Assembly: GCA_943736015.1 (NCBI GenBank)
Contig: OX031065.1
Span: 16,521,427-16,585,426, forward strand
Source: Tridacna crocea
Taxonomy: Eukaryota > Mollusca > Bivalvia > Cardiida > Cardiidae
Reading direction: 5' to 3'
DNA: 64,000 nt
The notes beneath the pieces were generated by a model. It saw nothing but the letters and a program-made list of their open reading frames with translations. It made no database searches and had not been told where the DNA came from. Below, piece by piece: positions 1 to 64,000 of this stretch (positions are counted from its first letter, which is position 1; every line of letters begins with the position of its first letter). Made by a program: the position numbers and the translations under genes.

Positions 1-360
1 TTGCTATGTTTATGCCTAGTATAGTATTGTAATTTGTGTAGCAGGGGTTTTGCCAATTTTGCTGAGAGAGTGTTTTCTTTCTTATTTCATGTAGATCGGG
101 TCCCAGCCTTTTTTCTGGAATGTAGAGTTGCTTGGGAGATTTCCGAAATATGATATACAGAGAGAGTGAAAGTTTTGAAGAGACTCTATAACAATAGGCG
201 TTCTAATATATGAAGATTCGACTATTATTACACACTTTCTTTTTATAATTCTATTTATTAAATGACATCTGTTTTGAAAATTTTGAGGATTTCATCCGAT
301 TTTGTTATTCCTTTCTCACAAAAAAGGATTATGAGTGACAAAAAATACTTGGGATCATTT
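1..360. other. No recognisable feature
   Basis: AT-rich sequence with short open frames only. I see no splice-bounded coding block or recognisable repeat before the tandem block starting near 361. Confidence 0.5.
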
Positions 361-1330
361 TCACATCCTTGCAGGTACTTGTGCACTGCACTTCTCCTTA
401 GTAAGATCTATCCACCTATGAGGTTTTAAGATGATACCTGAAATACTTTTAGAGTTATGCTCTGGACAAAAATTAAGTATGAAATTCAACAAAGGGCAAT
501 AACTCCATAAATAAGATGGGCAGAGTTGTTGTTCTTGTGCACTGCACTTCTCCTTAATGAGATCTATCCACCTATGTAGTTTCAAGATGATACCTGAAAT
601 ACTTTTTGAGTTATGCTCCGGACAAAAATTAGGTCTGAAAATCAACAAAGAGCAATAACTCCAAAAATATGATAGGCAGAGTTACGGTTCTTCTGCACTG
701 CACTTCTCCTTAATAAGATCTTTTCATATATAAGGTTTCAAGGTGATAACTGAAATACTTTTAGAGTTATGCTACGGACAAAAATTAAGTATGAAATTCA
801 ACAAAGGGCAATAACTCCATAAATAAGATGGGCAGAGTTGTTGTTCTTGTGCACTGCACTTCTCCTTAATGAGATCTATCCACCTATGTAGTTTCAAGAT
901 GATACCTGAAATACTTTTTGAGTTATGCTCCGGATAAAAAAATTAAGTATGAAATTCAACAAAGGGCAATAACTCCAAAAATATGATGGGCAGAGTTATG
1001 GTTCTTGAGCACTGCACTTCTCCTTAATGAGATCTATTCACCTATGAAGTTTCAAGCTGATACCTGAAATAGTTTTTGAGTTATGCTCCGGACAAATTTG
1101 GTCTATGGACCGACCGACCGACGACTGACTGACAAGTGCAAAGCAATATATCCCCATTTCTTTGAAAGGGGGCATAATTATACTCTTTTATCGCAAAAAA
1201 AGCCAGACAGGCTGAAAAATGTAATTTCAAGTGTAATAACTCAGCCCTTTCCAAAAAGAGTCGGTCGTCAATGATACTGATAAATTAATCAACCTCCGAA
1301 AGGTCCCGGGCATTAGCGCAAGAATATAAC
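361..1330 (+). repeat. Dispersed element with five ~156-bp tandem units
   Basis: The motif TGCACTGCACTTCTCCTTA recurs near 382, 540, 697, 852 and 1010, a period of about 156 bp. Each unit also carries GATACCTGAAATA, GAGTTATGCTCCGGACAAA and GGGCAATAACTCC. Past the last unit come a GACCGACCGACC run (about 1107-1120) and a unique 3' part ending near AGCGCAAGAATATA at about 1327. That 3' part is repeated at 41427-41575, which shows the element is dispersed. This is the style of a molluscan dispersed repeat. The short open frames across it simply follow the repeat and look non-coding. Confidence 0.8.
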
Positions 1331-1331
1331 T

Positions 1332-1440
1332 AGAGGCGCTTGAGCGCCTGTATCGCTCCACAGGCCTGATTTTTCTGTAACGGTGAATAGAAGTTTTTAA
1401 CAATTACCATTCATTCCTGCATTTTAGGTCACTAAAGAAA
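1332..1440 (+). repeat. Short hairpin and unassigned sequence
   Basis: AGGCGCTTGAGCGCCT forms a perfect 7-bp stem near 1333-1348, followed by GTATCGCTCCACAGGCC. Similar GCGCTTGAGCGCC starts occur in molluscan dispersed repeats, so this may be the start of another degraded copy. That last point is inference. Confidence 0.4.
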
Positions 1441-1560
1441 AAAAGCTATGAAAAACATTGTGAGAAAAGAAGAAAATAATAGTAACCTGCATTTTCTTAG
1501 TTTTACACAATAATTTCTACCCTTTTTGATACAAGTTTTACTAATTTGAAGATTGATCAT
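1440..1560. repeat. Degenerate copy of the palindromic TTAA MITE
   Basis: AAAACATTGTGAGAAAAGAAG and TGCATTTTCTTAGTTTTACACAAT correspond to the two arms of the family palindrome, with many differences. Ends are not recognisable. Confidence 0.5.
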
Positions 1561-1613
1561 GTTGTCTGCAACATCTTTCAATTATGACCAGTTGTAAAAA
1601 TTATGTCTTCTGG

Positions 1614-1834
1614 TTATTACCAAATGACAACATTTTAGGGTTGTCCAAATGGAAAGCTTTTTCAGATGAAAAAATAAAAGTGACTGAAAATTTGAAAGTT
1701 TTGTGAAGGGTAGATAACGTCGTGGGAAAAGGAGGAAATGCCGGTTACCAGCATTTTCTCCTTTTTCCACAATGTTTTCTAAAGTCTTTTTTGTCAGGGA
1801 TGTCAAAAGTAGGGACTGTGTGGTAATGGGTTAA
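1614..1834 (+). mobile_element. Palindromic TTAA-type MITE, copy 1
   Basis: The right end is GGTAATGGG followed by TTAA at 1831-1834. The left end has decayed to TTATTACC at about 1614. The central inverted repeat reads GGAAATGCCGG then TTACCAGCATTTTCTCC, about 1733-1762. The left part carries GTCCAAATGGAAAGC and the right part GTCAAAAGTAGGGA, both shared with the better copies at 37022, 48521 and 61115. Confidence 0.75.
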
Positions 1835-2087
1835 AAAGGGTCTTGTTACAAACCATTTTGGGTGGGGAAACATCAAAATATAGAAAATATGTATTGTGGC
1901 AATTGTTTTATTGAAGTTGCAGGTTCAGTTTGCTTGGTTAACAAAATGCCTTATCACAACAGTAAAGCCCTGTCCTCTTTGTACAAGGTCACCAGTAAGT
2001 CAACAAACCTTTACCAGAACTAATTAAAGTGCAGAGGTTCTCTTGTTTTATATGAAAAGGATTATAGATTATGTAAAACAACCATCT
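1835..2087. other. No recognisable feature
   Basis: Spacer between two MITE copies. Nothing recognised. Confidence 0.4.
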
Positions 2088-2314
2088 TTAACGCTTTACC
2101 AAATGACAAAATTTGGGATATGACCAAACTGAAAGCATTTGCAGACAACAAATTCAACATTGATGAAATGATGATTTCTCTCTTTGATAGAGTAGAAAAC
2201 ACTGAGGGAAAAGGAGAAAATGCTGATTACCAGCATTTTCTCCTTTTCCAAGAGTGTTTTCCAAAGATTTCTTCTTTAAGGTTGTTAAAAGTCAGGATTG
2301 TATGGTAAAGACTT
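2088..2314 (+). mobile_element. Palindromic TTAA-type MITE, copy 2
   Basis: It starts at TTAA (2088-2091) followed by CGCTTTACCAAATGAC. It carries ACCAAACTGAAAGCATTTGC, then the palindrome centred near TGCTGATTACCAGCA (about 2220-2236), then GTCAGGATTGTATGGTAAAG. The right TTAA has decayed to TTAC. Confidence 0.75.
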
Positions 2315-2515
2315 ACCACAATAGGAACCAACCTGCAATACAACAATGAAATCAAAACAGATAGTTTGAGAGAAGAAATTTTTCAAAGATTTTACTTTAT
2401 ATCATAAAGGGAAAAAGAGTCTCCCATAAAAGCCATGTTTTTTTATGGATATTTTTTTTTTTTAAGGAATTCTGTAGACCTCTATCTAAGGAACATTCCT
2501 GCAGAAAAATAATGC
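2315..2515. other. No recognisable feature
   Basis: AT-rich spacer with a T-run near 2450-2462. Nothing recognised. Confidence 0.4.
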
Positions 2516-2790
2516 TATCCAATTAGCGGTTTAGGAGGAGATTTTTAAAGGTTTTTTACTTCGGTTGCCATGGCAACCAGACTTATTCATAGAACACAAT
2601 TATTTGAAGAAATTTGAAAGAGGACGACCTAAGGAACATTCCTGTGAAATTTGGTAAAAATCCAGTCTATAGTTTCTGAGGAGTTTTTTAAAGAAAAAGT
2701 TTACGGACGCATGCACGGACGAACGGACGCACGACGGACAACGGGCCATGACATAAGCCCGCTGGCCTTCGGCCAGTGGAGCTAACAATG
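2516..2790 (+). repeat. 3' end of a CTCACCTGAG-family dispersed repeat
   Basis: GTTGCCATGGCAACCAG (about 2564), AGGAACATTCCTG and the run of GGACG units (GGACGCATGCACGGACG, about 2704) match in order and spacing the tail of the full-length element at 50766-51872. It ends CCAGTGGAGCTAACAATGAT just where the tandem array begins. It is a 5'-truncated copy. Confidence 0.65.
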
Positions 2791-3448
2791 ATAGCATTTA
2801 AAATAATCCAACCCTGTTCAGTGTTTATACCAAGGAATAGGCTAGCAATTTTGTCAGGGTCAAAAGGTCATAAAATAGTCTTTTTTGGTTTCATCAGAAA
2901 TAACACAACATATTTCTGGGTGATGAAAAAGAAACCATGGAGTCAAAAACACAAGAAACACGCTCTGTACCAAACACTGCGATCACTGGCAAGAGAGGTA
3001 TGGAGTTGGCACCTTGATAAACAAATCCTGGTCATAGTTTACCATTTGGTTCATGTAACACCCTTACTGACAGTGAGGTTCATATACCTCTTGTGTCAGT
3101 AGTTTGATTGACACAGAGTTGAATGCAGTTCTGGGAATAAGTGAATTGTTAAAGTAAGGTGAAATGATATACAGCAGAAATGATCGTAGACACAAAGTCT
3201 TTACATTTATTTGTATAATTTACATGTTGGCTGAAAGCCAGCACAGCTTATGTCATGTCTACAGTTATTCTGTTCATAGGTATGAAGAAATTAAAGCTTC
3301 AAATATGCGACTGTGTCAGAAAGTAGCCAGTAGGTAGCGTACACTTTTTTTGTGCAGTGCGGGCAGATATTATAAGGAAATTTGGTTCCAGACACTGGGC
3401 ACCTTATCATATATTCTCAACATAAATAATCTTGGCCTATCTTGGTAC
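2790..3448 (+). repeat. First, diverged array monomer
   Basis: Shares with later C monomers the segment from TTTCATCAGAAATAACACAA through GCTCTGTACCAAACACTGC (about 2890-2980), the 130-bp core at 2995, and the CTTGGCCTATCTTGGTA end at about 3430-3447. There the hAT-like insertion begins. Confidence 0.8.
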
Positions 3449-4436
3449 TAGTGTTGGGCAATTGGTTTAAGTTCTCAACTGATTATCGCTTTGTAATTGG
3501 AAGAGCAAACCAACTTGCTATTGATAATACAATCGTTTTTAGCTCACCTGAGCACGAAGTGCTTTTGTGATCACCCAATGTCGGTCGTCCATCATGTGTC
3601 GTCCGTTGTCCACACAATTTCTTTAAGCATCTTCTCTTCGTAAACCACTGGGCCAATCTTGATAAAACTTGGCAGGGATTTTCCTTGGGTGAAGGTCTAC
3701 CAAAGTTGTTCAAGAGATTGAATTCCAGCCATATCTCTGGTTGCCAGGGCAACCAAAAGGAAAAAAATAGCAAAATCTTTGAAAATCTTCTCAGAAACTA
3801 GATGGTGTAGAGCTTTGATATTTGGTATGTAGCATCTTCTAGTGGACCTCTGCCAAGGTTGTTCATATGATGCCCCTGTGGTCAAAACTGGCTCCGCCCC
3901 GGGGTTCACAAGTTTGAAACATAGGAACAAAGAAGGAAAACTTTAGAAATCTTCTTCTCTGAAACTAAAAGGTGCAGAGCTTTGATATTTGGCCCCTGGG
4001 GTCACAAGTTTGAAACATAGCAACAAAGAAGGAAAATTTTAAAATTCTTCTTCTCTGATACTAGAGGGTGCAGAGCTTTGATATTTAGGATGTAGGATAT
4101 CCAAGTAGACCTCTACCAAGAATGTTCATATGATGCCCCTGGGGTCAAAACTGGCCCCGCCCTGGGGGTCACAAGTTTGAAACATAGCAACAAAGAAGGA
4201 AAACTTTGAAATTCCTCTGTTCTGAAAGAAGATGGAAACTTCCCACGTGTGTTCCATATGATAGTCTGCCAATAACAATATGTTACCTTTTTTCATTAAA
4301 TGTCGAGTCATTGAAAAAGGGGGCTTGGTGTAAATTTCACTGTGGACCAATATCTCTTTCACTACAGGACAAAATGTAATCAAACTTCATCTTGTTAAGC
4401 GACAGACAATAGTTATTTGATTTTATTGCATTCATT

Positions 4437-4675
4437 CATGAATGAATTAATGGAATTTTACGGCCCGTCGACAACGAAGGTCATATTGGGCGCATATACA
4501 AAGATGAAACGTGATACTGTGTAGTACTAAAATAGAAGGATATAAAACTGTGCATGTAAAACAGTAAAATAGACACTTAATCAATGCAAACCAAGTTAAT
4601 ATTGGCGAAAGAAGGGCCAAAAAAGCCCATGAAACAGAACAAAAATGATGTAATTAGTTAAATAAAATCCTAAAT
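4437..4675 (-). mobile_element. LINE 3' untranslated tail
   Basis: On the minus strand this follows the stop of the LINE coding fragment and ends in an ATTCATTC run. The block TTTTACGGCCCGTCGACAAC then GAAGGTCAT is similar to the sequence at about 8555-8600, which points to a shared LINE tail. Confidence 0.55.
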
Positions 4676-4996
4676 TTATCTAAAAATATTGACCTCTTTC
4701 AGGTATTCAAATATTGACTCGATCTTCACAGTATCAAATAAAAGATTAAGGTTGTCCACTTTGTAAAATCTTTCTCGAACTTGCGCTAGGTCAACACAGT
4801 CTATTAATATGTGCTTGGCGGTGAGAGGAGCAGAGCATGGAATGCATTGAGGTGCCTCCTCTCCTTTCAAAAGATAGGAGTGTGTAAGATGAGTATGACC
4901 AATACGCAGACGGGCCAAAACGATTTCTTCGTGACGACAAGTCCTGGTCCCTGGGCGCCATTCTCCACGAGTTGGCTTGATACAGAATAATTTATT
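4676..4996 (-). pseudogene. C-terminus of a Jockey-type LINE ORF2, truncated
   Basis: Translated from about 4996 leftward, the minus strand reads LFCIKPTRGEW, then CRHEEIVLARLRIGHTHLTH, then SYLLKGEEAPQC, CSAPLTAKHILIDC, and ends at a stop near 4676. Arginine-rich RLRIGHTxLTHxYLL followed by a CxxC...H...C cysteine/histidine cluster is the standard C-terminal end of non-LTR retrotransposon ORF2 proteins of the Jockey/I side, after the reverse transcriptase and RNase H domains. Only about 105 residues remain. Upstream there is a stop, and no reverse transcriptase is seen. It is a 5'-truncated insertion lying inside the 3541-5632 repeat. Confidence 0.85.
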
Positions 4997-5840
4997 CTGT
5001 TTATTTCATGAAACAACACATTATCAAAAAAGGGGACTAAATGTATAGTTCCATTATGGACCAATTACAGTCAGTTTGCCCATCCATCCACCTTGACTGA
5101 TATCTTCTAAAGTCCTTGTCATTAATGGAACTTTAAACATGTTTTCCTTAGGATAGTCTTTTGATACAATTTTCTTCTGTAAGATGTGTCACAGAAAAAG
5201 GGGTTACCTTTCACATCCTGGACTTGTTGAGCCCCGATTGATCAGTCAGTAATGTTGTGAGCTGTTAGTCTAGGGTTCGAAGTTTGCACTGGCTTGATTA
5301 CAGCCAACATCCTTTGACATTTAATCGAAAGTTACTGAGACAATTCTCATTTGTGTCTTACCAATGAGCAAATGATGTTTTAATCTTTCATTTGACCACC
5401 ATTTTGACCAGGAAATTAATGCCTGGCCTTCCAAGTTAATTCAATCCCATACCATACAATCCTGACTTTCAAAGACCCTGAATAAAAAAGGTTGTGAAAT
5501 CACACAGTTACATACCCTGTCAGAATTATTTGAACTTGAACGTTGATATTTGGTATTTATCTTCATTGTAGACCTTTACTACTTATTCCTCAGGTGAGCG
5601 ATATAGGACCATCATGGCCCTCTTGTTTCCATTTAACTGCAATTAACTGAGAATGTCTTTTTGCTTAAAATAGTGTGACAAAGTTGTCAACATATTAAGT
5701 CAAAAAATGTTGTGTTCTGCACTTTAATCAATGGAAATACATTATAGTAAACAACTTAAGAAATTTTCTGCTTTATTTTAGTATCATTCATTTTGTTCCT
5801 TATACTTTAATTTCCACATTGGTTAAAAACAAACAGACAA

Positions 5841-6701
5841 GCATTTGTAGACCACCCCTCTTCTCTTCCCCCCTTCCACCACATCTCCTTTAGATCTCTA
5901 TTTTCTTTTTTTTCTTTCCACTCGTGAACCGAATTTTAGCTTCAACTCATTGTTTTATTCAGAGATTTGTGTTGATTCACCGTTTAAATTCATTATTAGA
6001 GATCAGAAGATAGTTTGAAGTCCCTCTGATCTAACAATGCCATGCTATTAATAGAAGTATCAAGGGTTTTCACATTTTTTGGCGATTTATTTTTTTCGCA
6101 ACAGTAATTTTTGGAGAAGTATTACTACATGATTTGACATCAATTAGTCAGTTTAAATAGCTGGTAACTTAAAAATTTGTCACTTTACACTAGATAAGAG
6201 GATTGACACCTTGATTACGTTGTCATAAATGACTTGCCAGCTCCATTATCATCCGCATGCCCTTCGCATTTTAAATACTGATCATGTTTAACCCATATTT
6301 CTGCCGGATGCATGCAAGCTAGGCTATATGAAGCTCCACAAGATAATTTCATGGGTCAGATTCACATTTAGGCAGATATTTTTCATCGTCAAAGAAAGGT
6401 CATTTCCAGTTTCAAAAAAACATGCTCAGGGATCAAATGAGAAGCATGCCGAGTTGTCAATTTTTCTCAAGACATCCATGGACAAAGAATTCCTTCTCAT
6501 TTTTTCGGCCAATTTTTCTGTTTTATCAAAGATTGTGATTAATAATAGTCACAAAACCAATTACTAAAAACAAGAAATCAAGTTTTGGCACGAAGCGGGT
6601 TCATGAACCGATAACAATCAATTCCGGGATTTCTCAATTATTGGAATCAGAACCCAAAACCAACTGAATTTCTATTATAGTTGATCATCTGCCCACCACT
6701 A
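5841..6701 (+). repeat. hAT-like end repeated inverted at 26669-27535
   Basis: AAGCATTTGTAGACC, GAATTTTAGCTTCAACTCAT and GGGATTTCTCAATTATTGG are reverse complements, with scattered differences, of blocks at 27510, 27440 and 26745. The two copies face opposite ways on either side of most of the tandem array, about 20.5 kb apart. Confidence 0.8.
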
Positions 6702-6707
6702 CATACA

Positions 6708-8540
6708 TTGGTATATATTTCAAAAAGCACTTAGAATAAACAGGCTGCACATGTTTAGAGTGGGCTGACAAATCAAAGTTAGTAAAGTTATTCTCTACCT
6801 AGTTATTTACTATTTACAGAGCTTCAGATGTATGGTTATCAGGAAAGAGCCAGAAGTCAGTAGTTAGTTATCTATAATGCTATTCTTTTTCAGCAGTACT
6901 GCAGATATTCTAAAATAATTTTGTTTCTGACAATGGGCAATATATTCTTACCTCGGAATATAAATGAAGATAGCATACGAAATCTCTCCCTGCATAAACC
7001 AACCTTATTTTGCCCGTTAGTTTTTACGTCAATGTCGTGGTGTCCATTATAAACTATTTTGTCCCTTAGTTTTCATTACACCGTCATGGTGTGCATTAAA
7101 AACTATTCTTTCAATTGAAATAGTGTTTTTTTGTATCTACAGAAATGACACAAACAACAAATTTCATTGTGTCGAAAAAGAAATCAAGTCAAAAATGCAA
7201 GAAACACGCTCTGTACCAAACACTGCATTCAGTGGCATGAGAGTGTATGTTTCAAAAAGCACCTAGAACAAACAGGCTGCACATGTTTAGACTGCCCCGA
7301 CAAATCGAAGTTAGTATACTTATTCTGACCTAGTTATTTACCAGTAAAGAGAGCTTCAAATGTATGACTGTCAGAAAAGAGCCAGAAGTCAGCAGTAAGT
7401 TATCTATAATGCTTTTTTTTTTCTGCAGTGAGGGCAGATTTTCTACAAAATCTCTGTTATTGACAATTTCATCTCAGTACCAAGCACTGCACTAAGTGGC
7501 ATGAGAGGTATGGAGTGGGCACTTTGATAAACAAATCCTGGTCATAGTTTTACCATTGGGTTCATGTAACACCCTTACCGACAGTTAGGTGTTCCATACC
7601 TCTTGTGTCAATAGTTTGATTGGCATAGAGTTGAATGCAGGTCTGTGAATAAGTGAACTGTTAATCTAGGGTGAGAAAATGTTCAGCAGAAATAATCTAC
7701 ATAAAGTCTTTACATTTATTTGTGTAATTAACATGTTGGCTGAAAGCCAGCAGAGCCTATGTCATGGTGTGGCTTCCTTCATCTGTCCATCTATTCATAA
7801 GTGTTTTTCGTATTGACGCGATAAAACGGGCCAACAAATTGACCTATCTACAGGTATTCTGTTCCCAGATATGAAGTTATTAGAGCTTCAAATGTGTGGC
7901 TATGTCAGAAAGTAGCCAGTAGATAGCACTCCTTCCTCAGTAATGTTTTTCTTTTTTATTTTGTGCAGTGCAGGCAGATATTCTAAGGAAATTCGGTTTC
8001 AGACACTGGGCACCTTATATACCCTCAATATAAATAATCCTAGCCTATCTTGGTTTATATTTCAAAAAGCACCTAGAATAAAAAGGCTGCATATATGTAA
8101 AGAGTATGCAGACAAGTCAAAATTGGTATACTTATTCTGTACCAAGTTATTTACCAGTAAACAGAGCTTCAAATGTATGACTGTCAGAAAAGAGGTAGTA
8201 GGCAGCAGTAAGTTACTCTGTAATCCGTTATCTTTTTCTGCAGTATGGGCAGATATTCTAAAAACTTTCCATTTCTGATAATGGGCAATGTATCATAACC
8301 TCTGAAAATAAATAATCACAGGGTATGAAATCTTATCTCTTTGCATAAACAAACTTTTTTTTGCTCTTGACTTTTCATTACAAGGTTGTGGTGTGCATTA
8401 AAAACTATTCTTATAATTGAAATAGTATTTTTTGATTTCTTCAGAAATGACACAAATGACAAACTTCAGTCTGTTTGAAAAGAAATCATGGAGTCAAAAA
8501 TGCAAGAAGCAAGCTCTGTACCAAACACTGCCTTCAGTTG
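6708..8540 (+). repeat. Diverged array monomers with an internal deletion
   Basis: Array sequence resumes after the hAT-like insert. Near 7243 the order jumps directly from GCATGAGAG to TGTATGTTTCAAAAAGC, skipping the core and about half a monomer. The next full core is at 7505. Around 7440 and 8225 the repeated TCTGCAG then GGGCAGAT motif is visible. Confidence 0.7.
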
Positions 8541-9335
8541 CATGAATGAATGAATTTATGGTGTCTTACGGCGCATTGACATCTAAGGTCATTTAGCATG
8601 CAATAAAGAAGTAATGAAAGAAAAGGATAGGATGTAAGAATGTAAGTCATAAGTATAATTTTGATGAAAGATGTGTTCGGAAATAATGCTATAATGAAGA
8701 TAAAATAAATATGGAGTCAGAAAAAAAATAGTCTAAACATGAATAAAAGAGATAAAAAAGTATCACAATTTCCTGTAAGGTCAAATTTCCTTGAGAAAAG
8801 CAATGTCCCTGAATAGATCGACATCCTGTCTGGTATGCCTTGATCCGTCATTGGTGACAGTTTTGCTGGAATTTATCTGTATTTCATAAAACTTATCTAT
8901 TTGAATATTTGATACTGTAAACAGCTATGTCCCAGAATAGATCAACAACCTTTCTGATATGTCTTGATCCCTCATTGCTGACAGTTTTGCTGCAACATAT
9001 TTGTATTTCGTAAAACTAATGTATTTGAATAATTAATACTGAAAAGCAATGTCCCTGAATGGATCAACAATCTTGTCTGGTATGCCTTGATCTGTCATTG
9101 GTGACAGTTTCGCTGGAATTTATCTGTATTTCATAAAACTGATCTATTTGAATATTTAATAATGTTAACAGCTATGTCCCTCAATAGATCTACAACCTTT
9201 CTGGTATGTCTTGTTCCGTCATTGGTGACAGTTTTGCTTGAACATATCAATTGGTATCTTCAATCATATTTAATACTGTGAACAGTATCTAGATGATATT
9301 TTCAAACATACAGAACTTGTATTCTCGAATCGTTT
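8541..9335. repeat. Insertion in the array: LINE-tail-like block plus four ~124-bp units
   Basis: It starts with ATGAATGAATGAATTTATGG and TTACGGCGCATTGACATC, similar to the LINE tail at 4437. Then GTCCCTGAATAGATC-type units recur near 8805, 8930, 9051 and 9177, each followed by GACAGTTTTGCTG and ATTTGAATA. The array resumes with TTTAGTGGCATAAGAGG at about 9334. No coding frame is seen. Confidence 0.65.
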
Positions 9336-9855
9336 AGTGGCATAAGAGGTATGGAGTGGGCATTTTGATAAACAAAACCTGGTCATAGTTTACCTTTGGG
9401 TTCATGTAACGCCCTTACTGAAAGTGAGGTGTTCCATACCTCTTGTGTCAATAGTTTGATTGGCATATAGTAGAATGCAGGCCTCGGAATAAGTGAACTG
9501 ATAATGTAAGGTGAGAAAATGTTCATCAGAAATGATCTACACAAAGTCTTTACATCTGTTTGTATAATTCACTTGTTTGCTGAAAGCCAGCAGAGCTTAT
9601 ATCATAACATGGTTTCCTTTGTCTGTCCATCTGTTCGTTAGTATTTTTCTTATGAACACCATAAACTCTGTCATAAAATGCACCTTTCTATAGCTGTTAT
9701 TCAGTTCCAATGTGTGATTTCTGTCAGAAAGTGGCCAGTAGGTAGCACTTCTTCCTCAGTAAGGTTTTTCTTTTTGTTTGTGCAGTGTGGGCAGATATTC
9801 CAAGAAAATTTGGTTTCGTACATTGGGCGCATTATCATAATACTCTCAATATATA

Positions 9856-10745
9856 CCGTAAAACGCCGTGTATACCACGCAGGCATGTATAACACGCAGG
9901 CCTTTTTCAGCATCAGATCCGAGGAAAAAAGGTTGTTCGGATGTACAACACGCATAAAAATTGACCAAAATATCGTAACGTGAAGCTTAGGTCGCCGTCT
10001 TGAAAAATTGTAAATGGCGATACTTTATCAAAGGGAAATAACCATTTTTAATCAAAGTGGAAATGGTAATGATTCGATGTGTACTCGGGGGATTACAAAA
10101 ACATGCCAGCTTATGACATTTGCAAATTCACACATTGAACTGACGACCATATTGTAGTTAATCTCCGATTTTCTCACCTCGATCGACAAATGTGACAGGT
10201 GTGAAATAAACATAGATCTATACGATGTAAATCACGGTTTTTGTATAAAGTAGCGATAAATATATCTATTTTTAAATAATTTCTTTCTTCCTGAATCATT
10301 ATTTTACTCTTTAATAATTGTTCAATTTTAGCTATTGACAAAGAATAAAAAAAATATGAGACGAATCAGACGATAACAGTTAATCAGTATTTATCATTCC
10401 GGGGTACGTTCGCCATTGCCAAAATGACTGATATAATCTGGAAATCACGAATCCTAATCGACAAATTAAGAATGTACATTTTAACAAAATTAAAACATAA
10501 CGTTTTTTTTTTAAATGGGTAAAAGTTGAAATGGGATGATGACGACAGTTAAGGCTGTGATGAGAGAACTGTGCCGTTTTGTACCCCCCCCCACACACAC
10601 ACACACACACTTTGAACAGGCATACGACCGACTTTCAAGGAGGAGAAAAACATGGTTTTGCCTATTGTAGTGTATAACACGCAGTCCCCAGTTTAAGATT
10701 ATTCAGAGCTGAAAAAATGTGCGTGTTATACACACCAAAACACGG
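9856..10745. mobile_element. 890-bp DNA transposon with TA target duplication
   Basis: Compared with uninterrupted C monomers (CAATATATAATCTTGGCC at about 17792), this block is inserted with TA on both sides (9854-9855 and 10746-10747). It starts CCGTAAAACGCCGTGTATAC, and the complement of its end reads CCGTGTTTTGGTGTGTATAA, so the ends are imperfect terminal inverted repeats. Both ends also carry a subterminal TAACACGCAG. The TA duplication and inverted ends are those of Tc1/mariner-type elements. I see no transposase, so it is non-autonomous. An AC run lies at about 10588-10610. Confidence 0.85.
10583..10610 (+). repeat. C-run followed by (CA)n microsatellite
   Basis: About eight C residues lead into a CACACA run of roughly ten units, inside the TA-flanked element. 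Confidence 0.9.
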
Positions 10746-11023
10746 TAATCTTGGCCTATCTTGTTATATGTGTCAAAAGGTATCTAGAATGAACAGGATG
10801 CATACATTAAGAGTGTGCCAACAAATTCAAGGTGGTATTGTTATCCTGCACCCAGTTATTTACTAGTAAACACAGCTTCAAATGTATGACGTCAGAAAAG
10901 AGCCAGAAGTCAGCAGTAAGTTATCTATAATGCTTGTCTTTTTCTGCAGTGAGCGCAGATATTCTACAAAATCTGTTTCTGACAATTTTATCTCAGTACC
11001 AAACACTGCATTCAGTGGCATGA

Positions 11024-14000
11024 GAAGTATGGAGTGGGCACTTTGATAAACAAATCCTGGTCATAGTTTACCATTGGGCTCATGTAACGCACTTACCGAC
11101 AGTTAGGTGTTCCATACTTCTTATGTCAATAGTTTGATTGGCATAGAGTTGAATGCAGGTCTGGGAATAAGTGAACTGTTCATGTAAGGTGAGAAAATGC
11201 TCAGCAGAAATGATCTACACAAAGTCTTTACATTTATTTTTATAATTCACATGTCGGCTAAAAGCCAGCAAAGCTTATGTCATGGCACGGTTTCTTTAGT
11301 CTGTCCACCTGTTTGTTAGTGTTCTTCTTTTTTATGAAGTAATGCATGTCAATAAATTCACATTTCTACAGCTGTTATTCTGTTCCTAGGTATGAAGTAA
11401 TCTGAGCTTCAAATGTGTGACATTGTCAGAAAGTAGCAAGTAGGTAGCACTCCTTTTTTCAGTAATGTTTTTCTTTTTTCTTTCGTGCAGTGCGGGCAGA
11501 TAATCTAAGGAAATCTGGTTTCAGACACTGGGCGCATTTTCATATACTCTCAATACAAAAACTTTTTAATGATCTTAGCACATCTTGATGTATATTTCAA
11601 AAAGCGCCTAGAACAAACAGGCTGCACATGTTTAGATTGCCCCGACAAATCAAAGTTGGTATAGTTATTCTGATCTAGTTATTTACCAGTAAAGAGAGCT
11701 TCAAATGTATGACTTTCAGAAGAGAGATAGAAGTCGGCAGCAAGTTCCATATCATGTTTTTTTTCTCTGCAGTACAGGCAGATATTCTACAAAAATTCTT
11801 GTTTCTGACAATTTCATCCCAGTACCAAATTTATACTACATTAAGTGGCATGAGAGGTATTGAGTGGGCACTTTGATAAACAAATCCTGGTCATAGTTTA
11901 CCATTGGGTTCATGTAACACCCTTACCGACAGTGAGGTGTTCCATACCTCTTGTGTCAATAGTTTGATTGGCATGTAGTTGAATGCAGGTTTGGGAATAA
12001 GTGAACTGTTTATGTAAGGTGAGAAAATGTTCAGCAGAAATGTTCTTCAAACAGTCTTCACATATCTTTGTATAATTCGCATGTTGGCTGAAAGCCAGCA
12101 GAACTTATGTCATGGCACGGTTTCTTTCGTTTGTCCATTGTGTTTGTTAGTGTTTTTCTTATTTACAAAATAAAGCATATCAATAAATTCACCTTTCTTC
12201 AGTTATTATGTTCTTAGGTATGAAGTTATCAGAGCTTCCAATGTGTGACTGTATCAGAAAGTGGCCAGCAGGTAGCACTCTTTCCTGAATAATGTTTTTC
12301 TTTTTTTCTGGGCTGTGGTGGCAGATATTCTTAGGAAATTAGGTTTCAGACACTGGGTGCATTATCACATACTCTCAATACAAATGATCTTGGCCTATCT
12401 TGGTATATTTTTCAAAAAGTATCTAGAATGAACAGGCTGCACACATTAAGAGTGTGCCAACAAATTCAAGGTGGTATTGTTATCCTGCTCAAAGTTTCAA
12501 ATGTATGACTTCAGAAAAGAGCCAGAAGTCAGCAGTAAGTTATCTATAATGCTTTTCTTTTTCTGCAGTGAGGGCAAATTTTCTACAAAATCTTTTTTTC
12601 TGAATTTTTCATCTCAGTACCAAACACTGCATGAAGTGGCATGAGAGGTATGGAGTGGGCACTTTGATAAACAAATCCTGGTCATAGTTTACCATTGGGT
12701 TCATGTAACACCCTTACCGACAGTGAGGTGTTCCATACCTCTAGTGTCAATAATTTGATTGGCATAGAGTTGAATGCAGGTCTGGGAATAAGTGAACTGT
12801 TCATGTAAGGTGAGAAAATGCTCAGCAGAAATGATCTACACGAAGTCTTTACATTTATTTTTATAATTCTCATGTTGGCTTAAAGCAAGCAAGGCTATGT
12901 CATGGCACGTTTTCATTAGTCTGTCCATCTGTTTGGTGGTGTTGTACTTGTTCATGCAGTAATGCATGTCAATAAATTCACCTTTCTACTGCTGTTATTC
13001 TGTTCCTAGGTATGAAGTAATCTGAGCTTCAAATGTGTGACATTGTCAGAAAGTAGTAAGTAGGTAGCACTCCTTTTTTCAGTAATGTATTTCTCTTTTC
13101 TTTCATGCAGTGCGGGCAGATATTCTAAGGAAATCTGGTTTCAGACACTGGGCGCATTTTCATATACTCTCAATACAAAATTTTTTTAATGATCTTGGCA
13201 CATCTTGGTGTATGTTTCAAAAAGCACCTATAACAAACAGGCTGCACATGTTTAGATTGCCCCAACAAATCAAAGTTGGTATAGTTATTCTGATCTAGTT
13301 ATTTACCAGTAAAGAGAGCTTCAAATGTATGACTTTCTGAAGAGAGCCAGAAGTCGGCAGCAAGTTACCTATAATGCTTTTTTTTCTCTGCAGTACAGGC
13401 AGATATTCTACAAAAATTATGTTTCTGACAATTTCATCTCAGTACCAAACACAACATCAAGTGGCATGAGAGGTATGGAGTGGGCACTTTGATAAACAAA
13501 TCCTGGTCATAGTTTACCATTGGGTTCATGTAACACCCTTACCGACAGTGAGGTGTTCCATACCTCTTGTGTCAATAGTTTGATTGGCATATAGTTGTAT
13601 GCAGGTTTGGGAATAAGTGAACTGTTTATGTAAGGTGAGAAAATGTTCAGCAGAAATGATCCTCAAACAGTCTTCACATATTTTTGAATAATTTGCATGT
13701 TGGCTGAAATCCAGCAGAACTTATGTTATGGCATGGTTTCTTTCGTTTGTCCATGTGTTTGTTAGTGTTTTTCTTATTTACAAAATAAAGCGTATCAATA
13801 AATTCACCTTTCTACAGTTATTATGTTCCTAGGTATGAAGTTATCAGAGCTTGCAATGAGTGACTGTGTCAGAAAGGGGCCAGCAGGTAGCACTCTTTCC
13901 TAAATAATGTTTTTCTTTTTTCTGGGCTGTGGTTGCAGATATTCTTAGGAAATTAGGTTTCAGACACTGGGTGCATTATCATATACTCTCAATACAAATG

Positions 14001-17000
14001 ATCTTGGCCCATCTTGGTATAATTTTCAAAAAGTATCTAGAATGAACAGGCTGCACACATTAAGAGTGTGCCAACAAATTCAAGGTGGAATTGTTATCCT
14101 GTGTCCAGTTAATTACTAGTAAACAAAGTTTCAAATGTATGACTTCAGGAAAGAGCCAGAAGTCAGCAGTAAGTTATCTATAATGCTTTTCTTTTTCTGC
14201 AGTGAGGGCAGATTTTCTACAAAATCTTTGTTTCTGAATTTTTCATCTCAGTACCAACACTGCATTAAGTGGCATGAGAGGTATGGAGTGGGCACTTTGA
14301 TAAACAAATCCTGGTCATAGTTTACCATTGGGTTCATGTAACACCCTTGCAGACAGTGAGGTGTTCCATACCTCTTGTGTCAATAATTTGATTGGCATAG
14401 AGTTGAATGCAGGTCTGGGAATAAGTGAACTGTTCATGTAAGGTGAGAAAATGCTCAGCAGAAATGATCTACACAAAGTCTTTACATTTATTTTTATAAT
14501 TCACATGTTGGCTAAAAGCCAGCAAAGCTTATGTCATGGCACGGTTTCTTTAGTCTGTCCATCTGTTTGTTAGTGCTCTACTTATTCATGCAGTAATGCA
14601 TGTCAATAAATTCACATTTCTACAGCTGTTATTCTGTTCCTAGGTATGAAGTAATCTGAGCTTCAAATGTGTGACATTGTCAGAAAGTAGCAAGTAGGTA
14701 GCACTCCTTTTTTCAGTAATGTTTTTCTTTTTTCTTTCGTGCAGTGCGGGCAGATAATCTAAGGAAATCTGGTTTCAGACACTGGGCGCATTTTCATATA
14801 CTCTCAATACAAAAACTTTTTAATGATCTTGGCACATCTTGATGTATGTTTCAAAAAGCGCCTAGAACAGGCTGCACATGTTTAGATTGCCCCAACAAAT
14901 CAAAGTTGGTATAGTTATTCTGATCTAGTTATTTACCAGTAAAGAGAGCTTCAAATGTATGACTTTCAGAAGAGAGATAGAAGTCGGCAGCAAGTTCCCT
15001 ATAATGCTTTTTTTTCTCTGCAGTACAGGCAGATATTCTACAAAAAATCTTGTTTCTGACAATTTCATCCCAGTACCAAATTTATACTACATTAAGTGGC
15101 ATGAGAGGTATTGAGTGGGCACTTTGATAAACAAATCCTGGTCATAGTTTACCATTGGGTTCATGTAACACCCTTACCGACAGTGAGGTGTTCCATACAT
15201 CTTGTGTCAATAGTTTGATTGGCATGTAGTTGAATGCAGGTTTGGGAATAAGTGAACTGTTTATGTAAGGTGAGAAAATGTTCAGCAGAAATGTTCTTCA
15301 AACAGTCTTCACATATCTTTGTATAATTCGCATGTTGGCTGAAAGCCAGTAGAACTTATGTCATGGCACGGTTTCTTTCATTTGTCCATGTGTTTGTTAG
15401 TGTTTTTCTTATTTACAAAATAAAGCGTATCAATAAATTCACCTTTCTACATTTATTATGTTCTTAGGTATGAAGTTATCAGAGCTTCCAATGTGTGACC
15501 GTGTCAGAAAGAGGCCAGCAGGTAGCACTCTTTCCTAAATAATGTTTTTCTTTTTTATTCTGGGCTGTGGTGGCAGATATTCTTAGGAAATTAGGTTTCA
15601 GACACTGGGTGCATTATCACATACTCTCAATACAAGTGATCTTGGCCTATCTTGGTATAATTTTCAAAAAGTAACTAGAATGAACAGGCTGCACACATTA
15701 AGAGTGTGCCAACAAATTCAAGGTGGTATTGTTATCCTGCTCCCAGTTAATTACTAGTAAAAAAAGTTTCAAATGTATGACTTCAGAAAAGAGCAAGAAG
15801 TCAGCAGTAAATTATATATAATGCTTTTCTTTTTCTGCAGTGAGGGCAGATTTTCTACAAAATCTTTGTTTCTGAATTTTTCTCAGTACCAAACACTGCA
15901 TTAAGTGGCATGAGAGTTATGGAGTGGGCACTTTGATAAACGAATCCTGGTCATAGTTTACCATTGGGTTCATGTAACGCCCTTACCGACAGTGAGGTGT
16001 TCCATACCTCTTGTGTCAATAATTTGATTGGCATAGAGTTGAATGCAGGTCTGGGAATAAGTGAACTGTTCATGTAAGGTGAGAAAATGCTCGGCAAAAA
16101 TGATCTACACAAAGTCTTTACATTTATTTTTATAATTCTCATGTTGGCTAAAAGCCAGCAAAGCTTATGTCATGGCACGGTTTCTTTAGTCTGTCAATCT
16201 GTTTGTTAGTGTTCTACTTATTCATGCAGTAATGCATGTCAATAAATTCACCTTTCTACAGCTGTTATTCTGTTCCTAGGTATGAAGTAATCTGAGCTTC
16301 ACATGTGTGACATTGTCAGAAAGTAGCAAGTAGGTAGCACTCCTTTTTTCAGTAATGTTTTTCTTTTTTCTTTCGTACAGTGCGGGCAGATATTCTAAGG
16401 AAATCTGGTTTCAGACACTGGGCGCATTTTCATATACTCTCAATACAAAAATTTTTTTAATTATCTTGGCACATCTTGGTGCATGTTTCAAAAAGCACCT
16501 AGAACAAACAGGCTGCACATGTTTAGATTGCCCCGACAAATCAAAGTTGGTATAGTTATTCTGATCTAGTTATGTACCAGTAAAGAGAGCTTCAAATGTA
16601 TGACTTTCTGAAGAGAGCCAGAAGTCGGCAGCAAGTTACCTATAATGCTTTTTTTTCTCTGCAGTACAGGCAGATATTCTACAAAAATTGTGTTTCTGAC
16701 AATTTCATCTCAGTACCAAACACTACATTAAGTGGCATGAGAGGTATGGAGTGGGCACTTTGATAAACAAATCCTGGTCATAGTTTACCATTGGGTTCGT
16801 GTAACACCCTTACTGACAGTGAGGTGTTCCATACCTCTTGTGTCAATAGTTTGATTGGCATGTAGTTGAATGCAGGTTTGGGAATAAGTGAACCGTTCAT
16901 GTAAGGTGAGAAAATGTTCAGTAGAATCGATCTTCAAACAGTCTTCACGTATCTTTGTATAATTCACATGTTGGCTGAAAGCCAAGAGAACTTATGTCAT

Positions 17001-17240
17001 GGCACAGTTTTCTTCGTTTATCCATGTGTTTGTTAGTGTTTTTCTTATTTACGCAATAAAGCGTATCAATAAATTCACCTTTCTACAGTTATGATGTTCT
17101 TAGGTATGAAGTTATCAGAGCTTGCAATGTGTGACTGTGTCAGAAAGTGGCCAGCAGGTAGCACTCTTTCCTAAATAATGTTTTTCTTTTTTTCTGGGCT
17201 GTGGTGGCAGATATTTTTAGGAAATTAGGTTTCTGACAAA
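11024..17240 (+). repeat. (AB)4 block: two copies of a 3.25-kb ABAB tetramer
   Basis: Monomers alternate A and B with cores at 11024, 11854, 12645, 13470, 14278, 15105, 15914 and 16741. Diagnostic variants recur every 3.25 kb rather than every 1.63 kb. TTTATACTACATTAAGTGG with GGTATTGAGTGG is found only at 11854 and 15105 in this block. AAGCGCCTAGAAC is found near 11605 and 14858, while the other two A units have AAGCACCT. AGAGATAGAAGTCGG is near 11727 and 14974, while AGAGCCAGAAGTCGG is near 13342 and 16614. The block is therefore a duplicated tetramer. Confidence 0.8.
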
Positions 17241-20200
17241 TGGAGTCAAAAACAAGAAAAATGCTCTGTACCAAACACTGAATTCAGTTGTATGAGAGGT
17301 ATGGAGTGGGCACTTTGATAAACAAACCCTGGTCACAGTTTACCATTGGGTTCATGTAACACCCTTTACTGACAGTGAGGTGTTCCATACCTCTTGTGTC
17401 AATAGTTTGATTGGCATATACTTGAATGCAGGTCTGGGAATAAGTGAACTGATAATGTAAGGTGAGAAAATGTTCAGCAGAAATGATCTACACAAAGTCT
17501 TTACATTTGTTTGTATAATTCACTTGTTTGCTGAAAGCCAGCAGAGCTTGTATCATAATATGGTTTCCTTTGTCTGTCCATCTGTTTGTTAGTATTTTCC
17601 TTATGAACACCATAAAGTCTGTCAATAAATGCACCTTTCTGTAGCTGTTATTCTGTTTCAATGTTAGCCGTGTCAGAAAGGGGCCAGTAGGTAGCACTAC
17701 TTCCTCAGTAATGTTTTTCTTTTTGTTTGTGCAGTGTGGGCAGATATTCCAAGAAAATTTGGTTTCGTATACTTGACGCATTATCATATACTGTCAATAT
17801 ATAATCTTGGCCTATCTTGGTATACCGCAATTTGCTTAAATTTTGGGACAGTAAAAAATAATTAATTTTTTTCGTGTCCCAAAACTATGGTCTACAAAAA
17901 ATAATTATTTTGTAAGCTGTCCCAAAACTTGTGGTCAAACAAGACTACCTGTCATACTGAAAGTCACTCGCCGCTAACCCGTCGAATATTGCCGACGTTG
18001 AAATATTGGAACGTCACTGATGTCAGGTTTGCAGGGTTATATATTTTTAGACAGATTGGAATATCACCGATCAATTTGAGCACTAAGAGTTTAAAACTAC
18101 ACTTTTTCTCATTATTTTTGTTGATTATTAACTTGTCACTCATTATTGTCTGCGTCTTTGGATCGCGCTGAAGATGTTATTTTGCGTTGCGTAGATAAAT
18201 TCACAACATATCTTACCTCCTTACATGTACGTGAGGTGACGTTAATTCCACTCTGACAAGTACCTACTTGGACCGATCTCAAATTTGATTGGTTTGTCGA
18301 TCTTCGATCGATAAACCTTGGGTAAAACTGTGTACCTTGAAATTCTATTTATAGACATTAAACTCGATTGACCATGAATTACACGTGTGTCAATTCTGTC
18401 AACTTCGGATGTACACACGTTATGGATCTTGGATAGAAGTTTATCACACCCTTTTTACACTTAAGTCGGATTTCTGCTTGGTTTAGGGTTTAAATTAGAC
18501 TGTCAGGTGATCGTTTTTTTTGTCTTGAATCAGGTAACTCCCATTGAAATCATGAGGGTTGGAAAGCATGCTTACGACGGTACGTGTGGAGAAATATAAA
18601 AACTACGCGATTTCAAGTCGAAATAAATATTTGCAAACAAACGTTTTCAAATGGATTGACAGATTTTCTTTTTCTCTAAATAGCTATTCACTGTCCCAAT
18701 TCTTTGGAACAAAAGAATACCGATCTGGTTTTGTAATTTTTAGTATGTCCCAAATCTTTGGGTCATGAAAAATAATTATTTTCGCGATTTTTGATGGTGT
18801 CCCAATTTTTTGGGTGTCCCAAAACATACGCAAATTACGGTATGTTTCAAAAAGTACCATATCTAGAATGAACAGGCTGCACAAGTTTATTAAGAGTGCG
18901 CCAACAAATTCAAGGTGGTATTGTTATCCTGCACCCAGTTATTTACTAGTAAACAAAGTTTCAAATGTAGGACTTCAGAAAAGAGCCAGAAGTCAACAGT
19001 AAGTTATCCACAATGCTTTTCTTTTTCTGCAGTGAGGGCAGATATTCTACAAAATCTGTTTCTGACAATTTCATCTCAGTACCAAACACTGCATTCAGTG
19101 GCATGAGAGGTATGGAGTGAGCACTCTGATAAACAAATCCTGGTCATAGTTTACCATTGGGTTCATGTAACACCCTTGCAGACAGTGAGGTGTTCCATAC
19201 CTCTTGTGTCAATAATTTGATTGGCATATAGTTGAATGCAAGTTTGGGAAAAAGTGAACTGATAATGCAAGGTGAGAAAATGCTCAGCAGAAATGATCTA
19301 CACAAAGTCTTTATCTCATGTTGGCTAAAAGCCAGCAAAGCTTATGTCATGGCACGGTTTCTTTAGTCTGTCAATCTTTTTGTTAGAATTTTTCTTATTG
19401 ATGCAGTAATGCATGTCAATAAATTCACCTTTCTTCAGCTGTTTTTCTGTTCCTAGGTATGAAGTAATCTGAGCTTCAAATGTGTGACATTGTCAGAAAG
19501 TAGCAAGTAGGTAGCACTCCTTTTTTCAGTAATGTTTTTCTTTTTTCTTTCATGAAGTGCGGGCAGATATTCTTAGGAAACCTGGTTTCAGACACTGGGC
19601 GCATTTTCATATACTCTCAATACAAAATGATCTTGGCACATCTTGGTGTATGTTTCAAAAAGCACCTAGAACAAACAGGCTGCACATGTTTAGATTGCCC
19701 GACAAATCAAAGTTGGTATAGTTATTCTGATCTAGTTATTTACCAGTAAAGAGACCTTCAAATGTATGACTGTCAGAAGAGAGCTAGAAGTCAGCAGCAA
19801 GTTACCTATAATGCTTTTCTTTCTCTGCAGTACAGGCAGATATTCTACAAAATTTCTGTTTCTGACAATTTCATCTCAGTACCATACACTACATTAAGTG
19901 GCATGAGAGGTATGGAGTGGGCACTTTGATAAAGAAATCCTGGTCAAAGTTTACCATAGGGTTCATGTAACACCCTTACCGACAGTGAGGTGTTCCATAC
20001 CTCTTGTGTCAATAGTTTGATTGGCAAATAGTTGAATGCAGGTTTGGGAATAAGTGAAATGTTCATGTAAGGTGAGAAAATGTTCAGCAGAAATGATCTT
20101 TAAACAGTCTTCACAGATGTTTGTATAACTCGCATGTTGGCTGAAAGCCAGCAGAGCTTATGTCATGGCACGGTTTCTTTCGTTTGTCAATGTGATTGTT

Positions 20201-23200
20201 AGTGTTTTTCTTATTTACACAATAAAGCGTATCAATAAATTCACCTTTCTACAGTTATTATGTTCTTAGGTATGAAGTTAACAGAGCTTCCAATGTGTAA
20301 CTGTGTCAGAAAGTGGCCAGCAGGTAGCACTCTTTCCTAAATAATGTTTTTCTTTTTTCTGGGCTGTGGGGGCAGATATTCTTAAGAAATAAGGTTTCAG
20401 ACACTGGGTGCATTATCACATACTCTTAATACAAATGATCTTGGCCTATCTTGGTATATTTTTCAAGAGGCACCTAGAATGAACAGGCTGCACATGTTTG
20501 GAGTGTACTGAGAAATTGAAGTTAATATACTTATTCTGTACCTAGTTATTTACCAGTAAACAGAGCTCCAAATGTATGACTGTCAGAAATGAGCCAAAAG
20601 TCAGCAGTAACTTATCTGTAATGCTTTTTTGTTTCTGTCAATGGGCAATGTATCATTACCTCGGAATATAAATACAAATTGCGTACAAAATCTTCTCTCT
20701 CTGAATAAATGAATCTTATTCTACCCCTTAGTTTTTATTAAAACATCATGGTGTGCATTAAAAAACACTTGTTTTGTTTTTTTATGCAAATAGTCTTTCT
20801 TGATTTCATCTGAAATGACACAAACGACAAATTTCAGTGAGTCGGAAAGAAAAAATGGAGTCAAAACACATGAAACATGCTCTGTACCAAACACTGCATT
20901 CAGTTGCATGAGAGGTATGGAGTTGGCACTCTGATAAACAAATCCTGGTCACAGTTTACCATTGGGTTCATGTAACACCCTTACTGACAGTGAGGTGTTC
21001 CATACCTCTTGTGTCAATAGTTTGATTGGCATATACTTGAATGCAGGTCTGGGAATAAGTGAACTGATAATATAAGGTGAGGAAATGTGCAGCAGAAATG
21101 ATCTACACAAAGTCTTTACATCTGTTTGTATAATTCACCTGTTGGCTGAAAGCAGGCAGAGCTTATATCATAATATGGTTTCCTTTGTCTGTCCATCTGT
21201 TTGTTAGTATTTTTCTTATGAACACCATAAAGTCTGTCAATAAATGCACCTTTCTATAGCTGTTATTCTGTTCCAATATTAGCTGTGTCAGAAAGTGGCC
21301 AGTAGGTAGCAGTACTTCTTCAGTAATATTTTTCTTTTTGTTTGTGCAGTGTGGGCAGATATTCCAAGAAAATTTGGTTTCGTATACTTGGCGCATTATC
21401 ATATACTCGTAATATTTAATCTTGGCCTTCCTTGCTATATGTTTCAAAAAGTATCTAGAATGTACAGGCTGCACACATTAAGAGTGTGCCAACAAATTCA
21501 AGGTGGTATTGTTATCCTCCTCCCAGTTATTTACTAGTAAACAAAGTTTCAAATGTAGGACTTCAGAACAGAGCCAGAAGTCAGCAGTAAGTTATTAATA
21601 ATGCTTTTCTTTTTCTGCAGTGAGGGCAGATTTTCTACAAAATCTGTTTCTGACAATTTCATCTTAGTACCAAACACTGCATTCAGTGGCATGAGAGGTA
21701 TGGAGTGAGCACTCTGATAAACACATCCTGGTCATAGTTTACCATTGGGTTCATGTAACACCCTTGCAGACAGTGAGGTGTTCCATACCTCTTGTGTCAA
21801 TAATTTGATTTGGCATATAGTTGAATGCAGGTCTGGGAATAAGTGAACTGATAATGCAAGGTGAGAAAATACTCAGCAGAAATGATCTACACAAAGTCTT
21901 TACATTTATTTTTATAATTCTCATGTTGGCTAAAAGCCAGCAAAGCTTATGTCATTGCACGGTTTCTTTAGTCTGTCAATCCGTTTGTTAGAATTTTTCT
22001 TATTTATGCAGTAATGCATGTCAATAAATTCACCTTTCTACAGCTGTTATTCTGTTCCTAGGTATGAAGTAATCTGAGCTTCAAATGTGTGACATTGTCA
22101 GAAAGTAGCTAGTAGGTAGCACTCCTTTTTTCAGTAATGTTTTTCTTTTTTCTTTCATGAAGTGCGGGCAGATATTCTAAGGAAATCTGGTTTCAGACAC
22201 TGGGCGCATTTTCATATACTCTCAATACAAAATGATCTGGGCACATCTTGGTGTATGTTTCAAAAACTACCTAGAACAGGCTGCAGATGTTTAGATTGCC
22301 CCGACAAATCAAAGTTGGTATAGTTATTCTGATCTAGTTATTTACCAGTAAAGAGAGCTTCAAATGTATGACTGTCAGAAGAGAGCTAGAAGTCAGCAGC
22401 AAGTTACCTATGATGCTTTTCTTTCGCTGCAGTACAGGCAGATATTCTACAAAAATTATGTTTCTGACAATTTCATCTCAGCACCATACACTACATTAAG
22501 TGGCATGAGAGGTATGGAGTGGGCACTTTGATAAAGAAATCCTGGTCAAAGTTTACCATAGGGTTCATGTAACACCCTTACCGACAGTGAGGTGTTCCAT
22601 ACCTCTTGTGTCAATAGTTTGATTGGCATATAGTTGAATGCAGGTTTGGGAATAAGTGAACTATTCATGTAAGGTGAGAAAATGTTCAGCAGAAATGATC
22701 TTTAAACAGTCTTCACATATGTTTGTATAACTCGCATGTTGGCTGAAAGCCAGCAGAACTTATGTCATGGCACGGTTTCTTTCCTTTGTCAATGTGTTTG
22801 TTAGTGTTTTTCTTATTTACACAATAAAGCATGTCAATAAATTTACCTTTCTACAGTTATAATATTCTTAGGTATGAAGTTATCAGAGTTTCAAACGTGT
22901 GGCTGTGTCAGAAAGTGGCCAGTAGGTAGCACTCTTTCCTAAATAATGTTTTTCCTTTTTTCTGGGCTGTGGGGTCAGATATTCTTAAGAAATAAGGTTT
23001 CAGACACTGGGTGCATTATCACATACTCTTAATACAAATGATCTTGGCCTATCTTGGTATATTTTTCAAGAGGCACCTAGAATGAACAGGCTGCACATGT
23101 TTGGAGTGTACTGAGAAATTGAAGTTAATATACTTATTCTGTACCTAGTTATTTACCAGTAAACAGAGCTTCAAATGTATGACTGTCAGAAAAGAGCCAA

Positions 23201-25925
23201 AAGTCAGCAGTAACTTATCTGTAATGCTTTTTTGTTTCTGTCAATGGGCAATGTATCATTACCTCGGAATATAAATACAAATTGCGTACAAAATCTTCAT
23301 TCTCTGAATAAATGAATCTTATTCTACCCCTTAGTTTTTATTAAAACATCATGGTGTGCATTAAAAAACATTTGTTTTGTTTTTTTATGCAAATTGTCTT
23401 TCTTGATTTCATCTGAAATGACACAAATGACAAATTTCAGAGTGTCGGAAAGAAAAAAATGGGAGTCAAAACACAAGAAACATGCTCTGTACCAAACACT
23501 GCATTCAGTTGCATGAGAGGTATGGAGTGGGCACTCTGATAAACAAATCCTGGTCACAGTTTACCATTGGGTTCATGTAACACCCTTACTGACAGTGAGG
23601 TGTTCCATACCTCTTGTGTCAATAGTTTGATTGGCATACTTGAATGCAGGTCTGGGAATAAGTGAACTGATAATATAAGGTGAAGAAATGTGCAGCAGAA
23701 ATGATCTACACAGTCTTTACATCTGTTTGTATAATTCACTTGTTGGCTGAAAGCAGGCAGAGCTTATATCATAACATGGTTTCCTTTGTCTGTCCATCTG
23801 TTTCTTAGTATTTTTCTTATGAACACCATAAAGTCTGTCAATAAATGCACCATTCTATAGCTGTCATTCTGTTCCAATGTTAGCTGTGTCAGAAAGTGGC
23901 CAGTAGGTAGCACTACTTCCTCAGTAATGTTTTTCTTTTTGTTTGTGCAGTGTGGGCAGATATTCCAAGAAAATTTGGTTTCGTATACTTGGCACATTAT
24001 CATATACTCTCAAAATTTAATCTTGGCCTTCCTTGCTATATGTTTCAAAAAGTATCTAGAATGAACAGGCTGCACACATTAAGAGTGTGCCAACAAATTC
24101 AAGGTGGTATTGTTATCCTGCTCCCAGTTATTTACTAGTAAACAAAGTTTCAAATGTAGGACTTCAGAAAAGAGCCAGAAGTCAGCAGTAAGTTATTTAT
24201 AATGCTTTTCTTTTTCTGCAGTGAGGGCAGACTTTCTACAAAATCTGTTTCATCTTAGTACCAAACACTGCATTCAGTGGCATGAGAGGTATGGAGTGAG
24301 CACTCTGATAAACAAATCCTGGTCATAGTTTACCATTGGGTTCATGTAACACCCTTGCAGACAGTGAGGTGTTCCATACCTCTTGTGTCAATGATTTGAT
24401 TGGCATATAGTTGAATGCAGGTCTGGGAATAAGTGAACTGATAATGCAAGGTGAGAAAATGCTCAGCTTGAATGATCTACACAAAGTCTTTACATTTATT
24501 TTTAAAATTCTCATGTTGGCTAATTTTAAGCCAGCAAAGCTTATGTCATGGCACGGTTTCTTTAGTCTGTTAATCTGTTTGTTAGAATTTTTCTTATTTA
24601 TGCAGTAATGCATGTCAATAAATTCACCTTTCTACAGCTGTTATTCTGTTCTTAGGTATGAAGTAATCTGAGCTTCAAATGTGTGACATTGTCAGAAAGT
24701 AGCAAGTAGGTAGCACTCCTTTTTTCAGTAATGTTTTTCTTTTTTCTTTCATGCAGTGTGGGCATATATTCTAAGGAAATCTGGTTTCAGACACTGGGCG
24801 CATTTTCATATACTCTCAATACAAAATGATCTGGGCACATCTTGGTGTATGTTTCAAAAACTACCTAGAACAAACAGGCTGCACATGTTTAGATTGCCCC
24901 GACAAATCAAAGTTGGTATAGTTATTCTGACCTAGTTATTTACCAGTAAAGAGAGCTTCAAATGTATGACTGTCAGAAAAGAGCCAGAAGTCAGCAGTAA
25001 GTTACCTATAATGCTTTTCTTTCTCTGCAGTACAGGCAGATATTCTACAAAAATTCTGTTTCTGACAATTTCATCTCAGTACCATACACTACATTAAGTG
25101 GCATGAGAGGTATTGAGTGGGCACTTTGATAAAGAAATCCTGGTCAAAGTTTACCATAGGGTTCATGTAACACCCTTACCGACAGTGAGGTGTTCCATAC
25201 CTCTGGTGTCAATAGTTTGATTGGCATAGAGTTGAATGCAGGTCTGGGAAGAAGTGAACTATTCATGTAAGGTGAGAAAATGTTCAGCAGAAATGATCTA
25301 CAAACAGTCTTCACATATGTTTGTATAATTCACATGTTGGCTGAAAGACAGCAGAACTTATGTCATGGCACAGTTTCTTTCGTTTGTCAATGTGTTTGTT
25401 AGTGTTTTTCTTATTTACGCAATAAAGCATGTCAATAAATTTACCTTTCTACAGTTATTATCTTCTTAGGTATGAAGTTATCAGAGTTTCAAACGTGTGG
25501 CTGTGTCAGAAAGTGGCCAGTAGATAGCACTCTTTCCTAAATAATGTTTTTCCTTTTTTCTGGGCTGTGGGGGCAGGTATTTAAAGGAAATTAGGTTTCA
25601 GAATTACCACATACTCTCTATACAAATGATCTTGGCCTATCTTGGTATATTTTTCAAGAGGCACCTAGAATGAACAGGCTGGACATGTTTGGAGTGTACT
25701 GAGAAATTGAAGTTAGTATACTTATTCTGTACCTAGTCATTTACCAGTAAACAGAGCTTCAAATGTATGACTGTCAGAAAAGAGCCAAAAGTCAGCAGGA
25801 AGTTATCTGTAATGCTTTTTCGTTTCAGACAAAGGGCAATGTATCATTACCTTGGAATATAAATACTTATTGCATACAAAATCTTCTCTCTCTGCATAAA
25901 CAAATCTTATTCTACCCCTTAGTTT
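17241..25925 (+). repeat. Three CAB trimers of about 2.6 kb
   Basis: C cores lie at 17296, 20912 and 23517, each followed by an A and then a B. The trimer period is 2605 bp between the last two C cores, and 3616 bp for the first because of the 1016-bp insertion. Between B and C there is an extra ~200-bp segment (TTTCTGTCAATGGGCAATG through GCTCTGTACCAAACACTGC). The copies near 20620 and 23225 are almost identical over that segment. The first C core is only 555 bp after the preceding B, so the extra segment and more are missing there. Confidence 0.8.
17825..18840. mobile_element. 1016-bp DNA transposon with TA target duplication
   Basis: It is inserted in a C monomer at CTTGGTA|TA|TGTTTC, with TA on both sides (17823-17824 and 18841-18842). 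The left end is CCGCAATTTGCTTAAATTTT and the complement of the right end is CCGTAATTTGCGTATGTTTT, both followed by GGGACA. GTCCCAAA recurs several times in both subterminal regions (about 17876, 17920, 18746, 18807, 18823), often beside AAAAATAATTATTTT. It has Tc1/mariner-type structure without a visible transposase. It is a different family from the 9856 element, though both start CCG. Confidence 0.85.
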
Positions 25926-26258
25926 TTAGCTTACCTGAGCACAAAGTGCTCAAGGTGAGCCATTGTGATCGATCAAATTCCATCAACCATCTTTCCATCC
26001 GTCTGCTCTCATGCGGGGATACCCCTGATGATAGACATAGGTAATTTCAGACTTGTGGTGATATTTCGAAATTGTGTGGTGCACCTCACAAGAGACATCA
26101 AAATTTACACAGATTTGGTTATAAATTTTAAGCTCATCTGTGAGAGACAAAATCTGGAAACTCACAAATCACGGCCAAACGGACATGGCCGCTGTTTTCG
26201 GCCAAGTTTACACATTTTCTTTTAGGCAAGTCAGAAGACTGCACTAAAAATAGATTGG
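25926..26258 (-). repeat. Truncated CTCACCTGAG-family repeat
   Basis: Starts TTTAGCTTACCTGAGCAC, then AAAGTGCTCAAGGTGAGCC, the end signature of the dispersed family. It sits directly at the right end of the tandem array, as the 2516-2790 copy sits at the left end in the other orientation. Confidence 0.65.
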
Positions 26259-26555
26259 CAGGAACCATTTATAATCAGTGAATAATCTAGATTTTGCTAA
26301 CAATGAGTCCTGGGACTCGCAATTGTGAAATCAATGAGTCCCAGACCAAAATCCATGAGTCCAGCATTAAAATATTCCGAGTCCCACTAAGGTTTGTTAG
26401 CAAACATTTCATGATTTAAGAACTTTTTTTGCAGATGTAAATAACAGACAAAAAACCAAAAACAGGTTTTAGTAACTTTATAGACAAATTAACATAATGT
26501 CTATGATATGGAACAGTTTAACCATTTCACAAACAATCCCCTTGTTTCAATGACT
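26259..26555. repeat. ATGAGTCC repeat cluster and AT-rich spacer
   Basis: ATGAGTCC occurs at about 26303, 26334 and 26364, next to GGGACTCGC and GAGTCCCACT. This is a short local cluster with partial inverted symmetry. Nothing else is recognised. Confidence 0.5.
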
Positions 26556-26559
26556 TGTC

Positions 26560-26665
26560 TTTTGAAAACATTGTGAAAAAAAAAAGAAAGCGCTCGGAAT
26601 AAGAAGTTTCTCATTTTCCACAATATTTTCTATCCTATCAGAGAATTGGAATTTATTAACCCTTC
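26560..26665. repeat. Degenerate palindromic TTAA MITE
   Basis: GAAAACATTGTG, then AGTTTCTCATTTTCCACAAT and ATTTTCTATCC follow the order of the family palindrome. It ends near TATTAACCCTTCACC. Confidence 0.45.
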
Positions 26666-26668
26666 ACC

Positions 26669-27535
26669 TAGTGGTGGGCCGATGATCAACTATAGTCGAA
26701 AGTCAGTTGGTTTTGGCTTCCGATTTTGATAATCGATTGAGAAATCCCGGAATCGATTGTAGTCAGTTGCTAACCTGGCTTGGTGCAAAAACTTGAATTC
26801 TGGTTTTCAGCGCTTGGTTTCGTGATTCTTATTAATCACAATCTTGGATTAAACATAGTGGCTAACAAACACGAAAATTGGCTGAAAAATGAGAAACAAA
26901 TCTTTGTCCATGAATGTCTTGACAAAAGTTGAGAACTCGGCAAGCTTCCCTGAGCCCTGGTTTTGACATTTGGAAATTTGAAATGACTGGTCATTGATGG
27001 TGAAAGATATCTGCCTAAATGTCAGTCTGAGGCATGAAATTATCGTCTAGAACTTCATATAACCTAGTTTGCATGCATCTGGCGTAGATATGGGTTAAAC
27101 ACAATCGGTATAAAATGCGAAGGACACCCCGATGATAATGAAGCTGGCGAGTCATTTATGACAGAGTAAGGAAGTGTTATTCCTCTTATCTAGTGTAAAG
27201 TGACAGGTTTTTAAGTTACTTGCTATTTAAACTGACTAAGCGATCTCAAATCATGTAGTAATACTTCTCCAGAAAGTAACTGTCAAGAAAAAATAGATCG
27301 CCAAAAAAGCGCGAAAACCCATGACACTACAATGAGCAGCGTGGCGTCGTCCGATCAGAAGGAGTTCAAACTATCTTCTTATCTTTAATAATGAATTTTA
27401 AAAGTGAATTCACACAAATTTCTGAATAAAGCAATAAGTGGAAGCTAAAATTCAGTTCATGAGTGGAAATAATGTTGTTTTATGAAATGAAAATAAAGGG
27501 GGGGGGGGGGGAGGAGAGGTCGTCTGCAAATGTTT
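26669..27535 (-). mobile_element. hAT-like end, inverted partner of 5841-6701
   Basis: Starts TAGTGGTGGGCCGATGATC and matches the reverse complement of 5841-6701 throughout. A run of about 12 G residues lies near 27498-27510, where the other copy has a C-rich stretch. The opposite terminus is not visible downstream. Confidence 0.75.
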
Positions 27536-28200
27536 GAACTATTGAACTATTAGGTATAATTATGATATATGCTTTTCGTAACCTGTGTGTCCCGAGGGAT
27601 GCACATTTATTGGGGTAAGACACAATATAGGGATCATTTGAAAAAATTGGTTGTTATGTCAAGTTATTTTATATTTACACCAGTCCTACATCAGTGAAAC
27701 CTATGTGTAATCATTTGTTAGTGTATGTTCAAGTCTCAGCCAAAATTTGAGCACTTAAGATCAAAAGGCCTCCGAGATATAACATGAAACATACCCCCAA
27801 AATGGTACTTTTTTTGCGTTATGTTGTTGCACTTAGAATTTCACTCTTTTTTCAATTTGCACTACTTGTTAAATATTCTGGTAAGTGCTCAGTAGGTATA
27901 TTCAACAGATAGTAAAATTATCAAGGACTAATTTGATGTTTGATTTGTTAAAATTGGTTAAAGAATATGAAAAATATGACGAAAACTGTAAATGTAGTAG
28001 CATGTTATGCAAATTTAATCTTGAATATCTCTTGTTTGTTATAGGATGAAAAAACCTTCTTAATACAACTTTTTTCAGTACTTTTTGTTATAGAATTACA
28101 ACTATGATAAGGTTGATCAACATGGAAAAGCATTTGGAAGTGTTATTAACAAAAAAAAATTTTCATGATTTTTTCAAATGTACAAAATGCCTTTTCAGAA
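27536..28200. other. AT-rich spacer without recognised feature
   Basis: No open frame with protein character and no repeat match noticed within the window. Confidence 0.4.
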
Positions 28201-29284
28201 AAATAGTAGAGTCCGTAACCATGTAAAATTCAGTGGATATAAGTCTCTAAAGATACTTCACAGCAATTCATTATTCACTCATGACCTACACAGATTTCAG
28301 AAAATACATTCGACAACATCTTTCCCCTAAGACAAAGCGGTTAACCAACTTTAATGGTTACGGACTCTACAAAAAATGTGTAGTGTCCGTAACCTTAAAA
28401 AAAACCCCAGTTTTCCTCATTTTTTTTGCCCCACTTAAAATCACAAATTATGTTTTAATGTTTTTTTTTCATCAAATATAGCATCCCTTGTTTATTTTGA
28501 GGATCATGATTGGTGATGTAATACAGAAATCTCCTTGATTGTATCATATCTATAAACACCATTTTTTCCACTGTGGCATCACTGTAAATAGTTTAGTCAT
28601 AGAAAATCTATTCAAATGATTCATTTTAAATCAGTTTGTTTTATCAGCTTAATATGGTTCCAACATTGGAAAACACCAAAGTTTTCCAGCTAATAAGTTA
28701 ATAAAGTTAAGTTTATTTCCCATCTTTCTTTACTAATAATTGTGTAGTGTCCGTAACCAAATTATTATAAAACTAAAATTATACTTTTGCTGCACAAAAA
28801 ACAAAATTAAGCTGTCTTTTACATCCTGTAGGTAACATTACTAATTGAGAAAGCTTTTTTGGCACAATTTCTATTTTCAAGATACATTTTGTTGAAATGG
28901 TAGTTTTCTCCCTTAATATCATTCATTGAGAATAATTGCAGTATTTTATAAGCGTCAGTAACTTAAAGGCAGACATATTTCCAAAGCTTAAATATCCATT
29001 ATTCAGACAGGATACAATTCCAAATAAAATACCAGAACATGTTCTTTACACAGATGATAATAAAGAATGGTGTGAAAGTTACGGACACTACATGATTTAA
29101 TATATAGTATATATGTATCAAATATTTTGACATTAAGTTACACAGAAATAATAATAACATAGCTTTTGTTAATTGATTTTGATAACACTTACAAGCCAGA
29201 CGTTGAAACTTACTTTAAGGCCAAAATCAATTACAATATACTGTTTAACATGAACATAATTTAGATGCCTACAAATCGAGGGCT

Positions 29285-29515
29285 AAGTTCAAAACTATTG
29301 TAACTAAAAACCCATCTTAAACACCCAAGTTTAGAGGCAAATTTGACTCCTTAGTAAACAATGTAAATTTAGGTGCCATTGCTCATGATGAGCAATGGCA
29401 CCTAAATTTACATTGTTTACTGAAGAAAACATCTTATAACCCCTATAAAGGAGTCAGTTGTGCCCCTAAACTTGGGGTTTTAGATAGGTTTTGAGTTACA
29501 ACAGTTTTGGACTCA
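29285..29515. mobile_element. Fold-back element with a perfect 34-bp palindrome core
   Basis: The centre is a perfect inverted repeat with 34-bp arms around a single G, about 29353-29421, beginning AGTAAACAATG and ending CATTGTTTACT. Outside it the arms continue imperfectly: CAAAACTATTGTAAC and CCAAGTTTAG on the left match CAACAGTTTTGG and CTAAACTTGG on the right. The right arm is about 28 bp longer. It has no coding capacity and would fold as one long hairpin. Confidence 0.85.
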
Positions 29516-29551
29516 AAATGTTCTTTTTACTTTGTCTGGTGTTCATTTGCT

Positions 29552-29700
29552 GGTTGATTGGAGTTTAATGCCCCTTTCAACATCTATGTTATATCACGGC
29601 ATCCCATGTTTTCCTGGCTTACTCACACCAGTACTTACACAACCTTCTTTCCATGTCGCTGACAACTTTCCCACTTGATACAGAGGCGGGAGGTGAAATT
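29552..29700 (+). repeat. LINE-derived 3' tail, copy 1
   Basis: GGAGTTTAATGCCC, TATATCACGGCATCC, TTCCTGGCTTACTCACACCA and CTGACAACTTTCCCAC match in order the block at 56230-56360. Molluscan LINE and SINE tails of this type are familiar. No coding part is attached. Confidence 0.6.
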
Positions 29701-31116
29701 GAACATTTTACACTTTGTTTTTGAGTCCAAAGAAATAACAGACATTTCCAAAAGTTGATGAAAGACTTTAAAAATGTTTATTTCCATTAAAGGTGGCCCT
29801 TCAGATTTTGGGACGAAAATTTTACAAAAATGCAAAAAAATCATCCTTATACTCCCAAGGCCTTTTAATTTTCACTCATAGTAGTTGAAAACCTTCCGAC
29901 AACACAAGAAATTAGAGAGTTACTACGGCCCAGGTTGACACCAACGGGAGACACATTCTATTTTTAGCTGATCAGTTCGCTCATTTACTTACAGGAATAC
30001 ACAGAAGAAGCTTCAAACATAGCGTCCGAAGAAGACATTATGTTTGTTATGATAGGGAATTTAAGCGTTATGAGTCATGTGCCAGTCACTTGACGTTCCC
30101 ACAATGCTTTATTGATTTTTGGCGCGAATTCTAAAAATAGCTTAAGAGGCTACGTAGCCTTTTAAGGGAATACCATCAAAAGAAAAAAAAATGTAATTCT
30201 ATGAATCTTAATCATTGATTGTTTGTATTATTTTTTCATATGAATTTGAGTGATATATATATTTTTTAATTTAGTGAGATGTAAAAATTCTAAATACCCA
30301 CCTTTAAAGGAAAATGCGTAGTGTCATGAACAGATTTATCCATATTAGAACTATCATGTGCCCAAAAAAAGAACCTTTACTAATAGTTTTCATGTTTATT
30401 CCTACAGAAATAGGTATATGAGAACATGATATGATATCACTCATACGAAAACAGATAGTTGTCAAAGAGTTCATTTCTTTTTTCTGCATTGTTCATATTT
30501 GTATTTGCAAAAATTACTGATATACAGGGATTTTTTTTTAATTATATCATAAATTACATAATAAAGTATTGAAACAAGCACAGTTCAGTACAAATTTCAA
30601 GATAATAGACAGATTTGCCTTTGTCATATATTCATGTAGAGTCCGTAACCAAACTTAAAGCTTTTTCGTTTTCAAAATTTGAATTGATATAGACAGAGTC
30701 TGATAAAACTTTTTTATTTCTGTATGTTGATTATAAGTTAAACTTCAAGTTTTGTGTAATAACAGTGTCTAAAGATGAGAACTGTATTTTTGAGCAGAGT
30801 TGAAACATGGCAATCTTTCAGCAGTATTTTTTGCAAGATTTCTTGTAAGGATTATGAGATGTAATTATCATTTTGGGTTGTATTTTTTGTTTTATACCAG
30901 TTAAAAATATGAGGAAATTTGAACTGTGTGACATAAAAAAAAAGAAAAACATAATTTCAAGTATTTTATTGATGTTATATCCCTGTGTAGTGTCCGTAAC
31001 AAGCTCTAGAAGGTCAATTTGTCTGCTAACAAAAAATGTATTTCGTGCGCAGCAATCTACAAGATATTTTGGTTTCTTGAACTTAAAGCATAGTACTAAA
31101 TGAAAAACTATTTCTT
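29700..31116. other. AT-rich spacer upstream of the piggyBac relic
   Basis: Apart from two GTCCGTAACC copies (30637, 30987), nothing is recognised. The short frames have low-complexity composition. Confidence 0.4.
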
Positions 31117-31497
31117 TTGTCAATTAAGGGACCTTCATTTTTCACCCCCAAGTGCAACACTACTGTTCCCTATATTGTGTCTTACCCGATTGCTTTTGTG
31201 CGTCTCAAGCAATTTCTGTGCATCAGGGACGTGGGACGCGCAGCTAGATTATTCTCTGGGAATATTCCGGTTTTAGGTACCGAGTACTGCAAGCTGAACC
31301 CAGAATATTCCGGGTCGAGGGGCTTTCCCAATACCGACTATCCTTGCGTTATCAAATCTACGCCAATCACATTTTATCTTTCACGAAAGCGTCAGGTAGT
31401 AGTCAGGCAACAAGTTAAGCCTCGTTTTGGCCTTTCAAATACTTACTTTCATTGGATACCTAGCGAAAAAGGGGAACCTAATTACACATCATTCAAA

Positions 31498-32640
31498 ATG
31501 GCCGACTTCTTTCGAGAAATCCTGCAGGACAAATCTTCCGACGAAGAATTTGAAGGTTTTTTGTCAGATAAGGTTGAGTTTAGCGCTGAGCCGGACCCAG
31601 GGACACTTATTGACGATGTTTTTATGCAAGGTTGGTCCGAAGGAGATCGTCAGAAGGTGAATCTTCCCTTTACAGGTAGGCCGGGGATCGACCCGAGAAT
31701 TCGTCTGCCCGAAAATCCTACTCCTCTCGATTTTTTTAAACTTTTTGTCACGGACGACGACTTTTTGACCATGTCAAATGAAACGAATTGGTATGCAGCA
31801 CAGTTTTTAGCAAAAAATGCTTTAAAACCCCACTCAAGATTTGTTAAATGGGTCGATACTACGCCAGACGAAATGAAGGTATTTTTCACCATGACCATTG
31901 CAATGGGTTTAGTAGTCCAGCTTGACTTGTCCGAATACTGACTACGAGTGAGGTAAACGAGACCCCATTCTTTAGAACCCTTATGTCCAGGGATAGATTC
32001 TGGCTTCTTATGAGTTTTTTTCACTTAGCCAACAATTAAGACATGGTAAGTCGGGGACAACCGGGACATGACCCTTTATTCAAACTGGGTAGCATCTACA
32101 AAAACATCATTTCAAGGTTTCATCAGGTCTATATTCCTCATCAAGAATTGTCACTTGATGAGGGTATGGTACCATGGCGTGGTAATCTGTCCTTTAGAGT
32201 GTACAACCCTGATAAACCAAAGAAATATGGTATTAAAGCATACATGATATGTGTTGCAACAAATGGCTATTGCACAAAATTTTAACTTTACACAGGTAAG
32301 TCGCCCAAAGAACCCAGTGAATTTGGAGCAACATATGACCTTGTTATGGATTTAATGAGGAATTATTTTGGTAAGGGTTATCATCTGTATATGGATAACT
32401 ATTACAGTTCCCCAAAATTGTATGTGGATTTGTTTGACTTGGAAGTTGGGGCTACAGGTACCTTGCGGGCTAATAGAAAAGGCGTCCCACAGGCATTGAA
32501 AGACAAAAGGGTTGAGAAGGGTCATGTTTCCACTATGAAAAATAAAAATTTAATTATTAGTAAGTACCATGACAGAAAGATTGTGTATTTGATAAGTACT
32601 GTTGAAGACTCTACCCTTGTTCCAACAGGTAAACAAGGTA
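31498..32640 (+). pseudogene. piggyBac-family transposase, decayed
   Basis: piggyBac transposases cut and paste DNA at TTAA sites in the nucleus using three Asp residues. Here the likely start is the ATG at 31498 (AAAATGGCC context), giving MADFFREILQD, an acidic N-terminus, then PTPLDFFKLFVTDD and WVDTTPDEMKVFF (DDE_Tnp_1_7-like). A one-base deletion at about 31939 turns an expected EYW into a stop, and the frame resumes with TTSEVNETPFFRTLMSRDRFW. In-frame stops follow at 32037 and 32283. The segments HQELSLDEGMVPWRG and GKGYHLYMDNYYSS carry the first two catalytic Asp residues of the family. Homology ends near VPTGKQ (32630), so the third Asp region and the C-terminal Cys domain are missing. 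It is dead: one frameshift, two stops and a truncated 3' end. Confidence 0.92.
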
Positions 32641-33600
32641 AACAAATGTTGGAATTTTTGTTAGTTTTATTGTTCTTAAAACATAGTTCAGCTGTTTTTT
32701 TACATTTACCTGTTTTTACCTGTAGTTTATCAGGTAATTAGTTACTAAGAAAAGTTTTTTTCATTATAAATGCAAAATTCAACATAATACCTTTACAGTG
32801 GTATATTACGTTACAATATTTCATCAAAACAATCTTTCATATTAAAGCTCATAAATGTAAGACCCATATTTTATGATTTTATAAAAAAGTATTCAGCTCA
32901 CACTATTGGCTCCATGTATTATATATAGCATGACTTGGGTTAATTAAAGTTAATGCTTAATAACCTTTTAATAATAAGATTTATAAAAGGTATGTTTCTT
33001 TATAATATTGCTTTTCCTGACATTTTTTGCCATATCTTATCAAGAATACAATGAATATGGCTGAAATGTATATTTAAAGTTTGCCACATGCTGCTGCCTA
33101 ATGTACGAGGAACAAATACTGACAGACCAAATGGTTTACCCAACCTTTTGCAACTTTAATAGTACTATCTAAAGTTTAAAAAATGGCATTTTAACTTATA
33201 AATATAAAATCCAGATATTTTTAAAACAGGTGTATCTGTTTTGAAAATGGTATACTTTCTGTACTTTTCAATATATATTCTTTGAAATAGTACAAGTAAA
33301 ACAGGTCTCAACAGAAGTTTATTTTTGGACCCAATGTCACACTTTATTTGCACTTGGCCATATGTATTCATAAGCGGTTTGTAAAACGATATTTCTTTGG
33401 CTTTTAGAAATATGATGTAAAGAGGTCAGATCGCAGGAATCTCAAAATCAGGCTCAATTAGCCAAGGTAAGATCCACGTAGTGATCGTAACCTTGGCTCG
33501 CGAAGATGATTTCTATCCCACAACATACCAGTTTACCATAAATATAAACTGTTTTGGACAAATATCTCCTTTTGGTTTCTTCATACACTGCGGATGGCCT
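32641..33600. other. AT-rich sequence, nothing recognised
   Basis: It follows the end of piggyBac homology. I could not identify the missing transposase C-terminus or a piggyBac terminal repeat here. Confidence 0.4.
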
Positions 33601-33607
33601 TAAATAT

Positions 33608-33800
33608 TTTGGAAATCCTGCGTGACTCAGTGGTAAAGTGTTGGGCTCGTGGCCTGGAGGTCCAAGGGTCTAGCCTCTCTGGATCCATTGGATTTTTAAC
33701 GGGAGTGTTGTTAGGCAAAACACTTCAGAGCCCTAGAAATATTATGTATGTATGCGAGCTGTCGCCTTGATATGACTGAAATGATGTTGAAAGCTGTACT
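33608..33800 (+). mobile_element. tRNA-derived SINE
   Basis: GCGTGACTCAGTGGTAAAGT resembles an A box and GAGGTCCAAGGGTCTAGCC a decayed B box, at normal tRNA spacing. After an unrelated stretch comes GTCGCCTTGATATGACTG then AAATGATGTTGAAAGC, the conserved central block also seen at 38020. It reads as a SINE with a tRNA-like head and a shared core. Confidence 0.7.
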
Positions 33801-33802
33801 TT

Positions 33803-34146
33803 GATTGTGAAAGTATACGTTTTGAACGTGGTGATTGTGAATGGCCTGTGTAGCATGTTAATAAAATCTGGATAGAAAATTAATGACTATTTCAAGGCGC
33901 CTTGCACGAGTTATTATAGGTCATGCATAGCTCTATGTATATAGATCTATGTTCGGTTTTGGAGACTGATTCAATACGAATTTTTAAGGAAATACTAATT
34001 CTGATTTTGAAAGTACATGTACATGTTTTGAAAGTGGTGATCGTGTACGGCCATTGCTTATCGTTTTTTTAATTAAGTTCCTATGATCCGTTTCGAAAAC
34101 AGAATGTACACAATCACCACTTTCAAAACGTATACTTTCACAAACA
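33803..34146. repeat. Inverted repeat, 36-bp arms, ~270-bp loop
   Basis: Left arm GAAAGTATACGTTTTGAA (from 33803, continuing to GTGGTGATTGT) pairs with ACAATCACCACTTTCAAAAC at 34108-34146, with about three mismatches. A third, direct copy (TTTTGAAAGTGGTGATCGTG) lies at about 34024. Confidence 0.75.
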
Positions 34147-35820
34147 ATATATTTATATTTTCTTGTGAAAAGAATGTTCGCAGACGCCAACAACTTATTT
34201 AAGCAAAACTTTGTGCCAACCGTCACCCGATTTCGTAGATTGTCGTCAATATGCATAGGCTTCGGGAAATTATGTGTCATTTACCGCCAATCGCATTTCT
34301 TGGTATTCGCACCAGATTGCATTATGATGATGATAGTATTCTGGGAAAAATCTTTTCTAATATGATGTCAACAATACGAGTGTTTTTTTTTTTTCAAGCA
34401 ACGGGTGGAATCCAAAAACATTTCTTGATTTTGTCATTATGTTATATCAACCAAGTTTCAAATTGTTTCGTCGAATAGTTCTTCTATGTAGTATGTGATT
34501 ACGAGCATATCCGATATAGAGAATGCTTTCGATGAGAGTTTATCAACTGTTGGAAATGAGACACAGACCAGTATTTAAATATTTATATGTGTTTAGTAGG
34601 TTAAATTCGCTAGCAATCATAGATGAGTGGCGAAATATGGAGGGCACATGACATACAATTGAGGCAGCTTTAGGTGCCATTGATGCCAACAGTCACAAAA
34701 TTCATCGTCTAAACAAACATCAAGGACATTGCTCCTCTGGACATCGCCATTGTCATTGTTTATATACTTAAATCACGACTGATTGTTCAGACGCTGTTGG
34801 CTATATTGAGTCTGGCTTTCTCGGCTACTAGAATGACGCACATCAGTTCCGTTTAGTGGGCCAAATTGGAGATTTGCCTATATTGCCTTTTCTAGATCAA
34901 TGTGCATTATTAGTAGAAAAAATTTATCCCGACAGTCTATTAGTGACAACTCCATTCACTGCAGCACAACTAAAGTTCGAAATGCACGCCCTTACAGGAA
35001 ATTCAACCGCTATCACAGACGATACTGTATAGCGGTTGATCATGCCATTGCACAAATAAAAGTTTACTGGAAGGCCATCAGCAATGTTTGAAGACATCCA
35101 CAGAAATATATGACTGAAACAGTTTATCTGTGGTGCGTTGGTATGCAGTTGGAAAATCATATACCTGTCTAATCCTCTTTTATCCTCTGAAACTGAAATA
35201 TTGCTCTGTTCTAAAGGCTTACGCTATTTGGAACAGTTTAACATACATCATAGGGGCATATAAACAAGCCTTGAGTTTTTCTCATTTTGGCTCGTTCCCG
35301 GCTGTCGAGCATTGCTATACATGCCCAATTTGAATCAGCTTTACATACATCGTTGGTAATGCTGAGACGACCCCTTGTCTTTCTCCGCTTTCGACTTCCG
35401 TTTTCGACTCTCTTGTACGTCTCTATTCGGACTATCTTAAGATTGAACTTGAAATAGAATTTTTTTGACAAAAAAAATATAACGTGTCTGAACATATAGG
35501 GTGTCCGAATGCATTTGTGAGTTACGGAACATTCGATATCGCCATTACGATCTACATACAGTCAGAAATATTGACGTAAAGTTTTTATAATGCAAGACAA
35601 TTATGGGACGACGTCCTTTTGTTACTTACTCTGCGTGTATTTGTCAAAGTAATTGTCAAAGGTGTGAAAAATTGTCACATTATGTGCATGGTATCGATTT
35701 TTTATTTGACCGAGAGGTGTTTTTTTTTCTACATCGAAGATTCTTGTGAGAGCAATGGTGGATTCGAATCAGACTCGAAAATGGTCAACCCCAAAATTTT
35801 GGGAGCCAAAGGACACCCGC
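34147..35820. other. No supported gene
   Basis: Several short frames of 60-85 codons overlap on both strands, and none has recognisable protein character. A T-run lies at about 34384. Confidence 0.4.
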
Positions 35821-35924
35821 GTTCATTCTAACGGGGTTCCACTGTATATACACGTAATGTTTCCATGATACAGAAAATTAACAATTTTAAAATGTTTATT
35901 TCTCGTGTATGAAAATTTATCCTG

Positions 35925-36030
35925 ACTATGGGAATCTAACTTTGTCAAGATGGAATCCAACTTTTCAGTTTGGAATCTAATTTTTGTCCAAGTTTGATTC
36001 CTGGAATGGAATCCAACTTTCAAAATCCTA
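35925..36030 (+). repeat. Local repeat of GGAATC(C/T)AACTTT
   Basis: GGAATCTAACTTT, GGAATCCAACTTTTC, GGAATCTAATTTTTG and GGAATCCAACTTTC occur within about 90 bp. It is a short degenerate tandem repeat. Confidence 0.6.
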
Positions 36031-36225
36031 TTGAGAACACTGTTTACGAACCTATTTTTCCTGTTAAAGGAGTCACCTCCATAGGAAGACTTCGCCTGGT
36101 TAGGCTTCCATACGGAAAAAAATAAACTTTCTGCCATTTTCTCAAAATCTATAATCGTCTTCAAACTCTTTCAGTTTGGGAGAGTCCAAAATTCGCCGTT
36201 TGGGAAAGGATTAAATGACATCACA

Positions 36226-36285
36226 AAACCAATATAGGCCAGTCAATAAAGCAATAGACCTAGAAGTAATTGCAACAGAATTTTT
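36226..36285 (+). repeat. Short repeat, inverted copy at 40861-40920
   Basis: AATATAGGCCAGTCAAT and CTAGAAGTAATTGCAACAG occur here. The reverse complements CTGTTGCAATTACTTCTAG and ATTGACTGGCC occur at 40860-40912. It is a dispersed repeat of unknown family. Confidence 0.6.
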
Positions 36286-36419
36286 AAGTTTACCCGTCGA
36301 TAGTATTGAGTGATATGTGTTTACCCTATAAAATCCCCAAGTTTTGCTTTTGCAGTTTAAGAGAAATTAATGACCAAAGTTAGCAATTTTGAACATTTTC
36401 GGAAATGGCCCGATTTTGC

Positions 36420-36500
36420 TACCGTACCAGTAGAAATCGCTTATGTCACGTGCTTTTTAAAGTGACGTCACATAAAGTGTAATGGTGGTATCAATACGAT
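36420..36500. promoter_or_regulatory. CACGTG and TGACGTCA sites, 16 bp apart
   Basis: An E-box palindrome CACGTG lies at about 36447 and a full CRE palindrome TGACGTCA at about 36463, within an imperfect inverted repeat bounded by TTATGTCACGT and GACGTCACATAA. There is no adjacent gene to regulate, so function is unknown and chance is possible. Confidence 0.3.
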
Positions 36501-37021
36501 TTTTCAAGAGAGATGTAAACACATCGTGTTAGAAGATTAAGAACTGCTTTAGGTAAGTTGAATTATTTAATACCTTTACATAAAAATTGCAAGCATACAA
36601 TGACACAATAATTATTTAAATAATACTCGCCGATCGGCCAACAATCAACGTTTAATAATGTCAACACTGGCAATTTCTTTACGTCTACCTCAGTGCATAT
36701 TTAATCAGCTAAAATCGCTAACATGTTCAACAATGATTATACATCATTTTAATGAAATAAATTTAATTAGAGTACTGTAATTTTGTGACTTTCCATCGTA
36801 ACAAAATACCGGAAGTTGGGAAAATATGAAAGAGAACTTATAAAAAATTTCTCTACGGAAGCCCATACAGAACGTAATTTTGATTGATATTTCGTTAAAT
36901 GCTATACTTGTTGTTATAGGAAATATTTCTTATTCTTGTCATTTCAACATCCAAAAGTACTAAAATCAACCTTCTCGGTTAATTTCAGGGTATTTACAAA
37001 GAGTCCAGGCTTGCTCTCATT
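36500..37021. other. No recognisable feature
   Basis: AT-rich spacer. Nothing recognised. Confidence 0.4.
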
Positions 37022-37250
37022 TTAACCATTTACCAAATGGCAAAATTTAAGACTGGTCCAAATTGAAAACACTTGCAGACAACAAAGTAAATGTAACTTA
37101 TAAATTGACATTTGTTTCCAGGAGAGTAGAAAACATTGTGGGAATAGGAGAAAATGCTGGTTACTAGCATTTTCTCCTTTTCCCACAGTGTTTTCCAAAG
37201 GTGTCTATCTCAGGGCCATAAAAACCAGTGATTGTTTGGGAAAGGGTTAA
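37022..37250 (+). mobile_element. Palindromic TTAA-type MITE, copy 3
   Basis: TTAA at both ends (37022-37025 and 37247-37250). The left end reads TTAACCATTTACC and the right end AAAGGGTTAA. The palindrome GAAAATGCTGGTTACTAGC then ATTTTCTCCTTTTCCCACAG is intact. Including both TTAA it is 229 bp, the same length as copies 4 and 5. Confidence 0.85.
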
Positions 37251-37940
37251 TATAGTGGCTCACAAAAGAATGGTAGAGAATGAAAAACAAAACGTCTTAA
37301 TCAGGTACATGTAATTTTTTTATTTACTGTGAAAATCACATAACTGATGATAAGGGCAAAAATGTGAACGATTTCTGTCTTTAAAAAGTAAATAATAGTA
37401 TCTTTTATCTTTTCATATATAATGGAACAATCATTTGTATTTTAGTGATCATTTAATCTGTGGAGGCACCATCCTAGTTGGATGTAATTTGAAGGTTATT
37501 CATTTTGAAACTTTACCTGTAAACAATTTAAAACATTTTTTTCTCTTCCTTAAAAACTGAATAGTAATTGCAAAAAGTTTCAAAAAATGTATTGTCAAAA
37601 TTATTTCATTTCAGCACAATAGGTCTACCATGGTTTCAAAATCTGTCTTGCTGAGAAAAAGTGCTGATAGGAAAAGGAGTTGAGTAGTCTACAGCAAGTA
37701 AGTTACGCAAACAATTTTCACACAATAAAAACACCTAATCTAAATTCCACTAAATATAAGAATGACGTCTTTGAAATCTGAAACTCCGAAAGGTGACAAT
37801 TTTTCAAATTGCCATAGATTTTTTTTAACAATTATTTCAGCTTAAATATTAAAGTTGTCTGAGTGAATAACCATGTTTATTTGTAATATTTGGTATGACT
37901 CAAATACAGCTGGCTTCGAACCTCATTTGTATCACTTGTT
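37251..37940. other. No recognisable feature
   Basis: AT-rich sequence with no protein-like frame. Confidence 0.4.
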
Positions 37941-37954
37941 TTTTCATGGAGTTT

Positions 37955-38085
37955 TCTGTTGGCAAGACATCTTAGAAACCCTAGCCTAGAACTGGTAAAC
38001 CCAGGACATGGATATGTGTACTGTCGCCCTGATATGGATGCAGTATTGGTGAAAACGGCATCGATCAATCAATCAAACAGCCAGT
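37955..38085 (+). mobile_element. SINE 3' fragment
   Basis: TGTCGCCCTGATATGGATGC matches the SINE core at about 33760, and the copy ends in an ATCAATCAATCAA run. The tRNA-like head is not recognisable. Confidence 0.6.
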
Positions 38086-38509
38086 TATTATTATCATACA
38101 AAATATATTACTTAATACAAAAAAAAAAACATTCCTGCGCTATTCTGTAACAAATAATGGTTTGTTTTTCTCAGTCCCATTATCGAAGACCAGTTATGAC
38201 AGAGTATGCATGCCTAGCCCAATACATGATGTATATAAAAGGTAAATATCGCGTGTAAAAATGTATACAATTAATTGGATATATTTAGACAGGCAATAGC
38301 TCTACAAATAAATTAACGATAAGACACACAAATTACAATTACAAGCATAATAAAAGTTGTAAAATGTGCCTGGTTCCACTCTTACTGTCCATGTACTACA
38401 TGTAATTTGCAAACATTATTTCTTTACTGCATACTTTAAGTAAGAAGTTAGTACGTCCAAATTATAAATTCAAATGTTTAGCCATGTAATACTGTTTTCA
38501 GGCCTCCTA

Positions 38510-39265
38510 GCAGGCCAAAACAAAAATAAAGGTTTTTATAAAGGCTCCAATGTATGAAAATAAAGGCCTTTTAGTGTAAAATATGAAAAAATAAAGAGTA
38601 AATAAAGGCTATTTTTGTCGAAGTTCTCATTTCTTTATTAAACCCACAGTCATACCAAAGTCATTTTTTGATGTTATATACTGTTTGAATTATGCAATAT
38701 AATACATACCTTATTTAATGTGTATACCTATTTTCTCTGCATATTTATATCATACATAGCTCCTGTTTTACAGTGTAGGATCTACAACACCTTTGTTCAG
38801 AATGCTGAAGCTTCACCAAACCTTGTCCATCATTACAGTAGTGCAAACATCTCACCAGACCTGAATTTTTTTTTCTTTATTCAACTTGTCACAATCAGTA
38901 GAACTTGGCATTTGTTATAATCACCCAATCATTTTCCAACCTAAGAATTTGGACATGGTTTGGTGAGTGCACTACTGCAAACAGCTACTGCATGTTAGTC
39001 TGGTGAACACAACAGCATTCTGAAAAACTCAAGATGAAAGAAAGAAAAGCAGCATTGTTTAACTACACATAAAAGAAGGGAAAATGCAGAACAAAATCCA
39101 TTAGTTGCTTTAAGCTAGCACGGCAACCAGTCAGAGCAAATATAAAGGTTTTGAGTGAGAATTACAGGCTATTTTGGCGTTTTAAAGGTTTTCTGGGGAA
39201 ATGTAAAGGTTTTAAACGTTTGATCTGAAATTAAAGGTTTTTAAAGGTTTTAATGGTTTCACTAG
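38510..39265 (+). repeat. AAAGG(T/C)TTT-rich sequence and imperfect inverted repeat
   Basis: Reiterated ATAAAGGTTTTTATAAAGGC-type motifs occur at 38525-38615 and again at 39138-39255. Between them TTCAGAATGCTG (38797) pairs with CAGCATTCTGAA (39010), CACCAAACCTTGTCCA with TGGACATGGTTTGGTG (38953), and CTCACCAGAC with GTCTGGTGAAC. This gives an imperfect ~220-bp fold-back. Confidence 0.6.
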
Positions 39266-39286
39266 GTGGCCTGTGTTTTATTTCAG

Positions 39287-39598
39287 ATGGATTCCAAGTT
39301 GTTGTGTTTACTTTGCAAAGAGTTCATAGGTACCGACAGACCTTCTGCTCAAGTTGGGGAAAAGGGATGCAAAAGGATTCGATCTGCTAATGAACATAAT
39401 CCAGCTAAATTGACAATACATGCAGGAGAGTTAGTTCACGTTTTTATGTTGTTAAAAGTTGTGAACGATAAAAAAAAATCAGGCGGTTCAAGCGATAAAC
39501 ACAAGATTCTTTTGCGTTCTGAAGCACCAAACTTTGATCTTCAGTCACAATGTTTATTTTGTGGAGTTTTGGCCAAATGTTTATCGTGCAAAAAGTGA
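39287..39598 (+). pseudogene. Cys-rich exon of an uncharacterised metazoan protein family
   Basis: After the acceptor TGTTTTATTTCAG at 39286 the frame reads MDSKLLCLLCKEFIG, later IRSANEHNPAKLTIH, and ends SQCLFCGVLAKCLSCKK before a stop. The CxxC pairs at both ends suggest zinc binding. I recognise the layout (N-terminal LCxxC block, a later CLFCG) as that of long uncharacterised proteins repeatedly found in bivalve and cnidarian genomes, which end in a CXC-like domain. That domain is present 94 bp downstream. The usually long middle is absent, so this is either a deletion derivative or a short isoform. The annotation is from memory of the family, not a search. Confidence 0.5.
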
Positions 39599-39691
39599 TC
39601 TTTTGACTCATACCCTGTTAGAAGTTTAGAATTTCAATGCACTGTTATAAACCACTGTATTCAAAAGGGTGAATACAGCAGCATTTCGTAG

Positions 39692-39918
39692 CCTGAGAGT
39701 ATTTTACCAAACTCAATTATGATGGGCAATGCAAACCTTAACCCTCTTGATTGCGGGTGGCAGATTGTTAATGAAGTCCTTCTTCCAATTAAAATGACCC
39801 AACCACCAGCACCTGAAAAACTACTACAAATAATGAGATACGGCTGTAAAACAGGTTGTGACTCGAAAAGATGTTCTTGTCTCAGGCATGGGCTTGATTG
39901 TTCCAGTGCTTGCAAAGA
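39692..39918 (+). CDS. Exon with CXC-like (tesmin/TSO1-like) cysteine domain
   Basis: Between the acceptor GCATTTCGTAG and the donor GTGAGT the frame reads LNPLDCGWQIVNEVLLPI, then TQPPAPEKLLQIMRYG, then CKTGCDSKRCSCLRHGLDC, then SSACKE. The order C-x3-C-x4-C-x-C-x6-C-x3-C resembles a CXC domain, which binds zinc and in some proteins DNA. In known relatives the motif continues with another Cys just after KE. Here that lies past the donor, and the next exon (40028) does not supply the expected CRG. Confidence 0.6.
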
Positions 39919-40027
39919 GTGAGTTCTAACTCTCAGAGTCTCTACGATGTACAGGAGTATGTGGATGATAATGACATTTAGGAATACGTAAATACCTGAA
40001 TAAGTATTTATTTCAATTTCATTTCAG

Positions 40028-40097
40028 GGATGAAAATATCTTGTCGGACAATGTAAACCCAAGATCTGACTGCACATTCTGCGCAATCTCATCTTGA
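40028..40097 (+). CDS. Possible terminal exon of the CXC-like gene
   Basis: The acceptor TTCATTTCAG ends at 40027. The phase-2 donor at 39918 joins in frame to give E-DENILSDNVNPRSD then CTFCAISS and a stop at 40095-40097. It is supported only by splice signals and frame continuity. Confidence 0.35.
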
Positions 40098-40179
40098 TCT
40101 ACATTGTCCGCAAAAGGTCAGTAAGTCACGCTTAGCAACCAAGGGGTTAACAACTACTGTAAACAATGATCATGAATGC

Positions 40180-40480
40180 GATTTTTACGCCTCATTGTTG
40201 AAGGTTACCGTGACCTTTGTATTTTTTTACTATTTGATGTCAAAAGAAGTAGGGGTCATCTGCGTTCCATGGTACATTTAACTACCAAATATGAAAAACC
40301 TCCGTCAAACCTGTGTCTAGTTATCATCAGGACAAGGTGTAATGGGACCGATTCAATACATTGTTGAACATCACTGTGACCTTGACCTTGGAATTTCACC
40401 AACTGATCTGAAAATCGGTAGGGATCATCTACATTCATGCCTATATCATAAAGTGCATTACCGAAAAACACTTACATGCA
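40180..40480. repeat. GTGACCTTGACC-type dispersed repeat
   Basis: GGTTACCGTGACCTTTG, TAGGGGTCATCTGC, TATCATCAGGACAAGGTG, CACTGTGACCTTGACCTTGG and GGTAGGGATCATCTAC occur in an ordered, duplicated pattern. This is a repeat type common in bivalve genomes. Confidence 0.65.
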
Positions 40481-40489
40481 AAAATGGCA

Positions 40490-41426
40490 ATATTTGACAT
40501 GGCAAGAGTGATCATGATTAGACAAATTTTCGAGGATAAAAATCAGTGGGTGGGGTAATTTTACATATAATTTTAGGGATTTTATAAACTGTATAATAAT
40601 AAAAAAGACATTCATTTGATTCAAAGAGCATAGTTTGCCTTCTTTGTCATAAGTATTGTGAAAGGATTAACTAAATCTTCTATGTTTTAATAAAATCTCG
40701 CTTTACGGTCAAATAATATTGTTTCTTGTAACTTTGTTGAATCTAAGACACCACTGGTCTTTGGACGTCCATTTTTCAAAAAGTGCAACTGCAAAAGTCC
40801 GGGACTTTTTATGGATACTTGTACATACATACTAGTAACAGATAAACAGACTTTCAAAACTGTTGCAATTACTTCTAGGTTGACCCCCAAAATAGGGTAG
40901 ATTGACTGGCCTAGTATTGATTCTCCAGACATCATTATTTGTAAAGCAAGGCAGAATTATTAGAGTGTTGGGTTTAACAGTATTTTTAGAATGGATATGC
41001 CTTACACCTTTTTACCCCATGAGTTTAATGATTGTGTGCAATATTTTAAGAAGGAATGACCGAGTACCTTGTAAGGGTTTCCAGCTTTTGCAGTCTATTT
41101 TTAGAATGGTTATGCTGTACACCTTTTCCCCATCAGTTTAATGGTTGAGTACATTTTTTTTTTGTGGTATTTGTCGAAGACAATACCACTATGAGTTCAA
41201 GATTGAATTTTGATAACCATGTATCTTATTTCATACCGTGAATCTAATACTCCATCACGCTTAGGTGCACAGCAGTAGAAAGAGATTAAGTTCAAGTAGT
41301 TCCGGCTTAAATTTTGCCGGAATATCTCTGATGTTTCTAGCTTGAAAATGCTTCAAAACGCTTTGGAACATCATTACTACATTCTCTGTCCTAACCACAT
41401 ACTAACAGACAAAGCAATGATTATAT
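40490..41426. other. Mostly unassigned; one hairpin
   Basis: 40861-40920 is the inverted partner of 36226-36285. GTGGTATTTGTC and GACAATACCAC (about 41164-41189) form a near-perfect 12-bp hairpin. Nothing else is recognised. Confidence 0.45.
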
Positions 41427-41575
41427 GCTCTTTTATCGCAAAAAAAGCCAGACGGGCTGAAAAACATAATTTCAAGTGTAATAACTCAGCCCTTTTCAAA
41501 AAATGTCGGCCGTCATTGACACTGATAAATTAATCAACCTCCGAAAGGTCCCGGGCTTTAGCGCAAGAATATAAA
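41427..41575 (+). repeat. 3' part of the 361-1330 element
   Basis: CTCTTTTATCGCAAAAAAAG, TTCAAGTGTAATAACTCAGC and CCTCCGAAAGGTCCCGGGC match 1183-1327 with few differences. The tandem units are absent. Confidence 0.8.
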
Positions 41576-43540
41576 ACTTGGCATAAAGTAGTTCAATTTA
41601 AATACATGAATATTGCCATTTTCTTCATAATTTGCAGCTATCTAGGATGACGTTTCAATTTAAATCTTGATTTGCAGATCTTCTATATGATATATATTTC
41701 TACATATGCCAGCGTATCCATTTTGTCATAGCGTACCCAAACTCTTTAGAGTCTATACCGAGTCTATACCAAGACAGCGTACCCAAACTTTGTAGAGTTT
41801 TTAGTTCAACCATTTTGTGAAAAACCAAAGGAAATAAACCCAGTTAAACCCATTTTTTCTCAGGCAAATGACTTTTACAGTGGCACTCAAATATGTAATT
41901 TGAAAAGGCAAATTGAAATACATTGGGCGAGGCCATCGATCACTGAGATACTTATTTTTGATTGAAACTAGCCTTTTATTGGCGAAATGATACGAAATTT
42001 GCCAACTGACCTTGGGTTTTTCGTTCCAAAATCAATTCGTTTCAAGGCTTGTTTGTCCTATGATTGCACGCTACTCTATTTGATTGCTCATGAATATTTA
42101 TAGATCGAGGTAATAGACCATTTGCCAAATACCATTACTGACGTGTCACCACGAGTTACTTCCCTTTCCACCGACAATTCTTCCCAATCCTGTATATACC
42201 CGAATAGTGAAAGTGCCATATTTTTTTTAACTGGATTACACCCTAAACGCGATAAATAAACAACAAAAAACAGCCGTGCCGTTAGTTTCATCAATTATCT
42301 TTTTCAAAGACACACACAAAAAAGAACCGTTGTTTTATCAATTTTTGGGTAGACTTCAGAGAGTAAAGCGGTATCATAAGCACTATCTCCTGCCTGGGGT
42401 GTTGATAGAGCTTTTTGTATGCAGACTGCATTAATCCTTTGGCTACCAAGTGCAACTCAATGACCTTTTGCAGACAATATAGATTCAGATCACACCAGAA
42501 AGAACGTGCTGTCTGATCCTAGATCTACACTATCCGATACGGAGATATTTTTCCTCGAGATATTCCTTTGAAATAACTTTTGAGGTTTTACTATCGGCTT
42601 TAAAAGTTGCATTTAATTTATTTAGTAAGATAAGGTTTAACTTAAGAGCAAGGTTCAGATAAATTGCAATAGTTACAGGCATCACATGAACAGTTCAAAA
42701 ATCAATATAAATATTTGGTAAATAATGCTTAGTGTATGGCCCTGTGTTTCTTTATCATTATCAAAATAGTACAGATAATTTAGTCTGGTTAAATACAAAA
42801 GTAAGTATTTAGTTTAAAAGTTTGAAGAAAATGTCAACGAATTTTCAGCATTTCGTAAGGTGACTGACACCGTATGTCAAACAGTACTGTGTGAAGCCAT
42901 ATTGTCATTGGAGATAGAAAAATCGCGTTTTATGAGAAAGTTCAATTATTAACAATTGTAATTATCCAAAAATCAATAAGAATTATGTATTTTACATGTA
43001 AAAAGGACCAAAATAAAAATGGTGCGACGGACGTAGCATACTCGGTCCACACCATGCATAATTTACCCCGGACCTTGTTTGGGTTCCTTAGTGAATTCAG
43101 AATGCATAGACCCAATAAAAAGCAAGTTTGTTTAATAAATTTCAACGTTTGAAATTGCCGGAAAAAAAAAAACTGATACAGCTAAAGGCGTTTTTCTTTT
43201 GTTATCAAGTCTGCATCAGAACTCGGTCAATTTTGTTGCGTACCGTACAGTTGGTGGATTTCGAGGATGATCGGCTTTTTAACCCGTGTAAAATCGGGAT
43301 CCGCAAAATAGACTTCTACAAATTCGCAATACGTCATCAGAATGAGTACAGAACAAACTATGGACAAACGAATGGTGGGTATTTTGACTCGGTCAAGAAT
43401 TTTTAAGCCTTACAGGCATCACACATTTGCATTATTGTAGACAAATCATAGTAGGAAACGATTTTAAGCAAAAAAGCTTTACAGCCCGATGATTGCAAAA
43501 CACATTTATTTTGTAGCTACCCATTTTCAGAATATTTCAT
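41576..43540. other. No supported feature
   Basis: AT-rich sequence. A duplicated AGAGTCTATACCGAGTCTATAC lies at about 41745 together with GCGTACCCAAACT repeats. No gene recognised. Confidence 0.4.
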
Positions 43541-43554
43541 TGCAACACAGAAAC

Positions 43555-44285
43555 CTGTAAACGTCCGTAATTATTTGACAGCATCGGTCTGTGTGACCGT
43601 AACATATGGACACCCAATCCCAAAATTAACTTGTCCTAAGTTACGGGCGTTTATTGTTTTATTTATTTTCACATAATATGATAATAATTATCCATTGATG
43701 AGATGAGTGTTCTAAGATACGGGAAAAAATTATAACTAAAAGAAAATAGAAGAATTGATGACTCCAGAATTTGACTTACAATTAACAAATACACAATTGC
43801 CCGTAATAGGTTGACTCATAGTTGTTTTGCAGATGTAATTTTTTGACTTGATTTGTAAATAGTTTGTGTCATTATTACAGGTGCATACATAAATGGTAAA
43901 AATAACTTATTCACTAGGTTTACATTCAGACAGTGATATTTGTCAGCTTTTTAAGTTTTTCAAAGAGTTTTTTATAATGAATGTTTTCATTCAGTGTTGT
44001 ACACCAGTTTAATACTAAAAAAAATAATGATTGTCCGTAATGTTTGACACGAAGAAAATGTAATGGCCGTAATAATTAGACTTGAAACAGATTAATCATT
44101 TTGTCAAAAGTTAAGCCAATTACATATTTCTTCCAGTTTTAGATACTGTAAATAAAATCAAGTCTTAATTATTATAATTCTGAAGTCTATTGAAATAGAA
44201 GAAAATATATATGTCAGATAGATAATAAATCCATCATTGATTTGTGCTTTGAAAACATTTGTGTTGTGCCTGTAACAAATTGACA
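43555..44285 (+). repeat. Recurrent (G)CCGTAA...TTGACA motif
   Basis: GTCCGTAATTATTTGACAG (43564), GACCGTAACATATGG (43598), GCCCGTAATAGGTTGAC (43799), GTCCGTAATGTTTGACACG (44033), GGCCGTAATAATTAGAC (44064) and GCCTGTAACAAATTGACA (44267) share a core similar to the 28-31 kb motif. Confidence 0.5.
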
Positions 44286-45129
44286 TGGCACACGAGGCCC
44301 TGAGGCCAAGGCAGAACTCTAAAAATCAAATACTTGGAAAACGAAAAACATTCAGCATAGGTCAACTAGGGTGGTTATTACAAATTTGGTTGTAAAAGAT
44401 GGATGAAATACTAGATCTATGTACCACTCTTCAATACTAATCTATTGGTAGTCAAATGATCAGGGTCAGTGTCAAGTCTTAGACCATACTTTTTAACTTG
44501 ACCCGTCTCATGCAGATGGAGGAATATTCATGTTTTTGCAGGCAGAATAAACAAAGACCATTCTGCATAAACCTGCAGTATGATCTTAATCTGTACTACC
44601 TGCTTCCAATTTAATCTAAAGCCTTGGTTTCATCTGTGTTGTCTGTCTCATGCAAAAACTTTGACATTTGTAATATCTCTGCTATTACTAAAGATACATG
44701 TATCTTAAATGCAACTTTTAGCAAAATATGCCCTTTTTTTTTTACTTAGAACATTTAGTCACTGTCCAGCACTTGACATTCAAGCATCTTATTTACTTTT
44801 TGAAAAGGTATAGGGAAAGACAAAGAGAGAAGGGCATAAAGCCAAAACCACCGGCTAGTTCAGTCCTGACTAGAACAGAAAGAATGAAAAAGCAGCAATA
44901 TTGGCGGATGAAGAAGAGGGAGTCTAGAGAGCGGCACTCTGGCCAAAAGAAGAGGAGAATAAGGGAAAAGGATCTGAAGTATTGGCATAAAAAGAGAGAC
45001 TTATACAATGGGTCTATGAAAAAAAGATGCCGGATGCCTCAAAATTCCGGAAATGGACATCTTCACTTTTTCAAACAAACCTCTGAAATATTTAAAGAAA
45101 TTGTTCAGGACAAAAAAGCTCGGAACACC

Positions 45130-45358
45130 TTAACCCTTTCCCACATGGCAAAATTTTAAACTGGACCAAATTAAAAGCACTTGCACACAACAAAATAAAT
45201 GTAACTCAAAAACTGAAATTTGTTTCCAGCAGGGTAGAAAACATTGTGGGAAAAGGAGAAAATACTGGTTACCAGCATTTTCTCCTTTTCCCTCAATGTT
45301 TTCAAAAGGCTTCTATCTCGGTGTCGTAAAAACCAGGGATCGTTTTGTAAAGGGTTAA
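45130..45358 (+). mobile_element. Palindromic TTAA-type MITE, copy 4, inside coding sequence
   Basis: TTAA at 45130-45133 and 45355-45358; ends TTAACCCTTTCCC and GTAAAGGGTTAA. Removing the element with one TTAA (225 bp) joins ...RNT-L-IHKFSFLKNYG in the same frame, so the target was an exon. The element itself brings a stop (45157). The palindrome GAAAATACTGGTTACCAGC is intact. Confidence 0.9.
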
Positions 45359-46904
45359 TCCACAAGTTCTCTTTTCTCAAAAATTACGGATTGTCAAAAC
45401 AGTTATCCAAATATACAGGAGTAAGCGAATCTGTTATCAGCAGGGGTGCAAAAATTGATTTTCAACGAAAGAGGAGAAGGGATGCTATCAGCCAAGATGT
45501 ACAAGACAAGATTCAAGATTTCATGCTTAGGCCTGATGTTTCAACAAACCTGCCATCATCCAAGAGAGTGAAGAGGGACAACATGGAAAGGAGGGTCTTA
45601 GACAAAGCATTAAAATCACTTCATTTGGAATTTAAAGAAAACAATCCAAATGTAAATATTAGCCTCTCAACATTCAAACAGAATAAACCAAAGAGCATAG
45701 AATCAACAAGAAAACAACACTGGGAGGGATGCCTATGTGAAGCTTGTGAGAATGTAGAGAATAAGTTAAAAGCTCTTAGTGAGCTAGCTACAAGGAAAGG
45801 TAGTTTTGTCAAGGTCATGGACAAATATGAGGCAGTAGGTCTGACTATGTGCCAAAAACTATCACAATACAATGAAAGGAAATGCATAAATAGGGAATGC
45901 GATATATGTAGAGTTGACAAAATTGTAGCCCTTGGTAGAGCAGAGTACATCTGATGAAATTAATTACACAAAATGGGAGTGTGTCAAAAAAGATATAAAT
46001 GGGAAAGAAGCAGTGCGTGTAATGCCAGTGAAAAAGACCGGAACTTGTACAAGCATCATTACAGACCTGTCTCAAGAATTACAATTGCTAGCCCAGCACT
46101 TGTTTGTTGCAAACTGGCAACAAAGAAAATTTACAGAATTGCGGAAGGACGTGCCAGAAGGATTCGTAGTATTGAATATGGACTTTGCAGAAAATTATTC
46201 CTGTGTTGCACAAAATGAAGTCCAAGCTGCTCATTGGGGTCACGAACAAGTCACAATTCACCCCACTGTGGCATATTACAAATGCAAAGATGATGGATGC
46301 AATCAAGTTGTCACTGAATCTCTAATTTTTATATCGGAGGACAAAATACATGATTCACATGCTGTGAATACATTTACAAAAATTGCAAATGAATAACTTA
46401 AAGAAAAGAGAGGCCTTGATATCAAAAGGGAAATTAAAATGACTGATGGATGTTCTGCTCAGTATAAGTCCAAGATACCTTTTTCTGACATCTCATGCAG
46501 CATTTTAGATAATGGATTTCCCATTGAGCGTCACTTCTATGGATCAAGGCATGGAAAAGGGCCATCTGATGGGGCTGGGGCAGTGGTAAAGAGCTTCGTT
46601 AGAAGAGGGGTCATGGGAAATAATGCCATTATAAATAATGCAGAAGACTTCTATGAGTACGCAAAGGAACTAACTAAAGATGACACGCATTCCAAAAGAA
46701 GTTTATTTTTTGTGAAAGATATTAACAGAAACAGACCCGAGAGATCAAATAAAAAATCACTGGTGGGTACAAGAAATCTGCAGTGTGTAAAAACAATTTA
46801 GAAAGATCACATAGCTACCAGGAATCTGTCTTGTTTCTGCAAACCATGCCTGACAAAAGTAGAAGGTTGTGAAAATTCTGCTTATGTGGATAAATAGACA
46901 ACAC

Positions 46905-47404
46905 ACATGCTGAAAACTGTAGGTGCCAGAACTAGAGTTGTTGGAGGTATCAATGGAATTCAACCCAGGACTAGAGGTCATTGTGCCGCTGTCAATGAAG
47001 TTTGACAGAGAAGATTAAAGGGAGGGGCCAGAACTAGAGGAGGAGTTGTTCAGCGTGGTGAAGCAAGATCCAGCAGAAAAAGGATAGGAGTCAGAACTAG
47101 AGGAGGGGTTTGTACCCAGCATGGTGCACCTAGAATTGCAAGAACACAGGTAAGAGTCAGGACTAGAGGAGGGAGTGGCAATGCCAGATACAGACAGGAC
47201 CAGGAAAGTAGCTCTGACGATGAAGAAAGTTTTGACTCTGATAGCAGCTCTGACCAGGCAGAAATATTTGACCCAGACAGCACCTCAGATAAGAAAGAGA
47301 GGTATGATCCAGTAGCAGCTTTGACAAGAGAGAATGTTCAAACCATTGCAGCAGCTCTTACAAGGGAAAAACAACTGAACAGATATATAGCACAGAAAAG
47401 ATAG
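46905..47404 (+). pseudogene. RTRGG-repeat and acidic segment of the same gene
   Basis: The frame of the transposase-like core runs on here past its stops. It shows ARTRVVGG, QPRTRGH, ARTRGGVVQRGEARSS, VRTRGGVCTQHG and VRTRGGSGNARYRQ, five R-T-R repeats spaced about 20-40 residues apart. An acidic stretch follows: SSSDDEESFDSDSSSD, EIFDPDSTSD. RG-rich repeats usually bind RNA or DNA; that is family knowledge, not shown here. One TGA (47003) interrupts the repeats. Confidence 0.65.
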
Positions 47405-47652
47405 AGACAGATGTAGAAGAGTTCAGTGATATTGCTGACATTTCTGATGTGTCTGGTGTAAACACAATACTTGATTTCCTACAATTTGATCAAGTAAATC
47501 TACAGGTAATTGTAGTATTTTCTTTGTGTAAACCGTCATGCGCTGATTTTAGAAAATAAGTCTTCAGTCTTTTGCAAGTACTTGAAACAACCTAACACTG
47601 GGGTGTATTGAACATTATCCTTTACCTAAGACACTCTAACACTAGAATTTGT

Positions 47653-48112
47653 TTAACCCATTACCAGACAACAAAATTTTAGACTGGACCAAATTCAAAG
47701 AGATTGTAGATGACAATATACAGTTTGTGTGATTTGAAAACATTTAACCCATTACCACTCAATCCCTACTTTTGACGCCCCTGAGAAAGAAGCCTTTTGA
47801 AAACACTGTGGGAAAAGGAGAAAATGCTGGTAACCAGCATTTTCTCCTTTTCCCACAGTGTTTTCTACCCTTCCAAGAACAAATTTCTATTTTTCAGTCA
47901 CCTTTATTTTGTCTTCTGCAAATGCTTTCAATTTGGACCAGTCCAAAATTTTCTTGTGTGGTAATGAGTTAAGTATACTAGGGGATAAAATATTGTGAGA
48001 AAGAAGAAATTGCTTCTTACAAGTAATTTCTTCTTTTTCCACAATCTTTCCTTGAATAATTAGAAATATAGGGTTGTAAAACAAAAATGGGATTGTGTGG
48101 GATTTGGTTAAA
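47653..48112 (+). mobile_element. Outer, interrupted copy of the palindromic MITE family
   Basis: It starts TTTAACCCATTACCAG with AGACTGGACCAAATTC, is interrupted at 47744 by another copy, and resumes with AAATATTGTGAGAAAGAAG, then AAATTGCTTCTTAC and GTAATTTCTTC. It ends TGGGATTTGGTTAA. Its palindrome belongs to the GAAATTGC subtype, unlike the inner copy. It lies in the intron 47506-48142. Confidence 0.6.
47744..47972 (-). mobile_element. Palindromic TTAA-type MITE, copy 5, nested
   Basis: TTAA at 47744-47747 and 47969-47972, 229 bp, reverse orientation (starts TTAACCCATTACCACTCAAT). The palindrome GAAAATGCTGGTAACCAGC with CCTTTTCCCACAGTG is intact. It sits inside the outer copy. Confidence 0.85.
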
Positions 48113-48142
48113 ATCTCATACCAAGTTTTGGAATGATTTCAG

Positions 48143-48249
48143 TTTGATGAACTCCAGCCAATTATACAAGTTGAGCTTCAAGATGATTTATGTAACCAAG
48201 TGAAAGAAGATAACTCCACTATGGATTGCCCACCAATTGAGAATGACAG
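48143..48249 (+). CDS. Downstream exon of the transposase-like gene
   Basis: The acceptor GGAATGATTTCAG is at 48142. The open frame FDELQPIIQVELQDDLCNQ continues in phase from the donor at 47505 and ends at the donor AGGTAAAC (phase 2). The spacing and matched phases support a real exon of the gene whose core is at 44.7-47.5 kb. Confidence 0.55.
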
Positions 48250-48520
48250 GTAAACATGTTGTCATATATTTGTTAAGACCTAGGTATTTTGGTTTAGTAG
48301 TCTTGCAGTAAACTTTTTATCAGGTAAATTTGTTGAAATCTACTCCATATGTATCATTCTCTCTGTTTTCTTCGTATGGTGAGCATAAATTTATAATTGT
48401 GGGTAATATCTTTTTTTTTTGAGTATTTTCCAATATTATAGAATGCTTTGAAGGTTGAATATTTTCCCTCATCAGAGGAACATGTTTACATTCACAGGTA
48501 TAAGTTTTTTTTAGAGATTT

Positions 48521-48747
48521 TTAACTCTTTACCACACAAGAAAATTTTAGACTGGCCCAAATTGAAAGCATCTGCAGACAACAAAATAAAGATGACTGAA
48601 AAATTGAAATTTGTTTTGTGAAGGGTAGAAAACACTGTGGGAAAAGGAGAAAATGCTGGTTACCAGCATTTTCTCCTTTTCCCACAGTGTTTTCAAGTCT
48701 TCTTCCTCAGGAGCGTCAAAAGTAGGGATTATGCGGTAATGGGTTAA
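48521..48747 (+). mobile_element. Palindromic TTAA-type MITE, copy 6
   Basis: TTAA at 48521-48524 and 48744-48747; ends TTAACTCTTTACC and GGTAATGGGTTAA. Very clean arms: GTAGAAAACACTGTGGG on one side and CCCACAGTGTTTTC on the other, centre TGCTGGTTACCAGCA. It lies in the intron between 48249 and 48807. Confidence 0.9.
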
Positions 48748-48806
48748 GCAATTAATTTGGATTAACACTGATGACAAAAATTAAATTGTGATAATGCTTC
48801 CCATAG

Positions 48807-48864
48807 ATATCAGACAGGAGATTTTTTACAACTGAAGCATGGGTGCAATATTCTTCCTGCTGTT
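48807..48864 (+). CDS. Short exon with YQTGDFLQLKHG motif
   Basis: The acceptor CTTCCCATAG is at 48806 and the donor GTTGTAAGT follows 48864. Joined to the phase-2 exon end at 48249 it reads R-YQTGDFLQLKHGCNILPAV. A short YxxGDF(L/V)L motif is often the start of a small beta-barrel domain; that is only a suggestion. Confidence 0.5.
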
Positions 48865-48958
48865 GTAAGTACACATGTAAGAAAACCAAATTCGCCATGC
48901 AAAAAAAACCAATGTAAAAATGCTCTAGAAAAGAACTATGATTTATCAGTATTTTATA

Positions 48959-50458
48959 CAGTAGATTCCGCTTATTTGCAAGTCCTATTTGTCAGAGAAA
49001 ATATTGCGAATAAGCGGTCGGCCCGATAATCCGATTGCTCTTTTAAGACCGGAAGTCAAACCAGAGTTGCAGACGATCGTTTCGTTCTAGTGACAGACGT
49101 TCAGCTCTTGCATCCCGATCATTTGATTAATGTTCATAATTTTTTTAAATATATGTATTTCAAACTAAACAAGTTTTAAAAAATCGTTTGTTTACTTATT
49201 TACCTATCAAGTGCACAAAGCACCAGAAACGATCCTGGGTGTTAGCCATGGTGGTGCTTCGTTTGACATAAAATTCAACACAATTTTTTTGTCAACACAG
49301 GTTTCGACGCATATCTCCAGTTTCCGGTTATCTAACATTTACTCCATGTGTACATGTACATTCTTACACAACATGATCGTGTACTGTGCACCTGTATAAA
49401 CCCCGACTCGCCACCTGTAAGGTTGAATGGGTGGGTAAATTTTGGTTGACGTCATAGACTGATTGCCGTCCAGACGATTCTATTTTAACGCATCAAAATA
49501 GGCCATACCATTCAAAGCAGACCGAGATAAGAAACGGTTTTCTGTGTTTTTCACAGTTTACATTCGGTACACCTTACTTTCACGCCTGTAGTCAAATTGT
49601 TTGTCACAAATTGGATTATCGACGAGACACTAACAAACAGTTAAGTTTTTTTTTCCCCCAGTGTGTAATTATCTGAGCGGTGATAGGTTATTTTGATCGG
49701 TCTTTCTTGTAACGGGTAAAGTGCCAAATTCGTCTGCACTTGCTCTCGGGGAGCGTAGATAAAGATCGGACTGCACAGAATGTGTAGTCTGATCATAGAA
49801 CGTCTATGTTCGTTTTTTTTCCCCCGAGTTATACCAAGACAAGATTTAAGTACATGTAGTCATCTTTTCACCATTTTTCCGGCCCTAAAATTACCATTTT
49901 ATTAATCAGTGCTCTTGGTGGTGGATGTACAGCCTGGTACCCGAAATCTCGAGTAACCGTCCAATAGTTAGAAAATCGGCAACCAGTGAAGCTCCATATT
50001 TAGAATGTCGGCCATTTGCAGATGTTTTGTAACCGTTATTACACTTTCTTAAATGAAAAGAATAAGATAAAATACGCCAAGAATTTTCATCTTTAATGAT
50101 TAAATAATGAAAACGGATCATGTCGGACTCGTCGTTTGTATACTGTTACATTGGTTTTTAATCTGCAATTCTCTGTATGCATTGAAATTCGACTGTTATC
50201 TTTTTGAGTAACCTTTTTTTTTTCCCGGACAGATTGAAATTTTTCGCTGTCTTATCCCACATAATTGCTAATAAACACTAGAATTTCGAATCATGTGCTA
50301 ATTTTTCGTTGCAAAAAACCGAAATGTTCTATTTACGGGATCCCGATTAAGCGTTGAAATTTACGTTGTCTAGATAGGAAATGGATCGGTGCTGGACCAA
50401 GTCTTGCAAATAACCGAAAATCCCGATAAACAGGGTTGCGATTAAGTGGAATCCACTG
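48959..50458. mobile_element. 1.5-kb CAG...CTG transposon with TA target duplication
   Basis: Starts CAGTAGATTCCGCTTATTTG and ends with the complement of CAGTGGATTCCACTTAATCG. TA flanks both sides (48957-48958 and 50459-50460). CCCGATAA recurs subterminally at both ends (about 49022 and 50391). TA duplication and CAGTxGATTCC ends are of pogo/Tigger style within Tc1/mariner. No transposase is recognised, so it is probably non-autonomous. It lies in the putative intron after 48864. Confidence 0.8.
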
Positions 50459-50765
50459 TATTACTTGTATTGCACTTTGTCATAAAATCAAAAGTGTGAG
50501 CAAAGGTTATGTTGGTTTTTGGCTAAAAAAGTTGAAAATGATACATGGTTTTTCCATTTTAACATGTTAAAAATGGTTTTTGTTTTCAGAATCCTACCAA
50601 ATGATTTCTTGATCATATTTAAGTTTTGTTGTTTTTCATGAAAAGCATACATCATGCTCACTGTCCTGTTTCATAGTTCATTATTTTGTTTATGGTTCAA
50701 TCTTGCTTTTTGTGTTCATATTGAGGTCATTTTCCAGCTGCAATGATTTGTATGATTAATTGTTA

Positions 50766-51872
50766 ACAAGAGGGCCAAAATGGCCCTGGATCGCTCACCT
50801 GAATTTTTGAGAGGACCATAGCCTTTTTTTCTTTTTGAAGACACTGGAAACAAAATCATCATTTTGATAAGCAATTTTTAAAAGGTCACCTGTAAAAGTC
50901 CTTTCAAAATCTGACCAGCAGTTTCAGAGAAGAAGAATTTTCAAGAATTTCTTCATTTCCATATACATGTAGTGCAAGAAGCCCCCATTCACCAGAGCAA
51001 TGTTTCTCAACGAATCAAATTTTCATGAACAATTTTTGAAAAGGGTCACCCAAGGAATATCTCTGTGAAAATTTTTCAAAATCTGACAAGCCGTTTCAGA
51101 GAAGAAGAATTTTTAAGAATTTCTTCATTGCCCTATAGTGCAAGTATCCCTCATTCACCAGAGCCATGTTTCTTGATGAATCAAAATTTCACGAACTGTT
51201 TTTGAAAAGGGTCACCAAAGGAACATCTTTGTGTAATTATTTCAAAATATGACCAGCCGTTCGAGAGAAGAAGAATTTTTAAGAATTTCTTCATTTCCCT
51301 ATAGCGCAAGTAGCCCCCATTCCCCAGAGCCAGGTTTCTTGACCTATCAAAATTTCACAAACACTTTTGGAAAGGGTCATCCAAGGAACATCTCTGTGAA
51401 ATTATTTCAAAATCTGACCAGTGGTTTCAGAGAAGAAGAATTTTAAAGAATTTCTTCATTTCTGTATAGTCAAGAAGCCCCCATTCACCAGAGCCATGTT
51501 TCTTGACAGATCAAAACTTCGCGAACAATTTTTGAAAAGGGTCACCCAAGGAACATCTTTGTGAAATTATTTTAAAATCTGGCCAGCGGTTTTAGGGAAG
51601 ATTTTTAAAGAATTTCCTAAAAAATTCCATTTCGTTGCCATGGCAACCAGAATTTTTGACAGAATCAAATTCTGTGAACAATTTTTAAAGAGGACCTCCC
51701 AAGAAACATTCCAGCCAAGTTTGGTCCAAATTGGCCCAGCGGTTTAGGAGTTGATGTTTAAAGAATTGTTGACAACGCACGAAGCACTGATAAACGACGA
51801 ACAACGGACGACGTACACCGGGTGATCCTAAAAGCTCCCCTTGAGCATGTTGTGCTCAGGTGAGCTAAAAAT
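50766..51872 (+). repeat. Complete CTCACCTGAG-family element with ~168-bp units
   Basis: Starts AACAAGAGGGCCAAAATGGC and CGCTCACCTGAA, ends GTGCTCAGGTGAGCTAAAAA. Inside, GAGAAGAAGAATTTT with CTTCATTTCC recurs near 50928, 51101, 51264 and 51431, with GGGTCACCCAAGGAA between. The tail has GTTGCCATGGCAACCAG and a GACGAACAACGGACGACG run. It has no protein. It is the reference copy for the fragments at 2516, 3541 and 25926. Confidence 0.8.
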
Positions 51873-52497
51873 GATACAAGTGTAAAGACAACAATGTAAG
51901 CCTTTCTTATTAACTAATAATCACACTGATCAACGTGAGCCGTGGACACTATGACTGTGTTCTCGGTACACCAGATAGAATTTTCCATGGAAGAACTGGA
52001 GGTGGTGTAAGTATTTTCGTTTTTATGGACCTGATTAACCTAGATAGAAATGTTGATTTACAGCAATGTCAAGACGAATGATTGATCTGATTACACACAT
52101 AATAGGGAATAATAATACCATCATATAAGCGAGCTGTGGCTTTATGAGCAACTGGGGTCTTATTGTTTTGAAGTTTGTTGCCGATTTTCGCACAAAATCC
52201 CCTAACCATTGTTCATTTTACAAGTTTGTATAATAAGATAAATGTATTCCCTAGAGGAACACAAAATTTCACTTAGAAATGTCCATCCAAAGCGAAGATA
52301 TACGTTTTTGAATGGACCTGGGTAGAGGAAAATATGCCAACAAGACACCATTTTCATTTTCAGAGTATGTACATGGACACCAAATCAGAAAAAGCTTGTG
52401 GTAACTGGACACCAACCTATAAATCATCAATTAAATGTTAAAAATATTTTAAAAACAGCTTAGCTTTATTTAACTTTCTTGCAAGGGTATATTTCTT
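51873..52497. other. Intron-like spacer, no supported exon
   Basis: A possible acceptor CATTTTCATTTTCAG at about 52365 has no convincing exon after it. Nothing else recognised. Confidence 0.35.
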
Positions 52498-52690
52498 TTA
52501 ATTACCTATTCCCACTTAGTAAATTTTAGACTGTCCCAAATTCAAAGTGTCTGCAGACGATAATTCATGTAGAAATCATTATTGGAGTGGAGAAATTGCT
52601 CACCATGAGCAATTTCTCATTTTCCAACTATGTTTTTATTAGATTTCCTTTCCAGGGTTGTTAAAACTCGGGATTGAATGGTAGTGCCTT
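52498..52690 (+). mobile_element. Palindromic MITE, GAAATTGCTC subtype
   Basis: Starts at TTAA (52498-52501). The palindrome GAGAAATTGCTCACC then ATGAGCAATTTCTC replaces the GAAAATGCTGG centre of the other subtype. The right end is degenerate (GGTAGTGCC). Confidence 0.7.
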
Positions 52691-53232
52691 GCATAGAAAT
52701 GATGATTTTAAATTTGGTATAGAAGAGTATTATTTACCTATATATGGGCTTGGAAATTCAAAGAAAAAGTAAAATTTACCATGTACAAAATGTACCAAAA
52801 TGCATAAAAGATAGTTGAGGGGAAAAAGGCTAAAACAAAGTACATACTTGATTACTGATATGGCCATGTAGAGATTCAAACTGAACACTTAAACACAAGT
52901 TTACCTTTTAGTTACCTCTGTAAGGAAAAAAGCTAGCATTCTAAAGTACTACTGCATCCAGGTCATGTTAGGCGGTAACAGATATATGAGCTGTCTAGAC
53001 AGACATAACACAACATGAAAGAAACCTGTTTGATTAGCTTACCATTTTTTCATTCTTTTGAATGCATCTTTTCCAAATTTTGTATCGTTTGGAAGTAACA
53101 GATTTGACAAAATTTAAAGAAAACATTTCATGCTCCCTCAGTCTCAATATACCGGTACATATATTTTATTTGAAACAAATGAACATACTGAAAATATGGT
53201 GGCTTTCATAGGCTGTTTTGCAATTTATTGCA

Positions 53233-53296
53233 GATGCAGATGATGCTGTACCGATTTTGGACAAGAAGGCACAGAAAAAGAAGATCGGTCTGTAAA
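53233..53296 (+). CDS. Possible short exon
   Basis: The acceptor CAATTTATTGCAG is at about 53232, then an open frame of about 20 codons (ADADDAVPILDKKAQKKK) to a stop. It could equally be chance. Confidence 0.2.
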
Positions 53297-53319
53297 TCAT
53301 TTAAGATACATGTAATACT

Positions 53320-53532
53320 TTAACCTGTTACCCTATATACCATTTTTAGACTAGTCCAAATTAGAAGGCTAAGCAGACAACTGTTAAATTTAAATAAAAG
53401 CATGCTACAATTTTTATTATGTGATGGAAAAGAAAACATTGTGCCAAAAGGAGTACCGGTAATTGCTGATTCATGAGCAATTTCTTGTTAAGGCACAATA
53501 TTTTTCTAAAATCTCTTACTTCAATGTGTTAA
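53320..53532 (+). mobile_element. Palindromic MITE, GAAATTGC subtype
   Basis: TTAA at 53320-53323 and 53529-53532; starts TTAACCTGTTACCC. It carries AACATTGTGCC, AATTGCTGATTCATGAGC and AAGGCACAATATTTT. It has one arm mismatch cluster (GAGTACCGGTAATTG). Confidence 0.75.
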
Positions 53533-53811
53533 AGCAAATTTATATATATTATGCTGGGTAAATTTCTTGAACATTTAGTGCCATGGATTATTAGAATAGG
53601 AGGTTCCTTAAATTTGTCCAAACTAAGTTTTTATTTAGGCTAACCACAGAGACTCAAGCTAGTTTACTCATTTTGGCATCTAAAACTTAATAATAGTTTA
53701 TAGGAGTATCAAACAATCAAATTAAGATAACTTACCATAACCTGTGGCTTGTTTTCATTTTAGAATATTTTAATATTTAGGTAAGTTTTGTTAAGATTTA
53801 TTATGCATGTA

Positions 53812-54235
53812 CACGGTTCCCATGGTCAGGGAAAAATGATTTTATTTGAAGGTCAGGGAAAAGTCAGGGAATTTTGAAATTGGTCATGGAAATTTAAAAA
53901 TTCAGAAAAAGTCAGGGAATTTTACAGTCATGGAATGTGGGCTGGACGAAAGAAGGATTGTAATACAAAAACTATTCCATTTTGGCCAATTTCAGTCAAT
54001 TTGAATTGTCAGTTTAGCATAATATTAAATAAGTGCAGAGTAGTATCGAATTGAAACACCGTCATTTTCATTTCATGTTCAAAAGAAGAAATTTATAAAA
54101 AAAATACTTAGATTTTGAAAGCGCATAGTTCCTTTGGTGATCAAAGATGATCTGTATTAATTTGGACAGGGAATGTTGAGTTTGATTAGGGAAAGGTCAG
54201 GGAATTTTGTTTTTTTCAATTTTGTGGAAACCCTG
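53812..54235. mobile_element. GGTCAGGGAA-type MITE
   Basis: Starts CACGGTTCCCATGGTCAGGG, and the complement of the end reads CAGGGTTTCCACAAAATTG. GTCAGGGAA recurs at both sides (about 53828, 53862, 53910, 54196) with GTCATGGAA. The ends CAGGGTTTCCA are hAT-like. I could not fix the target duplication. Confidence 0.65.
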
Positions 54236-54499
54236 ATGTACTTAAATAACAACTTTTTGGATGGAAGGGAATCTAACTTTAGCCAAAGGATATATGGTAT
54301 TGATCTTGTATGGTAGTTTCATTTGTTAACTGTTATTAACACTTAAAAAAAGATGGTCTTTGGTTATCTACCTTCTCTTATTAATTTAATTATTGCCCTG
54401 TATTTATTTCACCCATTTTTGAACATTGCAATTGTGTGCTGAAAAGTGTTTTTATGTTTACCTTGATATCAAAGACTAAAGACACTTTTATATTTTCAG

Positions 54500-54711
54500 A
54501 AAGGAACCGTTGGACAGATGCGGAAATGGAGGAGTTGAGAAAATATGCTAAAGATTACCTCGAGAAAAGAAAAACTCCTAATAGAGCAACATGTAGAACT
54601 TACATTCAGCTCAGCAGAAACAAAGGTGGAGTTCTGCAAGAACGTACAGCGGAAAATATTTTGAAAAAAATTAGTGCCATGAACGTGAAAGCACGAAAAA
54701 ATGACAAATAA
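54500..54711 (+). CDS. Terminal exon with SANT/Myb-like domain
   Basis: The acceptor TTTATATTTTCAG is at 54499. The open frame RNRWTDAEMEELRKYAKDYL, then KRKTPNRATCRTYIQLS, then RTAENILKKISAMNV ends in a stop at 54709. The pattern RWTxxE...L...A..YL...K.P....C is that of a single helix-rich SANT/Myb-like unit, usually DNA- or chromatin-binding. It may be the 3' exon of the 44.7-48.9 kb gene (same strand, ordered exons, no other gene between), but phase across the intervening intron(s) cannot be proven here. Confidence 0.65.
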
Positions 54712-54792
54712 AAACTAGAAGCAACAAACTTAGAATGTTAGTCATGTATGACTCAAATCATTTGTTTGCTGGGGATAGTTGTTATTGATGAA

Positions 54793-55002
54793 CATTAAAA
54801 CATTACTCCATATAACATTTTGAGTTTGGTCCAAATTGGAAGGGTCAGCAGTTCAATAAAAGCAATTTTCATTTGTGATGGAGTAGAAAACATTGTTCCA
54901 AAAGGAGAAATTGCTCACCATGAGCAATTTCTTCTTTTGGCACAATGTTTTCCTACAACATCTGACTTGACTTTCTTAAAACAAGTATATATGGTGTACT
55001 GG
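54793..55002 (+). mobile_element. Palindromic MITE, GAAATTGCTC subtype
   Basis: GTAGAAAACATTGTTCC then AAAAGGAGAAATTGCTCACC and ATGAGCAATTTCTTC form the palindrome. The ends are degenerate (TTAAAACATTACTCC on the left, TTCTTAAAAC on the right). Confidence 0.7.
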
Positions 55003-55239
55003 CTAAACTTCTAGTAAAGTTGGAAAACACTTGCTGAGTGATCAAAGCTTGCAAATAGTAATTCCGATGATTAATGCAAGGCAAAGTCATCAGTTGGTTG
55101 TTGAAAGTTATATCATTTGTCCTATGATAAATTGACAGCTAGTTAATTGGCAATTTGAAAGAAATGTATAAGTTAAAGTCAAACTTCAGTACTTAAGTCT
55201 ATAACACCTGAAGGCACATATATGTGTTCTGCAGCAGAC

Positions 55240-55310
55240 AACTTTTGAAAACAGAATTAACATTTTCTGCTTTTGCCTCAATGTTTTCAGGTACTACTTG
55301 CATATCAGAT
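55240..55310. repeat. Fragment of the palindromic MITE family
   Basis: TTTTGAAAACAGAATTAACA then TTTTCTGCTTTTGCCTCAAT and GTTTTCAG resembles one arm only. Confidence 0.4.
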
Positions 55311-55499
55311 GATAATTCTGAGAGATATTCCATACTTTTATAAATAAAACTGTTTTATAGTCTTCTGCTGCAGATCAGCTGCAGTTTTTGTAGAGTTAAA
55401 TGATGGTGTTGAGGATTTTTGCATTTTAATGCTTCTAGATAAACTATATATATATTCATTATCATTCTGATCAATCCCCAGCAACAAAAACTTATTCCT

Positions 55500-55650
55500 T
55501 TAACCCATTACTCAATATATACTCATATAAATGTTGAAGCATTTATGAAAACATGGTGCCAAAAGGAGAAATTGTTAATGATGAGCAGTTTCTCCTTTTT
55601 GCTCAATGTTTCCTGCTATATAATAAAAACAGAATTTTTCTTCTCCAAAT
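55500..55650 (+). mobile_element. Palindromic MITE, GAAATTG subtype, partial
   Basis: Starts TTTAACCCATTACTC at about 55499. The palindrome GCCAAAAGGAGAAATTG then ATGAGCAGTTTCTCC and GCTCAATGTTTCC follows. The right end is not recognised. Confidence 0.6.
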
Positions 55651-56225
55651 TAAATATCGTTGTCTGCTGAAGCTGCCAATTTCGACCGATCTCAAGAGGA
55701 TATATGGGGTGATGGCTTATGTTTTGCCAATGTTTACCCATATGTTATTGTTGCTGAAGAAGGTTACTTTAATAACGCCCACAGGTGATGGGAAATGTAA
55801 CTCGTTTGAAATTTCTAATCTTTTTAGCTCCTTTCACCACGCTGTGGTCAAAGCTGAGTTTGAAGGATGATGAATGTCATCCACTATTTGTTTTGTAGCA
55901 TCTTTGTTTCTCACAATGTATATCGTTAAACTTGAAAATTCAGAGTTAACAGCCTTTGAATTGGAAAAATGCCATTTTTCAGCTCTGAACACTCTAGCAC
56001 CTTCATTTTTTCACCAATGGTAATCAAACCTTGTTTTATAAAGTTTCGGATGACTTTAATTTTGAGCAGACTTGGATGTGCAAGTCGAGAGCTGTAATGT
56101 AAGATAGACCCATTACATGACATTAGTTATGTGTTATGAGAAATCTGTTCAAATAAACATAGTTTACTCGATTCCAGTGTTGTTTAGTGTTGAGTAATTG
56201 ACCCAAAGTTTAGCCTGTAACTCCA
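55651..56225. other. No supported gene
   Basis: Short frames only, with no recognisable domain. Confidence 0.35.
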
Positions 56226-56229
56226 TAAA

Positions 56230-56360
56230 ACATTTGGAGTTTAAGACCTTTGGTCATATAACGGCGGTCAGCGCACCTAGGCACCTTTCCTGGCCTAATC
56301 ACACCAATACTTAGGCAACTTCTTTCTGAGATGCTGACTGTTTTCTCACATAAAATGATC
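56230..56360 (+). repeat. LINE-derived 3' tail, copy 2
   Basis: GGAGTTTAAGACC, CATATAACGGCGGTCAGC, TTTCCTGGCCTAATCACACC, and GATGCTGACTGTTTTCTCAC match 29552-29700 in order, and this copy is the better-preserved of the two. It matches molluscan LINE and SINE tails. Confidence 0.65.
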
Positions 56361-56394
56361 AGAGGAGAGAGGCAAAAAAATCACTGGAAGTCTG

Positions 56395-56578
56395 GTCCAA
56401 AGGTCAGCAGATGACAAGTTACATTTCAATTTTCATTTTCACTTTGCGACACGGTAAAAAAACATTGTGCCTAAAGGAAAAATTGTTCATTATGTGTGAA
56501 TTCTCCTTCAGGCACAATGTTTTTATAAATCCCCAAACTTGAATGTGTTAAATTAGTATGTTTGGAGTAATGGGTTAA
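56395..56578 (+). mobile_element. Palindromic MITE, degenerate
   Basis: The left part has GTCTGGTCCAAAGGTCAGC and the palindrome is ACATTGTGCCTAAAGG with CCTTCAGGCACAATGT. It ends GGAGTAATGGGTTAA, TTAA at 56575-56578. Confidence 0.65.
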
Positions 56579-56739
56579 TATTGGTTATTTTTAGTAGAAT
56601 CAACCCAAGATATCTTTCAACTGCTAGAAGGGGAGTATAGCTCTCCCCACAGAATAGATGCCTCAATTATTGCTGCTACATGTACTAGTAATTAAGTATA
56701 TCCTTAATGGTAATTCTTGTGAGCCACCTACTAACAAAT

Positions 56740-56890
56740 CTGTAAACTGTCACAGCCTCTGGAGGAGAGGTTATGGATTCAATCCCTTGCTACGTAAGTC
56801 GTAAAAGTTATCTTACATAGCATATAAGGCTAGTTCTAGGATGGGTTTGTTCATGGGATAATGTGCCTGAGAGTGGCATCATGCACATCA
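56740..56890 (+). mobile_element. tRNA-derived SINE fragment
   Basis: GGAGAGGTTATGGATTCAATC resembles a B box and its stem. It is followed by TGTGCCTGAGAGTGGCATC. The A box is not clear. Confidence 0.4.
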
Positions 56891-56959
56891 TAATGCTGAA
56901 ATGTGGCAGCAATATACTAGTATTTGTCTCGAGTAGACATCTGCAAACAAATGAAATCG

Positions 56960-57028
56960 ATGGCTCAGTGGGAAACAGTTGTATCTCCTTTATATCGTGA
57001 GTTACAACTGTTTCGCACTGAGCCAAGA
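56960..57028. repeat. Hairpin with 22-bp arms
   Basis: GGCTCAGTGGGAAACAGTTG pairs with CAACTGTTTCGCACTGAGCC around a ~20-bp loop. Arms differ at one position. Confidence 0.8.
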
Positions 57029-57125
57029 AATATTCCCTTGGCGGCCTTAAACCCAACTTTGTAGCTCTTCAGGTCTACACTGGCATGGGTATGAAACTAA
57101 ACTTTAACTTCATAATTTGTTTTTA

Positions 57126-58110
57126 GCTTGACTATTCGAAGAATAGTAGAGCCTACCCACTCGCCCTGGGGTCTGTGTAATACCCCATGGTTAAAGTTTT
57201 TGGTGCAACCTCATCATATCTCTATAACTACTCAAGCTTTTGCTTTGAAACTTTGCACATGCATTTTGACCCCAATACCTATTTCTAGACCAAATTTCGT
57301 TACTCAGACTTTGATTTTAATACGATTTCAACCCTTTTTGGACTTAGAAAATTCTGGTTAAAGTTTTGTGTGCAAGCTAATTTTCTCTTACTACTCTGGA
57401 ACTACTCCACCTATGGCTTCTTAAGAAACTTTGCACATGCATTTGAGACTATTACACGAGGACTTAGGCCAAATTTTGCTACTCTGGGATTTTAGACATT
57501 TTACTCTTCTTTTTACCCTTTATTTTTACTTAGAATTTTGTATGCAAAATCATTTCTTTGTTACTACTCTGTAAGCACTGAAGCTATGGCTTTGAAACTT
57601 TGCATATGCATTTTTGACCATTAAACAAGAACCTTGGCAAAGTATTGTTACTCTAACATGAAATTTAGTATCATTTTGACCCTTTCTAGACATAGAAAAT
57701 TTTGTTTAAAAGATCAAACCTGTTACTACTGAAGCTATGGATTTCAAACTTTGCACATACATTTGGGACCTAAATACAAGGATGTAGGCCGAATTTTCTT
57801 TGCCTCACATGGATTTTATACTTTTTAGTGTAATTCTTACCCCTTTTTTTTTGACTTACGGAATTTTAGTCGACATCAAATCTATGTTCACATTCTGTAA
57901 ATACTCAAGCTATATCTTTGAAACTTTGCACATTGGGGGCATATTACTTTTGTCTCACTTGGATTTTAGATGTTTGAGTGTGATTTTTTCCCTTTTTTCC
58001 ATCTTATGAATTTGCTTTCTTTACTATCCAGCATCAGAATAGTCAATCAAGCTGTCTTTCTGACAATTCTTGTTCTCCAATCCTTTAGGTTTTCAAGTTA
58101 AATATGGAAT
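57126..58110 (+). repeat. Dispersed repeat with reiterated TTTGAAACTTTGCACATGCA
   Basis: It opens with AGCTTGACTATTCGAAGAAT and AGTAGAGCC, a small hairpin. Units around GAAACTTTGCACATGCATTT follow near 57246, 57424, 57594, 57753 and 57919, at about 160-180 bp spacing. It is built like the CTCACCTGAG family but is a separate sequence. No coding frame. Confidence 0.65.
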
Positions 58111-58289
58111 TAAACTAACTTAAACAAAAAGGTCCAGCATTTTTTTGACCGCATCTTCACCAAACTTGGAATGGTGGACTAGGCAAACACTTGGATGAGT
58201 TTGAGAGTGGGTTAAGGCGAGATAATTACTGAAAAATTGTGTTGTTTTTGTTTCCGTCCAAGTTTTCTCTTTGTCAGTTTTCAAATATT

Positions 58290-58530
58290 TGTTATGTAGT
58301 AAGGGGCCGTCAATTTTGGCCCCTTGTTCAGTGTCACGTTGTTTCATTTCAGTCGAATATTTTTTAATGGCCCCTCATAAATGGCCCTTTGAAATTTGGC
58401 CCTTTGTTTCAATTAGGTGGTGCGTCCGTCTGTCCGTCCGCGCCAACATTTCAGGTTCGTTTGGAAAGGACTGTCGTCCATTCCAGGTTTATGTGGTTTT
58501 CGGTTTTATGTGCTTAACCACATAAACTTT
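58290..58530 (+). repeat. Short hairpins and GTCCGTCTGTCCGTCC run
   Basis: GGGGCCGTCAATTTTGGCCCC is a 6-bp-stem hairpin. TTATGTGGTT pairs with AACCACATAA around a short loop (about 58491-58527). A GTCCGTCTGTCCGTCCG run lies at about 58425. This looks like the edge of a dispersed repeat. Confidence 0.4.
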
Positions 58531-59224
58531 TACATTTGGACATTTTGGACATCCTTATGTTGAAATGTGTATATTGAACTTATGGTTAATTTTTCAACAT
58601 TATGACAGATGGTTGGTATCTGTCCAAAGTCCATGTGCGAAGTACGAGTTACATCCCTTATAGTAACAGCGACTAAGTACATTTCTCCCGCCTATGTGGT
58701 TCCCTGCGTGAAACATTTATTGTAATACTTTGTATTACATGCGTCGTTGACCACCGAGAACCAGTCAATAGCGCTTGCGCATTGAAATCGGAAGTTTACT
58801 TACACGCAGCCATATTGCAACAGGAAAGGAGGCGTGACTTGTTGATAGTAGAATCACGTAAGTCTGTCGATTTGTCTTCTACATCTCTTATCTTCCAGTG
58901 CTTTGTTAGTGTGCATATTTATAGTGTTTTTCGATGGCATTATATTCTGTTATTTAGAATAACCAATTTGTAAACGTCTCCAGTTTGGTGGAAGGGGGGC
59001 GGGGTTTACGAAGGTACCGCGGCCGCGGTACTAACTTTGAATGATAAAAAAAGCTCAATAGCAAAACTTTTCCGAGTTAAACTGTCTCATATATTATTTC
59101 ATCATTACTTCTTCCGCACCTGTACCACACCGAGAATCAAACCAAGTTCCGCTAGGCAGAAATTCAGCATTCGTATTTTCCGCCACTTTGACCCAGTTTA
59201 GCGAAATGGAAGTTGCCCTGATGG
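58531..59224. other. No supported gene; GC palindrome at about 59015
   Basis: GTACCGCGGCCGCGGTAC is a perfect 18-bp palindrome in otherwise AT-rich sequence. Short frames have no recognised domain. Confidence 0.4.
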
Positions 59225-59225
59225 T

Positions 59226-59352
59226 TTACAGTCAAAACTTCCCACCGTCAAAATGTCCCACAGTCAAAACGTCCCACTTTTGGTTAAAACGTCCCCCCAA
59301 TTTGGTTAAAACGTCCCACTATTCCAAAAAATTGGTCAAAACGTCCCACTTT
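59226..59352 (+). repeat. Short tandem repeat of TCAAAACGTCCCAC
   Basis: Variants of (G)GT(C/T)AAAACGTCCCAC occur six or seven times in about 125 bp, with irregular spacing. Confidence 0.75.
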
Positions 59353-61088
59353 GAAATATTTAGTTCTTGTCAACTACTGACAAAACTGTAATTGGTTGAT
59401 AAATTTAATCATTTTTTGTATGAATTATTACAATGAAATTGTTTCTTTAAAGACTTTGTTGATGTTAATTTGCAAGTATGATAAATCGAGTACATGTGAA
59501 AAAAGAAAACTGTTTAATTGGTCGGCATACAACGACTAATGAACAGAACAGAACACAAATTTTAAATACATGTTATGGAAAACCTGTATGTGTGCAGGAG
59601 AATTTTTAAGCCCGCTTTGGTTTGTACTTTAAATATTAGTTGAATAATGACAAAAAGTTTCAATAGATTACATGTTATAAACATTTCATGTCTTTCAACA
59701 CATATTTGTTTTTAACTCATAATTTTCTTTAGACTTCAAATACATAATAACTAAACAACTACTCCAATCACAGCTAAATTAAGCATTTTCCATTTATTCC
59801 CCATACCTGAAAAGGGAAAGATAAATTCATCTCTAAAAGACTTGTTCATGCTGCTAAATTCTTCATACAAATACAATAATGTCCCCTTTTCTGGAGTAAC
59901 GGCCATCACACTAACAAAATTACCCATTTCATAAATTAAAATACATATTTCCATCTCAAAATATGATAAAGATGAATAATTTGGTGATTGTTCCCTTATA
60001 AGTTAACAGATTCTGACATGCTTAAATAAATAGAAGAGAAAAAAAGGTTTGAAATCAGTCAATGTTATGCCCGTCACTTTTCACCCTCTCTCTTTTGATG
60101 AAAGAAAATCTTTATAACGTACACAGATTATCTTTTATCTGATTAAAATGACTACAATAGTCAATAAAGAACCCACCAAACAACCTATTTGATGGAATTT
60201 ACAAATTTAAAAAAAAACTTCTGTGACGCCCGTAATATTGCGATTTACCTGATCCATGCTCTAAACTGATTAAAGCCCCAATAGCGCTCATATAGAGGTA
60301 TTTTTGTGCGTGAAAATAGTCGGAATAAATACACGAATCTGCTAATTATACTCTAATTTTGTCAACAAGGGGATAGAAGCGTTCATTGCAACATCGGCTC
60401 CTGCTACAGAACCATTTGCATTTTTTCGTTATCAACTCTCCCAACTCCAAAAAGACGTTGCTACATCTATTCGGAATGATTCTGATGTCCTATATTTGGG
60501 CATCACGTGAATGATAATGATGACGTATTTCCACAGACGCTATGTGCTTCCTCTAAATGAAAGCTACTGCGAAACCTCGGTAAGATTTTATTTTTCTTGA
60601 AATTAGTACTGCGTTCCTTGTATGTTGATTGGTAAACCGGAGTTGCACTTTCTTCATTCTGATCAGGACATAAATAAACACCATTTTCCCCCCTCTTGTC
60701 AGAGCTGTAGAGGCTTCGCGTCTCGGCCAATAACACTTTCGGCCCATTACTATTTCGTCCAATAAGACATTCGGCATTTATACATACAAAGTCGAATGTG
60801 TAGGGTACACAGGGTTGTAATATGGACCAGGGAAAACTAGCTAAACAAATTGTGGATGTTTTATAGTGAAGATCAGACTTTATATTAGGTGCGTTCGGAT
60901 CTTAGGTAGTGAATGAGTTTAGAACTTTATTTTGTGAAAAAATAACTGATGAATTTTGATCCAAGTTTAACATCAGGTGGTAGACGTTTAATATCAAATG
61001 TCAGACTTCTTACCAGGTATATTCTGGTCTTGACTAACGTTACGGTGTCAGCACAGCATTTTTTAAGTCTCAACTTTCAAGAGTTTGG
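59353..61088. other. No supported gene
   Basis: AT-rich. Near 60722-60775, TCGGCCAATAACACTTTCGG with TTTCGTCCAATAAGAC looks like another short degenerate repeat. Nothing else recognised. Confidence 0.35.
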
Positions 61089-61531
61089 TTTAACTCATTA
61101 CCAAATGACAATATTTAACCCGTTACAACACAATCCCCACTTTTGACACCCCTGAGAAAGAAGCCTTTAGAAAACATTGTGGGAAAAGGAGAAAATGCAG
61201 GTAAACAGCATTTTCTCCTTTTCTGGCGTTTTCTACCCTACACAAAACAAATTTCAAATTTTCAGTCACTTTTATTTTGTCGTCTGCAAATGCTTTCAAT
61301 TTGGACAAACCGAAAATTTTGTAGTTTGGTAATGAGTGAAAGCTTACAAGTCCAAATAGAAAGCATTTGCTAACAACAAAATATTTGAAATTTGTTTTTT
61401 GAAGGGTAGAAAACATTGTGGGAAAAGGAGAAAATGCTGGAAACCAGCATTTTCTCCTTTTCCCTCAATGTTTTCTAAGGGCTTCTTTCTCAGGGGCGTC
61501 AAAAGTAGGGATTGTGTGGTAATGGATTATC
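61089..61531 (+). mobile_element. Outer copy of the palindromic MITE, split by a nested copy
   Basis: Starts TTTAACTCATTACCAAATG, is broken at 61115 by a reverse copy, and resumes at about 61345 with TCCAAATAGAAAGCATTTGC. It then has the palindrome TGCTGGAAACCAGCA (61433) and ends GTGTGGTAATGGATTA. The two halves together make one complete element. Confidence 0.75.
61115..61340 (-). mobile_element. Palindromic TTAA-type MITE, nested reverse copy
   Basis: Starts TTAACCCGTTACAACACAAT and runs in reverse through GAAAATGCAGGTAAACAGC to GGTAATGAGTGAA, where the expected TTAA has become TGAA. The right half of its hairpin lacks the CCCACAGTG segment (CCTTTTCTGGCG). Confidence 0.75.
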
Positions 61532-62215
61532 TCGCAGGTTACAGATATCTTTACAGTCAGTTTTTAAAGAAAAATTTGGTGTTATTTCATCAGTTAAGTC
61601 ATCGCAGACAGATCAACCCTACAGATGCAAGACAGTTGAAGACCATCAGCAGTAGTAGACTATACTCAAGTAGATTTGAAGCATTGTGATTGAGAATAAT
61701 GTTTTTCATGTCTTTTTTACTGATCACTTTCCTTTCTAATCTAACAACAATGTATCTTTTTAGGCAGACAGAGAGACCATATGTTTTTAAACTGATGATT
61801 AGATACCCCAGTCTGGTGTGATATCCCATCTGAAAGGATTCCTTTTTTTACAGATTTTAACAACATGTCAACAGGTATTTCAATGATATTTATGTCTGGA
61901 TCTAAAATACATTAATGGTAGAACTTGTGTCTTTTGTATTCAGAGCTTAAATACTTGACCAGACAAAGGTTCAGCTTTGTACATCCATACCATAGACTGC
62001 ATGTGCAATAATTGACTTTTGGAAAGAATCAAGTTTTGGAAAGAAGCAATTGTATGTAACAAGCAAATATTCCTTTCTTACAGCCAGTGCACCTATCCAT
62101 GCTTTTCTAGAGTTTCTATTACCTTTACTTTGCACAATATTCCAATGGCTGATTTCCCTTGTAACTTGTAACCATTTTCAAAACAATTATCAGCAGTAAG
62201 AAAGGAATGAATCCT
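61532..62215. other. No supported gene
   Basis: AT-rich, short frames only. Confidence 0.4.
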
Positions 62216-62224
62216 GTTGCAATG

Positions 62225-62330
62225 ACTATCTTCGATTCTGGGGAAAAATTTTGCCCAGCTTGGGATTTGAACCAGCAAATCCCTGTTCTCAAGTCCTGTA
62301 TAACAATGGCGGTACCATTTGGGTTTGGCA
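62225..62330 (-). mobile_element. tRNA-like sequence, probable SINE head
   Basis: On the minus strand it contains GCTGGTTCAAATCCCAAGC with a perfect B-box core (GGTTCAAATCC), and TGGTACCGCCATTG upstream as a possible A box. Acceptor pairing is poor, so it is not a functional tRNA gene. Confidence 0.4.
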
Positions 62331-62429
62331 CGAGTATTTGTTAAAAGTAATGTACTCTCCTCTATACAAGAATGCTTGATGAACCCTTTTCCGTTGATCT
62401 GGGTTTGTTTTTTTTACATTAAAAAAAAG

Positions 62430-62550
62430 AAGACTTTTGAAAACCTAGTGGAGAGAGGAAAAAAACTTTGAAACGAATTCCATTATTTGAGCAACATTCA
62501 TCTTGTTGTCTTCAAATGCTTTTAATATGGATGAGTTAAAAATTTAGTTC
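62430..62550 (-). repeat. Degenerate palindromic MITE fragment
   Basis: CATCTTGTTGTCTTCAAATG then CTTTTAATATGGATGAGTTA is the reverse of the conserved left part (TCCAAATTGAAAGCATTTGC). It also has TTTTGAAAACCTAGTGG. Confidence 0.5.
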
Positions 62551-64000
62551 AGTCTGAAAATATGAATGCAGTTTCAATGGCTGTGTTATTTTGTGTTACA
62601 TAATTTTTAAATTGCCTTCCTACGATATAGTTAAAAGACTCCCAAACAAAGTCTGTAGCATATATTCATCAGACGTCTCCCAATCATATAGTATGGAAGA
62701 ACATTAAAACTGTCTGTAGCCATGTAATCTGCATAAATCTTGCATGCATTTTGTTATCATACATTTTTGTCGGAAACCATATTTGTAACTTGCATGTATG
62801 GGCCATGGCCTAGCAAAAATGGGCCTAATACATCTCAGTGATGTATTATACTAAGCACCTTATTATGGATCCATAAAAACCCACTTTGTATAGCAGTGGA
62901 CTTGAACCGATTGTAGAATGGTACTTTGACATGCAGAAATTTTTGTAAAATTTTGTAAAGTGCAAAAAGTGTCGTCCCATGTCAGCCTACACACACTTTT
63001 GACAGAGCATGGCTCCTATATTACAGTACAGTATTTAGCAAGAAACTTATAATCTTGTCATTTCAGTGTCTCATTTTGCACAAAGCCGGCCCAGTAAAGC
63101 CAGGTTACAAAGACATGAATGAACTGTGTTTGACGGGCCATCAACATTGGAGATCGTGATTGGCACAAAGTGGGGACGTGTTAGTGTGATAACAAAATTA
63201 GAATGAAAAGAGACTGGAAAATGAAAAAAAGAGACTTTTTGAAAAAATTGTAATTTAGTTAAACAATGTAGGTAGCTTTAAAAGTCAGATAACCATTTTA
63301 AAGGCAAACAGTATCAATATAGTATATTGCAAAGAAAATCTTATTATTGCATAAAACGTGCCTTTTCGGGCCGTTATAAGCATGTATTAACGGGTAAAAA
63401 TCGGGCGGTTAACGGGAGAAAACGTGTATTAATCAGTAAATTCACGCGCCGTTAACGCCCGGGTTTGTACTATCAATATCCTCGATTCGGGCTTACCTTG
63501 TAAACAACGTTTGTCCTTGTCAGATTTCCCTTAGACTCCGACCATCAAACTGTAGGAATTCGTACCATATTCGATCCTTTCCATGGCATGTTTTTGATGA
63601 TAATAGTACACCACAAACAAACCTTTGCACAGAATCTCAGTTTAATCGAGATCTGAACAAAAATTCACCCGTGAAATGTACTCTAAACCAGCTACATCCC
63701 ACCCACTTTTTGACGTGATCGGTCCGTCTCGCTTAATGTATATCGAACCCTCTGTCGCCTTCAGTTACAGAAATTTATATCCACGCATTCATCCTAGTTG
63801 TAATCGTCCAAATGTGTGCAAGTTTATTCCTCATAAGTCCAGTGTGTATTAAAAATCAATAAAAGTGTATTTACAGCGAGAGAATCAAAACTGGCATACA
63901 GGACTAACGGCCCTTTCCTAATCGTAACAAAAACTTCTTCGCCGACTTCCGGTTTTGACCCATTTGCGTACAGTACATTGAAAATTCGCTTATTTGCATT
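62551..64000. other. No supported gene; GTTAACG-rich repeat start near 63380
   Basis: GTATTAACGGGTAAAAATCG, GGGCGGTTAACGGG, GTGTATTAATCAG and GCCGTTAACGCCCGGG lie within about 100 bp (63380-63465). This is a short degenerate repeat with inverted symmetry that I cannot assign. The rest shows nothing. Confidence 0.4.

Follow-up and report, generated by a model that had tools for sequence, protein, structure and literature searches.

Introduction

The genes for 5S rRNA, snRNA and spliced-leader RNA are small RNA genes held in multicopy clusters, in which a short conserved unit with a conserved upstream block alternates with a longer, diverging spacer, and which stand in tandem at several loci. 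Higher-order-repeat satellite DNA consists of monomer classes that follow one another head-to-tail in a fixed order, with multimers duplicated as blocks. Excerpts of published accounts describe both long monomers and higher-order repeats from animals, bivalves among them (PMC5874043, PMC8268682, PMC11121367, PMC10218199, PMC3694981), with monomers of 811, 2077 and 3287 bp in the oyster satellitome (PMC8268682), a scallop repeat of ~726 bp (PMC5874043) and a snail satellite of 1460 bp (cited in PMC11121367). According to the same excerpts, mollusc satellites such as oyster CgiSat05 and scallop Ac4p1 have monomers of 0.7-3.3 kb and form short arrays on several chromosomes; the passages cited describe no conserved kernel in them (PMC8268682, PMC5874043) and tie oyster satellites mostly to Helitrons (PMC8268682). 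In nematode satellites with CENP-B-box-like motifs, the cited part of the account has a short motif at monomer junctions that persists among diverged repeats in higher-order arrays (PMC3694981).

Here we describe a repeat array in a 64,000-nucleotide stretch of the Tridacna crocea genome (contig C10:16521427-16585426, hereafter the window). The array shares with higher-order-repeat satellite DNA its fixed order of classes, its head-to-tail arrangement and its duplicated multimers, and with the mollusc satellites its long monomers, short arrays and presence on several chromosomes. A Helitron part was not identified, no Helitron library having been compared. An earlier note on this DNA had set the monomer apart from those of centromeric satellites as much longer; mollusc satellites of 0.7-3.3 kb, already published, make this length ordinary. 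Unlike higher-order-repeat satellite DNA, the array belongs to a set of small clusters with 0.8-1.4-kb monomers and ~160 kernel matches genome-wide, the kernel being a long segment conserved far beyond the rest. Its persistence recalls the nematode motifs, although the conserved part is here ~125 bp long and has pairing ends. In its short conserved unit, diverging spacer, tandem copies at several loci and conserved upstream block, the family resembles the 5S rRNA, snRNA and spliced-leader clusters, from which it differs in that its kernel, with no Rfam match at threshold in the window or in 14 of 22 outside loci, is so far a candidate RNA gene.

Results

Organization of the Array in the Window

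Self-comparison and module profiles of the window reveal 20 copies of a 269-bp core, K, all on the + strand between 2987 and 25367 (Table 1), with module E-values down to 8e-98 that exclude chance. The array announced in the earlier note is thus real, and it extends further than was thought, as 18 of the 20 cores lie within the first-proposed extent and two lie upstream (2987 and 7497). The monomer is laid out as T (~229 bp), a linker (~30 bp), K (269 bp) and M (~287 bp). Class C has an additional ~240-bp block, P, before K, of which classes A and B have only the last ~30 bp; block P had escaped notice. From 9338 onward the monomers run in the order C A B A B A B A B C A B C A B C A B. The three classes, already distinguished in the earlier note, are recovered in a tree of the 20 cores, which groups A (7 rows; bootstrap/SH-aLRT 97/95), B (7 rows; 99/99) and C (4 rows; 96/93). 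Identity is 93.0-97.2% between A monomers (seven monomers) and 88.5-97.6% between B monomers (six of the seven compared), versus 83.7-85.9% between A and B. As in higher-order-repeat satellites, monomer classes that form clades recur in a fixed multimer order (AB and CAB), and the multimers are far more alike than the monomers, at the tetramer level in the window only partly so.

Two insertions with TACCG...CGGTA ends interrupt C-type copies (Table 1) and had likewise gone unnoticed. An inverted repeat of 80% identity (5912-6701 and 26669-27472) also lies around the main array; we read it as two insertions, and rejected the possibility that its members are the ends of one giant element, since array copies lie outside the left member.

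Table 1. Repeat features of the window
Feature	Positions	Strand	Source
Main array, 18 cores (C, four AB dimers, C, AB, CAB, CAB; partial T-P at end)	9338..25929	+	
Four AB dimers, ~1.63 kb each; dimers 1 and 3 related at 3.25 kb over part of their length	10748..17238	+	
AB-CAB-CAB stretch, ~2.6-kb period	18841..25928	+	
Older outlying copies, order T-P-T-K-M-T-P, core at 7497	6708..8545	+	module profiles
Oldest outlying copy, P(end)-K-M, core at 2987	2873..3441	+	
Kernel example: ~125 bp from the start of core K and ~12 bp before it; the window has 20 of these	12625..12760	+	
Block P of one class C monomer; in other clusters the block is conserved, upstream and promoter-like	20638..20905	+	
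Insertion, inverted ends TACCG...CGGTA, TA target, in C copy with core 9338	9854..10747	.	
Second insertion, unrelated to the first, inverted ends TACCG...CGGTA, TA target, in C copy with core 17288	17823..18842	.	

Nested Periods and the Growth of the Array

The earlier note divided each monomer into two related halves of ~0.4 kb. A duplication does exist within the monomer, but it amounts to one ~150-bp segment common to M and T (154 consensus columns, 74% identity, score 66 versus a maximum of 16 in 40 shuffles). Core K, present once per monomer, has no relation to M, T or P above shuffles, and a single ~270-bp ancestor for all modules was rejected, M and T alone being related.

The AB dimers and CAB trimers proposed earlier are plain as periods in self-comparison, and 18841-23340 and 21438-25928 are 95.1% identical over 4529 columns. 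The ABAB tetramer at 3.25 kb is borne out over part of its length only (~11249-12238). A two-by-two split of the four AB dimers is seen in 26 columns. In 20 of them dimers 1 and 3 stand against 2 and 4, and four of these 20 are neighboring gap columns. Of the six that disagree, three belong to a gap where the alignment ends. Of the two monomer pairs on which the tetramer had been founded, 11854/15105 (cores 11846/15097), at a divergence of 0.0198, is indeed much closer than B pairs 1.63 kb apart (0.046-0.054), whereas 13470/16741 (cores 13462/16733), at 0.0525, is no closer than these. The 3.25-kb relation agrees with 16 of 17 two-by-two sites in class B and with four of six in class A, which is mixed and whose closest pair lies 1.64 kb apart.

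The nested AB, CAB and partial ABAB periods, together with a 6.6-kb repeat in a second cluster (see below), uphold the proposal that the array grew by repeated unequal exchange. Since the other clusters as a rule have P after T, we read the A and B monomers as probable deletion products that lost P.

Related Clusters Elsewhere in the Genome

In the host assembly (1,048,827,098 bases, 31 contigs), COX1 lies on a 29,009-bp contig and has TGA inside its reading frame, which marks the host as an animal. The assembly was searched with 1.6 kb of the array, which gave 127 matches (40 of 822 candidates scored); in these the first part of the core is mostly ~90% identical to other contigs and M ~70%. 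Two kernel patterns of 35 and 29 bases, taken from the core's first ~125 bp and allowed up to three mismatches, match 162 and 156 genome places, versus 0 and 0 for reversed controls. Among the matches listed (100 of 162 and 100 of 156), kernels occur on five contigs and, with few exceptions, belong to eight head-to-tail clusters: three on C6, which also has outliers near 1.80 and 5.19 Mb, two on C13, and others on C8, C10 and C12. Kernels within one of these clusters share orientation, and among the same matches they also occur at short spacings (116, ~330 and ~439 bp). One further match, on C3, came from the 1.6-kb search. A likeness to centromeric satellites, drawn in the earlier note, finds no support in the 162 and 156 kernel places, nor in clusters that, among the matches listed, are short (tens of kb at most) and lie on five of the 31 contigs, the single C3 match apart.

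From outside the window we fetched 20 stretches and then two more, 22 loci in all. The C12 cluster contains two successive 6,615-bp stretches, 99.4% identical over 6,029 columns, with six and five kernels, most of them in ~1.43-kb units. This higher-order repeat is younger, and higher-order growth is a habit of the kernel-cluster family and not special to the window. T then P is the usual unit order in the other clusters, and a kernel comes next after 76 of the 81 P ends. As the neighbors P and M are shared by units between clusters, the clusters descend from one unit and not from separate insertions.

The kernel could be a remnant of a mobile element, or a module promoting rearrangement, that is kept because it has seeded repeated duplications. 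Joints between unlike neighbors do fall at kernel edges (upstream in a C12 copy, downstream in two kinds of unit), kernels recur at the short spacings noted above, and the sources cited, in the parts concerned, report that bivalve satellites are often parts of Helitrons (PMC8268682) and that a limpet satellite derives from a SINE (PMC11121367). We nevertheless hold this origin to be improbable, as the kernel places among the matches listed (100 of 162 and 100 of 156) are clustered, not scattered singly as the copies of a transposable element would be, and the units share their P and M neighbors from cluster to cluster.

Coding Potential and Comparison with Known RNAs

An array of coding exons was rejected on the grounds of consensus stops in all six frames and a synonymous fraction of 0.19-0.28; the splice-acceptor-like AG that precedes the window kernels is absent in the other clusters, which also speaks against exons. 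Rfam 15 gave no family at threshold in the window or in 14 of the 22 outside loci. Relaxed Rfam searches gave one weak match on a window stretch (E 3.5) and four in one outside unit (E 0.064-1.9), none of them over the kernel. ARAGORN found a single tRNA-Thr, in one outside locus (L020) and away from its kernels. To our knowledge, as judged by eye, the kernel has no convincing internal Pol III boxes, H/ACA or C/D boxes, or likeness to Y, vault or 5S RNA. A microRNA precursor was dropped as a candidate, the loop being ~75 nt. Collections of prokaryote and virus sequences contain no exact match to the kernel patterns, and a word search of the literature, with eukaryote sequence collections outside its scope, recognized no published account of the family.

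One Segment of the Unit Is Conserved Far beyond the Rest

Overlooked in the earlier note was the conservation of a ~125-bp piece of the monomer, which is far above that of the remainder. We sampled 90 kernel copies, 83 of them distinct over the kernel, and profiled conservation in 69 units with P upstream (seven of the 69 are window copies, some with the P end only). Conservation in these P-bearing units is 0.58-0.68 as far as -152, where it rises to 0.81; it is highest, at 0.93-0.97, between -12 and +107, then stands at 0.90 as far as +127 and at ~0.8 or less beyond. In five other clusters, between-unit divergence is 0.048-0.076 in the kernel and 0.10-0.39 in flanking segments, some of the latter values being inflated by units of unlike make-up. 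By both the profile and the within-cluster divergence, a conserved unit is bounded against spacers, as in multicopy structured RNA genes. The length of the kernel is also kept, at exactly 122 bp within the core in 71 of 86 rows.

When 89 units are compared pairwise, the kernel-to-flank ratio of divergence is 0.42-0.56 at flank divergences of 0.08-0.15 and 0.62-0.69 at 0.03-0.08. In the youngest pairs, with flank divergence <0.03, the ratio comes to 0.94 and 0.86 for those outside the window (21 and 19 pairs) and to 0.44 for the two pairs inside it. This trend fits the removal of slightly harmful changes over time, but not that alone. Window class B has a kernel divergence of 0.029 versus 0.041-0.078 in the flanks, and class A 0.054 versus 0.051-0.065. 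In a quick tree of 73 P-kernel rows, the seven window rows form one group (SH-aLRT 88) and four C12 rows another (87), and rows from C6, C8 and C13 are intermixed, likely through exchange or shared ancestry among those clusters.

These data bear on a second reading, in which the array is a neutral tandem repeat of no function, and recombination or gene conversion, most active on the kernel, spreads one version of it within and between clusters. The ratio near 1 in the youngest pairs outside the window, the mixed C6, C8 and C13 rows and the class A kernels, which vary as much as their flanks, are all as such a process would have it, and higher-order arrays with no known function are common in the literature. 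However, conversion between clusters should erase kernel variants peculiar to one cluster, whereas in almost every copy a small, constant set of sites tells window kernels from those of the other clusters, and the window and C12 rows each form their own group. Furthermore, conversion alone leaves unexplained both the conserved upstream block and the fact that C3, C12 and C13 carry this kernel in single, diverged copies. We rate a neutral repeat as unlikely, and note that selection and kernel-favoring conversion cannot be fully separated on these trees and divergences.

Predicted Fold and Strand

In predicted folds, at least 12 pairs of an 18-pair closing stem form in 82 of the 83 distinct copies, and none form in the remaining one. 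The proposed inner helices, which were chosen after folding, form in 27, 45 and 10 of the 83. Folding gives modest z-scores, between -1.6 and -2.6 on the + strand and near -1.5 on the - strand. In a three-helix model, 96.0% of cells are paired; each of the five pair measures lies above 500 shuffles, and slid versions have a lower covariation score. Pairs changed on both sides number eight in this model, versus nine at slide +3; in a four-helix model the pair measures again exceed 500 shuffles, with nine such pairs versus nine in the slid control. Confined to the window's 20 copies, these statistics are weak, with 11 to 360 of 500 shuffles reaching the observed value. A rival inner-hairpin model pairs 94.4%, and two fixed differences in the window copies break its hairpin.

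Single changes across the four helices keep a wobble pair 39 times on the + strand and 21 times on the - strand, where a + share of 0.45-0.48 would be expected (p 0.003-0.01). The closing stem alone has no strand bias (19:15). Fold and wobble data together provide moderate support for an RNA that would be read on the + strand.

The kernel might instead act as DNA, as a binding site or a cruciform-forming element, in tandem so that a protein binds repeatedly (as at an insulator, in replication or in chromatin), with no RNA needed. Such a site would explain at least as well as an RNA why the loop is as conserved as the stem. The conserved part is bounded by an inverted repeat, and some nematode satellites, in the cited part of the account, keep a CENP-B-box-like motif amid diverged sequence (PMC3694981). 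The + strand wobble excess of 39:21 is not expected of a DNA element, however, and ~125 bp is long for one binding site. We consider this reading quite unlikely.

Discussion

The earlier observation of a higher-order array was largely right, and what most deserves pursuit in it is the conserved kernel. The arrays are the work of unequal exchange, yet something retains the kernel. Tentatively, and at a little short of an even chance, we favor the reading that the kernel clusters are putative multicopy structured RNA genes, each with a promoter-like upstream block and a spacer.

The array is one of a family of head-to-tail clusters with a full unit T-P-K-M of ~1.0-1.4 kb. On this proposal, unequal exchange, as the observed periods and trees suggest, would keep reshaping these clusters. 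In the window, deletion of P, suggested by the longer unit found elsewhere, would have produced the short A and B monomers, from which the AB, CAB and partial ABAB repeats may then have grown. Purifying selection, to judge from the conservation, would hold the ~125-bp non-coding kernel and, less strictly, the ~140-bp block just upstream. The kernel would presumably specify a small structured RNA on the + strand, with its putative promoter in the upstream block, and the clusters would be RNA genes in many copies separated by spacers, in the manner of 5S rRNA or snRNA genes. Several observations count against RNA genes: the A and B monomers keep the kernel though they are without most of P, the supposed promoter; the class A kernels are as divergent as their flanks; and, as set out above, Rfam gives no match at threshold in the loci searched, the folding z-scores are modest, slid controls equal or surpass the pairs changed on both sides, the pair statistics of the window copies are weak, the closing stem has no strand bias, and the inner helices, picked after folding, form in a minority or little more than half of the folds.

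A more specific form of this proposal, which we think possible but rather unlikely, is an undescribed class of RNA gene, whose ~125-nt RNA with an 18-bp closing stem would be made on the + strand from the conserved upstream block, and whose copies would multiply by higher-order unequal exchange. If so, the A and B monomers would be copies without the upstream block.

Were the kernel an RNA gene, it would represent a sizeable non-coding gene family absent from Rfam, in which the gene copies would at the same time be the satellite-like higher-order repeats. Should it prove otherwise, the family, whose clusters of different ages share one genome, still lends itself to a clean test of what retains a short part of a tandem repeat while the rest drifts.

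Other repeats and open frames in the window

A repeat of about 800 bp is present at 5912-6701 and, in inverted orientation and with 80% identity, at 26669-27472. The sequence GCCCACCACTA forms an end of this repeat, and the end of the left member adjoins the first T module, the ~229-bp segment of the array monomer. Besides the array, the window holds three further tandem repeats, and self-comparison shows a dispersed repeat whose copies lie in both orientations with 72-92% likeness among them.

Three adjacent open pieces, separated by stops, match DDE_Tnp_1_7, the piggyBac-type transposase domain. Further along, a series of open frames on the forward strand (44722-46801) gave no convincing match in a Pfam search and may represent a mobile-element gene.

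Repeats and domain matches in the window
Feature	Period or length	Position	Basis
Tandem repeat	156 bp	374-1096	
Tandem repeat	124 bp	8799-9248	
Tandem repeat	166 bp	50902-51616	
Dispersed repeat	~220 bp	1616-1835, 2088-2308, 37022-37250, 45130-45358, 47744-47972, 48520-48747, 61106-61529	
DDE_Tnp_1_7, three open pieces		31087-32741	domain match

Kernel clusters and COX1 on other contigs

On contig C6, two clusters of the kernel (the conserved start of core K), one near 1.74-1.77 Mb (stretches L009-L011) and the other near 5.21-5.24 Mb (L015-L017), appear from their module order to be inverted copies of each other, which would reflect a large duplication or else a problem of the assembly. An open frame of 599 codons within a C6 kernel cluster (L011, 4752-6548) looks transposase-like.

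COX1 was located on contig C31 (stretch L031), which is 29,009 bp long. Since COX1 sits on a 29-kb contig, the mitochondrial genome would be large for an animal, if this contig is its entirety.
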